In this document: positions 1 to 64,000 of the stretch, piece by piece | Numbering within the stretch: position 1 is the first letter of the stretch | How the letters are laid out: each line of letters begins with the position of its first letter | Source of the DNA: Mycobacterium noviomagense | GTDB lineage: Bacteria > Actinomycetota > Actinomycetes > Mycobacteriales > Mycobacteriaceae | Direction: 5' to 3' | DNA length: 64,000 bases | Assembly (NCBI RefSeq): GCF_010731635.1 | Contig: NZ_AP022583.1 | Span: forward strand, 3,472,001 to 3,536,000 | The notes under the pieces: model-generated | Told to the model about the DNA's origin: nothing | Seen by the model: the letters and a program-made list of their open reading frames with translations, nothing else | The model's database searches: none | Translations under genes and position numbers: made by a program

Positions 1-41
1 ATCAGTGTCTCCTCACGTGAAAATGTTTGTTCTGCAGTGGC

Positions 42-338
42 TTAGCTGTTCAGGAGCTGCCGGGAGGCCTGCTCTTGGGCTTCGTAGTTGTTGGCGTCGC
101 GGATCAGCCCGTCACGCACACCCTGCAGCATGTTCACGATGTTGCGGAACGCCTGATTCATCTGGCCCATGGTGTCGTAGGAGCTCATCTGGGCGGTGCC
201 GCTCCAGCCGGCACCGGCGATGTTTTGCGAGGATGCCCACATCTGGCGGGCCTCGTCCTCCACGGTTTGGGCGTGCACGTCGAAACGGCCTGCCATCGCC
301 CGCATTTGATCAGGATCGGTCATAAAACGCGTAGGCAC
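42..338 (-). CDS. WXG100 protein, EsxM/EsxJ/EsxK/EsxP/EsxW type (downstream copy)
   Basis: A 98-residue WXG100 protein with the W-x-G turn (AGWSG, about residues 43-47) between two helices, as in the M. tuberculosis EsxJ/K/M/P/W family. Family knowledge: these proteins pair with EsxN-type partners and are exported by ESX-5. The start is GTG at 338, with AAGGAG just upstream. The product differs from the copy at 1830-2126 only near the C-terminus (LLNS versus LLSS), so this is a recent duplicate or a product of gene conversion. Just downstream, positions 1-2 look like the first bases of the next EsxN-type start codon, because the sequence around positions 1-13 matches the leader that follows the other copy. 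The EsxN partner therefore probably lies beyond the window edge. Confidence 0.93.
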
Positions 339-350
339 TTCAATGTCTCC

Positions 351-668
351 TTACGTGCGGTCATCCGAAAGCTGGGGTCGCTGCGGAAACAGCCCGTAGT
401 CGAGATAAGCCCTGCTCTTATCCAAGAGGTTGTTCAACGGGCCGTCTTCGAGGCAGACCGGGATGAGAAGGCCCTCAGTTCGCCAACACCGGGTGAAATG
501 ATGGAAGTCGTTAAGAGGCGTTTGGAGACAATTGCCGCCGCCGTCGTCGTAGGCGCCTGGTGGGCAGTCGGGGCTTGCTATAGCGCTGGGATGGGCTGTG
601 ACCGAGATGGCCGCACCCGCCAGCAACGCTCCCAACCCAAGTCGTACCGGGCGCGTAGTTAATGTCAC
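351..668 (-). CDS. small secreted four-cysteine protein, unknown function
   Basis: A 105-residue protein starting at GTG 668, preceded by AAAGGAACAG as ribosome binding site. Residues 1-32 look like a Sec signal peptide: Arg at 6 and 9, a hydrophobic core [12 protein letters not shown], and an AxA-type end at AIAS. The mature part has four cysteines (about residues 35, 47, 61 and 72), suggesting two disulfides in the cell envelope or outside the cell. It lies between a complete EsxM-type gene and a truncated one, and its ribosome binding site abuts the remnant's broken end, so it may depend on the Esx operon for transcription. I do not recognise a family. The signal peptide and cysteine pattern make it more likely real than a chance frame. 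Confidence 0.6.
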
Positions 669-679
669 TTTCTGTTCCT

Positions 680-855
680 TTGGCCCGTGGTGGCGTAAGA
701 GCTCATGTGGGCGGTGCCGCTCCAGCCGGCACCGGCGATGTTTTGCGAGGATGCCCACATCTGGCGGGCCTCGTCCTCTACGGTTTGGGCGTGCACGTCG
801 AACGGCCTGCCATCGCCCGCATTTGATCAGGATCGGTCATAAAACGCGTAGGCAC
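680..855 (-). pseudogene. truncated and frameshifted EsxM-type gene remnant
   Basis: This stretch matches the 5' half of the EsxM-type genes at 42-338 and 1830-2126 from the GTG start (855) through the WxG-coding region. One A is missing near 800-802: both intact copies read gtcgaaacgg, here it is gtcgaacgg, which shifts the frame. Similarity stops near 680, where it runs into the leader of the small secreted gene. The 3' half is gone, so no WXG100 protein can be made. Confidence 0.85.
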
Positions 856-896
856 TTGCATGTCTCCTTACTTCAATTTGTTCTGATTGGCTTGTC

Positions 897-1397
897 TTAA
901 AGCAGTGGGGCGGGACGCCTTCCCCTGCGCTCGCTACCCGGCGGGTTTTTAAAAGCCAGGCGTATGTCGGCCAGGCTGATTGTCCGGTTGCCCGGCTTGT
1001 TCCAGTCGATCCGGTGGGGCAGAGGCGCAGCCGGCACATACGTGTAGCGCCACCACGCGACCCTCCAACGCCACCGCGCGCGAAGTTCTCGCTGGACCGC
1101 GATGACCGGCGACACCACCGTGCGCAGGGCAATGCCCTCTGTCGTGGTCCACACAAATTTCACGCCGTTGGCGATCGACACCACGATGTGTACCGCCGCC
1201 TTGGACGCCCACGCCACGCAGGCGGTAAGCCGTGCCGCGAGCGTGGCCAACGCGGCGCGCAGCGTCGAGAGCCACGGCTTTACTCGCGCGGCAACGGATC
1301 CATATCGGCCTCGGTGCGCAAAATGAGTCCAGTGCTTACGCAGCTGTGAGATCACGGGCGCCATATCAGCGTCGGCTGATAGCAAGGAATTGCTCAT
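897..1397 (-). CDS. hypothetical protein inside the Esx cluster
   Basis: A 166-residue product of unknown family. I chose ATG 1397 rather than the upstream GTG 1406 because AGAGAGG sits about 8 nt before the ATG. The first half is alanine-rich and amphipathic. A moderately hydrophobic stretch (about residues 70-95) could touch a membrane, and the C-terminal part is rich in Arg and Trp. It is codirectional with the EsxN-type gene about 105 bp upstream and precedes the Esx remnant, so it may be a passenger of the duplicated Esx region. No conserved motif was recognised. Confidence 0.5.
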   Translation of the reverse strand: MSNSLLSADADMAPVISQLRKHWTHFAHRGRYGSVAARVKPWLSTLRAALATLAARLTACVAWASKAAVHIVVSIANGVKFVWTTTEGIALRTVVSPVIAVQRELRARWRWRVAWWRYTYVPAAPLPHRIDWNKPGNRTISLADIRLAFKNPPGSERRGRRPAPLL

Positions 1398-1502
1398 CAC
1401 AACCACCTCTCTAAAACGTGAAGTGCTGTGTCACAAGCGCAGTGGCAGCCACCGCCGTAACCGTCGGCCTTAATCGCGCATACCATGGCCGTTGGCACAC
1501 GT

Positions 1503-1787
1503 TCAGGCCCAGCTGGATCCGACCGCGCAATCGGTGTCGAACATGTTGGAACCGGCGGTTCGCACCTTAGAGCCATGGGTGTTGGCCTGCTGGTAGATCA
1601 CCTGGAAGTTGCGGCCCAACTCGGTGATGAACTGCTGACACGCCGCCGAGCCGGCGCCACCCCAAAAGTCGCCGGCGGCAAGCACATCGCGCACGATGGC
1701 CTGATGCTCGGCCTCCATTGCCAGGGCTTGGGCGCGGATCAACGCACCGTGGGCGTCGACGTCACCGAACTGGTAGTTAATCGTCAT
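1503..1787 (-). CDS. esxN: WXG100 protein, EsxN/EsxI/EsxL/EsxO/EsxV type
   Basis: A 94-residue WXG100 protein with the family start MTINYQFGDVDAHG, the W-x-G turn FWGG in the middle and the end SAVGSSWA. It belongs to the EsxI/L/N/O/V group of M. tuberculosis, whose members pair with EsxM-type partners and leave the cell through ESX-5. The partner gene lies just upstream (1830-2126), giving the usual PE-PPE-EsxM-EsxN order. The ATG at 1787 has a GGAG-type ribosome binding site. The symbol is used at family level; strict orthology to one member cannot be settled here. Confidence 0.94.
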   Translation of the reverse strand: MTINYQFGDVDAHGALIRAQALAMEAEHQAIVRDVLAAGDFWGGAGSAACQQFITELGRNFQVIYQQANTHGSKVRTAGSNMFDTDCAVGSSWA

Positions 1788-1829
1788 CAGTGTTTCTCCT
1801 AACGTGGAAGTGGTTGCGCTGCAGCTGTC

Positions 1830-2126
1830 TTAGCTGCTCAGGAGCTGCCGGGAGGCCTGCTCTTGGGCTTCGTAGTTGTTGGCGTCGCGGATCAGCCCGT
1901 CGCGCACACCCTGCAGCATGTTCACGATGTTGCGGAACGCCTGATTCATCTGGCCCATGGTGTCGTAGGAGCTCATCTGGGCGGTTCCGCTCCAGCCGGC
2001 ACCGGCGATGTTTTGCGAGGATGCCCACATCTGGCGGGCCTCGTCCTCTACGGTTTGGGCGTGCACGTCGAAACGGCCTGCCATCGCCCGCATTTGATCA
2101 GGATCGGTCATAAAACGCGTAGGCAC
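1830..2126 (-). CDS. esxM: WXG100 protein, EsxM/EsxJ/EsxK/EsxP/EsxW type (cluster copy)
   Basis: A 98-residue WXG100 protein, almost identical to the product of 42-338. It starts at GTG 2126 with an AAGGAG ribosome binding site about 8 nt upstream. It has the family features: N-terminal [16 protein letters not shown], the AGWSG turn and C-terminal QASRQLLSS. It lies 43 bp before the EsxN-type gene and downstream of PE and PPE genes, so the four genes likely form one transcript. Expected role: heterodimer with the EsxN-type protein and export by ESX-5. The symbol is family-level. Confidence 0.94.
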
Positions 2127-2205
2127 TTCAATGTCTCCTTAGTGGGATTGATCGGAAAAATGTGGTCGCTGCATCTCGAAAGGAAATGAATGGCCCTCCT
2201 TCCCG

Positions 2206-3585
2206 TCACACGTCGGCCAGCGCGTCAACCGGCGCATGTCCGTTGGTCGGCAGCTGCGCATGTCCGTTGGTGGGCAGGTACACGATGGCCGGCCGATATC
2301 CGGGAACCGCTGGCGGAAGTCCGGCAGCAGGAGTTGGCGGAGATTCCGGCAGCGGGGGGTATCCGGCGGCCGGTGGCCGCGCCACCACGCTGCTAGCGCG
2401 CGCCCCGTATTTAGACCCGCCGGTACCCCCTGCGCCCGCGGCCGCGGCCCGCGGCAGCCCCCCGAACAGCATGGGGTAGCCTGATCCGGCGCCAAACTCG
2501 GTGGCCGCCAACGCCGACGGCGACGCCAACGGCACACCGCCCAGCATCGGCGCGGGAACCGTTGTGGCCGCGGTCCAGCTCTGCGGCACCGAAAGCGCCC
2601 CCAGCGAGTTGGCCTGACCCATCCCTGCGGCCACTGCCGGGGCCGCCGACGGCCCGAGCCCACCTAGTCGGGGCAGCATCAGTTGCAACGGCTTGGCAGC
2701 ATTGGCGCCAATACCGCCGACTATCGGCGCCGCCACGCCCGTGTGTGCCATCTGCCAGAACGTGCCCATCATCTGGGTGGGCAGCATCAAGCCGTAGGTG
2801 GCCGGATAAATCAACAGGGAAAGAGTCGCGGGGTTCGCCCATTGCAGCAGCAGGGACTGCGCCATAGACGACGAAAGCAGGCCGCCCAATACCCCGGTCC
2901 CCGACGAGCTCGACGCCGCGGGTGATGCCGCTGACTGCAAAGCCTGGGGCACCGCGGAGAGCACCTGCGAGCCCATCGCGATGGTCTGCGCATGGGTGCC
3001 GGCGGCGCCGACGGCGGCTCCTGCCGCCGCGGCGTGCTGGGCGGCCAGCCCACCCAGGTTGGTGTTCTGCGTCGCCGGCAGCCACGGCGTCACCTTCGCT
3101 GTGATTGCCGCCGATGTCGCGGCGTAGGTGAACATCGCCGCGGCGTCCTGGGCCCACATTTCCATGTAGTGGGCCTCTGTGGCCATGATCGCCGGGGTGT
3201 TTTGCCCGAGGAAGTTCGTCGCCACCAACGCCATCAACAGGGCACGGTTGGCGGCGATCACCGGCGGGGGCACCGTTGCCGCATGCGCCGCCTCAAACGC
3301 AGACGCGGCCATCATGGCGTGGCCGCCGGTCTCTGCAGCCTGCGCCGCGGTGGCGTGCATCCACCCGACATAGATGGCGGCCGCGCCCGCCATCGCTATC
3401 GACGACGGGCCCAGCCACGGCCCGGCGGTAAGCCCCGAGACCACCGACTGATACGAGCTGGCCGCCATCTCCAACTCGGCGGCCAACCCATTCCAGGCGG
3501 CCGCGGCGGCGAGCATCGACCCCGAGCCCTGACCGGCATACATCCGCGCGGAGTTGAACTCCGGCGGAAACATCATCCAGTCCAT
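2206..3585 (-). CDS. PPE family protein, PPE-SVP subfamily
   Basis: A 459-residue PPE protein. The N-terminal domain (about residues 1-180) begins [18 protein letters not shown] with the Pro-Pro-Glu motif and contains the conserved blocks [19 protein letters not shown] and FLGQNTPAI. The C-terminal half carries the SVP signature ([10 protein letters not shown]). Just before the end, LPTNGHA occurs twice in tandem. PPE proteins pair with PE proteins and are exported by ESX systems, mainly ESX-5 for SVP types. The PE gene lies 18 bp upstream and the Esx pair follows. The end is unusual compared with the 48406-49659 paralogue, which stops at a conserved AHPPAAG. Confidence 0.95.
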
Positions 3586-3603
3586 CGCTAAAACCGCTTC
3601 TCG

Positions 3604-3897
3604 TTAGCCGGTCGCGTTAGCGACGTCGGTGGCCGCATAGGAGGTGGCGCTGGTTCCCAGCGTGGTGACGAACATCTGGTGAATCGCCGCCGCCTGTGCG
3701 CTGACGGCCTGATACATCTGGGCGTGCGCGACGAACTGCGTCGCGGTCAGCGCCGAGACCTCATCGGCAGCCGCGGGAACCACCCCCGTGGTCGGGGCTG
3801 CCACCGCGGCATTACTGGCCGCCATCTGTGCACCGACGCCCTGCAAATCCAGGGCCGCCGCCGTCATCATTTCTGGGTGCGTGGTCACAAACGACAT
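3604..3897 (-). CDS. PE family protein (PE-only)
   Basis: A 97-residue PE protein beginning MSFVTTHPEMM, with the Pro-Glu motif and the AADEVSALTATQF block typical of PE domains. The C-terminal YAATD fits the YxxxD/E type VII export signal. There is no PGRS extension. It starts at ATG 3897 with a strong GAGGAGGAAAG ribosome binding site; the PE gene at 49676-49975 has almost the same leader. It is probably the partner of the PPE protein encoded 18 bp downstream. Confidence 0.95.
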   Translation of the reverse strand: MSFVTTHPEMMTAAALDLQGVGAQMAASNAAVAAPTTGVVPAAADEVSALTATQFVAHAQMYQAVSAQAAAIHQMFVTTLGTSATSYAATDVANATG

Positions 3898-4049
3898 GTG
3901 CTTTCCTCCTCACTGACCCGCTCACTAGGACATTCATTGCGATAGGCGAGCCAAGCCCGGCCGCGGTTTGCGCGACCGGGCCCGCTCGTAATCGCCAAGG
4001 CAGACGTCTGCGTCCCAAAAGTCCGGGGAACCATCCCCGGCTTGCCCGA

Positions 4050-4247
4050 CAGGTCGTGGACCTGCGCTGCCATGGCGCTCGTCACCCGATTGATGACGGC
4101 ATGCGCAGAAAATTGCGCCACCGTCAACACCGGCACCTCATTTGCCGCCGCCCGAATGGCCTCCGTCGTCGATGCTGTTGTAGACGAATTCCGGCTAGCA
4201 ATCGCGCATGCAGTACGAAGCAAATTGCTTCTGCGCATCGACAGACT
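4050..4247 (-). pseudogene. degenerate PE-domain remnant
   Basis: In one minus-strand frame the translation contains AAANEVPVLTVAQFSAHA followed by a region ending AQVHDL, which lines up with AADEVSALTATQFVAHA and QAAAIHQMF of the neighbouring PE protein. The usual MSF(V/L) N-terminus with its Pro-Glu motif is absent, and the frame then runs through unrelated sequence into the PE leader. I read this as an old, decayed duplicate of a PE gene; expression is unlikely. Confidence 0.6.
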
Positions 4248-4274
4248 CTCCAGAACGACAGCTCGAGACGGCAT

Positions 4275-4813
4275 TGGCTCACTCCTTCAAAGGATCAACA
4301 GCAATCGGCATTACTGAGTTGTTCCCCTTATCCAGGTTTTATCCGAAGTCGCAGCATCGGTCGGCTGCGCCAGACCGGCGAACCGAAATTGGCTGGGCCG
4401 GCCGCGAGGATGGCATGCCCGAGCACCCTGATACCTCTCGCTGACCTGCGAGGCAGGCAGCTTGCCATCGCCATCCTCAGCATCAGCCGCCCATCGGCAG
4501 CGGTCGCTGCTACGGTCGTCGCGTTTGTTCTGGCTCACATCCGCCTCCAGTCATTAGGCGACCTGTTCAGTCTGAATGGCGGAATGCTAGATCCCGGAAT
4601 ACGGATATGTCAACACGGTAAAGAGCCGCTGTAACAGGAGTCGCAAAGTTTCCGCAGCCAATAAGCGGAGCAAACGCTATAGCAAAACGAACATCGATTA
4701 GTACCGATGTGAGTTACTGGTCCATTATCGTGTAATTTTGTGATTGATCAGGTACGGCAATCGTTTGCAACAAATAACCGTTCCTGAACCATTCGGTATG
4801 AGATGATCAGCAG
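4275..4813. other. intergenic region without a convincing gene
   Basis: About 540 bp between the PE remnant and the first MarR gene. Open frames here are short, lack ribosome binding sites and resemble no family I know. The last 130 bp (about 4680-4810) are much more A+T rich than the surroundings and probably hold the promoter and operator of the MarR gene, but I found no clear hexamer pair or long inverted repeat. Confidence 0.5.
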
Positions 4814-5314
4814 GTGAGGGCGCTATCCGTACCCGACTACAGCCAGAGCGTGGGCTTCCTATTGCGGCAACTCGGCTGCTACTCCAGCACGGTCTTCGCC
4901 GAACAGCTCGCGACCATCCACTTGACCGCGGCACATGCCGGCATGCTGCGTGCCATCGCGGCACAGCCGGGCCGCAGCCAGCATGACCTCAGCGCCTTCC
5001 TCGGCCTAGTGCCCGGCCGCCTGGTGGGCTACCTCGACGACCTCGAGGAGCGTGGGTATATCGAGCGTCGTCGCAGCACCGGTGACCGTCGCCGGAACGC
5101 CCTCCACGTCACCGAGGCGGGAAGGAAGCTGATGCGCAAGGTTGCGGGTCTGGCACGCGAGCACGACGACCAGCTCACCGCAGGACTCGACCCGGAAAAA
5201 TGCTGCGCATTTCGCGATCTGCTTTCGACGGTAGCCCAGCAGCTGGGCCTTACGCCGCATACCGACCCTGGTTACCACGCCCTGGATAGGTGGGTGACGC
5301 ACGCACGCCGGTGA
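4814..5314 (+). CDS. MarR family transcriptional regulator (first paralogue)
   Basis: A 166-residue MarR-type winged-helix repressor. The recognition-helix region GRSQHDLSAFLGLVPGRLVGYLDDLEERGYIERR (given in parts: GRSQHDLSAFL, then GRLVGYLDDLEERGYIERR) is followed by the wing GDRRRNALHVTEAG. Dimerisation helices flank it at both ends. The likely start is GTG 4814. Its closest relative in view is the second MarR protein (7705-8196), so the two are paralogues flanking an IS-disrupted LuxR gene. Family knowledge: MarR proteins usually control their own gene and a neighbouring efflux or modification gene in response to small aromatic ligands. No obvious target gene is adjacent. Confidence 0.85.
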   Translation: MRALSVPDYSQSVGFLLRQLGCYSSTVFAEQLATIHLTAAHAGMLRAIAAQPGRSQHDLSAFLGLVPGRLVGYLDDLEERGYIERRRSTGDRRRNALHVTEAGRKLMRKVAGLAREHDDQLTAGLDPEKCCAFRDLLSTVAQQLGLTPHTDPGYHALDRWVTHARR

Positions 5315-5535
5315 ACTCTACGAGCGACGTGGAACAGTTGCCTTCTTCCCGAAGCGGAGGCCTTTCAACGTCCGGTAGTGCGGCGCTGGCTCTCGTGTGA
5401 CGTCATGGCTGTCGCGCTCGGTGACGTCGACCATGGGCGCCGGGACGCGGGACTGCTTTGACGCCAGGATGACCTTCGCCAGATCGTGGTCACGAGATCC
5501 ATGCATTGCAAATGGCTTGCGGCCGAAGCGCTTAA
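5315..5535. other. short intergenic region before the LuxR remnant
   Basis: No gene is supported here. Near its end, TTAATT and AATTAA form a short inverted repeat around ACCGGT (about 5530-5553), immediately before the LuxR N-terminal fragment. It could be an operator, but spacing about the centre is not symmetrical. Confidence 0.3.
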
Positions 5536-5821
5536 TTGAACCGGTGTCGAATTAACGGCTTGCCAAATTTTGCTAGCAGTTTTGAATTCTGGGCAAACCG
5601 TACGCGGAGTCGAGGTAGCGTCTGCCCAGAGACGGGGAGGTTCGACGTTCGGGTGCAACCGCGCAGCAGCGGGTCGGGGTGGCCGCTGGTGGGCCGCGAT
5701 GACGAGGTCCGCCAGGCGTTGGCGGCGCTCGAGGATGACGCGGAATTTGACCGCGTCTTGTTGGTCGGCGAGGCCGGGACCGGCAAATCGACACTAGCTC
5801 GTGCGCTCGCCGAGGCTGGGG
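5536..5821 (+). pseudogene. LuxR-family ATPase regulator, N-terminal fragment cut by an IS element
   Basis: The frame encodes GWPLVGRDDEV followed by a Walker A motif GEAGTGKSTLA, the start of the NTPase domain of large LuxR-type (LAL/MalT-like) regulators. It ends abruptly at the left end of the IS3-type element. The matching C-terminal helix-turn-helix survives beyond the IS (7082-7203). Intact family members are roughly 850-1000 residues, so most of the ATPase and TPR region is missing and the gene cannot function. Confidence 0.8.
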
Positions 5822-5846
5822 TCTGCTGCACGGATAGGTGATAACT
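5822..5846 (+). repeat. left inverted repeat of the IS3-type element
   Basis: A 25-nt terminal repeat beginning TCTGCTGCAC, matching the reverse complement of 7058-7082 at about 18 of 25 positions: the first ten bases and an internal GGTGA are identical. It marks the junction with the LuxR fragment. Confidence 0.75.
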
Positions 5847-5887
5847 GAGATGGCTTGCCCACATGGGCGGGCTGGAAGGATCTCACC

Positions 5888-6197
5888 ATGGCAAGGCCCT
5901 ATCCCAAGGAGTTTCGCGACGATGTTGTCCGGGTCGCCCGCAACCGCGAAGACGGGGTGACGATCGAGCAGATCGCCACTGATTGCGGGGTGTACCCGAT
6001 GACACTGTGGAAATGGCTGCGCCAAGCCGATATCGACGACGGGGCCACACCGGGGCAAGACGACTGGGGAGTCGGCTGAGCTACGCGAGCTGCGTCGCCG
6101 GGACCGGCTGTTGGAGCGGGAAGATGAGGTCCTACGCCGGGCAGCGGCATATTTGTCGCAGTCGAACCTGCCGGGAAAAGGCTTTACCCGGTCGTGA
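5888..6197 (+). pseudogene. IS3-family orfA (transposase helix-turn-helix subunit), frameshifted
   Basis: It begins MARPYPKEFRDDVVRVAR, a typical IS3 OrfA N-terminus with helix-turn-helix, and then meets a premature stop at 6077-6079. From about 6063 the neighbouring frame continues the protein as SAELRELRRRDRLLERE (leucine-zipper region) and ends at TGA 6195-6197. One indel near 6060 therefore broke the gene. The intact family form would pass into orfB by -1 slippage near GGAAAAGG (about 6172-6179). Confidence 0.8.
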
Positions 6198-7053
6198 AAG
6201 AGCTCGCCGCCGACGGAATCCCCGTCGCGGTGACGTGCCGGGTTCTCAAGGTCGCCCGCCAGCCCTACTACCGCGGGCTGGCCAACCCCGTGACCGGCGC
6301 CGGTTACCTCGAGGCGCATCGGGCCAACGCTCTGTTTGACGCCCACCGCGACGATCCGGAGTTCGGCTACCGCTTTCTGCTCGCCGAGGCCCGCGACGCC
6401 GGGCAGCCGATGGCCGAGCGCACCGCCTGGCGGATCTGCTCGAACAACGGCTGGTGGAGTGTGTTCGGTAAGCGCAAACGCGGCAAGAACTGCAAAGTCG
6501 GCCCGCCGGTGCATGATGATCTGGTGGGTCGGGATTTCACCGCGGATGCACCAAATCAGTTGTGGCTGGCTGATATTACCGAACACCGCACCGACGAAGG
6601 CAATCTGTACGTGTGTGCGATCAAGGACGTGTTTTCCACCCGCATCGTCGGCTACAGCATCGATTCTCGGATGAAGTCACGACTGGCCACCACGGCCCTC
6701 AATAGTGCGGTGGCACGGCGCGGCGATGTCGCTGGCTGCGTGGTGCATAGCGACCGCGGGTCGCAATTTCGCAGCCGAAAGTTCGTTCGCGCCCTAGGCC
6801 GCCACGACATGGTCGGATCGATGGGCCGTGTCGGGGCTGCCGGTGACAACGCGGCCATGGAATCCTTCTTCGCCTGCTGCAGAAGAACGTCTTGGACCGT
6901 CGACGCTGGGACACACGCGAGCAGCTGCGCATCGCCATCGTCACCTGGATCGAACGCACCTACCACCGCCGACGCCGGCAGGTCGGTCTGGGCCGATTGA
7001 CCCCCGTCGAATTCGAGGCAATCATGACCACACCGGTCCGTCAGGCCGCCTAA
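6194..7053 (+). pseudogene. IS3-family orfB (DDE integrase domain), frameshifted
   Basis: It encodes the HTH_21 region and an rve integrase core: the first Asp in LWLADITEH, the second in VVHSDRGSQF, and the Glu in AAMESFFA. Just after that Glu, one base is missing (about 6870-6876). The frame then reads nonsense, while the next frame carries the expected end (residues such as RRRWDTREQLRIAIV and LGRLTPVEFEA) to TAA 7051-7053. The catalytic triad is visible, but the chain is broken. Confidence 0.85.
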
Positions 7054-7057
7054 CCGA

Positions 7058-7082
7058 AACTGTCACCCGTTTGTGCAGCAGA
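7058..7082 (-). repeat. right inverted repeat of the IS3-type element
   Basis: Reverse complement begins TCTGCTGCAC, matching the left repeat at 5822-5846. It lies directly before the surviving C-terminal LuxR fragment. Confidence 0.75.
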
Positions 7083-7203
7083 CCCGTTGGTTGTCTCGTG
7101 GCGGACGGTGGAGGGACACCTTTACCGCATCTTCGTCAAACTCAGCATCAACCATCGCGACCAGCTCATCCACCTACTTAGCCTGGAGCGGTCAGGGATA
7201 TAA
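7082..7203 (+). pseudogene. LuxR-family regulator, C-terminal helix-turn-helix fragment
   Basis: In frame 2 of this segment the translation reads PLVVSWRTVEGHLYRIF followed by KLSINHRDQLIHLLSL and a TAA at 7201-7203. This is the second half of a LuxR (GerE) helix-turn-helix with its conserved TVEGHLYRIF block, fitting the end of the regulator whose ATPase start survives at 5536-5821. No start codon or first half of the domain remains. Confidence 0.8.
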
Positions 7204-7625
7204 AACGTTGTTACTACGTCGCGACGAGCGTTCGGCAACGAGTCTTGGCCATCCCGGAGCTGGCCAACTGACACGCGTTAGAGACAGGGCGCAGCAGACC
7301 GAAAACGCACTGGTATAAACGAAATTCCCGTGCAGCAGTTTTCCATTGGCCGATTTGTTCACCGTAGAGGCACTTGCGAAAAGCTTGCAAGCATGTTTCC
7401 TCGGCTACTTCGCCGACACCAGGCGATGGGCAGTCATCGACCTCGTGCGCAAGAACTAGTGCGCGAAGCGGATTGCGAAGCTTCTCGAAACTGCTGGCTG
7501 AGCCCACTACTCTATCTGGGCGTCCCCACCACTCGACCCGTGTCTAATCTGCTGACACTAGCTCAAGGGGTCATAAAGTCCCGATGCATAACACGTAGTT
7601 GAGGTGGCCAGGCGGGCCGAAGATA
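7204..7625. other. intergenic region without a convincing gene
   Basis: About 420 bp between the LuxR remnant and the operator-like motif upstream of the second MarR gene. Short frames exist on both strands, but none has a good ribosome binding site or recognisable protein features. Confidence 0.45.
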
Positions 7626-7643
7626 GGTAGTGCACTACTCGTG
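7626..7643 (+). promoter_or_regulatory. operator-like motif, copy 1
   Basis: GGTAGTGCACTACTCGTG contains the perfect 12-bp palindrome GTAGTGCACTAC (7627-7638). It ends about 61 nt before the MarR start at 7705. The same 18-mer with one change occurs at 8313-8330 before the unknown gene at 8363. I infer a binding site of the MarR protein encoded between the two copies. Confidence 0.55.
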
Positions 7644-7704
7644 CACATCCCGGCATTAAAAGCGGAACCTGACCCTGAGGGAAACGGGAGGTGATGGTTC
7701 CACA

Positions 7705-8196
7705 ATGGCTGAATCTTCTCTGGCGCAGACGGATGGTGTGGGTTTTCTTCTGGCACAACTCGGCCATCACGCCGCCACTCTGTTCGCCGACCAGATGGCA
7801 ACGATCGAACTGACAATGACGCAGGCGGGCATCTTGCGCGCCATCGCCGCAATGCCGGGCCGCAGCCAGCATGCCCTTAGCGCCCACCTTGGCGTGCTGC
7901 CCGGTCGTCTCGTCGCCTACGTCGACGAGCTCGAGGAGCGCGGGTACGTCGAGCGCCGCCGCAACCCCGGTGACCGCCGCCTGCACGCCCTCTACCTCAC
8001 GGATGAGGGAAAGAAGGTGATGCGCAAGCTTTCCGGGCTTAGGCGACAGCACGAAAGCCAGCTCACCGCCGGCCTTGGCCCCGAAGAGCGCAGTATGCTA
8101 CGGGATCTTCTTGCTACGGTGGCTCGACAACGGGGCCTGACGCCGCACGGCCACAACGGTTACCGCGCCCTGGCGGTACTTACCCCAGTCGGGTGA
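7705..8196 (+). CDS. MarR family transcriptional regulator (second paralogue)
   Basis: A 163-residue MarR-type regulator. The winged helix spans about residues 50-110: GRSQHALSAHLGVLPGRLV, then DELEERGYVERR and the wing GDRRLHALYLTDEG. ATG 7705 follows GGGAGG. It is a clear paralogue of the protein at 4814-5314, but unlike that gene it has a palindromic operator-like motif upstream, repeated before the next gene (8363). The sequence therefore suggests autoregulation plus control of that gene. The inducing ligand is unknown. Confidence 0.87.
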   Translation: MAESSLAQTDGVGFLLAQLGHHAATLFADQMATIELTMTQAGILRAIAAMPGRSQHALSAHLGVLPGRLVAYVDELEERGYVERRRNPGDRRLHALYLTDEGKKVMRKLSGLRRQHESQLTAGLGPEERSMLRDLLATVARQRGLTPHGHNGYRALAVLTPVG

Positions 8197-8213
8197 TCGC
8201 TACCACTGCGATC
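8195..8213 (+). terminator. short hairpin after the second MarR gene
   Basis: GATCGC and GCGATC form a 6-bp stem with a 7-nt loop, overlapping the MarR stop codon. No U tract follows, so this is at most a weak terminator or attenuator before the next gene. Confidence 0.3.
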
Positions 8214-8312
8214 TATCGGCAGCGGCCTTGACCCAGTGGTGCCTCCCCAGCGCCACGCTGTCGTTTTCGATCTCGACCGTGCGCGACACTGGCTGTCCTA
8301 TTTGCGAAGTCG

Positions 8313-8330
8313 GGTAGCGCACTACTCGTG
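8313..8330 (+). promoter_or_regulatory. operator-like motif, copy 2
   Basis: GGTAGCGCACTACTCGTG matches the motif at 7626-7643 at 17 of 18 bases, including its palindromic core. It lies 32 nt before the ATG at 8363, a position suited to repression. The shared motif is direct sequence evidence; MarR binding is inferred. Confidence 0.55.
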
Positions 8331-8362
8331 ATAAGGCGCCGGTTTCCTCGAAGGATGCCTTT

Positions 8363-8806
8363 ATGACTACTACCGCAGGCGGGTCGCCCACTACGGCTAC
8401 CGAGCACTATGAAAAATTCGGTGTTGCCCGATCGGTCTACGGCTGGTCCAAGTCGTCCTTCAGGAAGAAGATGAGCCGTGGCCGGCGGGCAGGCCGTCCG
8501 ACGCCGGTTTCTATGAGACTCGCCATCACGTCGGGCGGCCGCATAGGGCTTGATGCGCAAGGCAAGTCGCAGGCGGGCGGAAAGCGAACGGCGACTGTCT
8601 ACCAGTTGACCGATCGTTTGCATGATGGGCACACAGTGCAAGTGTCGGAAGATGACATAGTGACAACGTTGTCTGCGTGGTTGGCTGAGCTCGGCGCCAG
8701 CAGCCCATTAGTAGAAGCCCTGGCTCAAGCGGTACGTGTCGGCGATTGGCCGAAGGCATATGTCCTCGGGGATTGTTTGTCAGTGGAAATAACTGTGGTC
8801 GCATGA
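8363..8806 (+). CDS. hypothetical protein, probable MarR target
   Basis: A 147-residue protein of unknown family, with ATG 8363 preceded by AAGGAT. The N-terminal 40 residues include HYEKFGVARSVYGWSK and a basic stretch SFRKKMSRGRRAGR. The C-terminal half is acidic and helical, ending in a hydrophobic strand (VEITVVA). There is no signal peptide or membrane segment. Its upstream region carries an 18-mer nearly identical to that before the adjacent MarR gene, which links the two in regulation. I do not assign a function. Confidence 0.55.
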   Translation: MTTTAGGSPTTATEHYEKFGVARSVYGWSKSSFRKKMSRGRRAGRPTPVSMRLAITSGGRIGLDAQGKSQAGGKRTATVYQLTDRLHDGHTVQVSEDDIVTTLSAWLAELGASSPLVEALAQAVRVGDWPKAYVLGDCLSVEITVVA

Positions 8807-8845
8807 GTTAATAGCCCCTGCCCCGGCAACAGTAGTCCGACGTAT

Positions 8846-9592
8846 CTACCGCACCTGTGCGCGTCCGCGCTGAAGCACCGCTTCCCGGTTGGCGGCGATG
8901 TCGTCGCCGCTGGTCCGAAACTCCCGTGCCGCAGCGGCTTCCAGCCATAGTCCTGCGCTGGTCTGCGATTCGTCGATGCGGTGATACGACGCCAGCAATG
9001 CCCGCACTGCTTGTTGGTTGTTGCCGACGATCGATGCCGCGACCTCACGGGCGGCGGGCAGCAGCCGCTCGTGCGGCACCACCTCGGTGACCAGGCCGGC
9101 CCGCAGCGCGTGGTCGGCGGACAGGTAGTCGCCGGTGAGGCTCATCCGGCGCGCGAGCCCGACGCCTACCTTCTGTGGAAGCCGCACGCTCAGTCCCCAG
9201 GTCGGAAGCAGCCCTACTCGGGCATGCGTGTCGGCGAACCGGGCTTGTTCCGAGGCGATCAGGATGTCGCAGTACAGCGCCAGCTCCAGCCCACCGGTGA
9301 CCGCGGCACCGTTGATAGCTCCGATCACCGGCTTGGTCATCGCCGGCCAGCGCGGCGAGATGTCGGGCAGCGCCGACTGCCCACCGAGCTCTTTGAGGTC
9401 CAGCCCCGCACAGAACACCGGGTCGGCGCCGGTGAGGATGACGACGTCAACGTCATCGTCGGTCTCGGCCTCAGCCAAGGCGGCGAAGAACCGGTCGCGC
9501 AGCGCCGCCGAGAGCGCATTGCGCGATTCGGGTCGATTCAGGGTCAGGGTGCGGACCCGCTCGTCGGTGTCGATCAGCAGCATGTTGCTCAT
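8846..9592 (-). CDS. echA16: enoyl-CoA hydratase/isomerase family protein EchA16
   Basis: A 248-residue crotonase-fold protein, ortholog-like to M. tuberculosis EchA16 (Rv2831) in both sequence and its vapBC22 neighbours. The CoA/oxyanion region is present (DPVFCAGLDLKEL; NGAAVTGGLELAL). Compared with classical crotonase, the two catalytic glutamates appear to be replaced: His in THARVGLLP and Arg in LARRMSLTG. It may therefore catalyse another crotonase reaction, or none. The start at ATG 9592 follows a TACGGT -10 hexamer by 6 nt with no ribosome binding site, suggesting a leaderless mRNA. Confidence 0.9.
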   Translation of the reverse strand: MSNMLLIDTDERVRTLTLNRPESRNALSAALRDRFFAALAEAETDDDVDVVILTGADPVFCAGLDLKELGGQSALPDISPRWPAMTKPVIGAINGAAVTGGLELALYCDILIASEQARFADTHARVGLLPTWGLSVRLPQKVGVGLARRMSLTGDYLSADHALRAGLVTEVVPHERLLPAAREVAASIVGNNQQAVRALLASYHRIDESQTSAGLWLEAAAAREFRTSGDDIAANREAVLQRGRAQVR

Positions 9593-9598
9593 CGCATC

Positions 9599-9604
9599 AC
9601 CGTA
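9599..9604 (-). promoter_or_regulatory. -10 hexamer TACGGT of echA16 (leaderless)
   Basis: A TANNNT hexamer on the minus strand, six bases before the echA16 ATG and with no Shine-Dalgarno sequence. This is the layout of mycobacterial leaderless promoters. Confidence 0.45.
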
Positions 9605-9648
9605 GCCGCCGGTTGGCGACCACTACCATGCGCGCGGTTGCGGACCGG

Positions 9649-9654
9649 TATTCT
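9649..9654 (+). promoter_or_regulatory. -10 hexamer TATTCT of vapB22 (leaderless)
   Basis: TATTCT ends six bases before ATG 9661. No Shine-Dalgarno sequence intervenes. It supports the outer start of VapB (MTRIMTATEV) over the internal ATG. Confidence 0.5.
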
Positions 9655-9660
9655 GTCTAT

Positions 9661-9888
9661 ATGACCAGGATTATGACCGCTACCGAAGTGAAGGCGAAGA
9701 TCCTTGCCTTGCTCGACGAGGTGGCGGGAGGCGAAGAAATCGAAATCACCAAGCACGGCCGTACGGTGGCTCGGCTGATAGGAGCGACCGGTTCTCACGC
9801 GCTCAAGGGCCGGTTATCCAATGTGGCGATGACGGCCGTCGACGAAGAGGCGCTCTTCAGTACCGGGGTGTCCTGGAACCTGCCATGA
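9661..9888 (+). CDS. vapB22: VapB22-type antitoxin (Phd/YefM-like)
   Basis: A 75-residue antitoxin. The N-terminal DNA-binding part (MTATEVKAKILALLDEV, then EIEITKHGRTVARL) is of the Phd/YefM-AbrB-like type, and the C-terminal tail (EEALFSTGVSW) would block the toxin. Sequence and neighbours match Rv2830c/VapB22 of M. tuberculosis. Its stop overlaps the toxin start by 4 bp, so the two are translationally coupled. VapB proteins repress their own operon, usually with VapC as corepressor. Confidence 0.9.
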   Translation: MTRIMTATEVKAKILALLDEVAGGEEIEITKHGRTVARLIGATGSHALKGRLSNVAMTAVDEEALFSTGVSWNLP

Positions 9889-10277
9889 CCACGATTCTGC
9901 TCGATTCCCATGTGGTGCATTGGTGGTCGGCCGAGCCCCGGCGTCTGAGTCAGGCTGCAAGCGGGGCCATCGAACAGGCCAATGAGCTTGCGGTTGCCGC
10001 CATTACGTGGTTCGAACTGGCGTGGCTTGCCGAACACGAACGCATCCAACTGACGATTCCGGTGACATCCTGGCTTCAGCAGCTCGCCGATCACGTCCGC
10101 ACCGTGGGCATCACTCCAGCCGTCGCTGCCACCGCGGTGGCGCTGCCCTCGTCGTTTCCTGGCGATCCTGCAGACCGGTTAATTTATGCCACGGCTATTG
10201 AACATGGCTGGCGTCTAGTAACCAAGGACCGGCGGCTGCGGAGCCACCGCCATCCGCGCCAGGTCACGGTGTGGTAG
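9885..10277 (+). CDS. vapC22: VapC22-type PIN-domain toxin
   Basis: A 130-residue PIN-domain ribonuclease. The acidic residues of the active site are visible: the first Asp in TTILLDSHV, a Glu in TWFELAWL, and the acidic pair region PGDPADRLIYATA followed by LVTKD near the C-terminus. It resembles Rv2829c/VapC22. It would cleave RNA and slow growth when released from VapB. The start is ATG within an ATGA overlap with vapB. Confidence 0.92.
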   Translation: MTTILLDSHVVHWWSAEPRRLSQAASGAIEQANELAVAAITWFELAWLAEHERIQLTIPVTSWLQQLADHVRTVGITPAVAATAVALPSSFPGDPADRLIYATAIEHGWRLVTKDRRLRSHRHPRQVTVW

Positions 10278-10286
10278 CCGCGCACC

Positions 10287-10292
10287 TATCGT
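10287..10292 (+). promoter_or_regulatory. -10 hexamer TATCGT of the DUF2277 gene (leaderless)
   Basis: TATCGT lies six bases before ATG 10299, with no convincing ribosome binding site between them. Confidence 0.4.
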
Positions 10293-10298
10293 TGAGGC

Positions 10299-10565
10299 AT
10301 GTGCAGGAACATCACCGAATTACGCGGACTCGAGCCGCCGGCCACAGCCGTGGAGATCGAAGCGGCCGCGCGCCAATATGTGCGCAAGATCAGCGGCATC
10401 ACCCACCCGTCACCCGCCAACACTGAGGTGTTCGAGGCTGCGGTCGCCGAGGTCGCCGCGGTGACGACCCGGTTGCTGGAGGCCCTGCCACCGCGGCGCC
10501 AGCCCCCGAAAACCATTCCACCGCTGCGCCGCCCGGACATCGCAGCCCGGCTCGCGGCGCGATGA
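10299..10565 (+). CDS. DUF2277 family protein
   Basis: An 88-residue protein beginning MCRNITELRGLEPPAT with YVRKISGI about residue 30, the signature of DUF2277, a small helical family found across actinobacteria and others with no known role. It overlaps the DUF1802 gene by 4 bp (ATGA), so the two are probably co-translated. No cofactor motif apart from the N-terminal Cys is visible. Confidence 0.8.
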   Translation: MCRNITELRGLEPPATAVEIEAAARQYVRKISGITHPSPANTEVFEAAVAEVAAVTTRLLEALPPRRQPPKTIPPLRRPDIAARLAAR

Positions 10566-11122
10566 CCCAGACCGCGACCGTCCCCGCGCTCAAGGAATGG
10601 AGCGCGGTGGTGCATGCGCTGCTCGACGGTCGCCAAACCGTGCTGCTGCGTAAAGGCGGCATTCACGAAAAGCGCTTCGAAGTAGCGGCCCGGGAGTTCC
10701 TGCTGTTCCCGACCGTCGCGCACAGCCACGCCGAGCGCGTCCGCCCCGAACACCAAGACCTGCTTGCGCTCGCAGCCGCCGACAGCACCGATGACCACGT
10801 CGTGGTGCGGGCCGCAGCGAAAGTCGTTGCAGTACTGCAGGTTAACCGGCCGGAGAACATCGACGCCATCGCCGACCTGCACATCTGGACGGCCGAATCG
10901 GTGCGCGCAGATCGGCTCGACTTCCGGCCCAAGCACCGGCTGGCGGTGCTGGTGGTATCGGCCACGCCACTGGCTGAGCCGGTGTCGCTGCTTCGCACAC
11001 CCGACTACGCGGGCTGCAGCAGCTGGGTGCAGCTAGCGGTGACGCCGAAGCTGGCCGCCCCGGTGCACGACGATGCCGCGCTAGAGGAGGTTGTCGGCCG
11101 CGTCCGCGATGCCGTCGGCTGA
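10562..11122 (+). CDS. DUF1802 family protein
   Basis: A 186-residue protein whose N-terminal part (ALKEWSAVVHALLDGRQTV, then LLRKGGIHEKRF and REFLLFPT) is the hallmark of DUF1802, a family of unknown function. The Lys-Gly-Gly-Ile segment is strongly conserved in it. The ATG overlaps the DUF2277 stop. It converges with the hydrolase gene: the two stops are only 9 bp apart. Confidence 0.8.
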   Translation: MTQTATVPALKEWSAVVHALLDGRQTVLLRKGGIHEKRFEVAAREFLLFPTVAHSHAERVRPEHQDLLALAAADSTDDHVVVRAAAKVVAVLQVNRPENIDAIADLHIWTAESVRADRLDFRPKHRLAVLVVSATPLAEPVSLLRTPDYAGCSSWVQLAVTPKLAAPVHDDAALEEVVGRVRDAVG

Positions 11123-11131
11123 CCCCGCTGG

Positions 11132-12784
11132 CTAGGAGACTGGAAGCACAATCCGGGAGGTGCCGAAGTGCACCATGTGGGTGGCGTGCTTGAGTTGTCG
11201 GCCCGTCAGCGGCGGCTCGCCGGTGCCGAGGTTGCGCGCATAGCGGGGATGGCAGCCGCCGGCCACCAGCACGCGAATGCGCGAGCCCGCGCGGAACCGG
11301 TGGGCAATGGGGTCCAGTTCGATGCGGACCGTATTCGCTCCGTCGGAGAGCCGCCGGTAGCCGTCGCTGACGTTGACTGATCGGCCCCGGGCGTCGACCT
11401 CGCTCACCCTTACGAAGACGTCGACGTGCGGATTGTCCGAGGTATGCCCCAACTCGATGACGGGAACGCCGTGCACGCACAGATCAGCGGTGAGCGGGTC
11501 GCCGGTGAAGCTGAGCACATCGCCGCGGCGCGCCAACCGGTTGTCGTTGCGGTATCCGCCATCCCGTGACAGCAGCCGACCGCCGATAGTCGGCGTCGGG
11601 TCGGCCGGGTCGTACCGGAACGACGCCGGCGGTGCCGTCGTCGAAGGTGGCGTCGCCCTCAGACCGCCGCCGGGCTGTAGATACAGCGTGTGCTCGGTAG
11701 TCGTCGGCGGCCAGTCCTGCAGGTTGAGCCAGCCTTGACCGGTGACGAACACCCGGACCCGGCTAGGCCGCGGTTGTGCGCTCGTGCCGCGAAGGTGGCA
11801 ATCCAGCCAGCTCAGCGACTCGCGGGTGACGGTGGCAAGCGCCTTGGTGAGCAGTTGGGTGTGGGTCCACGGCCCGACCGTCAGCGCCACGTGGACACCT
11901 CGCCGATCCAGGTGGCGGTACTGCTCCAGCGTCTGCCGAATGAAGATGTCTTGCCAGCCACCGATCAGGAGCACCGGGACCTGCACGCGGTCCAGCGCCG
12001 CGTTGAAACGCAGCGGCTCCCAGAACGGGTCGTCGGGTTCGGTGTGCTCCAGCCAGGACTCATACCAGGGTGCCGCTTCGCCCAGCAGCGCGCGGGCCGC
12101 CTCGCCCATGGGCAACCCGCCCGCCGCGCGCGACACCCGCCGATAAGCAAGCAGCTGGCGGACGGCGATCCGAAGCCGCACCCGATCTTCCTGGTGGGCA
12201 ATCAGATCGCTCCAGCCCAGGAAGTCGGCGACCGCGAACGACCCGGTGCCCCACACCGATGCGTTGAAGTCGTGCGGGCCGGCCGTAATGACGGCCGCGG
12301 CCAACTCAGCCGGCGGATCACGCAGCAGCGCCCACTGGGTGAATCCCAGGTACGACAAACCGATGGTGGCGAACCGACCGGTGAACCAGGGCTGCTGACG
12401 CAGCCAGGCGACAGTGTCCGCAGCATCGCTGGCTTCGTGGATCATCGGCTCGAAAACACCCGCCGAGCCGAACGTTCCGCGGACACTCTGCAGAATTACG
12501 TGGTAGCCGCGGGCCGCGTACGTCGCGGCGTATACCAGCGAGAACGGAAACCCGCGGCCATAGGGTCCGCGCACCAACAAGGTGCCAGCGGGCTCTGACG
12601 TGGGTGCATAGTGGTCGGCCAGCAGCTCGACTCCGTCGCGCATCGGGATCCGTACGGTGCTGACCGTGTATCCGCAGGTGGGCTCAGGCAGGCGCAACAG
12701 CCGGCCGAGTGCATGGCCGGCGATCCGATTCGCCCGCCCGCGCAGCATCCGACTGGCACGTCCGGCGGGTGTGGAACTCACCAC
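11132..12784 (-). CDS. CocE/NonD family alpha/beta hydrolase (Rv2800-like)
   Basis: A 550-residue serine hydrolase of the X-Pro dipeptidyl-peptidase S15/CocE type. The nucleophile is Ser144 in GLSYLG; upstream blocks include IPMRDGVELLADHY (about residues 46-60) and VRGPYGRGFPF. The C-terminal region has the jelly-roll sandwich typical of the family, with a D-H-D-like block near AGSRIRVLVAGG. It probably cleaves esters or peptides with unknown substrate in the cytosol; no signal peptide is visible. A GTG pair at 12784/12781 is the start, with TAACCT just upstream. Confidence 0.87.
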   Translation of the reverse strand: MVSSTPAGRASRMLRGRANRIAGHALGRLLRLPEPTCGYTVSTVRIPMRDGVELLADHYAPTSEPAGTLLVRGPYGRGFPFSLVYAATYAARGYHVILQSVRGTFGSAGVFEPMIHEASDAADTVAWLRQQPWFTGRFATIGLSYLGFTQWALLRDPPAELAAAVITAGPHDFNASVWGTGSFAVADFLGWSDLIAHQEDRVRLRIAVRQLLAYRRVSRAAGGLPMGEAARALLGEAAPWYESWLEHTEPDDPFWEPLRFNAALDRVQVPVLLIGGWQDIFIRQTLEQYRHLDRRGVHVALTVGPWTHTQLLTKALATVTRESLSWLDCHLRGTSAQPRPSRVRVFVTGQGWLNLQDWPPTTTEHTLYLQPGGGLRATPPSTTAPPASFRYDPADPTPTIGGRLLSRDGGYRNDNRLARRGDVLSFTGDPLTADLCVHGVPVIELGHTSDNPHVDVFVRVSEVDARGRSVNVSDGYRRLSDGANTVRIELDPIAHRFRAGSRIRVLVAGGCHPRYARNLGTGEPPLTGRQLKHATHMVHFGTSRIVLPVS

Positions 12785-12839
12785 CTCAGGTTATGGGGCT
12801 AGCACAACGACGCCGGTACATGGCTGTGCGCGGGTGGCG

Positions 12840-13116
12840 TCAGAAGACGTAGTAAGGCGAAAGATCTTGTGCGCGCTGCAGATTCGTCGATGGACAATCG
12901 ACATCCGGCGAGGAGTACACGGTCGAATAGAACAGCGACTGCTGAATAACCCCGTAGCTGGTCTTGAACGTCACCATGCAGGAGATGTACCAGTAGCTGT
13001 TGCGCCAGGTCGGCTTCAACACCCAGTACTGGGCGGCGCTGGCGGCGCGCTCTGCCACACAAGACCACGGCGGTGAGCAGCGCACCCAGCGCGAGCAGAC
13101 CCAGCTTGGTGACCAT
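12840..13116 (-). pseudogene. frameshifted small exported protein
   Basis: ATG 13116 follows AGGGGATG and opens a hydrophobic signal sequence (MVTKLGLLALGALLTAVVLC). The frame then turns into arginine-rich nonsense, while the next frame, from about 13056, reads a plausible exported domain (AERAASAAQYWVLKP, then WYISCMVTFKTSYGVIQ and DVDCPSTNL) to the stop at 12840. One indel near 13050-13060 explains both halves. It is either a true pseudogene or a base-calling error. I do not recognise the family. Confidence 0.5.
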
Positions 13117-13252
13117 CACATCCCCTGACTCGATCTGATTGTCGGGGTGTACAAGCCGGGTCGATGCAGGCACAGCGGAAACAAGAACCTGTTCTAGTTC
13201 TAGGGACGACGTGGCCGAGGGTATGGCCGGCGGACCGTTAGGCTGGGGAGTC

Positions 13253-14212
13253 GTGGCATCCCGGGACCAGACAAACGGCGGCCAGCCGACGCTTTGGGCG
13301 GTCTCCGACCTGCACACCGGCCACCTCGGGAACAAGCCCATCACCGAGTCGCTGCATCCCTCGTCGCCGGACGACTGGCTGATCGTGGCCGGCGACGTTG
13401 CCGAACGCACCGACGAAATCCGCTGGGCACTCGATGTGCTGCGCCGACGATTCGCCAAAGTGATCTGGGTGCCCGGCAACCACGAGTTGTGGACCACTGG
13501 TCGGGATCCGATGCAGGTGTTCGGCCGTGATCGCTACGACTACCTGGTCAACATGTGCGACGAGATGGGCATCGTCACACCCGAGCATCCCTTCCCGCTG
13601 TGGACCGAGCGGGGCGGACCGGCCACCATCGTGCCGATGTTTTTGCTCTACGACTACACGTTCTTGCCGGAGGGGGCGGCCAGCAAAGCCGAGGGCCTGG
13701 CGATCGCCCGGGAACGCAACGTGGTGGCCACCGACGAATTCCTGCTCTCACCCGAACCGTACCCCACCCGGGAGGCGTGGTGCCGCGAGCGGCTGGCCAC
13801 CACCCGCGCCCGGCTCGAACAGTTGGACTGGATGACGCCGACTGTGCTGGTCAACCACTTTCCGCTGGTGCGTGAGCCTTGCGACGCGCTGTTCTACCCG
13901 GAGTTTTCGCTGTGGTGCGGAACCACGGAAACCGCCGACTGGCACACCCGCTACAACGCGACCTGCTCGGTGTACGGACACCTGCACATTCCCCGCACCA
14001 CCTGGTATGACGGGGTGCGCTTCGAAGAGGTGTCGGTCGGTTACCCGCGAGAGTGGCGCCGCCGCAAGCCGTATGCCTGGCTGCGCCAAGTGCTGCCGGA
14101 TCCGCAGTACGCGCCCGGCTATCTCAACGAGTTCGGCGGGCATTTTGTGATCACTCCGGAGATGCGAGCCCGGGCCGAGCGGTTCCAGGAACGGCTGCGG
14201 CAACGGCGATGA
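13253..14212 (+). CDS. metallophosphoesterase (Rv2795c-like)
   Basis: A calcineurin-like phosphoesterase of about 319 residues. All metal-binding blocks are present in order: SDLHTGH, GDVAE, GNHE, NHFP and GHLH. I chose GTG 13253 because a TAGGCT hexamer lies 8 nt upstream (leaderless layout) and the M. tuberculosis homologue has a similar length; the frame is open back to 13139. It overlaps pptT by 4 bp (ATGA), an arrangement conserved in mycobacteria. Family knowledge: the Rv2795c product (PptH) hydrolyses 4'-phosphopantetheine from carrier proteins, opposing PptT. Confidence 0.9.
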   Translation: MASRDQTNGGQPTLWAVSDLHTGHLGNKPITESLHPSSPDDWLIVAGDVAERTDEIRWALDVLRRRFAKVIWVPGNHELWTTGRDPMQVFGRDRYDYLVNMCDEMGIVTPEHPFPLWTERGGPATIVPMFLLYDYTFLPEGAASKAEGLAIARERNVVATDEFLLSPEPYPTREAWCRERLATTRARLEQLDWMTPTVLVNHFPLVREPCDALFYPEFSLWCGTTETADWHTRYNATCSVYGHLHIPRTTWYDGVRFEEVSVGYPREWRRRKPYAWLRQVLPDPQYAPGYLNEFGGHFVITPEMRARAERFQERLRQRR

Positions 14213-14886
14213 CCGAGCCAACCGTGTTGTCGTCGGTATTGCCCGGCGATGCCGACAACCTCGCGTTCGAGGAGGTCTACTCCGACCCACCGGGTCTGGC
14301 GCCGCTGCCCGAGGAAGAACCGCTGATAGCGCGTTCAGTTGCCAAGCGGCGCAACGAGTTCATCACCGCACGTCATTGCGCCCGAATTGCGCTCGGCAAA
14401 CTCGGCCTGCCGCCGGTACCAATCCTCAAGGGCGACAAGGGCGAACCATGCTGGCCCGAAGGCGTGGTGGGCAGCCTGACCCACTGCACCGGCTACCGCG
14501 GCGCCGTGGTGGGTCGCAGTCCCGCGGTTCGTTCCGTGGGCATCGACGCCGAACCGCACGACGTCCTGCCGGACGGTGTGCTCGACGCGATCACGCTCGA
14601 TGAGGAACGCCACGAAATCGCTGCGCTGCCCGAAGGCCTGCACTGGGACCGAATCCTGTTCTGCGCCAAGGAGGCTACCTACAAGGCGTGGTTTCCGCTG
14701 ACGCGGCGCTGGCTGGGTTTCGAAGATGCCCACATCGTCTTCGACGTCGATCCCGAAGGCAGCACCGGCGTGTTCGTCTCCAAGGTTCTCATCGACGGCG
14801 CCGCCCTGTCGGGGCCACCGCTGACGGCGCTGCGCGGACGGTGGTTAGTAAGAAACGGCTTGGTGCTCACCGCGATCCTGCTATGA
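14209..14886 (+). CDS. pptT: 4'-phosphopantetheinyl transferase PptT
   Basis: A 225-residue Sfp-type transferase that activates acyl and peptidyl carrier proteins (for mycolate, polyketide and siderophore synthesis) from coenzyme A. Signature blocks: [11 protein letters not shown] with the metal-binding Asp/Glu and the downstream [11 protein letters not shown] (WxxKEAxxKA type). ATG 14209 overlaps the phosphoesterase stop, and its own stop overlaps truB (ATGA). Sequence and order match Rv2795c-Rv2794c-Rv2793c. Confidence 0.96.
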
Positions 14887-15758
14887 GCGCGGGCATCGTC
14901 GTCGTCGACAAGCCGGCCGGGATGACCAGCCACGATGTGGTCGGGCGCTGTCGACGCATCTTCGCCACCCGCAAGGTGGGCCACGCCGGGACGCTGGATC
15001 CGATGGCCACCGGTGTGCTGGTGATCGGAATCGAGCGGGCCACCAAGATTCTCGGTCTGCTCTCGGGCGCTTCCAAGTCGTATGCGGCGACGATCCGACT
15101 GGGCCAGTCAACGTCGACCGATGACGCGGATGGTCAACTGGTGCAAGAGGTTTCAGCCGGGCACGTTACCGATGCCGCGATCGTCGCGGCGATGACAGGG
15201 CTGCGTGGCGACATCATGCAGGTGCCGTCGGTGGTCAGCGCCGTCAAGGTCAGCGGCCAGCGAGCCTACCGGCTAGCCCGAGAAGGCCAGCCCGTCGACC
15301 TGCCCGCCCGCCCGGTGCATGTCGACCGGTTCGAGCTGATTGCCACCCGCCGCCACGGCAAGCTGGTCGACATCGACGTCGAGGTGGACTGCTCGTCGGG
15401 AACCTACATCCGCGCTCTGGCCCGCGACCTCGGCGACGCACTCGGCGTCGGCGGGCACTTGACTGCGCTGCGGCGCACCCGCGTCGGCCGTTTCGGGATC
15501 GAGCACGCGCTTTCGCTCGACGAGCTCGCCGAGCGGCCGCGGCTCAGCCACACGCTCGATGAGACGTGTCTGCTGGTGTTTCCGCGGCGCGAGCTCTCCG
15601 CCGAGGAGGCCGATGCGGTCAGCCACGGGCGCCCCCTTTCGGCCGCCGGGATCGACGGCGTGTACGCCGCCGCGGCTGGTGATCGGGTGATCGCGCTGCT
15701 GTGCGACGACGGGCCGCGGACGAAGTCAGTGGTTGTGCTCCGCCCGGCTAACCTATAG
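14883..15758 (+). CDS. truB: tRNA pseudouridine(55) synthase TruB
   Basis: A 291-residue TruB: it forms pseudouridine 55 in the T-loop of tRNAs. The catalytic Asp lies in [13 protein letters not shown] (about residues 36-48), with [10 protein letters not shown] and the conserved [14 protein letters not shown] block around residues 175-190, followed by a PUA-like C-terminal region. It overlaps pptT by 4 bp. Confidence 0.97.
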
Positions 15759-15768
15759 ACACCCGCCG

Positions 15769-15774
15769 TACGCT
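15769..15774 (+). promoter_or_regulatory. -10 hexamer TACGCT of ltp1 (leaderless)
   Basis: TACGCT lies six bases before ATG 15781 and only 10 bp after the truB stop. No ribosome binding site is present, so ltp1 probably has its own leaderless promoter. Confidence 0.45.
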
Positions 15775-15780
15775 AGGGCA

Positions 15781-16971
15781 ATGGCAAACAAGGTGTACGT
15801 GGTCGGCGTCGGTATGACGAAGTTCGAGAAACCCGGCCGTCGTGAGGGCTGGGACTACCCCGACATGGCGCGCGAGTCTGGGACCAAGGCGCTCGAGGAC
15901 GCCGGCATCGACTACACCGAGGTCGAGCAGGGCTACGTCGGCTATGTCGCCGGCGATTCGACGTCCGGGCAACGGGCGCTCTACGAGCTGGGCATGACCG
16001 GGATTCCGATCATCAACGTCAACAACAACTGTTCGACCGGCTCTACGGCGCTTTTCCTGGCGGCGCAGGCCATCCGCGGCGGGCTCGCCGACTGCACCAT
16101 CGCGCTCGGCTTCGAGAAGATGCAACCAGGCTCGCTGTCCGGTGGCGCCCAGGACCGCGAGTCGCCGATGGGCCGACACGTCAAGGCGATGGCCGAGATC
16201 GACGAGTTCGCGATGCCCGTCGCACCCTGGATGTTCGGCGCCGCCGGTCGCGAACACATGCGCCAATACGGCAGCACCGCTGAGCATTTCGCGAAGATCG
16301 GCTTCAAGAACCACAAGCACTCGGTGAACAACCCGTACGCGCAGTTCCAGGAGTCCTACACACTCGACGACATCCTGGCCGCGCGGATGATCTCCGATCC
16401 GCTGACCAAGCTGCAGTGTTCTCCGACGTCGGACGGTTCCGGCGCGGCGATCCTGGCCAGCGAGTCGTTCGTCGACAAGCACGGGCTGGCGGGCCAGGCG
16501 ACCGAGATTGTCGGTCAGGCGATGACGACCGACTTCGCCTCGACCTTCGACGGCTCCGCCAAGAACCTCATCGGTTACGACATGAATGTGCAGGCCGCGC
16601 AACGGGTCTACGAACAGTGCGGCCTTGGGCCGCAGGACTTCCAGGTGATCGAGCTGCACGACTGCTTTTCGGCCAACGAGTTGCTGCTCTACGAAGCGCT
16701 CGGATTGTGCGGAGAGGGAGAGGCCCCCAAGCTCATCGACAACGGCGACACCACCTACGGCGGGCGCTGGGTGGTCAACCCCTCAGGCGGCCTGATCTCC
16801 AAAGGACACCCGCTCGGTGCCACCGGCCTGGCGCAGTGCGCCGAACTGACCTGGCAGCTGCGCGGCGCCGCCGACAAGCGGCAAGTCGACAACGTGAAAG
16901 CGGCGCTGCAACACAACATCGGGCTCGGCGGCGCCGCCGTCGTCACCGCGTATCAGCGCGCCGAGCGCTGA
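15781..16971 (+). CDS. ltp1: lipid-transfer protein/thiolase-like protein Ltp1
   Basis: A 396-residue thiolase-fold protein of the SCP-x/lipid-transfer group, similar to Ltp1 (Rv2790c). The nucleophilic Cys lies in [11 protein letters not shown] (about residue 84); later blocks are [11 protein letters not shown] and [17 protein letters not shown], which carry the histidines and cysteine of the thiolase active site. It is likely involved in fatty acid or sterol side-chain degradation; the exact reaction is not settled by sequence. It converges with mntR with almost no gap. Confidence 0.92.
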
Positions 16972-16972
16972 T

Positions 16973-17677
16973 CTAGCTGGACACCACCCAGATCGCGCGG
17001 GCGGCCGGGCTGCCCAAATCGACAGTGCTGGCCGCGCCCTCGGGTGATTCACCCGATTCAATGGCCACCGAGATCATCCCGGCGAACTCGCGGCGGGCCA
17101 GCACCCGCAGCCGCGAATCCAAGCTGATCCCGATGCTGTCGAAATACCGCAGCATCTCCGGATCGGCATCTGAAATCCGGGCCACCGTGCCGGCGTCGCC
17201 GTCGCGGCAGGCCCATAGCTGACGCGCCGGCGGCGTCGGCACTTGTCCGTCGGTGGCCGGTATCGGGTCGCCATGCGGATCACGCTGCGGGAAGCCGAGC
17301 TTGGCGTCGATGCGGGCCACCAGCCGGTCGGAGACCGCGTGCTCGAGGACCTCGGCCTCGTCGTGCACCTCGTCCCAGCTGTAGCCGAGCTCCTTGACCA
17401 GAAAAGTCTCCAGCAGCCGGTGTCGGCGCACCATCGCCAGCGCCGCACGCCGCCCCGATTCCGTCAGCGTCACCGCGCCGTATTTCTCATGGTTGACCAG
17501 ACCCTGCTCGGCGAGTTTGCGGATGGACTCCGATGCGGTGCTAGCCGACACCCCGATCTTCTCGGCCAGCATCTTGGTGCTGACCTTGTCGACCGACCAC
17601 TCCTGCGCGTTCCAGATGACCTTCAGGTAGTCCTGGGCAACCGCGGTGAGCTCGCCAGGCTCGTTGTCGGGGCGCAC
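16973..17677 (-). CDS. mntR: manganese-dependent DtxR-family regulator MntR (SirR)
   Basis: A 234-residue DtxR-type metalloregulator. The helix-turn-helix lies in AEKIGVSASTASESIRKLAEQGLV (in parts: AEKIGVSASTASES, IRKLAEQGLV), followed by the metal-binding and dimerisation domain (HRLLETFLVKELGYSWDEVHDEAEVLEH) given by HRLLETFL and EVHDEAEVLEH, and an SH3-like FeoA domain at the C-terminus. I place the start at GTG 17677, which lies 7 nt after a TAAACT hexamer and matches the N-terminus of the M. tuberculosis protein (Rv2788); the frame is open back to 17707. It represses Mn uptake genes. Confidence 0.93.
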   Translation of the reverse strand: MRPDNEPGELTAVAQDYLKVIWNAQEWSVDKVSTKMLAEKIGVSASTASESIRKLAEQGLVNHEKYGAVTLTESGRRAALAMVRRHRLLETFLVKELGYSWDEVHDEAEVLEHAVSDRLVARIDAKLGFPQRDPHGDPIPATDGQVPTPPARQLWACRDGDAGTVARISDADPEMLRYFDSIGISLDSRLRVLARREFAGMISVAIESGESPEGAASTVDLGSPAARAIWVVSS

Positions 17678-17684
17678 AACAGGA

Positions 17685-17690
17685 AGTTTA
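17685..17690 (-). promoter_or_regulatory. -10 hexamer TAAACT of mntR (leaderless)
   Basis: TAAACT on the minus strand with a 7-nt gap to GTG 17677. It decides the mntR start. Confidence 0.55.
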
Positions 17691-17849
17691 AGCAACGCCG
17701 GCCTCATACGGGGCCGTCGCGCGGCTGCATCGAAACTGCGGTGGTGGCGTGCTTAAGCGGCCGGATCGCGACATGTGCGCAGAGTCGACGCGCTGGACGC
17801 AGGCGCGGCGCACGCACTCCCAGGCGCCGCCGCACACTGCCCAGAGCCG

Positions 17850-17855
17850 TAGGCT
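17850..17855 (+). promoter_or_regulatory. -10 hexamer TAGGCT of ribF (leaderless)
   Basis: TAGGCT, then 7 nt, then GTG 17863. There is no ribosome binding site, so the internal GTG rather than the upstream start at 17749 is preferred for ribF. Confidence 0.55.
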
Positions 17856-17862
17856 TGCGATT

Positions 17863-18837
17863 GTGCAACGGTGGCGGGGACAAGACGAGATCCCCACGGA
17901 CTGGGGCAGATGCGTACTCACGATCGGCGTGTTCGACGGGGTGCACCGCGGACACGCCGAACTGATCGCGCACGCGGTCAAAGCCGGCCGGACACGCGGG
18001 GTGCCGACAGTGCTGATGACCTTCGACCCGCACCCGATGGAAGTGGTCTTCCCCGGCAGCCATCCGGCGCAGTTGACGACACTGGCCCGCCGCGCCGAGC
18101 TGGTCGAGGAGCTCGGTATCGACGTATTTCTGGTGATGCCCTTCACCGCCGATTTCATGAAGCTGACCCCTGAGCGCTACGTCCACGAGCTGCTGGTCGA
18201 GCACCTGCACGTGGTGGAAGTCGTGGTGGGGGAGAACTTCACCTTCGGCAAGAAAGCTGCCGGCACCGTGGACACCCTGCGACGGGCCGGGGAGCGGTTC
18301 GGCTTCGCGGTCGAGGCGATGTCGCTGGTGGCCGAGCGCCACGACAGTGAAACCGTGACGTTTTCCTCTACCTATATCCGCTCCTGCGTCGACGCGGGGG
18401 ATGTGGTGGCTGCGGCAGAGGCTTTGGGTCGGCCCCATCGCGTCGAAGGTGTGGTGGTCCGCGGCGACGGGCGCGGCATGCAGCTGGGCTTTCCCACCGC
18501 CAACGTGGCGCCGCCGGTGTATTCCGCCATCCCGGCCGACGGGGTCTACGCCGCCTGGTTCACCGTGCTGGGGCACGGGCCGGCGACCGGCACCGTCGTG
18601 CCAGGTGAGCGCTACAAAGCCGCCGTGTCGATCGGCACCAACCCGACGTTTTCGGGGCGCACCCGCACGGTCGAGGCATATGTCCTCGACGCCACCGCCG
18701 ACCTGTACGGGCAGCATGTGGCGCTGGACTTCGTGGCGCGCATCCGCGGACAGCGCAAGTTCGAATCGGTGCGCGACCTGGTCGCCGCGATGAACGACGA
18801 CACCGACCGGGCCCGCACGCTGCTGGCCACGGGCTAG
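17863..18837 (+). CDS. ribF: bifunctional riboflavin kinase/FAD synthetase RibF
   Basis: A 324-residue enzyme that converts riboflavin to FMN and then FAD. The N-terminal adenylyltransferase domain has FDGVHRGH, GENFTFGKKAAG and FSSTYIRS; the C-terminal flavokinase domain has LGFPTANV and NPTFSG. The start VQRWRGQDEIPTDW agrees with the leaderless promoter and mycobacterial homologues. It is divergent from mntR. Confidence 0.96.
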   Translation: MQRWRGQDEIPTDWGRCVLTIGVFDGVHRGHAELIAHAVKAGRTRGVPTVLMTFDPHPMEVVFPGSHPAQLTTLARRAELVEELGIDVFLVMPFTADFMKLTPERYVHELLVEHLHVVEVVVGENFTFGKKAAGTVDTLRRAGERFGFAVEAMSLVAERHDSETVTFSSTYIRSCVDAGDVVAAAEALGRPHRVEGVVVRGDGRGMQLGFPTANVAPPVYSAIPADGVYAAWFTVLGHGPATGTVVPGERYKAAVSIGTNPTFSGRTRTVEAYVLDATADLYGQHVALDFVARIRGQRKFESVRDLVAAMNDDTDRARTLLATG

Positions 18838-18989
18838 ATTTCCGCTGCTAGACTTCCCGGCGACACGGTGCGTGCTGCAGTTCGCGGCGGCCGCGCCTGA
18901 TCGTGGCGATCGCAAGCGCGGCATTGCCGGGCGCAGCGGGTCGCCACGCGATAACTGAAACTCGCGGACCGAATGATGGAGAGAAATTC

Positions 18990-19259
18990 GTGGCGCTGAC
19001 AGCCGAGCAGAAAAAAGAAATCCTCAACACCTACGGCCTGCATGAGACCGATACCGGGTCTCCCGAAGCGCAGGTCGCGTTGCTGACCAAACGTATCGCC
19101 GACCTGACCGAGCATCTGAAGGTCCACAAGCATGACCACCACTCGCGGCGGGGATTGCTGCTGCTGGTGGGACGGCGCCGCCGCCTACTCAAATACGTGG
19201 CCCAGATCGATGTGGAGCGCTACCGCTCGCTCATCGAGCGGCTGGGTCTGCGTCGCTGA
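18990..19259 (+). CDS. rpsO: 30S ribosomal protein S15
   Basis: An 89-residue protein with the S15 signature ([19 protein letters not shown] in the centre, then [15 protein letters not shown]). GTG 18990 follows GGAGAG. S15 binds 16S rRNA at the platform. In many bacteria rpsO lies before pnp, as here with lppU between. Confidence 0.98.
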
Positions 19260-19267
19260 CCTAGCCG

Positions 19268-19765
19268 ATGCGCACCCTGGCCGCGGCGGCCGTCACGGCA
19301 ATCGCACTTACCCTGTGCGGATGCTTTCCCGCGGCCAACACCGCCGACCTGCGGGTAGGCGACTGCCTGCGGCTCGCCGGCACCGCCCAGCGGCCGGTGG
19401 CCACCAAGGTGGCCTGCGGTAGCCGGACGTCCAACTTCAAGGTGGCAGCCACGGTCCCAAGCCGCGAGCAGTGCCCGGGCGACGTCGACTCCTCTTATTC
19501 GATGCGCACCGGATTCCGCGACTCCGGCAACACCGCCTGTCTGGATGTCGACTGGGTCGTGGGCGGCTGCATGAGTGTCGACCCGCGGCACACGACCGAC
19601 CCCTTCCGGGTGGACTGCAATGACAAGTCCGTGCCGCACCGCCAGCGCGCCACCCAGATTCTCACCGGCCTGAGGGACCCGGTCAGCGTCGACCAGTGCA
19701 TCAGCGGCGTGGGTTACGCCTACGCGCAGCGCGGATTCGCCGTGTGTGTCGAAGACGTCACCTAG
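19268..19765 (+). CDS. lppU: lipoprotein LppU
   Basis: A 165-residue putative lipoprotein. The signal peptide ends in a lipobox-like LCGC at about residues 16-19, so the Cys would be acylated after cleavage. The mature domain has further cysteines (about eight) and the block RVGDCLRLAGTA, suggesting a disulfide-bonded envelope protein. Position between rpsO and gpsI and its size match Rv2784c. The role is unknown. Confidence 0.87.
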   Translation: MRTLAAAAVTAIALTLCGCFPAANTADLRVGDCLRLAGTAQRPVATKVACGSRTSNFKVAATVPSREQCPGDVDSSYSMRTGFRDSGNTACLDVDWVVGGCMSVDPRHTTDPFRVDCNDKSVPHRQRATQILTGLRDPVSVDQCISGVGYAYAQRGFAVCVEDVT

Positions 19766-20090
19766 CGCCCCAGCCCACCGCGCCCGGTTTGGTCAGAAGC
19801 TGCAGCTAGGCGGTGTAGAGTAGGGGCGTTCTGGGCCGTATCGGTCCGAGCAGGTGCGGTCGCGCAATCCGCGCGCACCGTCCCAGCGGGTCACGACAGG
19901 ACCACCAACGAGAGAAGGTCGAGTCTGTATCGGACGGTCTTCGGTAGTGGCGGCCGGGCTTGTACCGGCCGCTTCGATCGACGGCCGTAGCCGCATCCAG
20001 GCTGAGTATCTCCAGGTTTTCCCTGGTCCCTCCGGGTTTTGCGTGACCTCGCGAAACAGCTGAATACCCAGAGAGGCTGCACGGACGTTC
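19766..20090 (+). promoter_or_regulatory. long leader of gpsI with its own promoter
   Basis: A 325-bp gap before gpsI. A TAGAGT hexamer at 19816-19821 is a likely -10; transcription from about 19828 would give a leader of some 260 nt. In other bacteria the pnp leader is folded and cleaved for autoregulation by PNPase with RNase III, so a long structured leader is expected. I did not find an unambiguous long hairpin by eye. Confidence 0.45.
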
Positions 20091-22421
20091 ATGTCTGTCA
20101 CAGAAATTGAAGAGGGCGTGTTCGAGTCGACCGCCGTCATCGACAACGGAAGCTTCGGCACCCGCACCATTCGTTTCGAAACCGGCCGGTTGGCGTTGCA
20201 GGCCGCCGGCTCCGTCGTCGCCTACCTCGACGAGGAGAACATGCTGCTGTCGGCGACCACTGCCGGCAAAAACCCCAAGGAGCAGTTCGACTTCTTCCCG
20301 CTCACGGTCGACGTCGAGGAGCGCATGTATGCCGCCGGGCGCATCCCCGGCTCGTTCTTCCGCCGGGAGGGCCGACCCTCCACCGATGCGATCCTGACCT
20401 GCCGGCTCATCGACCGTCCGCTGCGCCCGTCGTTTGTCGACGGGTTGCGCAACGAGATCCAGGTCGTGGTGACGATCCTGAGCCTGAATCCCGACGAGCT
20501 CTACGACGTGCTGGCGATCAACGCCGCGTCGGCGTCCACCCAGCTGGGCGGGCTGCCGTTCTCGGGTCCCATCGGCGGCGTCCGGGTCGCGCTCATCAAC
20601 GGCACCTGGGTGGCGTTCCCGACCGTCGAGCAAACCGAGCAAGCGGTGTTCGACATGGTGGTGGCCGGCCGGGTCGTGGGCACCCACGACGGCAAATCCG
20701 ACGTCGCGATCATGATGGTGGAAGCCGAGGCCACCGAAAACGCCATCGAACTGATCAACGGCGGTGCGCAAGCGCCGACGGAAAGCGTTGTCGCTGAAGG
20801 CCTCGAGGCTGCCAAGCCGTTCATTGCCACACTGTGTGCCGCCCAGCAGGAACTCGCCGACGCCGCCGCGAAGCCGACCAGTGACTACCCGTTGTTCCCC
20901 GACTACGGCGACGACGTCTACTACTCGGTGGCCTCGGTGGCTACCGACGAGCTGTCCGCCGCCCTGACCATCTCCGGCAAGGCTGAACGCAACAACCGCA
21001 CGGACGAGATCAAGGTCGAGGTGTTGCAGCGGCTCGCCGACACCTACCCCGGTCGGGAAAAAGAACTCAGCGCTGCGTTTCGGGCGCTCACCAAAAAACT
21101 TGTGCGCCAACGCATCTTGACCGACCATTTCCGCATCGACGGCCGCGGCATCACCGACATCCGCGCGCTGTCCGCTGAAGTCTCGGTGGTGCCACGGGCG
21201 CACGGCAGCGCGCTGTTCGAGCGCGGCGAGACCCAGATTCTCGGCGTCACCACGCTGGACATGATCAAGATGGCCCAGCAGATCGACTCGCTGGGACCCG
21301 AAACCACCAAGCGCTACATGCACCACTACAACTTCCCGCCGTTCTCCACCGGAGAGACCGGCCGGATCGGCTCGCCCAAGCGGCGTGAGATCGGGCATGG
21401 TGCGCTGGCCGAGCGGGCGTTGATCCCGGTGCTGCCGTGCGTCGAGGAATTCCCGTACGCGATCCGCCAGGTTTCGGAAGCGTTGGGCTCCAACGGTTCG
21501 ACGTCCATGGGGTCGGTGTGCGCGTCCACGCTGGCGCTGCTCAACGCCGGGGTGCCGCTCAAGGCGCCGGTGGCCGGCATCGCGATGGGCCTGGTGTCCG
21601 ACGACGTCGAGGTTGACGGCCGCACCGAGCGCCGCTTCGTCACGCTGACCGACATCCTGGGCGCCGAAGACGCGTTCGGCGACATGGATTTCAAGGTCGC
21701 CGGCACACGCGACTTCGTCACCGCGTTGCAACTGGACACCAAGCTCGACGGGATTCCGTCACAGGTGCTCGCCGGTGCGCTTTCCCAGGCTCGCGACGCC
21801 CGCTTGACGATCTTGGAGGTCATGGCCGAGGCCATCGACTCACCCGACGAGATGAGTCCGTACGCACCGCGGGTCACCACCATCAAGGTGCCGGTCGACA
21901 AGATCGGCGAGGTGATCGGGCCCAAGGGCAAGATCATCAACGCGATCACCGAGGAAACCGGCGCGCAGATCTCCATCGAAGACGACGGCACCGTGTATGT
22001 CGGTGCCACCGACGGGCCGTCCGCGGAGGCCGCGATCGAGCGCATCAACGCGATCGCCAACCCGCAGCTGCCCAAGGTCGGCGAGCGGTTCCTCGGAACC
22101 GTGGTCAAGACAACGGATTTCGGCGCGTTCGTGTCGTTGCTGCCTGGACGTGACGGCCTGGTGCATATCTCCAAGCTCGGCAAGGGCAAGCGCATCGCCC
22201 GGGTCGAGGACGTCCTGAACGTGGGCGACAAGCTGCGAGTGGAGATCGCCGACATCGACAAGCGGGGCAAAATTTCGTTGATCCCGCTCGGCGACGACGA
22301 ATCCGCCGATCGTGCTGCCAGTTCGGGGGCCGCCTCTCCCGATGCGTCGGCTCCTCAGCGGGCCGGTGACCGGCCCGCATCGTCGCCGACGGAAACCGAT
22401 GCCGCGACGGCCAGTAGTTAA
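20091..22421 (+). CDS. gpsI: polyribonucleotide nucleotidyltransferase (PNPase, GpsI)
   Basis: A 776-residue exoribonuclease that degrades RNA from the 3' end using phosphate. Two RNase PH domains (the second with [14 protein letters not shown] and [19 protein letters not shown]) are joined by a helical linker. They are followed by a KH domain ([14 protein letters not shown], about residues 606-620) and an S1 domain ([18 protein letters not shown], about residues 672-690) with a Ser/Ala-rich tail. It lies in the RNA-processing context rpsO-lppU-gpsI-pepR, with RNase J at the window end. Confidence 0.98.
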
Positions 22422-23745
22422 GGCGGGCGCCCTGCGCCGGGGCCAGCAGAGCGGCGAGCTTTCAACCGCGCTACGGCGCACGACACTGCCCGGCGGTCTG
22501 CGCGTGGTGACCGAATACCTGCCTGCGGTGCGGTCCGCGTCGGTCGGTGTGTGGGTCGGTGTCGGCTCGCGTGACGAGGGATCCACCGTCGCCGGGGCCG
22601 CTCACTTCCTGGAGCACTTGTTGTTCAAGTCAACGCCGACTCGCACGGCGGTCGACATCGCGCAGGAGATGGACGCCGTCGGCGGGGAGCTGAACGCGTT
22701 CACCGCCAAGGAGCACACCTGCTATTACGCGCATGTGCTCGACAGCGACTTGGAGCTGGCGATCGAGCTGGTTTCCGATGTGGTGCTCAACGGCCGCTGC
22801 GCCGCCGAGGATGTCGAGCTGGAACGCGATGTCGTGCTTGAGGAAATCGCGATGCGCGACGACGATCCCGAGGACACTCTGGCCGATCTGTTCTTGGGTG
22901 CCTTGTTCGGTGACCACCCGGTCGGTCGACCGGTGATCGGCACTGTGCAATCGGTGTCGGCGATGACGCGCGCTCAGCTGCACTCGTTTCATCTGCGCCG
23001 CTACACACCCGAGCGGATGGTGGTCGCGGTGGCCGGCAATGTCGACCACGACGAGGTGGTGGCGTTGGTGCGCGAACATTTCGGACCGCGGTTGATCCGC
23101 GGGCGCCGGCCGGTGGCGCCGCGCAAAGGCACCAGCCGGGTGACCGGGCGCCCGCGCTTAGCCGTGGCCAACCGCGACGCCGAACAAACCCATATGTGTC
23201 TGGGCGTGCGCACGCCGGGCCGGCATTGGCAGCATCGCTGGGCGCTGTCGGTGTTGCACACCGCGCTCGGCGGCGGCTTGAGTTCGCGGCTGTTCCAACA
23301 GGTTCGCGAAACCCGGGGGCTGGCCTATTCCGTCTACTCGTCGCTGGACATTTTTGCCGACAGCGGAGCACTGTCGGTATATGCCGCCTGCCTGCCCGAG
23401 CGATTCGGTGAGGTGGCGCGGGTGACGTGCGACGTACTGGATACGGTGGCACGCGACGGCATTACCGAGGCCGAGTGCCGGATAGCCAAGGGGTCGTTGC
23501 GCGGCGGGTTGGTGCTCGGCCTGGAGGATTCGGGTTCGCGGATGAACCGCATCGGCCGCAGCGAACTGAACTACGGCGAGCACCGCAGCATCGAACGAAC
23601 GTTGCAAGAGCTCGACGACGTCACCGTCGACGAGGTCAACGCGGTCGCGCGCCGGCTACTCCGCAAATCCTATGGTGTCGCGGTTCTGGGACCGTATCAC
23701 TCGAAACGAGCGGTGCCCCAACAGCTTCAAGCAATAGTACAGTAA
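22399..23745 (+). CDS. pepR: M16-family zinc protease PepR
   Basis: A 448-residue M16 peptidase (mitochondrial processing peptidase-like). The inverted zinc motif HFLEH is around residue 72, with the second Glu about 75 residues later in the [11 protein letters not shown] region, and a C-terminal M16 repeat including [10 protein letters not shown] and [12 protein letters not shown] 22399 lies inside the gpsI end (23-bp overlap), and MPRRP matches the M. tuberculosis PepR N-terminus. Cytosolic; the substrate is unknown. Confidence 0.94.
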
Positions 23746-23749
23746 CCCC

Positions 23750-24772
23750 ATGGTCTTGGGCTTCTGGGATCTCGACGTACCGGTGGTCGGGGCGCCGATG
23801 GCCGGCGGTCCTGGGACGCCGGCATTGGCGGCCGCGGTGACCAATGCCGGCGGCCTTGGTTTCGTTGCCGGCGGATACCTGACCGCGGAGCGCTTGGCCG
23901 ACGACATCGCGGCAGCCCGCGCGGCCACCACGGGCCCGATTGGGGTCAACCTGTTCGTGCCGCAGCCCAGCGTCGCCGACTACATGCAGTTGGACCGCTA
24001 CGCAGACGAACTCGACGAGATCGCCGAGCACTACGAGGTCGAGGTCGGTCAGCCCCGTTTCGGTGATGACGACGGCTGGCTGGACAAGCTCGACGTGATC
24101 GCCGAGGTCCGGCCTGAGGTGGTGTCGTTCACCTTCGGTGCCCCGTCCCCGGATGTGCTGCGGCGGTTGGGCGCACAGGGGATCTTGCTATTCGTCACCG
24201 TGACGTCGACCTATGAGGCCGGGATAGCCGTGGCCGCCGGAGCGGACGGCCTGGTGGTTCAGGGTCCGGATGCCGGTGGGCACCGCGGCACGTTTGCGCC
24301 GGACATGAGCCCGGGCACCGAGTCGTTGGGTGAACTGCTGGGCCGAATCCGCGCCGCGCACGATGTTCCGCTCATCGCTGCGGGCGGTCTGGGTACCGCC
24401 GAGGACGTCGCCGGTGTGCTGAACAGGGGAGCGGTCGCCGCGCAGGTCGGCACCGCGCTGCTGTTGAGTGACGAAGCGGGCACCAGCGCTGCGCATCGCA
24501 CCGCGCTTCAGAACCCGCAATTCGGCAGAACGCTGGTGACTCGGGCGTTTTCGGGGCGCTACGCGCGCGGACTGGAAAATGACTTCACCCGTCTGCTCGA
24601 TGACGTCGCGCCGCTGGGTTATCCAGAGGTCAACCACATGACGTCGCCGATCCGCAAGGCTGCCGCCGCCGCTGACGACCCACATGGGATGAACCTTTGG
24701 GCTGGAACGGGATTCGCGGCCGCCCGCTCCGGGCCGGCCGCGGAAATCGTCGCAACACTCGGCGACGTGTGA
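23750..24772 (+). CDS. nitronate monooxygenase/2-nitropropane dioxygenase-like flavoprotein
   Basis: A 340-residue FMN-binding TIM barrel of the NMO/NPD family, matching Rv2781c in place and sequence. The glycine-rich phosphate-binding segments GPDAGGHRG and AAGGLGTAEDVA, and an N-terminal VVGAPMAGGPGTP, are characteristic. The gene follows pepR by only a few bases. It probably oxidises nitronates or a related substrate; the substrate in the cell is not known. It converges with ald. Confidence 0.9.
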   Translation: MVLGFWDLDVPVVGAPMAGGPGTPALAAAVTNAGGLGFVAGGYLTAERLADDIAAARAATTGPIGVNLFVPQPSVADYMQLDRYADELDEIAEHYEVEVGQPRFGDDDGWLDKLDVIAEVRPEVVSFTFGAPSPDVLRRLGAQGILLFVTVTSTYEAGIAVAAGADGLVVQGPDAGGHRGTFAPDMSPGTESLGELLGRIRAAHDVPLIAAGGLGTAEDVAGVLNRGAVAAQVGTALLLSDEAGTSAAHRTALQNPQFGRTLVTRAFSGRYARGLENDFTRLLDDVAPLGYPEVNHMTSPIRKAAAAADDPHGMNLWAGTGFAAARSGPAAEIVATLGDV

Positions 24773-24774
24773 CA

Positions 24775-25890
24775 TCAGCCGAGCGCTGTCGCCGGATCGG
24801 TGAATGCCAGATTCAGGTCGGCGGCAACCTGCCGGGACAGCAGTGCACCGTCATGCGTCGAAAGTCCTTTGGCCAGTGCGGGATCGGACTGGCATGCGGC
24901 TTGCCAGCCGTGGTCGGCGAGCTTGAGCACATACGGCATGGTCGCGTTGGTCAGCGCAGACGTCGACGTCTTGGGCACCGAAGCCGGCATGTTCGTGACG
25001 CAGTAGAACACCGCGTCATGCACCACGAAGGTCGGATTGTCGTGCGTGGTCGGCTGTGAGTCGTCGAAGCAGCCACCCTGGTCGATGGCGATGTCTACCA
25101 GCACCGCGCCGGATTTCATCTGTGCGACAAGGGGATTCGACACCAGTTTTGGCGCTTTGGCGCCGGGCACCAGGACTGCTCCGATCACCAGGTCGGCGCG
25201 CTTGACGACGTCTTCGAGATCGTAGGCCGAGGAGTATCGGGTGCGGACTTGGCCGCGGAACGCAGCGTCGACTTTCCGCAATTTGTCGATGTTGATATCG
25301 AGGACCGTGACGTGGGCGCCCATGCCGCTGGCGACCCGTGCGGCGTTGTAGCCGGCGGTGCCGCCGCCGATCACCGCGACATCGGCCGGCTCGACGCCGG
25401 GAACACCACCCATCAACAGGCCGCGACCGCCGTGGGTGCGCATCAAATGGTAAGCGCCGACTTGGGCGGAGAGCCGCCCGGCGATCTCGCTCATCGGCGC
25501 CAAGAGCGGCAGCTCGCCGTCGGCGGTTTGTACCGTCTCGTAGGCGATCGACGTGATTCCCGATGCCAGCAGCGCTTCGGTGCATGACCGCGAGGCCGCC
25601 AGGTGTAGGAAGGTGAACAAGGTCTGACCGCGCCGCATGTGGGCGTACTCGACGGGGGTGGGCTCCTTGACCTTGAGCACCAGGTCGGCAGCCGGCCATA
25701 CCTCCTCGGCACTGCTCACGAGTTGCGCGCCTGTTGCCTTGAAATCGGTGTCTGCGATGGCCGAGCCCTCGCCCGCACCGGCCTGGATGAGTACCTCGTG
25801 GCCGCGACGCGTGAGTTCCGCGACGCCGGCAGGGGTGATGGCAACCCGAAATTCGTTGTTCTTGGTCTCGGTCGGGATACCGACACGCAT
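24775..25890 (-). CDS. ald: L-alanine dehydrogenase
   Basis: A 371-residue NAD-dependent enzyme that interconverts alanine and pyruvate plus ammonium. N-terminal MRVGIPTETKNNEFRVA, the catalytic Lys in VLKVKEP and His in FTFLHLA, and the NAD-binding GGGTAGYNAA are all visible. ATG 25890 follows GGAGCGACC. Divergent from the Lrp/AsnC regulator that controls it in M. tuberculosis (AldR). The frame is intact here, unlike the known ald frameshift of M. bovis. Confidence 0.97.
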   Translation of the reverse strand: MRVGIPTETKNNEFRVAITPAGVAELTRRGHEVLIQAGAGEGSAIADTDFKATGAQLVSSAEEVWPAADLVLKVKEPTPVEYAHMRRGQTLFTFLHLAASRSCTEALLASGITSIAYETVQTADGELPLLAPMSEIAGRLSAQVGAYHLMRTHGGRGLLMGGVPGVEPADVAVIGGGTAGYNAARVASGMGAHVTVLDINIDKLRKVDAAFRGQVRTRYSSAYDLEDVVKRADLVIGAVLVPGAKAPKLVSNPLVAQMKSGAVLVDIAIDQGGCFDDSQPTTHDNPTFVVHDAVFYCVTNMPASVPKTSTSALTNATMPYVLKLADHGWQAACQSDPALAKGLSTHDGALLSRQVAADLNLAFTDPATALG

Positions 25891-25981
25891 GGTCGCTCCT
25901 TGCCAGAGCTCGGTGAAAAAGACCTCCTTCAATTGTGAAGAAAGTTCGGCAGCTCCGCTAATCCTGCTGTGGATAATTCTC

Positions 25982-25987
25982 TAGACT
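25982..25987 (+). promoter_or_regulatory. -10 hexamer TAGACT of aldR (leaderless)
   Basis: TAGACT is followed by a 7-nt gap and then ATG 25995. There is no ribosome binding site. The 104-bp ald-aldR gap must also hold the AldR operators and the ald promoter. Confidence 0.55.
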
Positions 25988-25994
25988 GCCCCGT

Positions 25995-26510
25995 ATGCCT
26001 GCAGATTTGACTGATCGAGCACACGTTGGGGGTGCGGCAGCGAAGGATATTCGGCCAGTTGATCTCGATGCCGTGGACCGCAAAATCTTGAGTCTGCTCC
26101 ACGCCGATGCCCGGATCACCAACAGCGCGCTCGCGGAGAAGCTGGGTCTCGCCCCGTCGACCTGTCACGGCCGGGTTCGACGTTTGCTGGAGCTCGGTGT
26201 GATCCGCGGGTTTTACACCGACCTGGATCCAGTCGCCATTGGGTTGCCGTTGCAGGCGATGATCGCGGTCAACCTGCAATCCCATGCCCGCGGCAAGATC
26301 CGCAGCTTCATCCAGCAGATCCGGCGCAAGCCGCAGGTGATGGACGTCTATTTCTTGGCCGGCCCCGACGATTTCATCCTGCACGTCGCGGCCCGCGACA
26401 CCGAAGACCTGCGGTCGTTCGTAGTGGAGAACCTCAATGCCGATGCCGACGTCGCGGGCACCCAGACATCACTGATCTTCGAGCATCTACGCGGGGGAGC
26501 GCCGATCTAG
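25995..26510 (+). CDS. aldR: Lrp/AsnC-family regulator AldR
   Basis: A 171-residue regulator. The helix-turn-helix spans about residues 45-65 (NSALAEKLGLAPSTCHGRVRR), given as NSALAEKLGLAPS and CHGRVRRL, and a RAM ligand-binding domain follows (DVYFLAGPDDFILHVAARD). It matches Rv2779c, which binds the ald promoter and switches with alanine. Leaderless start at ATG 25995. Confidence 0.94.
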   Translation: MPADLTDRAHVGGAAAKDIRPVDLDAVDRKILSLLHADARITNSALAEKLGLAPSTCHGRVRRLLELGVIRGFYTDLDPVAIGLPLQAMIAVNLQSHARGKIRSFIQQIRRKPQVMDVYFLAGPDDFILHVAARDTEDLRSFVVENLNADADVAGTQTSLIFEHLRGGAPI

Positions 26511-26592
26511 AGGATGTGAAAGTCGACCGCGGCTTCAGAATGGTCGTTAACGTAAAGGCTGTCTGTAGCTTGGCTCAACTGGAAGCGGGTTC

Positions 26593-26817
26593 ATGCTCAA
26601 CTTGCTCGAACGCGTGTTGAACTTTCAGCTCACGGTCGTCGAACTCGCCTGCGGCGCACTGCTATTGGGTGCGCCGTACCTCGCGGTCGGCATTGTCTGG
26701 GCCAGCACCCACACCGCTTACTTGGAACAACTGCAGGGTCTGCGGCTGATGGTCTCCCTATTCGGATCAATCGCGCTGTGGCCGGCACTCGCGTTCGGCG
26801 GCGTCTGCCTGACCTAA
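26593..26817 (+). CDS. small membrane protein A
   Basis: A 74-residue protein with two hydrophobic segments (ACGALLLGAPYLAVGIVWA and LMVSLFGSIALWPALAFGGV) around a short hydrophilic loop. It looks related to the next gene product (26834): both have LLGAPYL/LLGAIPYL, a charged loop and a SIALWPAL/LISWPVLL second helix. Probably co-transcribed with it. Function unknown. Confidence 0.7.
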   Translation: MLNLLERVLNFQLTVVELACGALLLGAPYLAVGIVWASTHTAYLEQLQGLRLMVSLFGSIALWPALAFGGVCLT

Positions 26818-26833
26818 TCGGCGAGGACTCCTG

Positions 26834-27124
26834 ATGCCCATGCACGGTTCGCCCGACCACGACCTCCCCCATCCCGGGCAGACGCCCTATCTGCTCACGA
26901 TGTTGCGTCGCCTGGTGAACTCTCAAGTCAGTATCGGCGCCTTGCTCGAGATGGGTTTGCTAGGTGCGATCCCCTATCTGGTGGTCGGCGCGATCGTCGC
27001 CGGCGCGCACGATGAGGGACTGCGTCAAGCGCAGGTCGAGCAGGGGCACGACGCATTGGTGACCTTAGTGGCGGCACTCATTTCGTGGCCGGTATTGCTG
27101 TTCTCTCACTCCTGCGCGACGTGA
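26834..27124 (+). CDS. small membrane protein B (paralogue of A)
   Basis: A 96-residue protein whose second half mirrors the preceding gene product: LLEMGLLGAIPYLVVGAIVAG, an Gln/Glu-rich loop, then VTLVAALISWPVLLF, giving two membrane helices. An extra N-terminal cytosolic stretch contains HDLPHPGQTPYL. It starts 17 bp after gene A ends. Tandem duplication is likely; they may form a heteromer. No family recognised. Confidence 0.7.
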   Translation: MPMHGSPDHDLPHPGQTPYLLTMLRRLVNSQVSIGALLEMGLLGAIPYLVVGAIVAGAHDEGLRQAQVEQGHDALVTLVAALISWPVLLFSHSCAT

Positions 27125-27178
27125 GGCGGTAGGCGCTGAGCGGCAGCGCACGTGTACACCGGCGATAACCAACATCGC

Positions 27179-27184
27179 TACAAT
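27179..27184 (+). promoter_or_regulatory. -10 hexamer TACAAT of the WXG effector operon
   Basis: TACAAT is a good -10. Transcription from about 27191 would put GGGAGGTGAG (27201-27210) in the leader and favour ATG 27214 over ATG 27196. Confidence 0.5.
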
Positions 27185-27213
27185 CCGCCGTAGTCATGGT
27201 GGGAGGTGAGCTG

Positions 27214-27519
27214 ATGGCAGCGGAGTTTGTCAACGTCGACCCGGTGGCGGTGGCGGCGGGCAGCACCCACCTGGAAGCCTCGGTGGGCGACGCCGCGCTT
27301 GCCTTCATCGTTCACGAGGACCAGCTGGCTGATGCCGCGCCGGGCTGGATCGGCGAGTCGGCTAAGGCGCTGTCGGAAGTGATGGCGCGCTGGGAGACCC
27401 GTCACACCGAGCACAAGCGCCGTGTCGGTGGGCTGTCGTACCACATGGCCACGGCGGGGACAGCCTTCAGCGCCAACGAGGGACACAGCGCGCAGGAATT
27501 TTCGGCGCTCGAGCCGTGA
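27214..27519 (+). CDS. WXG100-like small protein, partner of the large WXG protein
   Basis: A 101-residue helical protein with a W-x-G turn (APGWIGESAKAL, about residues 44-55) and heptad-like helices on both sides, as in WXG100 or ESX-associated proteins (resembling Rv2798c in place and size). ATG 27214 has a strong ribosome binding site; its stop overlaps the next start (GTGA), so the two products are made together. Likely it pairs with the N-terminal WXG domain of the next protein for type VII export. Confidence 0.75.
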   Translation: MAAEFVNVDPVAVAAGSTHLEASVGDAALAFIVHEDQLADAAPGWIGESAKALSEVMARWETRHTEHKRRVGGLSYHMATAGTAFSANEGHSAQEFSALEP

Positions 27520-28676
27520 GCGACCTGACTCCCGACGACGTGCGTCGGTGGGACGCCGCCGCGGTGCTGAAGGTATTCCAGGTCGCCACCAACCGGGCAA
27601 CGACCCTGGGCGTGTTCGGGGAGAACGTGGGCCAGACGGGTCAGCTGCTTGCCGAGTGGCAGGGCGAGGCGGGTTCGGCGTTTCACAGCAGCCTGGGCAG
27701 GCTGCGCACCGATATCGACAAAGACGGCCACGAGTCGACGCACGTGGCCGCCGCGGTGGGCACGGCCTCGGCGGACGTACAAACCTGCAAGGCAATGATG
27801 AGTGCGATCGATGAGAGCGCCAAGACACTGGGCTTCACCATCACCGAGGAATGGAAGGTTACCGGTGGGCCGGAGGAAGCTGAGCTACAGCGCCAGATGC
27901 TTCAAACCGATCTCGACACGGTGAAGGTCAAGGCGCACACCACCGACCACGAACTTGCCACCGCGATGCGCGCCGCCGTCGGCGACGGCGAGCTCGGTAC
28001 CGACGGTGGCGCTGGCGCCAACTCTCCGCCGCGCAAGCAGACCGGTGAGCAGCCGACCGCGAACGGTACGGCCCAAAGCGCTGGAGCCGACGGTGGCGCT
28101 GCGCGATTGCCGTCAACTCCGACGCCGGCAACGGCCGACCACCCCGGCGAGGGTTCCGGGCTCGCCGTGACGAAGGGGGATGTGGCGATCGGGGGTGCGG
28201 GTGCGGTGGCCGGTGGTACCGCCGAGGGTGTGCGTCAGACGACGCTCAAGGCGATCAACGAATCCCCTGGCACGGGGCCCGGTAAGGCTGATCCCGGCCT
28301 GTTGAAGTGGTTTGAGAATCCAAAGGTCGGCGGATTCGAACTGAAGGGATTCTCGCGCATCGGCGGGGTGGTTGGTGCGGCCAGCGCTGTACCCGCGGTC
28401 ATGTCCGACATCCATGACGGAAACTCGGTGGCCGAGGCCGTCACCCGCGAGGGCGCAGGTGTCGCCGCCGGGCTGTGGGCTGGCGCGGAGACGGGTGCGC
28501 TGATCGGTTCGGCGTTTCCCGGGGCAGGGACCGCGGTTGGTCTGGTGGTCGGCGCCGGTGCCGGAGCAGTCGCCGCCTTCGTGGCATCTAAGGGGGTCGA
28601 AGCGGCGTGGCATCCGGTCGCGGATGCGGTCGGTACTGCGGTGCACGGCGTGGAGTCGATCTTTAGTCTCGGGTAA
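27516..28676 (+). CDS. WXG-domain large protein with C-terminal glycine zipper; putative type VII secreted effector
   Basis: A 386-residue protein. Residues about 1-110 form a helical WXG domain (AEWQGEAGSAFHSSL holds W-x-G). A Pro/Thr/Ala-rich linker covers about 160-215, and the C-terminal third is hydrophobic and rich in glycine. From residue 315 Gly recurs every fourth residue five times (G-VAA-G-LWA-G-AET-G-ALI-G), then again in GLVVGAGAGAVAAF. Such glycine zippers insert into membranes in pore-forming toxins, including LXG toxins of Firmicutes. It lacks a Sec signal. It resembles Rv2797c in gene order; toxicity is my inference. Confidence 0.7.
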   Translation: MSDLTPDDVRRWDAAAVLKVFQVATNRATTLGVFGENVGQTGQLLAEWQGEAGSAFHSSLGRLRTDIDKDGHESTHVAAAVGTASADVQTCKAMMSAIDESAKTLGFTITEEWKVTGGPEEAELQRQMLQTDLDTVKVKAHTTDHELATAMRAAVGDGELGTDGGAGANSPPRKQTGEQPTANGTAQSAGADGGAARLPSTPTPATADHPGEGSGLAVTKGDVAIGGAGAVAGGTAEGVRQTTLKAINESPGTGPGKADPGLLKWFENPKVGGFELKGFSRIGGVVGAASAVPAVMSDIHDGNSVAEAVTREGAGVAAGLWAGAETGALIGSAFPGAGTAVGLVVGAGAGAVAAFVASKGVEAAWHPVADAVGTAVHGVESIFSLG

Positions 28677-28686
28677 GGCGACGGCG

Positions 28687-29247
28687 ATGCGATTCGATGA
28701 GTACACAGAGAAGCATGGCCTCGCTGTCTCACCGGTCGACGAGTTCGCCGGTTTCATCGTTGAGGTGGGGGTACCGCCGGGCTGGGAGCCCTTTGATTCG
28801 GCCCCCGGTGTGCGAGTGTGGGCGTGGCGCGACGATCCGTGCATCGACGTGTTTTGTGCCAACGCGGTGTTGACAATGCATCGCGTGAAGGCTCCCCTGA
28901 ACCCCGCTGAAGTGTTCGCGATGCTGGCCGAGCAGCAGTTGCAGTCGGCGCCGGGATGTCATGAGGTACGCCGCGAAATGAGCCCGGGCGGTGAATCTGT
29001 CGGGGTTCAGGCATTACTCGCAATGCAGATCACTCATGAGCTCGGCACCATCGACAGCGCGTCACAGTCCCGGATCATCACGGCTGGCCATGAGACGCTG
29101 ATCGCGCAACTGACGGTAACCGCGCGACACGATTCACCCGTCGACCGGTCACATGTCCGGCTGACCGTCCGGAGGGGTGCCGCGGCCGGTCCAGCGCCGT
29201 CCGGTCACCAACGCGCCCCGGTAATCGCAACGCGAGATGATCACTGA
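28687..29247 (+). CDS. LpqN/LpqT-family domain protein without signal peptide
   Basis: A 186-residue protein with the single-domain fold pattern of the Lpp-LpqN family: EVGVPPGWEPF near residue 40, then alternating strands and a helix (NPAEVFAMLAEQQL). Family members in mycobacteria include LpqN, LpqT and LppV, usually lipoproteins; this one has no signal peptide or lipobox, so it stays inside. Located next to WXG genes, it might act as a chaperone or adaptor for secretion. Its stop overlaps the next gene by 1 bp. Confidence 0.65.
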   Translation: MRFDEYTEKHGLAVSPVDEFAGFIVEVGVPPGWEPFDSAPGVRVWAWRDDPCIDVFCANAVLTMHRVKAPLNPAEVFAMLAEQQLQSAPGCHEVRREMSPGGESVGVQALLAMQITHELGTIDSASQSRIITAGHETLIAQLTVTARHDSPVDRSHVRLTVRRGAAAGPAPSGHQRAPVIATRDDH

Positions 29248-29978
29248 TGGCCGGCGGCAGGAGGAAAAGCCGTCGGAGGCCCGTGCTCCGTTACGCCTTC
29301 GGCGGCGCCCTGTGCCTGTTGGCGGGCATCAATGTGCTGATTGGGTCGCCTTGGTACCTATGCCTCGGCATTGCTGTGACCGGCGGCATCATCCTCGTCG
29401 GGCAGCGCCGAATTTTCCGTGCCGCGGTCAGCCGCTCCGGGAACGAGATTATCTGCCGCTACATTCCCTGGTTTGAGGGCAACGCGTACGGCGCGCTAGT
29501 GCTGGTTCCCCTCATGGGGGTCGCCGCTGTTGCGGCGGGGTTCGCACCCGGCAATCCGGGGTGGCTACGGCCGGTCGGCATCATCATCTTGGGTGTGACC
29601 CCGCTGACCGTCTACGGCATCGTTCGGATGTGGCGTCGATGTCTTCTCCGTATCACCCCGTCGACCCTGATTTTCCGTTTGGCCGAGCGCGGTAGTCAAT
29701 TGACCGAAATCCGCCGTGAGCTGGTCGAGTCGGTCGAGCCCAAGCTCACCCCGCAGCCGGTGAGTGGTCAGTGGTTGCAAGTCGCAATCACCTACCGCTC
29801 GGTGGAGGTGGGCGGTGACACCAGCAAGACGGTGGTACTCGGCCTGCGACTGACGGTTCAACCGATGAACCTTCTCAACGCACTCTTGGTCTGGAAAGAC
29901 GGCGTCTACGAAAACCCAAGCGAGTTATTAGATCGGGTCGAACTCGTGCTTAGAGGCCGCTCAATGGCCGGCGTGTGA
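29247..29978 (+). CDS. four-helix membrane protein, candidate immunity protein
   Basis: A 243-residue protein with a basic start, two membrane helices (about residues 15-55), two more (about 80-130) and a C-terminal soluble domain of about 110 residues, consistent with a PH-like or beta-rich domain. Codirectional and overlapping the LpqN-like gene. A membrane protein at the end of a secreted-effector operon commonly protects the producer. I assign no biochemical function. Confidence 0.7.
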   Translation: MAGGRRKSRRRPVLRYAFGGALCLLAGINVLIGSPWYLCLGIAVTGGIILVGQRRIFRAAVSRSGNEIICRYIPWFEGNAYGALVLVPLMGVAAVAAGFAPGNPGWLRPVGIIILGVTPLTVYGIVRMWRRCLLRITPSTLIFRLAERGSQLTEIRRELVESVEPKLTPQPVSGQWLQVAITYRSVEVGGDTSKTVVLGLRLTVQPMNLLNALLVWKDGVYENPSELLDRVELVLRGRSMAGV

Positions 29979-29991
29979 CCGCGTCACGCGG
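29979..29991 (+). terminator. hairpin between convergent genes
   Basis: CCGCG-TCA-CGCGG forms a perfect 5-bp stem with a 3-nt loop between the membrane gene stop and the DUF222 gene on the other strand. There is no strong U tract, so intrinsic termination is uncertain. Confidence 0.35.
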
Positions 29992-30055
29992 CCGGTTTCG
30001 CCCTTTGAGGGCATGGTTCGGGAATCACCTTTCGCACTGACCCTGCTGAGTACCG

Positions 30056-32772
<2,717 letters not shown>

Positions 32773-32776
<4 letters not shown>

Positions 32777-33228
32777 GCAAAACTCTTCTGGTTGTTCACC
32801 ACACGCCGTCGCCCGCCACGCGTGAACTGCTCGAGGCCGTACTCGCCGGCGCCAACGACCCGGACATCGAAGGCGTCGACGTGGTGGTCCGCCCGGCGCT
32901 GGCCGCCACCGTCCCGGACATGCTCGAGGCCGACGGCTACCTTTTCGGGACTACTGCCAACCTCGGGTACATGTCGGGAGCGCTCAAGCACTTCTTTGAC
33001 ACCGTCTACTACCCGAGCCTCGACCACGTCGCGGGCCGGCCGTACGGCCTGTGGGTGCACGGCAACAACGACACCGTCGGCGCCGCAACGGCTGTCGAAA
33101 AAGTGGCCACCGGACTGTCGCTGACCAAAGCCGCCGACGTACTGGAAGTCGTCGGCGGCATCGACGCCGCGGTGCGTGAGCGGGCCTATGAGCTGGGCGG
33201 CACGCTGGCCGCCACACTGATGGAGTGA
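32773..33228 (+). CDS. flavodoxin/NADPH-dependent FMN reductase-like protein (Rv2771c-like)
   Basis: A 151-residue flavodoxin-fold protein: N-terminal LLVVHHTPSPATREL as phosphate-binding loop, GTTANLGYMSGALKHFFD around residues 58-75, and GLWVHGNNDT. It probably binds FMN and acts as a small oxidoreductase. Overlaps the upstream gene by 4 bp. Confidence 0.8.
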
Positions 33229-33237
33229 CGGAGCCAC

Positions 33238-36200
33238 ATGACGCTGCTGATCGCCAACCGCGGCGAGATTGCACTTCGAATCATCCGCACCGCAATAGAA
33301 CTGGGCATCGACACCGCCGCGATATACGCCGAGGACGACGCCGACAGCCCGCATGTGCACGCGGCCGACGAAGCGATCGGCTTGCCGGGCGCCGGCCCCG
33401 CCGCGTACTTGGATCATGCCGCGGTCCTGGCGGCAGCCAAAAAGTCCGGGGCCTCAATGATCCATCCAGGCTACGGATTCCTCAGCGAGGACGCCGCATT
33501 CGCGCGGGCCTGCGCCGCCGCGGGATACCGGTTTGTCGGCCCCGATGCCGACCTGCTCGAGCTGTTCGGTGACAAGTCCGCGGCCCGCCGCGCTGCGATC
33601 GACGCGGGGGTGCCGGTGCTGGCCGCGACCGACGGGCCCAGCAGCCTCGAAGACGTTCACGCGTTTTTCGCCATACACGGCGGCGCGATCATGATCAAAG
33701 CGCTTGGCGGTGGTGGAGGCCGTGGGCTTCGGGTAGTCCGCAGCGCAGACCAGATCGACGATGCCTACCGCCACTGCGCCGCCGAAGCGCAACTCGGATT
33801 CGGCAAGCGCGCCGTCTTCGCCGAGGCATTGTTCGACGACGCACGCCACATCGAGGTGCAGATCGTCGCCACCGGGCCGCATGCTCTCGCGCTCGGCGAC
33901 CGCGACTGCAGCGTCCAGCGGCGCTACCAGAAGCTCGTCGAAATCGCGCCTGCACAAGCACTTTCAGACGAGACGCGCCGCGCCCTCCACGAAAACGCAG
34001 CGCGGCTGTTTGGCCAGCTCAACTACCGCGGGCTGGCCACCGTCGAATTCCTGGTTGCCGGCGATCGTTTCGTGTTCCTCGAAGTCAATCCACGAATCCA
34101 AGTGGAGCACACCGTCACAGAAGAGGTCACGGGGATCGACCTGGTGGCGACCCAACTCGCCATCGCCGACGGCGCCGCGTTCGAGCAGCTGGGTCTTCCC
34201 GCCGGAATCACCGCTCACGGCACAGATGTCACGGGCGAGCCAGGGTTGGCGCGGGGAATCGCGATCCAGACCCGCGTGAATATGGAGACGATCGACACTG
34301 ACGGATCGGTGATACCGACCGCGGGCACCCTGACCGCATTCACGCCACCCAGCGGCCCCGGGGTGCGCGTCGACACCTACGGCCGGCCCGGGCTCACTCC
34401 CAGTCCGCGCTACGACTCACTGCTGGCCAAAGTGATCACCCATGTGCACGGGACGTCGTTTCCGGCGGTCCTGCGCAAGGCGCGAACAGCGCTGGCCGAC
34501 TTCAGCATCGAGGGCATCGGAACCAACAGCTCGCTGCTGCGAGAAATCCTGTCCACCAACGACATTCAATCCGGCGCTGTCACGACAGGCTTTCTCGACG
34601 CCAAGCTTCCCGAGTTGGCAGCTACCGCGATGGCCCGCCAATCGGAGATTCGAGTTATCACGCCCGAGCTGTATCCGGGTGAAGGAGTGCTGCGCGCACC
34701 GATGGCCGGCACCGTGATCGAGGTCGCGCCCGAAGGCGCCGAATTTGCTGCGGGCGGGCCGGTGGCGGTGCTGGAGGCGATGAAGATGCAGCACGCGCTC
34801 GCCGCGCCGGACGCCCTCCGCACTGTTCGTAACCTCGTGATGCCCGGGCAGGTCGTCGGAACCGGTGATCCGTTGGTGGTATTCAGTCGCACCGGCGCGG
34901 ATACCGACGCCAGCACGGCCGCCGAACAGGACCTGGACCGGCCACGGGCCGACCTCGACGAGGTGCGGCACCGACACCTCCTCACCCTCGACGAAGCGCG
35001 ACCCGAGGCAGTAACCAAGCGGCACAAACAAAACCGCCGCACCGCGCGGGAGAACATCGCCGATCTGGTCGACCCGGGCAGCTTCGTCGAGTACGGCGCG
35101 CTCGCGATCGCCGCGCAGCGCAGCCGCCGCTCGGAAGAAGACCTGATCGCCAACACGCCCGCCGACGGGCTTGTCGCAGGCCTTGCGACCATCGGCGGGG
35201 CTGAGGCGGTGGTGTTCTCCTACGACTACACGGTGCTCGCGGGCACGCAGGGCATGCGCAACCACGCCAAAACCGATCGGGTCTTGGAGCTGGCCGCACG
35301 CAAGCGGGTGCCGGTGGTGCTGTTCGCCGAAGGCGGCGGAGGACGCCCGGGTGACACCGACCTCGGCAACATCGCCGGGCTCGACGTGCCGACCTTCCGC
35401 ACGCTGGCTGCGCTGAACGGCCAAGTGCCGCTGGTGTCGATCGTGTCCGGGCGCTGCTTCGCCGGCAACGCCGCGCTGGCCGGAGTGTGCGACGTGGTCA
35501 TCGCGACCCCCGACGCCAACATCGGCATGGGCGGACCGGCGATGATCGAAGGTGGTGGGCTTGGCGTGTACCGGCCCGAGGACATCGGCCCAATCGACGT
35601 GCAGCGACGCAACGGCGTGGTCAGCCTGGTCGCCCATGATGAAGCGCACGCGGTGTCGCTGGCGAAGCAGTACCTGTCGTATTTCCAAGGCAGCATTGGG
35701 GATTGGGAGGCCCCTGATCCGCGGCTCGCCCGCCATGTGGTGCCGGAGAATCGGCTGCGTGCTTACGACGTCCACCGGGTAATCGAATCAGTCGTGGACG
35801 TCGGCTCCGTCCTCGAGCTGCGCCCCGACTACGGGGTCGGCGTGGTGACCGCGCTGGTCCGGGTCGAGGGTGTGGCATATGGGTTGGTAGCCAACAGCAG
35901 TCACCATCTGGGCGGAGCCATCGACGCCGAGGCCGCCGACAAGACCGCGGATTTTTTCAACCTGTGCCAATCATCGGGTCTGCCGATCATCTCGCTGTGC
36001 GACACACCGGGATTCATGGTGGGCCCCGACGCGGAGAAGGAAGCAGCCGTCCGGCGGTTCGGCCGCCTGTTCGTCGTTGGCGCGCGACTGACCGTGCCGC
36101 TCGGAATGATCGTCGTGCGCAAGGGATATGGGCTGGGTGCAATGGCCATGGCGGGCGGGTCATTCCATGCGCCGGACTTCACCGTTGCCTGGCCGACCGG

Positions 36201-36423
36201 CGAGATCGGCGGAATGGGGCTGGAAGGCGCGGTGCGGCTCGGTTTCCGCAAGGAGCTGGCCGCCGTCGCTGACCCGGCCGAGCGGCAACAGCTGTTCGAG
36301 AAACTGGTCGAGGCGGCCTATCAGCACGGCAAAGCGCTGACCTCGGCCACGACCTTCGAACTCGATGACGTCATCGATCCCGCCGACTCCCGGGCGTGGA
36401 TCACCCGGTTAGCCCGTCGCTGA
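33238..36423 (+). CDS. single-chain long-chain acyl-CoA carboxylase (BC-BCCP-CT fusion)
   Basis: A 1061-residue biotin enzyme containing all activities in one chain. Biotin carboxylase covers about 1-450 (NRGEIALRIIRTA, ATP-grasp loop KALGGGGGRG, EVNPRIQVEHTVTEE). Biotinyl domain: Lys516 in VLEAMKMQHA. Carboxyltransferase is about 560-1061 (NIGMGGPAMIEGGGLG; CDTPGFMVGPDAEKE; YGLGAMAMAGGSF). The architecture is that of LCC from M. avium subsp. paratuberculosis, which carboxylates CoA esters of varied chain length. M. tuberculosis uses separate subunits instead. It heads a run of acyl-CoA metabolism genes. Confidence 0.92.
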   Translation: MTLLIANRGEIALRIIRTAIELGIDTAAIYAEDDADSPHVHAADEAIGLPGAGPAAYLDHAAVLAAAKKSGASMIHPGYGFLSEDAAFARACAAAGYRFVGPDADLLELFGDKSAARRAAIDAGVPVLAATDGPSSLEDVHAFFAIHGGAIMIKALGGGGGRGLRVVRSADQIDDAYRHCAAEAQLGFGKRAVFAEALFDDARHIEVQIVATGPHALALGDRDCSVQRRYQKLVEIAPAQALSDETRRALHENAARLFGQLNYRGLATVEFLVAGDRFVFLEVNPRIQVEHTVTEEVTGIDLVATQLAIADGAAFEQLGLPAGITAHGTDVTGEPGLARGIAIQTRVNMETIDTDGSVIPTAGTLTAFTPPSGPGVRVDTYGRPGLTPSPRYDSLLAKVITHVHGTSFPAVLRKARTALADFSIEGIGTNSSLLREILSTNDIQSGAVTTGFLDAKLPELAATAMARQSEIRVITPELYPGEGVLRAPMAGTVIEVAPEGAEFAAGGPVAVLEAMKMQHALAAPDALRTVRNLVMPGQVVGTGDPLVVFSRTGADTDASTAAEQDLDRPRADLDEVRHRHLLTLDEARPEAVTKRHKQNRRTARENIADLVDPGSFVEYGALAIAAQRSRRSEEDLIANTPADGLVAGLATIGGAEAVVFSYDYTVLAGTQGMRNHAKTDRVLELAARKRVPVVLFAEGGGGRPGDTDLGNIAGLDVPTFRTLAALNGQVPLVSIVSGRCFAGNAALAGVCDVVIATPDANIGMGGPAMIEGGGLGVYRPEDIGPIDVQRRNGVVSLVAHDEAHAVSLAKQYLSYFQGSIGDWEAPDPRLARHVVPENRLRAYDVHRVIESVVDVGSVLELRPDYGVGVVTALVRVEGVAYGLVANSSHHLGGAIDAEAADKTADFFNLCQSSGLPIISLCDTPGFMVGPDAEKEAAVRRFGRLFVVGARLTVPLGMIVVRKGYGLGAMAMAGGSFHAPDFTVAWPTGEIGGMGLEGAVRLGFRKELAAVADPAERQQLFEKLVEAAYQHGKALTSATTFELDDVIDPADSRAWITRLARR

Positions 36424-36435
36424 AAGGACTCAACG

Positions 36436-37257
36436 GTGAAAGTCGACCAGAAGATTGCCATCGTCACCGGCGGTGGCGGCGGCATCGGGGGCGCACTGGC
36501 CACGAGACTGGCGCGCGAAGGCGCGCGGGTCGTCGTCGCCGACCTGGACGCCAAAGCCGCGGATGCGGTCGCCGAACAAGTCAACACCCAGCGGTCCGGT
36601 GCCGCGGTCAGTACGGGCGCCGACGTATCCGACACCGCCGAGATCCAGCGGCTGATCAAGCTCGCGGAAACGGAATTCGGCCCCGTCGATATGTATTTCG
36701 CCAACGCCGGCATCACCGGCGCCGCCGGCCTCGACGTCAGCGAAAACGATTGGGACCGAAGCCTCGACGTCAACCTGCGCGCACACATCCGTGCCGCGCA
36801 ATTGCTCGTGCCCGGCTGGGCGGAGCGCGGCGAGGGCTACTTCGTCAGCACCGCGTCGGCGGCCGGCTTGCTTACCCAACTGGGCTCGGCCACCTACTCG
36901 GTCACCAAGCACGCGGCGGTCGGCTTCGCCGAGTGGCTCAACGTCACCTACGGCGACAAGGGAGTCCAGGTGAGCTGTCTGTGTCCCATGGGGGTGAACA
37001 CCAAACTGCTCTACTCCGGCGAACAGTCGGGCGATCCGCTGGGCGATCTCGCCACCCGCGCGGTCACCACCGCAGGTGCCGTGCTGGAGCCGGAAGCCGT
37101 CGCCTACAGCGTGCTGGCGGCCATCGAGGAGGAGCGGTTTTTGATCCTTCCCCATCCGGAAGTGCTGGACATGTACCGTCAAAAGGCCGCCGACTATGAC
37201 CGCTGGCTGCGCGGTATGCGCCGCTACCAGCGCAGCCTGTTAGGAGACACGCGATGA
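36436..37257 (+). CDS. short-chain dehydrogenase/reductase
   Basis: A 273-residue classical SDR with TGGGGGIGGALA (cofactor), Asp after strand 2 (VVADLDAKAAD) pointing to NAD(H), NAG in FANAGITG, and YSVTK as catalytic Tyr/Lys. The C-terminal region (LPHPEVLDMYRQKAADYDRWL) is typical of mycobacterial SDRs near acyl-CoA genes. Start GTG 36436 with AAAGGA upstream. Probably acts on a beta-hydroxyacyl-CoA or related alcohol. Confidence 0.88.
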   Translation: MKVDQKIAIVTGGGGGIGGALATRLAREGARVVVADLDAKAADAVAEQVNTQRSGAAVSTGADVSDTAEIQRLIKLAETEFGPVDMYFANAGITGAAGLDVSENDWDRSLDVNLRAHIRAAQLLVPGWAERGEGYFVSTASAAGLLTQLGSATYSVTKHAAVGFAEWLNVTYGDKGVQVSCLCPMGVNTKLLYSGEQSGDPLGDLATRAVTTAGAVLEPEAVAYSVLAAIEEERFLILPHPEVLDMYRQKAADYDRWLRGMRRYQRSLLGDTR

Positions 37258-37305
37258 CCGCGCTGTCGACGATGCAGAGCGAAGCGATGAGGAGGAGCAG
37301 CGCAC
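37257..37305 (+). repeat. MIRU-like interspersed repeat, copy 1
   Basis: Between the two SDR genes, CGATGCAGAGC and CGATGAGGAGGAGC occur 6-7 bp apart, the core of mycobacterial interspersed repetitive units. The upstream TGA stop overlaps the left end and the AGGAGGAG at the right end supplies the ribosome binding site for the next ATG (37306). A longer relative is at 44994-45068. Confidence 0.65.
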
Positions 37306-38082
37306 ATGAGCACTGAAGACTTCACCGGCCGCACCGCGATCGTTACCGGTGCTTCGCGCGGGATCGGGCTGGCGGTCGCGCAGCGACTGGCCGAGGGCGG
37401 GGCCAATGTGGTGCTGACGTCACGCAAGCAGGAGAATGCGGACGCGGCCGCCGCACAGGTCGACGCTAATGCTATCGGCGTCGCGGCCCATGCCGTCGAA
37501 GAAGCTGCGGCACAACGCTGTATCGACCTGGCACTGGAACGATTCGGCAGCATCGACATCCTGGTCAACAACGCGGGAACCAACCCGGCTTTCGGTCCGC
37601 TGATCGAGCAGGACCACGGCCGTTTCGCCAAGGTTTTCGACGTCAATCTGTGGGCGCCGCTGTTGTGGACGTCGCTGGCCGTCAAGGCGTGGATGGGTGA
37701 GCACGGCGGCGCCATCGTCAACACGGCGTCGATCGGCGGCATGCATTTTGCGCCGTACATGGGCATGTACAACGCCACGAAAGCCGCGCTGATCCACGTC
37801 ACAAAGCAACTCGCGCTGGAGCTTTCACCGCGAGTCCGCGTGAACGCCATCTGCCCGGGGGTGGTGCGCACCCGCCTCGCGGAGGCGCTGTGGAAGAACA
37901 ACGAAGACGCTTTGGCGGCCACCACGCCGCTGGGCCGCGTCGGCGATCCGGTCGACGTTGCCGGCGCGGTCGCGTTCCTGGTCTCCGACGCCGCGAGCTG
38001 GATCACCGGCGAGGCCATGGTGATCGACGGCGGCCAGCTCCTTGGCAACGCGCAGGCGTTCCGGACCGGCTCTGGTGACTAG
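37306..38082 (+). CDS. fabG5: SDR family oxidoreductase (Rv2766c, FabG5-like)
   Basis: A 258-residue SDR closely resembling Rv2766c: TGASRGIGLAVAQ, NNAGTNPAFGPL, NTASIGG, YNATK catalytic Tyr/Lys and LVSDAASWITGE at the C-terminus. Annotated as a 3-oxoacyl-ACP reductase-like enzyme in M. tuberculosis; the substrate is unproven. ATG 37306 uses the ribosome binding site of the MIRU-like repeat. Overlaps the next gene by 8 bp. Confidence 0.88.
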   Translation: MSTEDFTGRTAIVTGASRGIGLAVAQRLAEGGANVVLTSRKQENADAAAAQVDANAIGVAAHAVEEAAAQRCIDLALERFGSIDILVNNAGTNPAFGPLIEQDHGRFAKVFDVNLWAPLLWTSLAVKAWMGEHGGAIVNTASIGGMHFAPYMGMYNATKAALIHVTKQLALELSPRVRVNAICPGVVRTRLAEALWKNNEDALAATTPLGRVGDPVDVAGAVAFLVSDAASWITGEAMVIDGGQLLGNAQAFRTGSGD

Positions 38083-39103
38083 CGCGGTCCTCGGCATCGA
38101 ACCAGTGGCTATCGGCGACTGGCTCGAACAGCTCGGGATCGCGTTCACCGGCCCGTTGAGCTTCGAGCGGCTCGGGCTGGGACAGTCGAACCTGACCTAC
38201 CTGGTGCGCGACGCCGAGAACCGCGAGTGGGTGCTGCGCCGCCCGCCGTTAGGACAGTTGTTGGCGTCGGCGCACGACGTGGCGCGCGAGGCGCGGATTC
38301 TGTCCGCGCTGCAGGACACGCCGGTGCCGACGCCGAAGGTGTACGGGCTGACCCGCGACGCCAACCAGGTGCCGCTGCTGTTGATGGAGTACGTCGACGG
38401 CCTGGTGATCGACCGGATGGAAAAAGCGGAATCGCTGACTCCCCAGCGCCGCAGACAAATCGGGCTCTCGATGGCGAAGACTCTGGCCAAGATTCACGCC
38501 GTCGACATCGACGCAGTCGGCCTGGCCGATCTGGCCAGCCACAAACCTTACGCCCAGCGTCAGCTCAAACGCTGGGCCGGACAATGGCAGCTGTCGAAAA
38601 CCCGGGAGCTGCCCGACCTCGACGAGCTGACCCGACGGCTGATCGCCGCCGCGCCGCAGCGACAGGAACTGACGTTGGTGCACGGCGACTTTCATCTGCG
38701 CAACGTCATTACGTCGCACACGACCGGAGAAGTGGTTGGCGTCTTGGACTGGGAGCTGTCCACACTCGGTGAGCCGTTGGCCGACATGGGCAGCTTGCTG
38801 GCGTACTGGCCCGAACCGGGAGAGGACGAATGGGCCGGAAGCTTCGCCGCCGCTGCGCTCGAAGGGTTCCCGGACCGCGCCGAAATGACAGCGGTGTATC
38901 TGGCCGAAACCGGGCGTGATGCGCAGACATTGAAGTATTGGCATGCCTTGGGGCTGTGGAAGGTTGCGATCATCGCCGAGGGCGTGATGCGCCGCGCCAT
39001 GGACGAACCCAAGAACAAGGCCCCCGCGGGCACGCCGACTGTGCAACGAATCGACGCGTTGGTCCGCAAGGCTCGCGAAGTAGCCGAGGACGCTGGAATC
39101 TGA
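38075..39103 (+). CDS. phosphotransferase (APH/ACAD10-ACAD11 kinase-like)
   Basis: A 342-residue aminoglycoside-phosphotransferase-fold kinase: nucleotide-binding GLGQSNLTYLV, the catalytic loop LVHGDFHLRNVI and metal-binding VLDWELSTLGEPLADMG. Proteins like it precede acyl-CoA dehydrogenases in bacteria and are fused to them in human ACAD10/11, where they phosphorylate 4-hydroxyacyl-CoA before elimination. Start GTG 38075 inside the preceding gene. Here two fadE genes follow immediately. Confidence 0.87.
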   Translation: MTSAVLGIEPVAIGDWLEQLGIAFTGPLSFERLGLGQSNLTYLVRDAENREWVLRRPPLGQLLASAHDVAREARILSALQDTPVPTPKVYGLTRDANQVPLLLMEYVDGLVIDRMEKAESLTPQRRRQIGLSMAKTLAKIHAVDIDAVGLADLASHKPYAQRQLKRWAGQWQLSKTRELPDLDELTRRLIAAAPQRQELTLVHGDFHLRNVITSHTTGEVVGVLDWELSTLGEPLADMGSLLAYWPEPGEDEWAGSFAAAALEGFPDRAEMTAVYLAETGRDAQTLKYWHALGLWKVAIIAEGVMRRAMDEPKNKAPAGTPTVQRIDALVRKAREVAEDAGI

Positions 39104-39115
39104 ACGGAGAGCGAC

Positions 39116-40302
39116 ATGAGCACTGATATCGCCGAAGACCTCGACTCGCGGGTGCGGACACTGCTCGAGCAACACGACCCTGCGACCAGCGATCCGCGGG
39201 AGTTCCTCGGCGCACGTTTCGACGCAGGGCTGGCATGGGTGCACTTCCCTCCCGGCTGCGGGGGACTGGACTTGCCGCGGACGTTCCAGCGCCGCGTCGA
39301 AAGCCAACTGGCCGCGGCGGGCGCGCCGCCGCCCGGTGGGGGACGAAACATCATCGGAATGGGCATGGCGGCTCCGACGATCGCTGCGTTCGGAACCGAC
39401 GAACAGAAGCGAACGTTCCTGCGCCCGCTCTACACCGGCGAACACCTTTACTGCCAGCTGTTCAGCGAACCGGGCGCCGGATCGGACCTGGCGGGGCTGG
39501 CCACCCGGGCCGTGCGCGACGGTGACGACTGGATCGTCAACGGGCAGAAGGTATGGACCTCAATGGCGCAGCACGCCCAGATGGCAATCCTTGTCGCGCG
39601 CACCGATCCGACAGTGCCCAAACACCAAGGGCTGACGTATTTCCTGTGCGACATGACCGACCCCGGCATCGAGATCCGGCCGCTGCGGCAGATTACCGGC
39701 GAGGCCGAGTTCAACGAGGTGTTCCTCACAGACGTCCGGGTACCCGACGCCAACCGGCTCGGCCCGGTGGGCGGCGGCTGGAAGGTCGCGACCACCACCC
39801 TCAACAACGAGCGGGTCGCCATCGGCAACAGGCCCGGAGTTCCCCGCGAAGGGGGAATGATCGGCAAGGTCGCCGAAGCCTGGCGTAACGAACCGCAGCT
39901 GCGCAACTCCGCGATGCACGACGACCTGATGCGACTGTGGGTGGAAGCCGAGGTCACCCGGCTAACGGGTGAGCGGCTGCGCCAGCGACTCGCCGCCGGG
40001 CAGCCCGGACCCGAGGGCGCGGGAATGAAGATAGCTTTCGCCCGTCTGGCGCAAGCGATTTCGGGATTCGAGCTGGAACTGCACAAGGAAGCCGGGTTGC
40101 GCTACGACGACTGGACCATGCGCCGACCGGAAACGGTCGACCTGACCGGGCGAGAGCCGGGATATCGCTACCTACGCGCGCGCGGCAATTCGATCGAGGG
40201 TGGCACGTCGGAGATTCTGCGAAACACCATCGCCGAACGGGTTCTTGGCCTGCCGCCTGAACACCGCGTCGACAAAGAGGTCGCCTGGAAGGACCTGGAC
40301 CG

Positions 40303-40306
<4 letters not shown>
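39116..40306 (+). CDS. acyl-CoA dehydrogenase, subunit 1
   Basis: A 396-residue FadE: EPGAGSDLAGL (flavin/substrate region), QKVWTSMAQHA, and C-terminal GNSIEGGTSEILRNTIAER. ATG 39116 has GGAGAG upstream. Its stop overlaps the next fadE by 4 bp; mycobacterial adjacent fadE pairs often form alpha2beta2 enzymes, so these two may be one heterotetramer. ACAD11-like similarity agrees with the APH-kinase neighbour. Confidence 0.9.
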
Positions 40307-43398
<3,092 letters not shown>

Positions 43399-43412
43399 GG
43401 TCGGCGCGCCGA

Positions 43413-44153
43413 CTATCCGGACAGCTTGGCGCCGAAGAAGTCCCGCAACGCCGCCCAATGCCGCTCGGCGGCGGCCTCGTCATACGGTGGGTTGTCGGGA
43501 ACCGCGAAGCCATGCGCGGCGGGATACGTCTCGATCGTGTGCTCCACGCCGGCGGCGGTCAACGCCTTGTCGAGCTGTTCGGCCTGCTCGGGCGTGAAGG
43601 AGCCGTCGTTCTCGGCTCCGGCGACGTACACCGCCGCCTGGATCTGGTCGGCCAGCAGATGCGGGCTGTCCGGGCTATCGGTCGCCAGGCCGCCCCCGTG
43701 GAAGGACGCCGCGGCCGCAACTCGATTGGGCTGACGACCCGCCACCACCAGCGATGTACGGCCACCCATGCAGTAGCCGCAGACACCGAACCGGTCGCCG
43801 CGAACCTCGTCGCGGCCGGCGAGGTAGTCGAAGAACGCACCGGCGTCGATGTCCATCTTGAGGGGCGTGACGCTGCCGATCATCGACATCAGCCGCTTGC
43901 GCTCCTCCGGATCGCTGAAGGCGGTCTTCATGTCGAACGGCTGCCAGTCGCCGTGGCGGTAGTAGACGTCGGGCAGCAGCACGGCGTATCCGAAGTCGGC
44001 CAGCTTGGCGGCCATCTGGTAGAAGGTGTCACGCACCCCGCCGGCGTCGGGGTACATGACTACTCCGGGCCAGGGGCCTTCGCCCTCGGGGGTGAACAGG
44101 TGGACGGTGCAGGTGCCGTCGTTGGTGGTGATGGTGTCGGTGATGTGCGGCAT
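43413..44153 (-). CDS. dienelactone hydrolase family protein (Rv2765-like)
   Basis: A 246-residue alpha/beta hydrolase with a cysteine nucleophile (Cys128 in GYCMGG), a His in AAHGFAV near the C-terminus and [11 protein letters not shown] early. ATG 44153 gives the same N-terminus as the M. tuberculosis protein Rv2765, which likewise lies next to thyA. Likely cytosolic; natural substrate unknown. Divergent from thyA with only 43 bp between starts. Confidence 0.9.
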
Positions 44154-44183
44154 GGCTACCGTTCTACTACCTCGACTCCAACG

Positions 44184-44189
44184 TAGGCT
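44184..44189 (+). promoter_or_regulatory. -10 hexamer TAGGCT of thyA (leaderless)
   Basis: TAGGCT, 7 nt, then GTG 44197. It decides the thyA start within a much longer open frame. Confidence 0.55.
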
Positions 44190-44196
44190 TAAGGGC

Positions 44197-44997
44197 GTGC
44201 CCATCCCCACGCCCTACGAGGATCTGCTGCGCTTGGTCCTGGAACGGGGCACGCCGAAAGCCGACCGCACCGGCACCGGGACCCGCAGCCTGTTCGGCCA
44301 CCAGATGCGTTATGACCTGGCGGCCGGCTTCCCGCTCATCACCACCAAGAAGGTGCACCTGAAATCGGTGATCAACGAGCTGCTGTGGTTTCTGCGCGGC
44401 GACTCCAACATCGGCTGGCTACACGAACACGGGGTCACCATCTGGGACGAATGGGCCTCTCCCACAGGCGATCTTGGCCCGATCTACGGTGTGCAGTGGC
44501 GATCCTGGCCCACCCCGTCAGGCGATCACATCGACCAGATCAGCAACGCGCTGGAACTGCTGCGCAGCGACCCCTATTCACGGCGCATCATCGTCTCCGC
44601 GTGGAACGTCGGCGAGATTCCACGGATGGCGTTGGCGCCGTGTCACGTGCTCTTCCAGTTCTACGTCGCCGACGGGCGGCTGAGCTGCCAGCTCTACCAG
44701 CGCAGTGCCGACCTGTTCCTGGGCGTGCCGTTCAACATCGCCAGCTACGCGCTGCTCACCCACATGATGGCCGCACAGGCCGGGCTCGACGTCGGCGAGT
44801 TCATCTGGACCGGTGGCGACTGCCACATCTACGACAACCACGTCGAGCAGGTGCGCCTGCAGCTCAGCCGGGACCCGCGGCCGTATCCGGAACTGCTTCT
44901 CGCGCAACGCGCTTCGATCTTCGACTACACCTACGACGACATCGTCATCAAGAACTACGACCCGCACCCGGCGATCAAAGCGCCCGTCGCGGTATGA
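44197..44997 (+). CDS. thyA: thymidylate synthase ThyA
   Basis: A 266-residue folate-dependent thymidylate synthase. Nucleophile Cys149 in [11 protein letters not shown]; also [36 protein letters not shown] and HIYDNHVEQ. The product dihydrofolate is recycled by DfrA, encoded next. The genome also carries thyX at 61222. GTG start inferred from the leaderless promoter. Confidence 0.97.
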
Positions 44998-45068
44998 CGC
45001 GCGTCGGCGACGATGCAGAGCGCGGGGGTCCCCAGCCTGCGAGGGGACGATGAGGAGGAGCGGCGCCG
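44994..45068 (+). repeat. MIRU-like interspersed repeat, copy 2
   Basis: It spans the thyA stop to the dfrA start: GCGACGATGCAGAGCGCG, an inserted GGGGTCCCC-containing segment, then GACGATGAGGAGGAGCGGCGCC. These are the hallmarks of MIRU elements, e.g. the one in senX3-regX3. AGGAGGAG serves as ribosome binding site of dfrA. GGGGTCCCC (about 45024) is a perfect palindrome inside it. Confidence 0.75.
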
Positions 45069-45575
45069 TTGAGCACCGTGGGCTTAATTTGGGCTCAGTC
45101 GACGTCGGGCATCATTGGGCGCGACGGCAAAATCCCCTGGCAGCTGCCGGAGGATCAGGCCAGGTTCAAGGAACTGACCATGGGCCACACCGTGGTGATG
45201 GGAAGGCTCACCTGGGAGTCGCTGCCCGCGTCGGTGCGGCCGCTGCCAGGCCGCAGAAATGTCGTACTGACCCGCGAAACTGACTATGTGGCAGACGGCG
45301 CAGAACTGGTTGGCACCCTGGAGCAGGCCCTCACCGACGAGGAGACCTGGGTGATCGGCGGGCAACAGACCTACGCGCTGGCGATGCCGCGGGCCACCCG
45401 GTGTGAGGTCACGGAGGTCGAGATCGATCTGGTGCCCGACGACGGCGACGTGCTGGCGCCGGTGCTCGACGAGACATGGATCGGCACGACGGGGGAGTGG
45501 CTGACCAGCCGCACGGGGCTGCGATATCGGTTCCACAGCTACCGGCGTTTACGACCAGCACCCGGCAAACCGTGA
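45069..45575 (+). CDS. dfrA: dihydrofolate reductase DfrA
   Basis: A 168-residue enzyme (NADPH reduces dihydrofolate to tetrahydrofolate). Blocks: [26 protein letters not shown] (in parts: [21 protein letters not shown] with the catalytic Asp), [22 protein letters not shown] and [16 protein letters not shown] 45069 is preferred because AGGAGGAG lies 10 nt upstream; GTG 45078 is the alternative. Target of trimethoprim-type drugs. Confidence 0.96.
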
Positions 45576-45636
45576 CATACTCGGCTTGGGTCGATTTTAG
45601 AGTGTCTACCAGGGGTTTCAGAAGGGGGAATCGGCA

Positions 45637-46371
45637 GTGAGAGCCAGACCCGCACGCACGTTCCCGCGCTCCCTCTTGGGCTACGATCCGCTGGCGGTTG
45701 AGGCATATATCGAGGAGTTGACCACCGAGCAGCAGTCGCTGCTGGACGAGGTCGAGAGCCTAAGGGCCAAGCAGAAGGCATCCGGCGATGAAGTAGCTGC
45801 GCTCCGTAAAGAGATCGCCGTACTCAACGAAACCTCGCAATCTCCCCGCGCGATGGCGCATCGCATGGCGGAAATCGTGCGGCATACGGTCGATGAGGTT
45901 GCCCAGATGCAGGCAGAGGCAAAAGCAGAGGTAGCGGCGCTGGTCGCGGCAATTGAGTCCGAGGCCGAGGCCGCGCGCCAAAAGCATGACGAGCTGCTGG
46001 CGGACATGGCAGCGCAACGAAGCGCCCTAGAAGCCGAATGCGCTGAAGCCAGGGGAAATCTCGATGCGGAACTGACCCGGATGCGCGCTGAAGCACAGTC
46101 GGCGATTGACGACGCGTGGCAGGAGGCTACGGAAAAGCGCGACCGGCTACTCGCCGACGCCAAGCGGGAGGCTGATGATTACCGTGAGCAGGCCCGGCGC
46201 GCGGCGGACGAGGCGAATCTGCAACGGATCAAGGTCCTGGAGGAGCTGATGGACGTGTACCGCAACGTAGAAGCGGTCCCGGCCACGCTCGAGTCGGCAT
46301 ACCGGCAACGAAACGATTCGTCGGGCACCCGTGTCGTCGTGCCGTTCGAGCAGAAAACCAGCGCGGGGTAA
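45637..46371 (+). CDS. DivIVA-like coiled-coil protein
   Basis: A 244-residue protein: an N-terminal DivIVA-like motif (FPRSLLGYDPLAVEAYIEEL), then a near-continuous acidic/alanine coiled coil (about residues 25-225) with many Glu/Ala/Lys heptads, and a short basic end. Members such as Wag31-related or cellulose-binding-like proteins organise the cell pole or envelope. GTG 45637 follows GAAGGGGG. A TAGAGT hexamer at 45598-45603 may be its promoter. Confidence 0.8.
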   Translation: MRARPARTFPRSLLGYDPLAVEAYIEELTTEQQSLLDEVESLRAKQKASGDEVAALRKEIAVLNETSQSPRAMAHRMAEIVRHTVDEVAQMQAEAKAEVAALVAAIESEAEAARQKHDELLADMAAQRSALEAECAEARGNLDAELTRMRAEAQSAIDDAWQEATEKRDRLLADAKREADDYREQARRAADEANLQRIKVLEELMDVYRNVEAVPATLESAYRQRNDSSGTRVVVPFEQKTSAG

Positions 46372-46401
46372 CGCCCGCTGATCGCAGCCGATAACGATCG
46401 G

Positions 46402-46407
46402 TATTCT
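46402..46407 (+). promoter_or_regulatory. -10 hexamer TATTCT of the YcaQ-like gene (leaderless)
   Basis: TATTCT, 7 nt, GTG 46415; no ribosome binding site. Confidence 0.5.
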
Positions 46408-46414
46408 CGGCGGC

Positions 46415-47644
46415 GTGCTGGTCCGAAACCGTAGGTTGACCGCGGCGCAGGCTCGCCGAATAGCCGTTGCGGCCCAAGGGTTTAGCGAACGGGTGCCTGG
46501 CAGCCGGATCAGCCGCGCCCATCTGCGGCGGCTGATCTCGAAAATCCAGGTGCTGCAACTGGATTCAGTGTCGGTAGTGGTGCGCGCCCACTATGCGCCG
46601 GTGTTCAGCCGGCTCGGGCCCTACGACCGCGACGTACTCGACCGCGCGGCCTGGGACCACTCCGCGCGCAGTCCGCGGCTGCTGGTGGAGTATTGGGCAC
46701 ACGAGGCCGCGCTGATGGCCGTCGACGACTGGCCGCTCATGCGCTGGCGGATGCGCCAGTACCGCCACGGCCGCTGGGGCACCCACATCGTCAAGGCCAA
46801 CCCACGACTTGCCGACGACATCGTCGCCGCGGTCGCGCAACTCGGACCCTGCACCGCCGGACAGATCGAAGCACACCTCGCCGCCGAGTCGCCGCGCGCC
46901 AAAGGGCCCTGGTGGAACCGCAGCGACACCAAATGGGTCGCCGAGGCGCTCTTCGCCGCCGGCGTGCTCACGACAGCCACCCGCGTCGGCTTCGCCCGCC
47001 ACTACGACCTGACCGAGCGGGTGCTGCCGCCCGACGTATTGGCGCGAAAGATTGACGACGACGAAGCAATCCGCGAACTCACCCTGCGCTCAGCCAGCGC
47101 TCTCGGGCTGGGCACCGAGGCCGACATCCGCGACTACTTCCGGCTGTCCGCCGCCCAGGTCAAGCCGGCGATCGCCAAGCTGGTCGCCGACGGCGAGCTG
47201 GAACGCGTCGACGTGGACGGCTGGTCGGCGCCTGCGTACCTTCATGCCCGACAACCGATCCCGCGGCGTGATCGCGGAACAGCGTTGTTGTGCCCCTTTG
47301 ACCCGCTGGTCTTTTTCCGGCCGCGGGTGCAGCGGATCTTCGGCTTCCATTACCGCATCGAGATTTACACGCCCGCGGCCCAGCGACGCTACGGCTACTA
47401 CGTGTGGCCGTTTCTGCTCGACGGGAAGCTGGTCGGGCGAGTCGACTTGAAGGCCGACCGTGCCGCGAACACCCTGCACGTCGTCGGTGCATTCGCCGAA
47501 CCGGAGCACGCGCCGTCGAAGGTGGCCGCAGCACTGGCCGGTGAATTAACGGTGATGGCTTCCTGGCTTGGCTTGGGCGGCGTCACCGTCGGTGACCGTG
47601 GCGATCTGGCCAATGAGCTGCGCGCAGCATCGTCACCAGGGTGA
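46415..47644 (+). CDS. winged helix DNA-binding protein of the YcaQ/HTH_42 (AlkX) family
   Basis: A 409-residue protein with tandem winged helices. The N-terminal block LQLDSVSVVVRAHY carries the QLD signature of YcaQ-type proteins, and EYWAHEAALM follows. Family members in Escherichia coli and Streptomyces unhook DNA interstrand crosslinks by base excision. Here the role is likely DNA-damage repair, though not tested. Leaderless GTG start. Confidence 0.85.
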   Translation: MLVRNRRLTAAQARRIAVAAQGFSERVPGSRISRAHLRRLISKIQVLQLDSVSVVVRAHYAPVFSRLGPYDRDVLDRAAWDHSARSPRLLVEYWAHEAALMAVDDWPLMRWRMRQYRHGRWGTHIVKANPRLADDIVAAVAQLGPCTAGQIEAHLAAESPRAKGPWWNRSDTKWVAEALFAAGVLTTATRVGFARHYDLTERVLPPDVLARKIDDDEAIRELTLRSASALGLGTEADIRDYFRLSAAQVKPAIAKLVADGELERVDVDGWSAPAYLHARQPIPRRDRGTALLCPFDPLVFFRPRVQRIFGFHYRIEIYTPAAQRRYGYYVWPFLLDGKLVGRVDLKADRAANTLHVVGAFAEPEHAPSKVAAALAGELTVMASWLGLGGVTVGDRGDLANELRAASSPG

Positions 47645-47673
47645 ACCACATTGGGCCACGCGATCGCTGAGCG

Positions 47674-47958
47674 TTAGGCCCAGCTTGAGCCAACAGCGCT
47701 GTCGGTGCTGGCCATGTTGCTGCTGGCGGTCTGCACCTTCTGGCCGTGAGCATTGGCCTGCTCGTAGATCACCTGGAAGTTGCGGCCCAACTGGGTGATG
47801 AACTCCTGGCACGCCGTCGATCCGGCGCCACCCCAGAAGTCCCCAGCCGCAACCACATCACGGATGATCGCCTGATGCTCGGCCTCCAACGCCGCGGCCT
47901 GCGCCCGAATGGTGGCACCATGGGCGTCCACATCGCCGAACTGGTAATTGATCGTCAT
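47674..47958 (-). CDS. esxN: WXG100 protein, EsxN/EsxI/EsxL/EsxO/EsxV type (second cluster)
   Basis: A 94-residue EsxN-type protein: MTINYQFGDVDAHGAT, FWGG turn, SAVGSSWA end. It forms the last gene of the second PE-PPE-EsxM-EsxN cluster. It differs from the 1503-1787 copy at roughly a fifth of positions, so the clusters are not recent copies of each other. ESX-5 substrate by family. Symbol used at family level. Confidence 0.94.
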   Translation of the reverse strand: MTINYQFGDVDAHGATIRAQAAALEAEHQAIIRDVVAAGDFWGGAGSTACQEFITQLGRNFQVIYEQANAHGQKVQTASSNMASTDSAVGSSWA

Positions 47959-47997
47959 CGTCTTCCCCTAACGTGAAAGTGCTTGGCTAACAATGTG

Positions 47998-48294
47998 TTA
48001 ACTGCTCAGAATCTGCTGGGACGCCTGCTCTTGCTGTTCGTAGTTGTTGGCGTCGCGGATCAGCCCGTCACGGACACCGTGCAGCATGTTGACGATGTTG
48101 CGAAACGCCTGGTTCATCTGACCCATGGTGTCGTAGGAGGTGGCCTGCGCAGACCCGCTCCAGCCGGCACCGGCAATATTCTGCGAGGATGCCCACATCT
48201 TGCGGGCCTCGTCCTCCACCGTCTGAGCATGCAAATCGAAACGACCTGCCATCGAGCGCATCTCGTTCGGGTCGGTCATGAATCGGGTAGTCAT
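47998..48294 (-). CDS. esxM: WXG100 protein, EsxM/EsxJ/EsxK/EsxP/EsxW type (second cluster)
   Basis: A 98-residue EsxM-type protein: [21 protein letters not shown] turn, and QASQQILSS end as in M. tuberculosis. The start is ATG 48294 with a GAAAGGAGG-type ribosome binding site. Partner gene is 39 bp downstream. Confidence 0.94.
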
Positions 48295-48405
48295 TTCACT
48301 GCCTCCTTTCGACGAATGATCTCGGTCAGCGCCTGCCTATCGGCGGCATACGATGCACCCCACACGTGGCCAATGTGAAACGGCCTGAATGGTTCTCCCT
48401 TCTGT

Positions 48406-49659
48406 TTATCCGGCGGCCGGCGGGTGGGCGATCACAGCGGGACGGAACCCGTATCGAGGACCAGAACCGGTCCCGCCGTGCCCGGGGAAACCCGCTAGCA
48501 GGCTCTGGAGCTTCTCCGGCAGGTCGTCCAGGGTCGGCGTGTCCTGCCCGCCCACAGTCTTCAGCGGCGTCATGGGTAGTACCGAAACCCCTTGGACGGA
48601 GCCAAGGCCGGTGTTCGGAAAACCGGTGCCGACAGGGTTGATCGCCGGGGCCGCCGCCGACCATGCCCGCGGAACCGACAGCGGACCGATCGATGTCGCC
48701 CGGCCTACCCCCGCCGACACTGCTCCGCCGGTCCCGCCGATACCCGGGGCCGCCGTGCCGGCCGAGCCCAAAGCACCGGCCCACGAACTGGGCCCGCGCT
48801 TCAGAGCCGATGCCGCCGCCGGAGCTGCCTTGGCGGCACCCCCGCTCGTCGACATCAGAGACTTGAACGAGTTCATCATCGACATGCCGCGCATCGGCAT
48901 CATCGCCAGCTGCTGCATAGGCGACATGAAGCTCTTCAGGTTGTTCATCGACGACGTGAGCTCCGTGGAGGGCGTAGACGGTGAGGACGACGTCGACGAG
49001 AGGGGGGAGCTGAGCCCCTGCAGCGTCGCCGGCACCGTCGACATCGTCTGGGCCAGTGTCATCTGCGTGCTCGTAGCGGCGGATGTGCCGGTGGCTTGGG
49101 CGACCACCGCGTCCTGACCGGCCAGTCCGCCCGCGTTGGTGGTTTGTGGCGGCGGTGCAAAGGGATTCATCGTCGAGGCGGTTGCCGACGAGGCCGCATA
49201 GCCATACATGGCGGCGGCATCCTGTGCCCACATCTCGCCGTACTGGGCTTCGGTGGCCGCAATCGCCGGGGTGTTCTGCCCCAGGAAATTCGTCGCGGTC
49301 AGCGTCATCAACAAACTGCGGTTGGCCGCGATCACCGGCGGTGGCACCGTCAGCGCAAACGCCGCCTCATAGGCGGCTGCGGCTGCGCGCGCCTGGTTAG
49401 CCGTCTGCTCGGCCTGGGTGGCGGTGGTGCTCATCCATCCCACAAACGGTGCGGCTGCTGCGGTCATCGATGCCGACGCCGGACCCGACCACGAGTCCGC
49501 TGTGAGCGCCGCGATCCTTGAGCTATAGGAAGCGGCAGTGGAGTGCAATTCAACGGCCAGCGCGTCCCAGGCGGCCGCGGCGGTCAACAACGGGCCCGAT
49601 CCCGCACCGGCGTACATTCGGGCGGAGTTGATCTCTGGTGGCAGCATTCCGAAATCCAT
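48406..49659 (-). CDS. PPE family protein, PPE-SVP subfamily (second cluster)
   Basis: A 417-residue PPE protein: [18 protein letters not shown] at the N-terminus, [28 protein letters not shown], then a Ser/Thr/Met-rich middle, [10 protein letters not shown] (SVP motif) and the conserved end [16 protein letters not shown]. Exported by ESX-5 with the PE partner encoded 16 bp upstream. Cell surface or secreted. Confidence 0.95.
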
Positions 49660-49675
49660 TGCTCACCTCCAGGTT

Positions 49676-49975
49676 TCACCCTGCCGCGACCGCGTTGGCA
49701 GCCTCAGTGGCGGCATACGACGCGGCGGCGGCCGTCATGGTCGTCACGAACTGTTGATGAATTGCCGCGGCCTGGGCGCTGACCGCCTGATACACCTCGC
49801 CCTGCGCAGCGAACTGCGCTGCGGTCAGCGCCGACACCTCGTCGGCGGCGGCGGGAATCAGCCCAGTGGTCGGGGCTGCCGCTGCCGTGTTTGCGGCTGC
49901 CATCGCCGAGCCGATACCGTCCAAGTCGCCGGCCGCAGCGGTCAGCATTTCCGGTTGTATGGTCAGGAATGACAT
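49676..49975 (-). CDS. PE family protein (second cluster)
   Basis: A 99-residue PE-only protein: MSFLTIQPEML, AADEVSALTAAQF, YAATE as YxxxE export signal. ATG 49975 with the leader GAGGAGGGAAAGCAC, nearly that of the PE gene at 3604-3897. Divergent from the response regulator. PPE partner follows. Confidence 0.95.
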   Translation of the reverse strand: MSFLTIQPEMLTAAAGDLDGIGSAMAAANTAAAAPTTGLIPAAADEVSALTAAQFAAQGEVYQAVSAQAAAIHQQFVTTMTAAAASYAATEAANAVAAG

Positions 49976-50136
49976 GTGCTTTCCCTCCTCTTCAGATGCG
50001 GCGAAGACCCCACGCCGGGATTGTGGTGGTCGGTTAGACGCAGAGGGTCCGAGGCAAAGCTGAAGCGCAGCTGAAAACAGGGCTGAACGGCGCGTTTTGC
50101 TCAGGCTCCTTTCAGGAAAGCGGTCACAATAGCGGT

Positions 50137-50841
50137 GTGCAGAAAGCCCCACGGCATCACTCGGACACAAGCCCGCCCAGGGTGCTGGTGGTGGAGGACT
50201 ACGGCGCCATCCGCGAGATGGTCGTCGAGGCGCTTGCCGACGCCGGATATGTCAGCGGTGGACGGACGGACGGTCGTGGGCTGGAGGACGTGCTGGCCGC
50301 GTTTCGTCCCGATTTGGTGGTGCTTGACGTGATGCTGCCCGGCCGAGACGGTTTCGCCCTCATCGACGTGGTCCGCGGCTACGGTGACACCGGCATCGTG
50401 TTGCTCACCGCCAAAGACGCGCTTCATGACCGCGTACGTGGGCTAGACGCCGGCGCTGATGACTACGTGGTCAAACCGTTCGACGTGGCCGAGTTGGTCT
50501 CGCGAGTGGGCGCAGTGCTGCGGCGGCGAGGACGAGTGCCGTCGGCCATGCAGGTCGGTGACCTTGTGTTGGATGTGGAAGCCGGCGTGGTCAGTCGTTG
50601 CGGTGCAGTACTGGATCTCACCGGCACCGAGTTCAAGCTGCTCACTTACCTCGTCGAACAGCGGGGCCGGACCGTGAGCAAGGATCAAATCCTGGCGGCA
50701 GTATGGGGATACGACGCATACGACGCCAACCTCGTCGAGGTCTATATCAGCGCGCTGCGTCGCAAGCTGGAGGCACACGGGTCTCGGATGCTGCACACGG
50801 TCCGGGGAATCGGCTACCAGTTGTCGGCATGTCATCCATGA
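50137..50841 (+). CDS. OmpR/PhoB-type response regulator
   Basis: A 234-residue regulator: receiver domain with phospho-acceptor Asp64 in VVLDVMLPG, Thr in LLTAKD and Lys in VVKPFDV, then a winged helix (TGTEFKLLTYLVEQRG, AVWGYDAYDANLVEVYISALRRKL). GTG 50137. Followed by its kinase with a 4-bp overlap. Divergent from the PE-PPE-Esx cluster, which makes that cluster a plausible target; inference only. Confidence 0.93.
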   Translation: MQKAPRHHSDTSPPRVLVVEDYGAIREMVVEALADAGYVSGGRTDGRGLEDVLAAFRPDLVVLDVMLPGRDGFALIDVVRGYGDTGIVLLTAKDALHDRVRGLDAGADDYVVKPFDVAELVSRVGAVLRRRGRVPSAMQVGDLVLDVEAGVVSRCGAVLDLTGTEFKLLTYLVEQRGRTVSKDQILAAVWGYDAYDANLVEVYISALRRKLEAHGSRMLHTVRGIGYQLSACHP

Positions 50842-52250
50842 CCGCCACGACCACACCGACTCCGTCGCTGCGCCGACGTGTGACGGTGGCGACGGTCGGT
50901 GTGATCGCGGTCTTGCTGGTCGTGCTCGGCGTGACTATCGACGAGGTGGTCGGCGTGCAGCTCAACCGTGACCTCGAGGCCCGGCTGGACGATGGCATCG
51001 TCCGCGCCGCAAATCTCGTCAAGGCCAAGGTCGGGCCGGCCGAGATCGTCACCCAGCTGCAAGGACGCCAAATCCGGGTGCAGGTGATCGACCGAAACGG
51101 CACCAGCTACGGTGACCGCACGCTCGTACCCGACGCGCCACCGCCGGTGCCGCCGAAGGGACCACCGCCACCGGCGTCCCGCCACGAGCGGACCACCAAG
51201 ACGGTGACGCGCGTTCTGCGTGATGGTTCGAAACTCACCATGGTGGCGAACACGACCGGGATCCATGCCCGCCAGGCCAAGCTGCGGCGCGACTTACTCG
51301 TCGGCGGCGCAGTCACATTGGTAGTGGTCGCCGTGCTGGTCAGGTTCGCGGTTGGACGCGCGCTGGCCCCCCTCCAGCGGATTACCTCAACAGCCCAGCG
51401 GATCACCTACGGTGACCGGGGGCGCCGACTCCGGCCGGACCGGCCGAAAACCGAGCTCGGCCACGCAGCTGCCGCTTTCGACAACATGCTCGACGCGCTT
51501 GAGGACGCCGAGACCAACGCCCGGCAGGCCGCCGAGACCGCTCAGCGAGCCGAAGCGAAGACTCGGCAGTTCCTCTCTGACGCGGCGCATGAGTTACGGA
51601 GCCCGGTGGCCGGCATCCAGGCGGTGGCACAACAACTCACTGCCAGCACCGAAGCAACCAGCGACGCCGACGACGCTACGAGCGCTCGGCGACGCCGATA
51701 CACCGCACTGCTGGCCCGTGAAACTCGTCGCGCCACCAGGTTAGTCTCCGACCTGCTCGACATCGCCAGCATCGATGCGGGGGTTTTGCTGCCCAACGAG
51801 CAGGTTGACCTCGTTGACATTGTCGCCGCCGAGGTGGACCGAGCCGCGATGCTGGCCCCGAGCCTGAGCGTGCGGCTGGTCGGCGACGACGACCAGCTGC
51901 CCATCCGTGCGGATCCCAGCCGAATCGCGCAGATCCTGTCCAACCTGTTGGACAACGCTCGTCGATATACCCCGCCTGGCGGCGACATCACGGTGTGCCT
52001 CGAAACCCGCGATCAAAACGCTGTGGTGACGGTCATCGACTCTGGCCCGGGCATTCCGCAGGCTGACCGCGAGCGGGTCTTCGACCGATTGGTTCGCCTT
52101 GACGACTCGCGGGACCGCGACTCCGGCGGGGCCGGCCTCGGCCTGCCGATCGCCCGAGCACTGGCGCAAGCGCACCACGGCACGTTGGAATGCCTTCCGC
52201 AGCCCTGCGGGGCGGCCTTCCGGTTAACCCTGCCTATGGTGCCGGCATGA
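50838..52250 (+). CDS. sensor histidine kinase
   Basis: A 470-residue kinase: one membrane helix near residues 20-40, a short proline-rich periplasmic sensor (PPPVPPKGPPPP), second helix, HAMP (GRALAPLQRITSTAQ), H-box SDAAHELRSPVAG with His251, N-box LSNLLDNARRY, G1 DSGPGIP and G2 GGAGLGLPIA. I take the ATGA at 50838; ATG 50829 is possible. Signal unknown. Confidence 0.92.
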   Translation: MTATTTPTPSLRRRVTVATVGVIAVLLVVLGVTIDEVVGVQLNRDLEARLDDGIVRAANLVKAKVGPAEIVTQLQGRQIRVQVIDRNGTSYGDRTLVPDAPPPVPPKGPPPPASRHERTTKTVTRVLRDGSKLTMVANTTGIHARQAKLRRDLLVGGAVTLVVVAVLVRFAVGRALAPLQRITSTAQRITYGDRGRRLRPDRPKTELGHAAAAFDNMLDALEDAETNARQAAETAQRAEAKTRQFLSDAAHELRSPVAGIQAVAQQLTASTEATSDADDATSARRRRYTALLARETRRATRLVSDLLDIASIDAGVLLPNEQVDLVDIVAAEVDRAAMLAPSLSVRLVGDDDQLPIRADPSRIAQILSNLLDNARRYTPPGGDITVCLETRDQNAVVTVIDSGPGIPQADRERVFDRLVRLDDSRDRDSGGAGLGLPIARALAQAHHGTLECLPQPCGAAFRLTLPMVPA

Positions 52251-52254
52251 CAAT

Positions 52255-54315
52255 TCACGGAATGTAGAAGCCCCGTATCCGGTGGTAGCGGTGACGGCCC
52301 AATAGGGCGTTCGCCGCTTGAAAGCCCGACATCACAGCGGCCTCGATGCAGCCGGCGTTCATCCCGCAATCGGTCCAATCGCCCGCCAAAACTAAGTTGT
52401 CGTAACCGCTTTCGTCTGGGCGCAGGCGGTACCGATCACTTCCCGGCACCGACTGGACGTAGCGATCCGACGGGTCGATGTTCACGCTCACATGCTGTGT
52501 TGCCAACGCATCGGCGCCACGCCGCCCGTCGACGCCGGCCAGCAGGTGCCAAGCGAAACCACGCTCGGTGCTTGCACGGGGGAAGTAGAGCCGTAGGTGG
52601 TTGTCGAGATATCTGACGGCGTCGGCGCTCACCTGACTTTCGCAGCGGCGGACGTACTCGAGGTTGTCTTCGGTTGTGTTCGGCGGCGTCCGCAACGCGC
52701 CGCAGAAATAGGCGACAGCACCCGGCCGGTCGTCGTCGGGCCAGTCCTCTGCCCACAACGTCTGCGGCATCGACGCCCAGGTATCGAACGGGGCCACATA
52801 GCCGCTTGTGGTCACTCCCGGATGGCGCCACCCTAACGTGGCCTCGTCTGGGCGCAGCCAAATCTGAAATGCCTGAGTGGCGACGGTGCGGACCTTCGTT
52901 GTCATCTCCCGCCACTCGGGTCGATCCGCGATGAGTTCACCGGCCACGACATCCATCATGCCCAGCGACACCGCGAGCACAACATGGTCGAAGTCGGTGC
53001 CCCTGCGCAGCACCCGTGTTTCGGCGTCGTCGCGCTTGTCGAAATGCGATTCCAGCCAAGAGGTTTCGGCGTCTCGATTCAGTTGACCAGCCACCGGCGC
53101 ATTCGGGAAGACCGGAAGGCCGCGCACCATGACGAGCGGTTCGTAATGGTCGACCCCATCGGCGAGGCGCAGCTGTCGTCCCATTGTGATCGCGTCGATG
53201 GCCTGATTCGCGGCATCGAGGTGCAAGGCATCGACGCGATGGAAAAACTCGAACGTGACACCCCGACGTCGCAGCACCTGATACAAGGGGGCGATCACGA
53301 CGTCGCCCATTCCGGCCGTCATCTTCCAAAACAGCGCGCCCTTGTATTGGAACAGCAAGTTGCCCGTCCACAGCACGGCCAGCCCCGCAGCGAACGCGCG
53401 CCGGCTCCGGTCACCGTCGCGGTAGCCGAACACCATGTCGTAAAGCCCACGCACCAACGGGAATTCGAGCACGTCGGGGTGAGCGCCATGACGAAGGATC
53501 CAGTCACCGAAATCCTCGTCGTTGATCGCTCGAAAGCCGCGCGGGTCGGTGACCAAGTTGTCGGCGATCAGCCCGCGGACCGTGGCCGTCAACAGCGACA
53601 GCAGCAGCCACGCCCGCTTGTGGTCGGGGCGATGGTCGTAGTCGAGAGCGACCCGAATCGCGTTGAGAATCCGGTCTACGAGGCCGCTTTCAGCGCGTCT
53701 TGGCGGTGGATCGGCCAGCGCCGCCAGTACAGCCGTCGCGCCGCGGCGCACCACCTCGACCGACCGGATATGCGCCGGCGGATCGGGTGACGTGGAGAGC
53801 ACAAGACCGACTGCGGCTGGCTCACCCATCGAGTCGGTGAAATCGAGTACCAGCTGAAGTGCCCGGCGAAGAAACCCGACAACCGTGAGTTCCCGGCCGG
53901 TGCCCTCAGGTTCGCCCGGCAGTTCGCGGTTGCGGGCGAACCGGCCGAGCCAGACCGACCAGTCGTCCTGTGCTCGGTCGGCCAGGCCGAGATTGTCGGA
54001 CGCGACAATGGCCTGGTCCCAGGTGCGGATCGGTGCCTGCGGATCGGTTGCGGCCCTGTCGAGTTCGGCGTAGCACTGCCGAAGCAGCCAGAACGCGTTC
54101 TCGTAGGAGCCCAGCCACACATGCAGGCCGTGTTCTTCGATCCGCCCGTGTTCGCCCCGACTCGACGCTGCCTTGCCGCCCAGTCGCCAGCCCCGCTGAT
54201 AGACGGTGATCGAATCGAACCGGTCCCGCCAGCCCGGCTCGCTGAGCCGCCAGGCGGCGCTCAATCCGGCCATACCTGCGCCGAGGATGGCCACCCGACC
54301 CCCGGGCCGGCTCAC
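52255..54315 (-). CDS. FAD-dependent oxidoreductase resembling carotenoid desaturases
   Basis: A 686-residue flavoprotein. GTG 54315 overlaps the cyclase stop by 4 bp. Residues 8-20 have the dinucleotide motif VAILGAGMAGLSA; EEHGLHVWLGSYENAF resembles the HVFxGCYxNxF block of phytoene and zeta-carotene desaturases. The C-terminal NLVLAGDWTDCGMNAGCIEAA is the family's FAD-binding end. It is longer than bacterial CrtI (about 500). With a prenyl synthase nearby, it probably oxidises an isoprenoid. The substrate is not known. Confidence 0.85.
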   Translation of the reverse strand: MSRPGGRVAILGAGMAGLSAAWRLSEPGWRDRFDSITVYQRGWRLGGKAASSRGEHGRIEEHGLHVWLGSYENAFWLLRQCYAELDRAATDPQAPIRTWDQAIVASDNLGLADRAQDDWSVWLGRFARNRELPGEPEGTGRELTVVGFLRRALQLVLDFTDSMGEPAAVGLVLSTSPDPPAHIRSVEVVRRGATAVLAALADPPPRRAESGLVDRILNAIRVALDYDHRPDHKRAWLLLSLLTATVRGLIADNLVTDPRGFRAINDEDFGDWILRHGAHPDVLEFPLVRGLYDMVFGYRDGDRSRRAFAAGLAVLWTGNLLFQYKGALFWKMTAGMGDVVIAPLYQVLRRRGVTFEFFHRVDALHLDAANQAIDAITMGRQLRLADGVDHYEPLVMVRGLPVFPNAPVAGQLNRDAETSWLESHFDKRDDAETRVLRRGTDFDHVVLAVSLGMMDVVAGELIADRPEWREMTTKVRTVATQAFQIWLRPDEATLGWRHPGVTTSGYVAPFDTWASMPQTLWAEDWPDDDRPGAVAYFCGALRTPPNTTEDNLEYVRRCESQVSADAVRYLDNHLRLYFPRASTERGFAWHLLAGVDGRRGADALATQHVSVNIDPSDRYVQSVPGSDRYRLRPDESGYDNLVLAGDWTDCGMNAGCIEAAVMSGFQAANALLGRHRYHRIRGFYIP

Positions 54316-57300
54316 CCGAGCAGCGCCCGTGCGCGTGTCAGCTCGGGCCAGGACTGCTCGGGCGGGAAGCGGCCGACCGCGTCGGCCAAAGCGGCGCGCG
54401 CAGATTCCCCGACAAGCTCGAAGTCGTCTGCGGCCGCCCGCAATTCGAAGATCACCGCACCCTGCACACGCGCCAGTTCGACGGCCTCGCGAAGGCCTGA
54501 ATGGCATACCTGCGGGTCGTCGGATGTGTGGGCTTGCACCCGCAGCAGTTCTGAGTCGTAGAAATGCATTTCGGTCTCGTCGGCCAGCTCCAACGCAATC
54601 CGAACTCGGTCACGGGCGGCGTCCTGCCGGCCCGCGGCGCTGAGCAGCCGTGCCAAGACCGCGTCGTAGCACATCAGAAAAACCTTCAGGTCGTAGGCCC
54701 GCCAGGTCTGCACGACCGCGGTCATGGTTTCGATAAGCGCCTGCAGCATCGCGGGGTCGGGCTCGTCGCTCGCCAGCGCAGCGACCGACCGTACGGTGGC
54801 GTCCTGCGTCGCGGCCACCATCATCCATTCGTCGAAGCCGTGCTGCTTGCCCAATTCGGCGAGTTCTGCGACAAGCTCAGCGGCACGGTCCAGTTGGCCC
54901 GCCTCGATGCGCAGCCAGGTCTCCAGCGACTTTCCATAGGCCAGGCTGAACATGCCGTGCGGGAAGCTCAATATTTCGCAGCGGCGACGGGTCTGTCCGA
55001 ATGCGGCTTCGGCTCCGGCCAAATCACCTTCCATGAACCGCGACACCGCAAGGTAGGTGTAGATCGTCGCGAACGGCTCGTTGGGCAAGAACCACGCATC
55101 CTCGACTCGGGGCTCTCCCATCTCGCCGGCCATCGTCGCAGACGCTTCGTTAAGAGCTCGGGCATCCGCGAAATCACCGCGAAACCACGCCAGGCCGCCG
55201 AACAACAGCTTGTTCACCGCACGGGCCCACGGCGGCATGTCGGCCAGCCTGGACCGTAGCGACTCAGCCAGCTTTGTCGCTCGCCGCAGCTCGCCGCGCG
55301 CGGTGTAGTAGCTCCACAGCGCACTCAACGTCGCGTATAGCTGAGGACTGACTCTCGTGCCGATCAACCGCAAGCAGTGCTCGAAATCAGCGGCGGCCTC
55401 GGCGCTGGCATGTCCCAGTGCCACCGATGCGAGAAACCCGCGCTGCAGTCGTAACGCGATTTCATGCTCGTCGCGTTCAGGGCCCGGTGCCGACCGCTCG
55501 ATGTTCTCCACCGCTCGAGCAAGGTAGCTACGGGCCTCGCCGAGAGCGCCACGCTGCCGGGCCACAGCGGATGCATGTTCGTAAGCTGACGCTGCGGCGT
55601 CATACCGCTTGGCCTCTTCGTAATGGTGGGCCACCAAACGCCATTCGGGATTGCCTGTGGTCGACGCCGCCGCCAGCACGTCGCCGACCCGGCCGTGCAG
55701 CCGGCCACGCAGGCTGGGCGGGACCAACTCGGTGGTTACCTCCCGCAGAAGTTCATGACGGAAGCGCCACACGTCATTGCGCACCGGTTGAAGCACGCCG
55801 CTAACGGTGAGTTCGCCAATCGCCTGGTCCAGGTCGTCCTGGGCCAGATCGACGATCGATAGCAGCAAGCCGCGATCGACGACACCACCGACGATCGCAG
55901 CCGCCTGCGCGACAAGGACGGCGTTCCTGTTCGAGGGCAGCCGTGCCAACAGCGCCTCATACAGGGTGTCGGGAACCTGGGTCACCTCTGAATCCACTTG
56001 CTGTTCTAGGATTTTGGCCATGACCTCTTCGATGTAGAGTGGTATCCCGTCGCAGCGGTGCCGCACCTCGTCGCGTGCATGCGACGTCATCGCGGGATCG
56101 AGAGCAAGGATCAGCTCATCGGCTTGCTCGTCGGTGAGCGGTCGCAGATCGAAGATGCGCACATTGTCCGGCCACGCAACATGCTCGCGCCCGGTGACGA
56201 CGACCAGTAGGCGACCGGTGTCCGCGCCGATTAGTTGGTGGACTACTTCTATGGTGTCGGGATCGAACCAGTGCAGATCTTCGATCACCATAAGGGCGGC
56301 CCCGTTGCCCATGCACGCCAGTAGGTAGTTGTAGACGGCGGTGGCGATTTGGCTGTGCAGCTTGCTGCCTTCGACCAGGGCTGGTCGATAACCTGCCTCG
56401 GGCCGTATGGCGAGCACCGGCGCCAACATCGGGACCATCGCCGTCGGATCCAGCCCAACGTGTGTGATTTCTGCTTCGAGTTTCGCGAGCCGCTGGGCCG
56501 GATCGGATGTGGCGTCGATACCGCATCGTCGTTCGAGCAGTTTCCGCACCGGGCGCAGACCCGTGTCGGTGTGAAACGGCGAACCGAACATCTCCAGCAC
56601 GACAGCGTGCGACGCCACAGCCATCTCGATGGCCGCTGCGGCCAAGCGACTCTTGCCGATTCCGCCCTCACCGACGAAAACCACGCCCGGATTTCTCAAC
56701 GTGCCGACCACAGCTTGGGACCAGGCATCACGCAGGTAGTCGACCTCCCGTTGGCGACCGACCAGCGGGCCAAGCGCATGCCTCGTCGGGTCGAGTTCGG
56801 CAACCGCACGATAGTGGCCAACCAAGCCGTCAACTCCCTTGACTGCCTGCGGTTCTCGCGCTTCAAGCTGAAAGCTGTCCCGGACAAGTCGTGCGACCGC
56901 ATCGGACACCGCAACAGTGCCGGGCTGGGCCAGGCTGCATATCCTTGCCGCGAGATTGGCGCCGAGCCCGTAGACGTCGTCCTGCTCGGTGTCCAGATAG
57001 ACCAGACCGCGGTGGATGCCGACCCGCACATCGATATCGAAGCCGAACCGCCGGCGAACCCGTTCACTCAGCGCAGCCACGTCGTTGGTGATGTCGAGGC
57101 CGGCCCGTACCGCTCGTCCGACATCGTCTTCATGCGGTGTGGGATGGCCGAACACCGCCAGCAGCCCGTCGCCCTTCGTGGAACCGATATGGCCGTCGTA
57201 GCGGTTGACGTTGCGCAGCACCTCGTCGCGGTAACGCCCGACGACCGTGCGGTAGGTCTCCGGTTCGATCCGGGTCGACAGGGCGGTTGAGTCCACCAGA

Positions 57301-57503
57301 TCGGCGAACATGATGGTCAGCCGCCGGATCGTTCCGCCGCCGGCAGGAGTGGCCAGCAGTTCCTCGGCGTCGAGGTTGTTGTCGTCGACTTCGAGTACCC
57401 GCCCGGCGAGCGCGTTGGCGGTGGCGCGGTCGCCGCGGTTGATCGCTTGTACTGCGCGGTCAAGCAATTCGTCGATGGTCGGGGCGGGCGTGTGACCGTT
57501 CAC
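54312..57503 (-). CDS. class III adenylyl cyclase fused to AAA-type NTPase and TPR region
   Basis: A 1063-residue multidomain protein. A short helical N-terminus is followed by a cyclase domain (about 60-235): metal-binding Asp in MFADLVDST and KGDGLLAVFG, adenine-binding Lys in STKGDG and Asp in DDVYG, and N-x3-R in GANLAARI. All catalytic residues appear present. NTPase: Walker A GEGGIGKSRLA, Walker B MVIEDLHWFD. The rest is TPR-like helices. No LuxR helix-turn-helix. GTG 57503. Probably makes cAMP under control of NTP binding. Odd neighbour of isoprenoid genes. Confidence 0.88.
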   Translation of the reverse strand: MNGHTPAPTIDELLDRAVQAINRGDRATANALAGRVLEVDDNNLDAEELLATPAGGGTIRRLTIMFADLVDSTALSTRIEPETYRTVVGRYRDEVLRNVNRYDGHIGSTKGDGLLAVFGHPTPHEDDVGRAVRAGLDITNDVAALSERVRRRFGFDIDVRVGIHRGLVYLDTEQDDVYGLGANLAARICSLAQPGTVAVSDAVARLVRDSFQLEAREPQAVKGVDGLVGHYRAVAELDPTRHALGPLVGRQREVDYLRDAWSQAVVGTLRNPGVVFVGEGGIGKSRLAAAAIEMAVASHAVVLEMFGSPFHTDTGLRPVRKLLERRCGIDATSDPAQRLAKLEAEITHVGLDPTAMVPMLAPVLAIRPEAGYRPALVEGSKLHSQIATAVYNYLLACMGNGAALMVIEDLHWFDPDTIEVVHQLIGADTGRLLVVVTGREHVAWPDNVRIFDLRPLTDEQADELILALDPAMTSHARDEVRHRCDGIPLYIEEVMAKILEQQVDSEVTQVPDTLYEALLARLPSNRNAVLVAQAAAIVGGVVDRGLLLSIVDLAQDDLDQAIGELTVSGVLQPVRNDVWRFRHELLREVTTELVPPSLRGRLHGRVGDVLAAASTTGNPEWRLVAHHYEEAKRYDAAASAYEHASAVARQRGALGEARSYLARAVENIERSAPGPERDEHEIALRLQRGFLASVALGHASAEAAADFEHCLRLIGTRVSPQLYATLSALWSYYTARGELRRATKLAESLRSRLADMPPWARAVNKLLFGGLAWFRGDFADARALNEASATMAGEMGEPRVEDAWFLPNEPFATIYTYLAVSRFMEGDLAGAEAAFGQTRRRCEILSFPHGMFSLAYGKSLETWLRIEAGQLDRAAELVAELAELGKQHGFDEWMMVAATQDATVRSVAALASDEPDPAMLQALIETMTAVVQTWRAYDLKVFLMCYDAVLARLLSAAGRQDAARDRVRIALELADETEMHFYDSELLRVQAHTSDDPQVCHSGLREAVELARVQGAVIFELRAAADDFELVGESARAALADAVGRFPPEQSWPELTRARALLG

Positions 57504-58018
57504 AGTTCAACGTCGGGGATCGGCAGGATCTGCTGCCCCGGCGGGGTGCCCGCCGGGGTGATCGCGGTGAGCCGGACTTCGCCGGTGTAGGCCCTGCCGC
57601 TGAGGTCCGGGTTCATGACAGCAATTTGGAACTGCGTGGCCCCCGCGTCCAATACCGGGGGGATGAACTTGATCTGGTTGTTCGGGATCACCGTCGATGG
57701 ATCACCCACCTGCGTGAATGACGTGGTGACCTCGATATTGCGCCGGTATTTCGGATCGGCTGCCACCGGGATCGGTTCCGACGGTGCCGGTGCCGCATCC
57801 CATTTCACGCTGAAGCCCGGTCCCGATACGGCGGCTTGAACCCACGCCGCCCAGCCCTGCACCGACAGAGCCCACAGGCGGTGCATCGCCTTGATGCGAT
57901 CGTCGAGATTGTATGCTCCGGCGTCGATCTCCTTGGCCGCCGCCTTTGCGGTGGCCGCAATCTGATCCAGCACTTCCTGCGCGACGGTGAGCGGCTTTTG
58001 GGACGGCTGTTCGGTCAT
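57500..58018 (-). CDS. unknown protein with helical N-half and beta-rich C-half (172 aa)
   Basis: A 172-residue protein of unknown family. Residues about 10-65 form amphipathic helices rich in Ala with Trp/Leu (DRIKAMHRLWALSVQGWAAWV); residues about 90-172 alternate like a beta sandwich (IEVTTSFTQVG, FQIAVMNPDLSG, VRLTAITPAG). Overlaps its neighbours by 4 bp on both sides. The product of 59453 has the same two-part layout. The helical half is phasin-like, which could mean binding to a lipid surface; inference. Confidence 0.7.
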   Translation of the reverse strand: MTEQPSQKPLTVAQEVLDQIAATAKAAAKEIDAGAYNLDDRIKAMHRLWALSVQGWAAWVQAAVSGPGFSVKWDAAPAPSEPIPVAADPKYRRNIEVTTSFTQVGDPSTVIPNNQIKFIPPVLDAGATQFQIAVMNPDLSGRAYTGEVRLTAITPAGTPPGQQILPIPDVEL

Positions 58019-59370
58019 GCGTCACCGCCGGGCGTGCCGTCGTCTGGCGGTTGGCTGAGTGCCTGGATGAGTCGCCATGGCGCACTTGCTATCTCTGCGC
58101 CCACGTCTTGGGTGTAGGTGACCAAATCGTCAACGGTAAGTTGGTTTTTCCACCACTTGGTGGACAGTTGCAGGTTCTTGTCGGCGAGGTCCTTGAGGCA
58201 GTCGATCCACGTTTGGGTTGTCGTTGACGCCACGGAGCCGCCTGTCGTCGGCTTCTGCGGTCCCGTAGACGGTTCGGTACCGGTGGACGCCGTCGTTGTA
58301 GCCGATGCCGGCGACTGCTGCCAGGGCACCGTGTCCGCCGGTGGGTTCGCGGCGTTACCGAAGATCATCTCCGCGGCCTGCGACGCATATCCGGCTGGGC
58401 AGACGAACATCGCTTGTGCGGCCGGCCACAGACCGTTGATATGGACGATCTTGCGCGTGCGCACCCACACCCCGGGGTTGCCGGTCGCCCACATCTTGAT
58501 GAAGCCCCGGTCGACCGTGATCCAGCCGTCACCGGGTTCCGGCAGCCCGGACTTATCGAGGTCATACTGCAAGACCGCCTGGTCGCCAGCAGGGTCGCTC
58601 TTGTAGTACTTCAGCGGGGTGACCATGCGGGGCCAGCCGTGCTGACAGTCCAGGCTGACCGTTTCCAGCACCCGGCTCCAGCCGTTGGGAAGCAGGTCAG
58701 GAACCTGCTGGTCCATCTCACAGAATGCGTGCGGATAGTTTCGGTGCCAGTTCAGCGGATCGACCACATCTTTGAGGTTTTGCAGGTATATGTCCGACCG
58801 CCCGAAGCTGGTGTCGATCACCACGCACTCGTACCCGTCGACCCACTGCGTGGAGGGGATGCAGCGGGGCACGGCAGCCACGTCAGCCGACAGCAAGCCC
58901 TGCACGACGGCTCTGCGGACCACACGGTCGAAGTCCCTGGCGGCCTCGAATTCGGCATAGAGAAGCCGCAGCAAGGCGTCCCCGGTCTCGAGGTTCCCGC
59001 CGGTTTCCTCTTCGTAATCCGGGCCGGCCAGAGCAAGTGCGCGCCCCAACATAGACTCGGGTCGAAGAGTCATCTCCTCGAATCGCGGTGTGTGGCAAAG
59101 GGCTCCGATGACGTAAACGAGCCGAGACAGCTCCGGAACAGTCAGCCGATCCTCACCCTGCACGATGTCGGCCAGCGCCCGTTCGGGGTCCGGAATCGCG
59201 TCTTCGGTGCGGCGGCCGAACCTCTCCATGAGGTTGCCGAACCAGCCGGGGCTGCGGGCGGTGATAGGCAAATACCGTCCGGCGGCGTGGGCGACGGCAC
59301 GGCTGTCAAATTCGGATGTCGCGGGATCCAGCGCACCGTAAAGCGCCATCAGGGAAGGCAGAGCCGCCAT
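58015..59370 (-). CDS. unknown protein, possible START/SRPBCC-like lipid-binding domain (451 aa)
   Basis: A 451-residue protein. ATG 59370 has AGGAGGAG just upstream. The first 170 residues are helical and acidic. Residues about 180-345 alternate in strands (ECVVIDTSFGRSDIYLQNL, PLKYYKSDPAGDQAVLQYDL, VWVRTRKIVHINGLW) with a long closing helix (WPAAQAMFVCPAGYASQAAEM), as expected for an SRPBCC lipid-binding fold. A Thr/Ser linker and a Trp-rich C-terminal helix pair follow. First gene of the minus-strand operon. No family recognised with certainty. Confidence 0.7.
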   Translation of the reverse strand: MAALPSLMALYGALDPATSEFDSRAVAHAAGRYLPITARSPGWFGNLMERFGRRTEDAIPDPERALADIVQGEDRLTVPELSRLVYVIGALCHTPRFEEMTLRPESMLGRALALAGPDYEEETGGNLETGDALLRLLYAEFEAARDFDRVVRRAVVQGLLSADVAAVPRCIPSTQWVDGYECVVIDTSFGRSDIYLQNLKDVVDPLNWHRNYPHAFCEMDQQVPDLLPNGWSRVLETVSLDCQHGWPRMVTPLKYYKSDPAGDQAVLQYDLDKSGLPEPGDGWITVDRGFIKMWATGNPGVWVRTRKIVHINGLWPAAQAMFVCPAGYASQAAEMIFGNAANPPADTVPWQQSPASATTTASTGTEPSTGPQKPTTGGSVASTTTQTWIDCLKDLADKNLQLSTKWWKNQLTVDDLVTYTQDVGAEIASAPWRLIQALSQPPDDGTPGGDA

Positions 59371-59452
59371 TGCTCCTCCTGGGGCCGTCTGCGCAGCTAG
59401 CATACCCAGATGCGGGATTAGCCGGTGGCAATTCGTCGAAGGGCAGCACGGC

Positions 59453-60142
59453 GTGGATCGCGAGATGGACGGCAATCGCAACAGCAGCGACCAGGGAACA
59501 ATCAGCGATCTGCCGTGGGCCTCGGTTTTCGATCCTGCCGCAAACGCCCGCGCGCTGAGCGCTATTCAGGCCGAAGGCTTTCGGGCCGCCAGCCGGATCG
59601 TCGACCGATTCGTGCGAGCAGTGGGGACGCCAGAGCGACAGGCAGCCAACGGCGCGGTGAACGCCACCGACGACGGTCAGGCGGAGATGCCCGAATGGGA
59701 ACGGCTGACTCGGGCGTGGTGGTCGCTCTATGGCCAATTTCTGCTTGGCTCAATGCCTTTCGCCGCCCGACAAGGCAGCGGAACGGTGACGCTCGATCTC
59801 AACAAGCCCGACGCGACGGGCGCCCTGAACCTCGAGGCTCCGGTGGGCGGTGCTGCCAGTGCCGAGGTGTGGCTGCACAACCGGGGACCCGAAGACCGGC
59901 CGGATGTTCGGCTGCGCTGCAGTGATCTGCTCAGCCACGACGGTGACGTGATTGGCACCGACGCGGTGCTTATCGACACCCCCGTCGTGCCAATGCCGCG
60001 ACGATCCAGCCGTGGGGTGACGATCAGAATCGATGTTGCACCGCAGACGCGGCCCGGCGTCTATCGCGGCACCGTGCTGGCAAGCAGTCACCCCGATCTG
60101 TGGCTTTCCGTGCAACTCACCGTCCGCCTGCCAAGCACATGA
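59453..60142 (+). CDS. unknown protein with helical N-half and beta-rich C-half (229 aa)
   Basis: A 229-residue protein of unknown family. N-terminal helices (ALSAIQAEGFRAASRIVDRF; PEWERLTRAWWSLYGQF) resemble the amphipathic part of the 57500-58018 product. The C-terminal half alternates as an Ig-like beta sandwich (GTVTLDLNKPDATG, AEVWLHNRGPE, GVTIRIDVAP, LWLSVQLTVRLP). Divergent from the 451-aa gene with an 82-bp gap that must hold both promoters. Its stop overlaps the prenyl synthase start (ATGA). Confidence 0.7.
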   Translation: MDREMDGNRNSSDQGTISDLPWASVFDPAANARALSAIQAEGFRAASRIVDRFVRAVGTPERQAANGAVNATDDGQAEMPEWERLTRAWWSLYGQFLLGSMPFAARQGSGTVTLDLNKPDATGALNLEAPVGGAASAEVWLHNRGPEDRPDVRLRCSDLLSHDGDVIGTDAVLIDTPVVPMPRRSSRGVTIRIDVAPQTRPGVYRGTVLASSHPDLWLSVQLTVRLPST

Positions 60143-61191
60143 CCAGTACCGCTGAGCGCGCCGCGCTGGTATCCGTGGTCGATGAACGCCTGCGCGAGGT
60201 CGCCAAGCTGGTGCGCCGATCGATGCTCGACGCACTGCCCGACGGCGAACCCAACCAGTGGCTATATGCACCGATGCGCGCGTATCCGTCGCGGCCGGGC
60301 AAGGCGTTGCGACCCGCACTGTGCCTGTCGGCCGGCCGCGCATTCGGAGCGGACGCGGACGAGCTGCTGGGCGCGGCTGTGGCGATCGAGATGCTGCACA
60401 ACGCATTCCTGGTTCACGACGACATCGCCGACGGCAGCGAAATGCGCCGCGGCAGGCCAACTTTGGCGGCAACGCACGGAATCGCTGCAGCACTCAACGC
60501 CGGTGATGCGTTGGCGGTGGTGGCCGGCCAAGTGTTGCGGCGGGCGACCCGTCGGTTCGATCGCGACCTGGCCGAGCTGGTGTGGGCTGAATTCGACACG
60601 ATGGCGATGCGCACCCTCGAGGGCCAGGCAACCGAAGTGGGCTGGCTCCTCGACAACATCGAGAATCTGGGGCCCGAGGACTATCTGAACCTGATCATGC
60701 ACAAGACGTGCTGGTACACCACCATCCATCCACTGCGGGTCGGAGCAATCGTGGGCTCGCGCGGCACCGCCGAACTGGGCCCGTTGGTGCGATTCGGCTT
60801 CCATTTCGGCGCCGCCTTTCAGATCCGTGACGACCTGTTGAACCTGGTGGGTGACGAACGGCTTTACGGCAAGGAGATTCTCGGTGACCTCTACGAGGGC
60901 AAGCGGACGCTGCCGCTGATCCACCTGCTGTCCGCCGCGCAGGGCCGCGACCGGGATATGGTCCGCGACTATCTGCGGCGCACCCGAGCGGAGCGGTCGA
61001 GCGAGTTGGTGTGCGAAGTGCGCGCGCTGATGGACCGCTACGGCAGCATCGCGTTCGCCAGCGAATTCGCCGAGGGCATTCTGCTGGTCGCCGAGGAATA
61101 TTTCGAGCAGGCCTTCGCCCACGCCCGGCCCGGCCCGGACCTGGAGTTCCTGCGGGCACTGGTGCCCTACGTGTGGGCGCGCTGGCGGTGA
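60139..61191 (+). CDS. polyprenyl (isoprenyl) diphosphate synthase
   Basis: A 350-residue trans-prenyltransferase. First aspartate-rich motif DDIADGSEMRRGRP (FARM), GDALAVVAGQ, then the second region FQIRDDLLNLVGDERLYGKEILGDLYEGKRT. The second motif ends in Asn (DDLLN) as in many geranylgeranyl synthases rather than Asp. It condenses IPP with allylic diphosphates; chain length cannot be read reliably, C20 or longer is my guess. ATGA overlap with the 229-aa gene. Confidence 0.92.
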   Translation: MTSTAERAALVSVVDERLREVAKLVRRSMLDALPDGEPNQWLYAPMRAYPSRPGKALRPALCLSAGRAFGADADELLGAAVAIEMLHNAFLVHDDIADGSEMRRGRPTLAATHGIAAALNAGDALAVVAGQVLRRATRRFDRDLAELVWAEFDTMAMRTLEGQATEVGWLLDNIENLGPEDYLNLIMHKTCWYTTIHPLRVGAIVGSRGTAELGPLVRFGFHFGAAFQIRDDLLNLVGDERLYGKEILGDLYEGKRTLPLIHLLSAAQGRDRDMVRDYLRRTRAERSSELVCEVRALMDRYGSIAFASEFAEGILLVAEEYFEQAFAHARPGPDLEFLRALVPYVWARWR

Positions 61192-61208
61192 GGGCGGGCC
61201 GCTTCCGT

Positions 61209-61214
61209 TATCGT
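61209..61214 (+). promoter_or_regulatory. -10 hexamer TATCGT of thyX (leaderless)
   Basis: TATCGT, 7 nt, GTG 61222. The alternative GTG at 61213 overlaps the hexamer itself, so 61222 is preferred. Confidence 0.55.
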
Positions 61215-61221
61215 GAGCGCC

Positions 61222-61974
61222 GTGGCCGAGACCGCTCCGCTGCGGGTGCAGTTGATCGCCAAGACCGAGTTCGTGGCGCCGCCCGACGTGCCGTGGGGTA
61301 CCGACGCCGACGGCGGGCCGGCGCTTACCGAGTTCGCCGGCCGGGCCTGCTACCAGAGCTGGTCTAAGCCGAACCCGAGAACTGCGACCAACGCCTCCTA
61401 CATCAAGCACATCATCGACGTCGGGCATTTCTCGGTGCTCGAGCACGCCAGCGTGTCGTTCTACATCACCGGCGTCTCGCGGTCCTGTACGCACGAGTTG
61501 ATCCGGCACCGGCATTTCTCGTACTCACAGCTCTCGCAGCGCTACGTGCCGGAACGCGACTCGCAGATCGTTGTGCCGCCGGGAATGGGAGACGACGCGG
61601 AACTGCAGGAGATCCTGAGCGCAGCGGCCGACGCCAGCCGTGCCACCTACACCGAACTGCTGGCCAGGCTCGAAGCGAAATTCGTCGATCAGCCCAACGC
61701 CGTTTTGCGGCGCAAGCAGGCTCGTCAGGCGGCCCGGGCGGTGCTGCCCAATGCGACGGAAACCCGGATTGTCGTCACTGGCAACTACCGCGCGTGGCGG
61801 CATTTCATCGCCATGCGGGCCAGCGAGCACGCCGATGTGGAAATCCGGCGGCTGGCCATCGCCTGCCTGCGCCAGCTGGTTGACGTCGCGCCGGCGGTGT
61901 TCGCCGACTTCGAGATCACCACCCTGGCCGACGGCACCGAGGTCGCGACGAGTCCGTTAGCGACGGAGGCTTGA
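61222..61974 (+). CDS. thyX: flavin-dependent thymidylate synthase ThyX
   Basis: A 250-residue FAD-dependent thymidylate synthase with signature [14 protein letters not shown] (RHRxxSxxxxSxR), GRACYQSW and [14 protein letters not shown]. It produces dTMP with tetrahydrofolate as product. The start gives exactly the M. tuberculosis length. The window thus carries both ThyA and ThyX, as in that species. Confidence 0.97.
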
Positions 61975-62901
<927 letters not shown>

Positions 62902-62919
62902 GCCACAGGTGAGCCGCAG

Positions 62920-64000
62920 GTGAACGAAGAGCTCGCCCCGCCAGGTCCTCTGGCCCCTGGCGGGCTGCGGGTCACCGCGCTCGGCGGCATCAGCGAAATC
63001 GGCCGCAACATGACGGTTTTCGAGCATCTGGGCCGGCTGCTGATCATCGACTGCGGGGTGATGTTCCCCACCCATGACGAACCCGGCGTCGACCTGATCC
63101 TGCCCGATCTGCGGCATATCGAAGACAGGCTCGACGACGTCGAGGCGTTGGTGTTGACCCACGCGCACGAGGACCACATCGGAGCGATCCCGTTCCTGCT
63201 GAAGCTGCGACCCGACATCCCGGTCGTCGGCTCGAAGTTCACCTTGGCGCTGGTGGCCGCGAAATGCCGCGAACACCAGCTCAAGCCGGTGTTCCGCGAG
63301 GTCAGCGAGGGCCAGCGCACCACGCACGGGGTGTTCGAGTGCGAATACTTCGCCGTCAACCACTCCATCCCCGACTCGCTGGCCATTGCGGTGCATACCG
63401 GGGCCGGCACCGTGCTGCACACCGGCGACATCAAGCTCGACCAGCTCCCACTCGACGGACGCCCCACCGACCTGCCCGGCATGTCGCGGCTCGGGGATGC
63501 CGGCGTGGACCTGTTCCTGTGTGACTCGACCAACGCCGAGATCCCCGGCGTCGGGCCATCCGAAAGCGAGGTCGGCCCGACCCTGCACCGGCTGATCCGG
63601 GGCGCCGACGGCCGCGTCATCGTGGCGTGCTTCGCCTCCAACGTGGACCGGGTGCAGCAGATCATCGACGCCGCAGTGGCGTTGGGCCGCCGCGTGTCGT
63701 TCGTCGGCCGCTCGATGATGCGCAACATGGGAATCGCCCGCGACCTGGGTTATCTGCGGGTGGCCGACTCCGATCTGATCGACATCAGCGTGGCCGAAAC
63801 CATGCGGCCTGAGCAGGTGGTGCTGATCACGACGGGCACCCAGGGCGAGCCGATGTCGGCGCTTGCGCGGATGTCGCGCGGCGAGCACCGCAGCATCACG
63901 CTGACCGCTGGCGACCTCATCGTGTTGTCGTCGTCGCTGATACCGGGCAACGAGGAGGCGGTGTACGGTGTGATCGACGAGCTCGCTAAGATCGGCGCCC
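62920..64000 (+). CDS. rnj: ribonuclease J, 5' part (cut by window end)
   Basis: The first about 360 residues of a beta-CASP metallo-beta-lactamase RNase: GGISEIGRNMTVFE, metal-binding THAHEDHIGAI, HTGDIK, then the CASP domain (CDSTNAEIPGVG, FASNVDRVQQ, TTGTQGEPMSAL). It matches Rv2752c (558 residues), so about 200 residues lie outside. GTG 62920 is a likely start, 18 bp after dapA, with GCAGG upstream. Acts in rRNA and mRNA processing. Confidence 0.95.
   Translation, partial: MNEELAPPGPLAPGGLRVTALGGISEIGRNMTVFEHLGRLLIIDCGVMFPTHDEPGVDLILPDLRHIEDRLDDVEALVLTHAHEDHIGAIPFLLKLRPDIPVVGSKFTLALVAAKCREHQLKPVFREVSEGQRTTHGVFECEYFAVNHSIPDSLAIAVHTGAGTVLHTGDIKLDQLPLDGRPTDLPGMSRLGDAGVDLFLCDSTNAEIPGVGPSESEVGPTLHRLIRGADGRVIVACFASNVDRVQQIIDAAVALGRRVSFVGRSMMRNMGIARDLGYLRVADSDLIDISVAETMRPEQVVLITTGTQGEPMSALARMSRGEHRSITLTAGDLIVLSSSLIPGNEEAVYGVIDELAKIGA

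Follow-up and report, generated by a model that had tools for sequence, protein, structure and literature searches.

A divergent six-gene locus of Mycobacterium noviomagense, inherited as a unit among mycobacteria, may make and handle an oxidised isoprenoid

What joins a prenyl diphosphate synthase, a desaturase-like flavoenzyme, a large cyclase-ATPase and three hypothetical proteins in a single locus of Mycobacterium noviomagense? The genes lie in the window, a stretch of 64,000 nucleotides of contig NZ_AP022583.1 (positions 3,472,001 to 3,536,000). Open reading frames (ORFs) read from the sequence confirmed the divergent layout of six tightly packed genes, four on the minus strand and two on the plus strand, that had been described in a sequence-only reading (Table 1). 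Our preferred, still tentative, reading is that the block is a dedicated system, inherited as a unit, that makes and handles an oxidised isoprenoid under the control of the cyclase-ATPase.

Table 1. Features of the six-gene locus, with positions counted from the first letter of the window.
Feature	Position	Strand	Length	Description
Flavoenzyme (FAD)	52255..54315	-	686 aa	Amine-oxidase/HpnE/phytoene-desaturase-like superfamily
Cyclase-ATPase (CYC)	54312..57503	-	1063 aa	Class III nucleotide cyclase, AAA_16 and long C-terminal region
p172	57500..58018	-	172 aa	
p451	58015..59370	-	451 aa	Predicted START/SRPBCC domain (structure model)
Divergent intergenic region	59371..59452	.	82 bp	
p229	59453..60142	+	229 aa	Predicted C-terminal Ig-like beta-sandwich (structure model)
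trans-Prenyl diphosphate synthase (PPS)	60139..61191	+	350 aa	PF00348

All four within-operon junctions were read, and each was the 4-bp overlap that had been claimed: ATGA for p451/p172 (58018-58015) and p229/PPS (60139-60142), and GTGA for p172/CYC (57503-57500) and CYC/flavoenzyme (54315-54312). The flavoenzyme start was placed at GTG 54315, which is backed by orthologues, and the mechanical ORF opens farther upstream, at 54507; similarly, the PPS start was placed at ATG 60139, with the mechanical ORF opening at GTG 60100. The distance between the divergent starts was likewise as first described, and would be 94 bp if p229 started at ATG 59465. We infer that this gap is a control region common to both operons. 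A scan of the locus for sigma-70 promoters and terminators showed no excess, and there was no sigma-70-type match in 52000-61300, a result that says little on mycobacterial promoters.

Genus-wide counts, which covered the flavoenzyme, p451, p229 and p172, located the flavoenzyme in 33 of 148 genomes, with no match at E 1e-30 in the other 115. p451 was present in the same 33 genomes, p229 in 32, and p172 in 22, all among the 33 flavoenzyme carriers, the p172 count resting on a single-sequence query. The first three counts speak for co-occurrence of the genes as a block in mycobacteria, the check proposed at the outset. Of 57 mycobacterial loci, 45 retained the block layout. Where they could be scored in these 57, the overlaps were kept in 52/53 cases for CYC/flavoenzyme, 49/51 for p229/PPS, 37/50 for p172/CYC and 35/53 for p451/p172. 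The thyX-dapA genes adjoined the block in 9/57 loci, six being unscorable because the locus ended at or before PPS. Since layout and overlaps were kept although thyX-dapA rarely adjoins, the block holds its form at different sites. CYC was absent from locus L092 of the mycobacterial set, and in L048 the neighbour was a distant homologue with 27% identity. The claim that the six products form one coordinated unit is therefore strongly supported by co-occurrence, layout and conserved overlaps, and the sequence comparisons strongly support that the six genes travel together among mycobacteria.

Outside the mycobacteria, 58 flavoenzyme loci were compared: 23 among the best 80 of 548 relatives, 31 from samples of three phyla, in which flanks were taken for part of the matching genomes, and four from plasmid records. 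Within 6.5 kb of the flavoenzyme, CYC was found in 41 loci and missing from 17, a gene like that of acetoacetate decarboxylase (ADC) was found in 26 and PPS in 22; L191 and L205 contained none of the three. In 31 of the 58, flavoenzyme and CYC were no more than 500 bp apart. When ORFs fused with the flavoenzyme were excluded, 42 CYC ORFs were counted in the 639 kb lying within 6.5 kb of a flavoenzyme versus 2 in the 236 kb farther off, and the corresponding counts were 22 versus 0 for PPS and 21 versus 0 for ADC. PPS was absent within 6.5 kb in 36/58 loci, some of them at contig ends, and hence the flavoenzyme family as a whole is independent of PPS. The flavoenzyme-CYC pair, as judged from sequence, is more widespread than the six-gene set and recurs in several phyla. 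Non-pathogenic carriers of the flavoenzyme and PPS genes include Pedococcus cremeus (L117) and Mycolicibacterium neoaurum ATCC 25795 (L080).

In these other phyla, an ADC-like barrel stands near the flavoenzyme in place of the SRPBCC protein p451, which was found in only one of eight non-mycobacterial genomes, that of a Blastococcus. The barrels resemble the ADC family PF06314, which matched none of the six window proteins, and three exceeded its cut-off (L119, 38.1 bits; L132, 35.2 bits; L131, 31.3 bits), with seven more below. Flavoenzyme and ADC-like domain occurred in a single ORF in 8/58 loci, three with low ADC scores of 28 to 35 bits; the single-ORF case L131 was checked against Pfam, where the cut-off is 29.8. 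Basal on the actinobacterial side, L119 forms a bridge, combining PPS and CYC with an ADC-like gene and a weak match to p229 (20-22 bits). Its ADC-like protein aligned with two solved ADCs at a GFPK motif (E 0.067 and 0.11), and the motif lysine was present in 10 of 12 ADC-like proteins inspected, as G-x-P-K in seven and G-x-A-K in three, with no such motif in L128 and L132. Because most of the barrels retain the lysine that lines up with the ADC active-site motif, a carbonyl is probably present in the oxidised intermediate. The barrel swap was not clean: an ADC-like gene was missing from 4/12 loci of the non-actinobacterial PPS branch (L125, L127, L192 and L193, some of which stop at the edge of a contig), and among actinobacterial-side loci L114 had neither ADC nor p451. 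That p451 is itself ADC-like was rejected on an hhalign probability of 0.2% against the ADC-like set, its model having matched START.

PPS matched PF00348 with 186.9 bits and has as its nearest solved relative the Thermus geranylgeranyl diphosphate synthase 1wmw (157.9 bits). The aspartates of the first Asp-rich motif, DDIAD, were invariant in 70/70 rows, and the second motif was a variant, DDLLN, with Asn in 66/68 rows; the domain and both motifs, the second in variant form, place the protein among the trans-prenyl diphosphate synthases. Its nearest solved relatives, the only guide to chain length, suggest a product of about C20. The best NCBIfam match was the family 2B encapsulin cargo polyprenyl transferase (NF041169), at 184.8 bits against a cut-off of 450. 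This cargo type is described as carrying 50-100 disordered residues at its N terminus (PMC8346489). In the 350-aa PPS no such stretch is seen, and residue 16 or 12 is where the alignments with solved GGPP synthases begin. On score and N terminus, the assignment as encapsulin cargo was rejected. Among the remaining five proteins of the block there was no encapsulin shell-type match.

The M. noviomagense genome has four PF00348 places, of which the PPS of the block is one. In a tree built without characterised prenyl synthases as outgroups, block PPS sequences formed one side of a branch (25 versus 23, support 100/99); the 23 other rows represent ten carrier genomes, in which another five listed PF00348 places lacked a locus and were omitted. 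The flavoenzyme tree gave a similar picture, with PPS-linked flavoenzymes on one side of a branch (25 versus 24 labelled rows, SH-aLRT 100) and none of 500 shuffles giving a value as low. Ten rows with short flanks carried no label in this tree, including L105 and L109, which sit inside the PPS clade, and rows with <400 matched residues, L102 and L110 among them, were dropped. Pairwise distances of the two enzymes were weakly correlated (r 0.34). The sequence-only reading had hung on the flavoenzyme and the synthase not belonging to separate known pathways; so far as tested, they do not, and the trees place each in a dedicated lineage, that of PPS being system-specific.

Unit inheritance, the dedicated lineages of PPS and flavoenzyme and the intact motifs of both are what the sequences offer to the proposed isoprenoid system, beside the predicted START fold of p451 and Ig-like fold of p229. 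PPS would likely build a prenyl diphosphate, and the flavoenzyme would oxidise it, if the product of the one is the substrate of the other and the steps run in this order. Binding or reshaping of the hydrophobic product would fall to p451, through its START domain, and regulation to CYC, presumably by sensing a ligand and then switching the pathway or emitting a cyclic nucleotide. p229, p172 and the C-terminal hairpin of p451 may serve in assembly or at the lipid surface. Against this reading, the ligands of START domains include non-isoprenoids, and the block encodes no terpene cyclase or squalene/phytoene synthase that would take the prenyl diphosphate further.

CYC was identified by Pfam matches to Guanylate_cyc (66.1 bits) and AAA_16 (49.5 bits). 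Accordingly, the earlier domain guesses stood for the class III cyclase with AAA_16, as they did for the desaturase-type flavoenzyme and the polyprenyl synthase, and the TPR assignment was reduced to a sub-threshold hint (TPR_12, E 0.79). By its architecture CYC appears STAND-like, with a long C-terminal region that is possibly TPR. Walker A and B motifs were kept in the motif alignment. Class III cyclases have a metal Asp pair and an Asn/Arg pair, and usually a Lys that specifies the substrate. CYC has the domain and both pairs and so belongs to this class at the sequence level, with Ser where Ma1120 has the Lys (Ser in 47 of the 71 rows with a residue there). It thus lacks the mark of an ATP-specific adenylyl cyclase, and ATP as the cyclase substrate is doubtful. 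CYC also matched the TOMM kinase/cyclase fusion (TIGR03903) over most of its length, at 284.7 bits (relatives elsewhere, 531.1, 278.6 and 161.4 bits); this identity was rejected, as the score lies below the cut-off of 705.75 and there is no kinase match and no TOMM gene among the six.

The AAA_16 and cyclase architecture would also suit a sensor-effector system, in which CYC is the alarm protein, the flavoenzyme acts as its effector by oxidising lipids or quinones once triggered, in stress or phage defence, and PPS is a later add-on for substrate supply. The wider spread of flavoenzyme and CYC than of the PPS-linked branch agrees with this account, as do the patchy presence in the genus, the shifting genomic sites, the carriage of relatives on plasmids (11 records) and the match of the cyclase domain to Pycsar cyclase profiles (PADLOC, E 1.1e-15). 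However, the Pycsar (PycC) match was confined to that domain, which in CYC is fused to AAA_16, and no Pycsar effector was found among the six proteins, so that membership of Pycsar was rejected; in a PADLOC scan of eight proteins, all matches were to cyclase profiles apart from a single weak one to a desaturase-like profile (0.0028). The stable block and operon layout resemble a biosynthetic operon instead, and we regard the sensor-effector account as unlikely.

The flavoenzyme itself matched Amino_oxidase (59.2 bits) and NAD_binding_8 (44.6 bits), and its dinucleotide motif and C-terminal GDWTD..AGCIEAA motif were near-invariant in 81 aligned rows; its profile had no match at 1e-5 among sequences of solved structures. 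Its best curated matches, HpnE (TIGR03467; 88.5 bits), zeta-carotene desaturase (41.2 bits) and phytoene desaturase (37.3 bits), belong to the same amine-oxidase-like superfamily and could point to a carotenoid- or hopanoid-type branch, with the flavoenzyme as a desaturase or dehydroxylase and squalene/phytoene synthases encoded elsewhere. These scores are far under the respective cut-offs of 283, 622 and 569, however, and the models are 430-474 aa long versus ∼690 aa for the flavoenzyme. HpnE works with HpnC/HpnD. Neither these nor phytoene synthase were among the six proteins, and the partners with which this family of flavoenzymes recurs are, instead, CYC and ADC-like proteins. Membership in either family was therefore rejected, and such a branch seems distinctly unlikely.

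For the small proteins, structure prediction backed the earlier SRPBCC guess for p451, with a helix-grip fold matching START. The model comprises a helical N-terminal domain, the START/SRPBCC domain (∼172-337), a disordered linker and a C-terminal helical hairpin (378-439). Its fold is common to START/SRPBCC proteins and polyketide aromatase/cyclases (TTHA0849, MSMEG_0129, ZhuI and STARD4/5), with identities of 4-13% among the matches listed, and p451 differs in its extra helical domain and hairpin. A single-sequence scan of genome contigs confirmed no p451 relative. p229 was modelled with helices at 28-57 and 79-99 (low confidence) and a C-terminal Ig/PapD/MSP-like beta-sandwich at 112-225; its resemblance to a ∼245-aa protein of the other branch was suggestive only (probability 23%, P 9e-4). 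p172 is fast-evolving, had no match of worth in Pfam or NCBIfam, appears by eye to be helical at its N terminus and beta at its C terminus, and weakly resembles the Ig part of p229 by profile (P 8.6e-4, probability 23%). No profile links were found between the helical parts of the three proteins, hairpins included. Fold searches listed no match for the N-terminal domain and hairpin of p451 or the helices of p229, a result that does not argue for a new fold.

Predicted helices paired with a beta domain in p451 and p229, the lack of a strongly hydrophobic stretch in p172, p451 and p229, and the occurrence of the p451 hairpin as a free-standing ORF of ∼80 aa in six mycobacterial loci might suggest a lipid-particle factory, with small proteins coating a hydrophobic isoprenoid granule on which the enzymes sit. 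Against this, no phasin or other granule family was matched (ten proteins related to the small ones gave no phasin-type Pfam match at E up to 5, although HMMER filters may hide weak ones), and the p229 helices are those modelled at low confidence; we consider this arrangement improbable. Very improbable is an isoprenoid-hormone circuit, in which PPS and flavoenzyme make an oxidised signal that is bound by the START protein, with its fold of plant abscisic-acid receptors, and passed by the STAND-type ATPase-cyclase to a non-standard cyclic nucleotide, flavoenzyme-CYC and ADC-like barrel then being a multi-phylum signalling-metabolism module.

Literature searches, with most subscription journals outside their scope, found no description of this gene set. 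What is new in the proposed isoprenoid system is the combination of genes; the enzymes come from known families, and their chemistry may prove a variation on isoprenoid oxidation that is already known. If the reading is true, several bacterial phyla share an undescribed pathway in which a large signalling ATPase is coupled to a dedicated PPS and to a flavoenzyme of an uncharacterised lineage. The block gives direct handles in two recognisable enzymes and one predicted lipid-binding domain, lends context to the hypothetical proteins p451, p172 and p229, and suggests an activity to seek in the ADC-like barrels.

The sequence-only reading had claimed a coordinated divergent unit of six genes. Reading the ORFs from the window sequence bore out all six with their strands and sizes, and the sequence itself confirmed a 4-bp overlap at every junction within the operons and 82 bp between the divergent starts. 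Pfam and NCBIfam assigned three of the products, a flavoenzyme (FAD, 686 aa), a class III cyclase-AAA_16 protein (CYC, 1,063 aa) and a prenyl synthase (PPS, 350 aa). In the same libraries, the 451-aa protein with a predicted START/SRPBCC domain (p451) had no family match, the sole match of the 172-aa protein (p172) was at chance level, and that of the 229-aa protein (p229) was a sub-threshold hit to the GH123 N-terminal domain. Features at and around this block and at related loci are collected in the table.

Coordinates of the block, its neighbors, and features of related loci (L numbers)
Sequence	Positions	Strand	Feature
Window	49676-50170	-	ORF near the block; inner part, as we presume, resembling a PE-family N-terminus
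Window	50137-52250	+	Response-regulator/histidine-kinase-like pair (labels by eye), pointing at the block; stop of the kinase-like gene 4 bp short of the end of the flavoenzyme gene
Window	52255-61191	+ and -	Six-gene block
L118 (both proteins)	5365-9983		Second copy of the acetoacetate decarboxylase (ADC) motif region, without the lysine that the first copy keeps
L123	13080-16472		As for L118
L133 (Azospirillum plasmid)	11887-24641		Side by side: two flavoenzyme-type genes, an ADC-family gene, an outer membrane transport protein and a kinase-AAA-GAF-PAS-histidine-kinase protein
L029; L059	6384-7444; 3078-4165		Synthase in two frames (broken or mis-sequenced gene), Mycolicibacterium litorale F4

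The six genes form one unit in mycobacteria. The sequence-only reading had proposed checking whether they co-occur as a block, and they do: the flavoenzyme was found in 33 of 148 genomes of the genus, p451 in the same 33, p229 in 32 of these, and p172, queried with a single sequence, in 22, all among the 33. The one carrier lacking p229 was a 73%-complete draft (G085) whose locus stops at a contig edge. The synthase and the cyclase, being of common families, were scored instead in 20 mycobacterial loci with their flanking DNA. Eighteen of these had the synthase, which in one of them read in two frames, and the two loci without it (L039 and L045) both lie at contig ends; a close cyclase was present in 19, with only a distant one in L048. 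A profile search detected 548 flavoenzyme relatives in genome contigs; the 80 top-ranking ones were retained, and these included 57 mycobacterial loci. In 45 of these 57 loci, the layout PPS-p229 / p451-p172-CYC-FAD was identical. Of the 12 exceptions, 5 stop at or before the synthase, 3 have FAD and CYC swapped, one (L092) is without CYC, one (L103) is without a p172 match, and two (L090 and L100) differ solely in the mechanical ORF starts used by the sorting script. As thyX and dapA adjoin the block, as in the window, in only 9 of the 57 loci (6 being unscorable), the form of the block is kept while its site varies. No match of >45% identity to either member of the response-regulator/histidine-kinase-like pair adjoined the block in these 57 loci. 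More than one p451-type ORF was seen inside the block in L062, L094, and L097, and more than one p172 in L062 and L097. The C-terminal helical hairpin of p451 was a separate ORF, of about 80 aa counted from the likely start, 3' of the barrel gene in L054, L071, L089, L106, L111, and L121.

The enzymes are judged conserved and the binding and small proteins fast-evolving, because median pairwise identities were 76% for the synthase, 66% for the flavoenzyme, and 53% for the cyclase, against 45% for p229, 31% for p451 (18 loci each), and 27% for p172 (15 loci). Pairwise distances of the flavoenzyme, uncorrected for species kinship, correlated with those of CYC (0.87), p172 (0.91), p451 (0.84), and p229 (0.77), and weakly with those of the synthase (0.34).

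The synthase aspartates of the DDIAD motif were unchanged in 70/70 rows, and since its closest solved relatives are geranylgeranyl diphosphate synthases, a product of about C20 would be our guess. The flavoenzyme nucleotide-binding and C-terminal motifs were near-invariant across 81 rows; no solved relative was found by sequence at 1e-5. The cyclase-ATPase retains the Walker motifs, metal aspartates, Asn, and Arg, with a Ser aligned to the substrate-specifying Lys of Ma1120.

At the level of phyla, the flavoenzyme was counted in evenly drawn samples, each including its own center genome, at E values up to 1e-60. It was rare in Actinomycetota (6/396, three of the six from the same genus) and in the phylum of the Methylococcaceae genome carrying L123 (6/397), and was present in 34/236 genomes from the phylum of the Myxococcales genome carrying L129. 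Of 58 non-mycobacterial loci, 41 had a CYC-type protein within 6.5 kb of the flavoenzyme, 26 had an ADC-like barrel there, and 22 had a prenyl synthase; in the 37 loci with at least 6 kb on each side, the counts were 28, 18, and 13. By ORF, the nearby 639 kb held 42 CYC, 21 ADC, and 22 PPS, and the 236 kb beyond 6.5 kb held 2, 0, and 0. FAD and CYC lay within 500 bp in 31/58 loci, and an ADC-like domain shared one ORF with the flavoenzyme in 8/58 (L190, L210, and L211 low-scoring). In one such protein, of 968 aa from a Qingshengfaniella plasmid (L131), both parts were confirmed by Pfam. Related sets also occurred on plasmid records of Azospirillum, Catenovulum, and Rufibacter; in all four plasmid stretches (L131 to L134) the matching gene is annotated as a flavin- or NAD(P)-binding oxidoreductase. 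The annotation also gives an acetoacetate decarboxylase family protein in L132 and L133 and a cyclase-domain protein in L131 and L134, and L133 has a kinase-AAA-histidine-kinase protein.

In the flavoenzyme tree, built by a quick method with no bootstrap, 25 synthase-adjoining rows (the 22 non-mycobacterial and three mycobacterial) fell on one side of a branch (SH-aLRT 100) and 24 synthase-less rows, each with flanks of 6 kb or more in both directions, on the other; 0/500 label shuffles were as low. The 25 system synthases were likewise separated from 23 other prenyl synthases of ten carrier genomes (support 100/99; branch length 1.19). The prenyl-linked flavoenzyme branch is assigned a single origin. 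In its non-actinobacterial sub-branch (12 loci, with Delta- and other Proteobacteria, Myxococcales, and Thermoanaerobaculia among the titles), all 12 had a ∼245-aa protein (C9) and 8 had an ADC-like protein; in the other sub-branch, of 10 non-mycobacterial actinobacterial loci, p229 occurred in 10 and p451 in 8. L119, from an Actinomycetes bacterium, took a basal position among the actinobacterial loci (SH-aLRT 93); it has a synthase, a cyclase, and an ADC-like protein, and p229 was matched there weakly. Its genome was among the 7 of 8 non-mycobacterial genomes searched in which p451 was not found, Blastococcus alone being positive. The simplest reading is that the ADC-like barrel was replaced by p451 on the actinobacterial line. 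The L119 barrel aligned weakly, although well placed, with two solved ADCs (E = 0.067 and 0.11) across the GFPK motif, whose lysine is the Schiff-base lysine of ADC. This lysine was seen in 10/12 ADC-like proteins (G-x-P-K in seven and G-x-A-K in three), and its motif was not seen in those of L128 and L132.

Scores fell far below the curated-model cut-offs for HpnE, carotenoid desaturases, family 2B encapsulin cargo, and the TOMM kinase/cyclase. In PADLOC, matches were confined to the cyclase domain and to one weakly scoring desaturase-like profile. Literature searches found no description of the six-gene set. The member enzymes are from known families, and the set appears to be undescribed as a system.

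Counting against a pathway from prenyl diphosphate to oxidized product are the 36/58 non-mycobacterial flavoenzyme loci with no nearby synthase and the exceptions to the barrel swap. A triggered sensor-effector system is an improbable alternative, a branch of carotenoid or hopanoid metabolism slightly more so, and a lipid-particle factory the least probable of these. In the pathway that we propose, the synthase would supply a prenyl diphosphate, and the flavoenzyme would oxidize its chain or a derivative of it. The oxidized product would then be acted on or carried by the barrel, which is a predicted START domain in the window and, at other loci, an ADC-like protein whose lysine is probably catalytic. 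The small proteins may assemble the complex or anchor it on a lipid surface, and the cyclase-ATPase may regulate the pathway.
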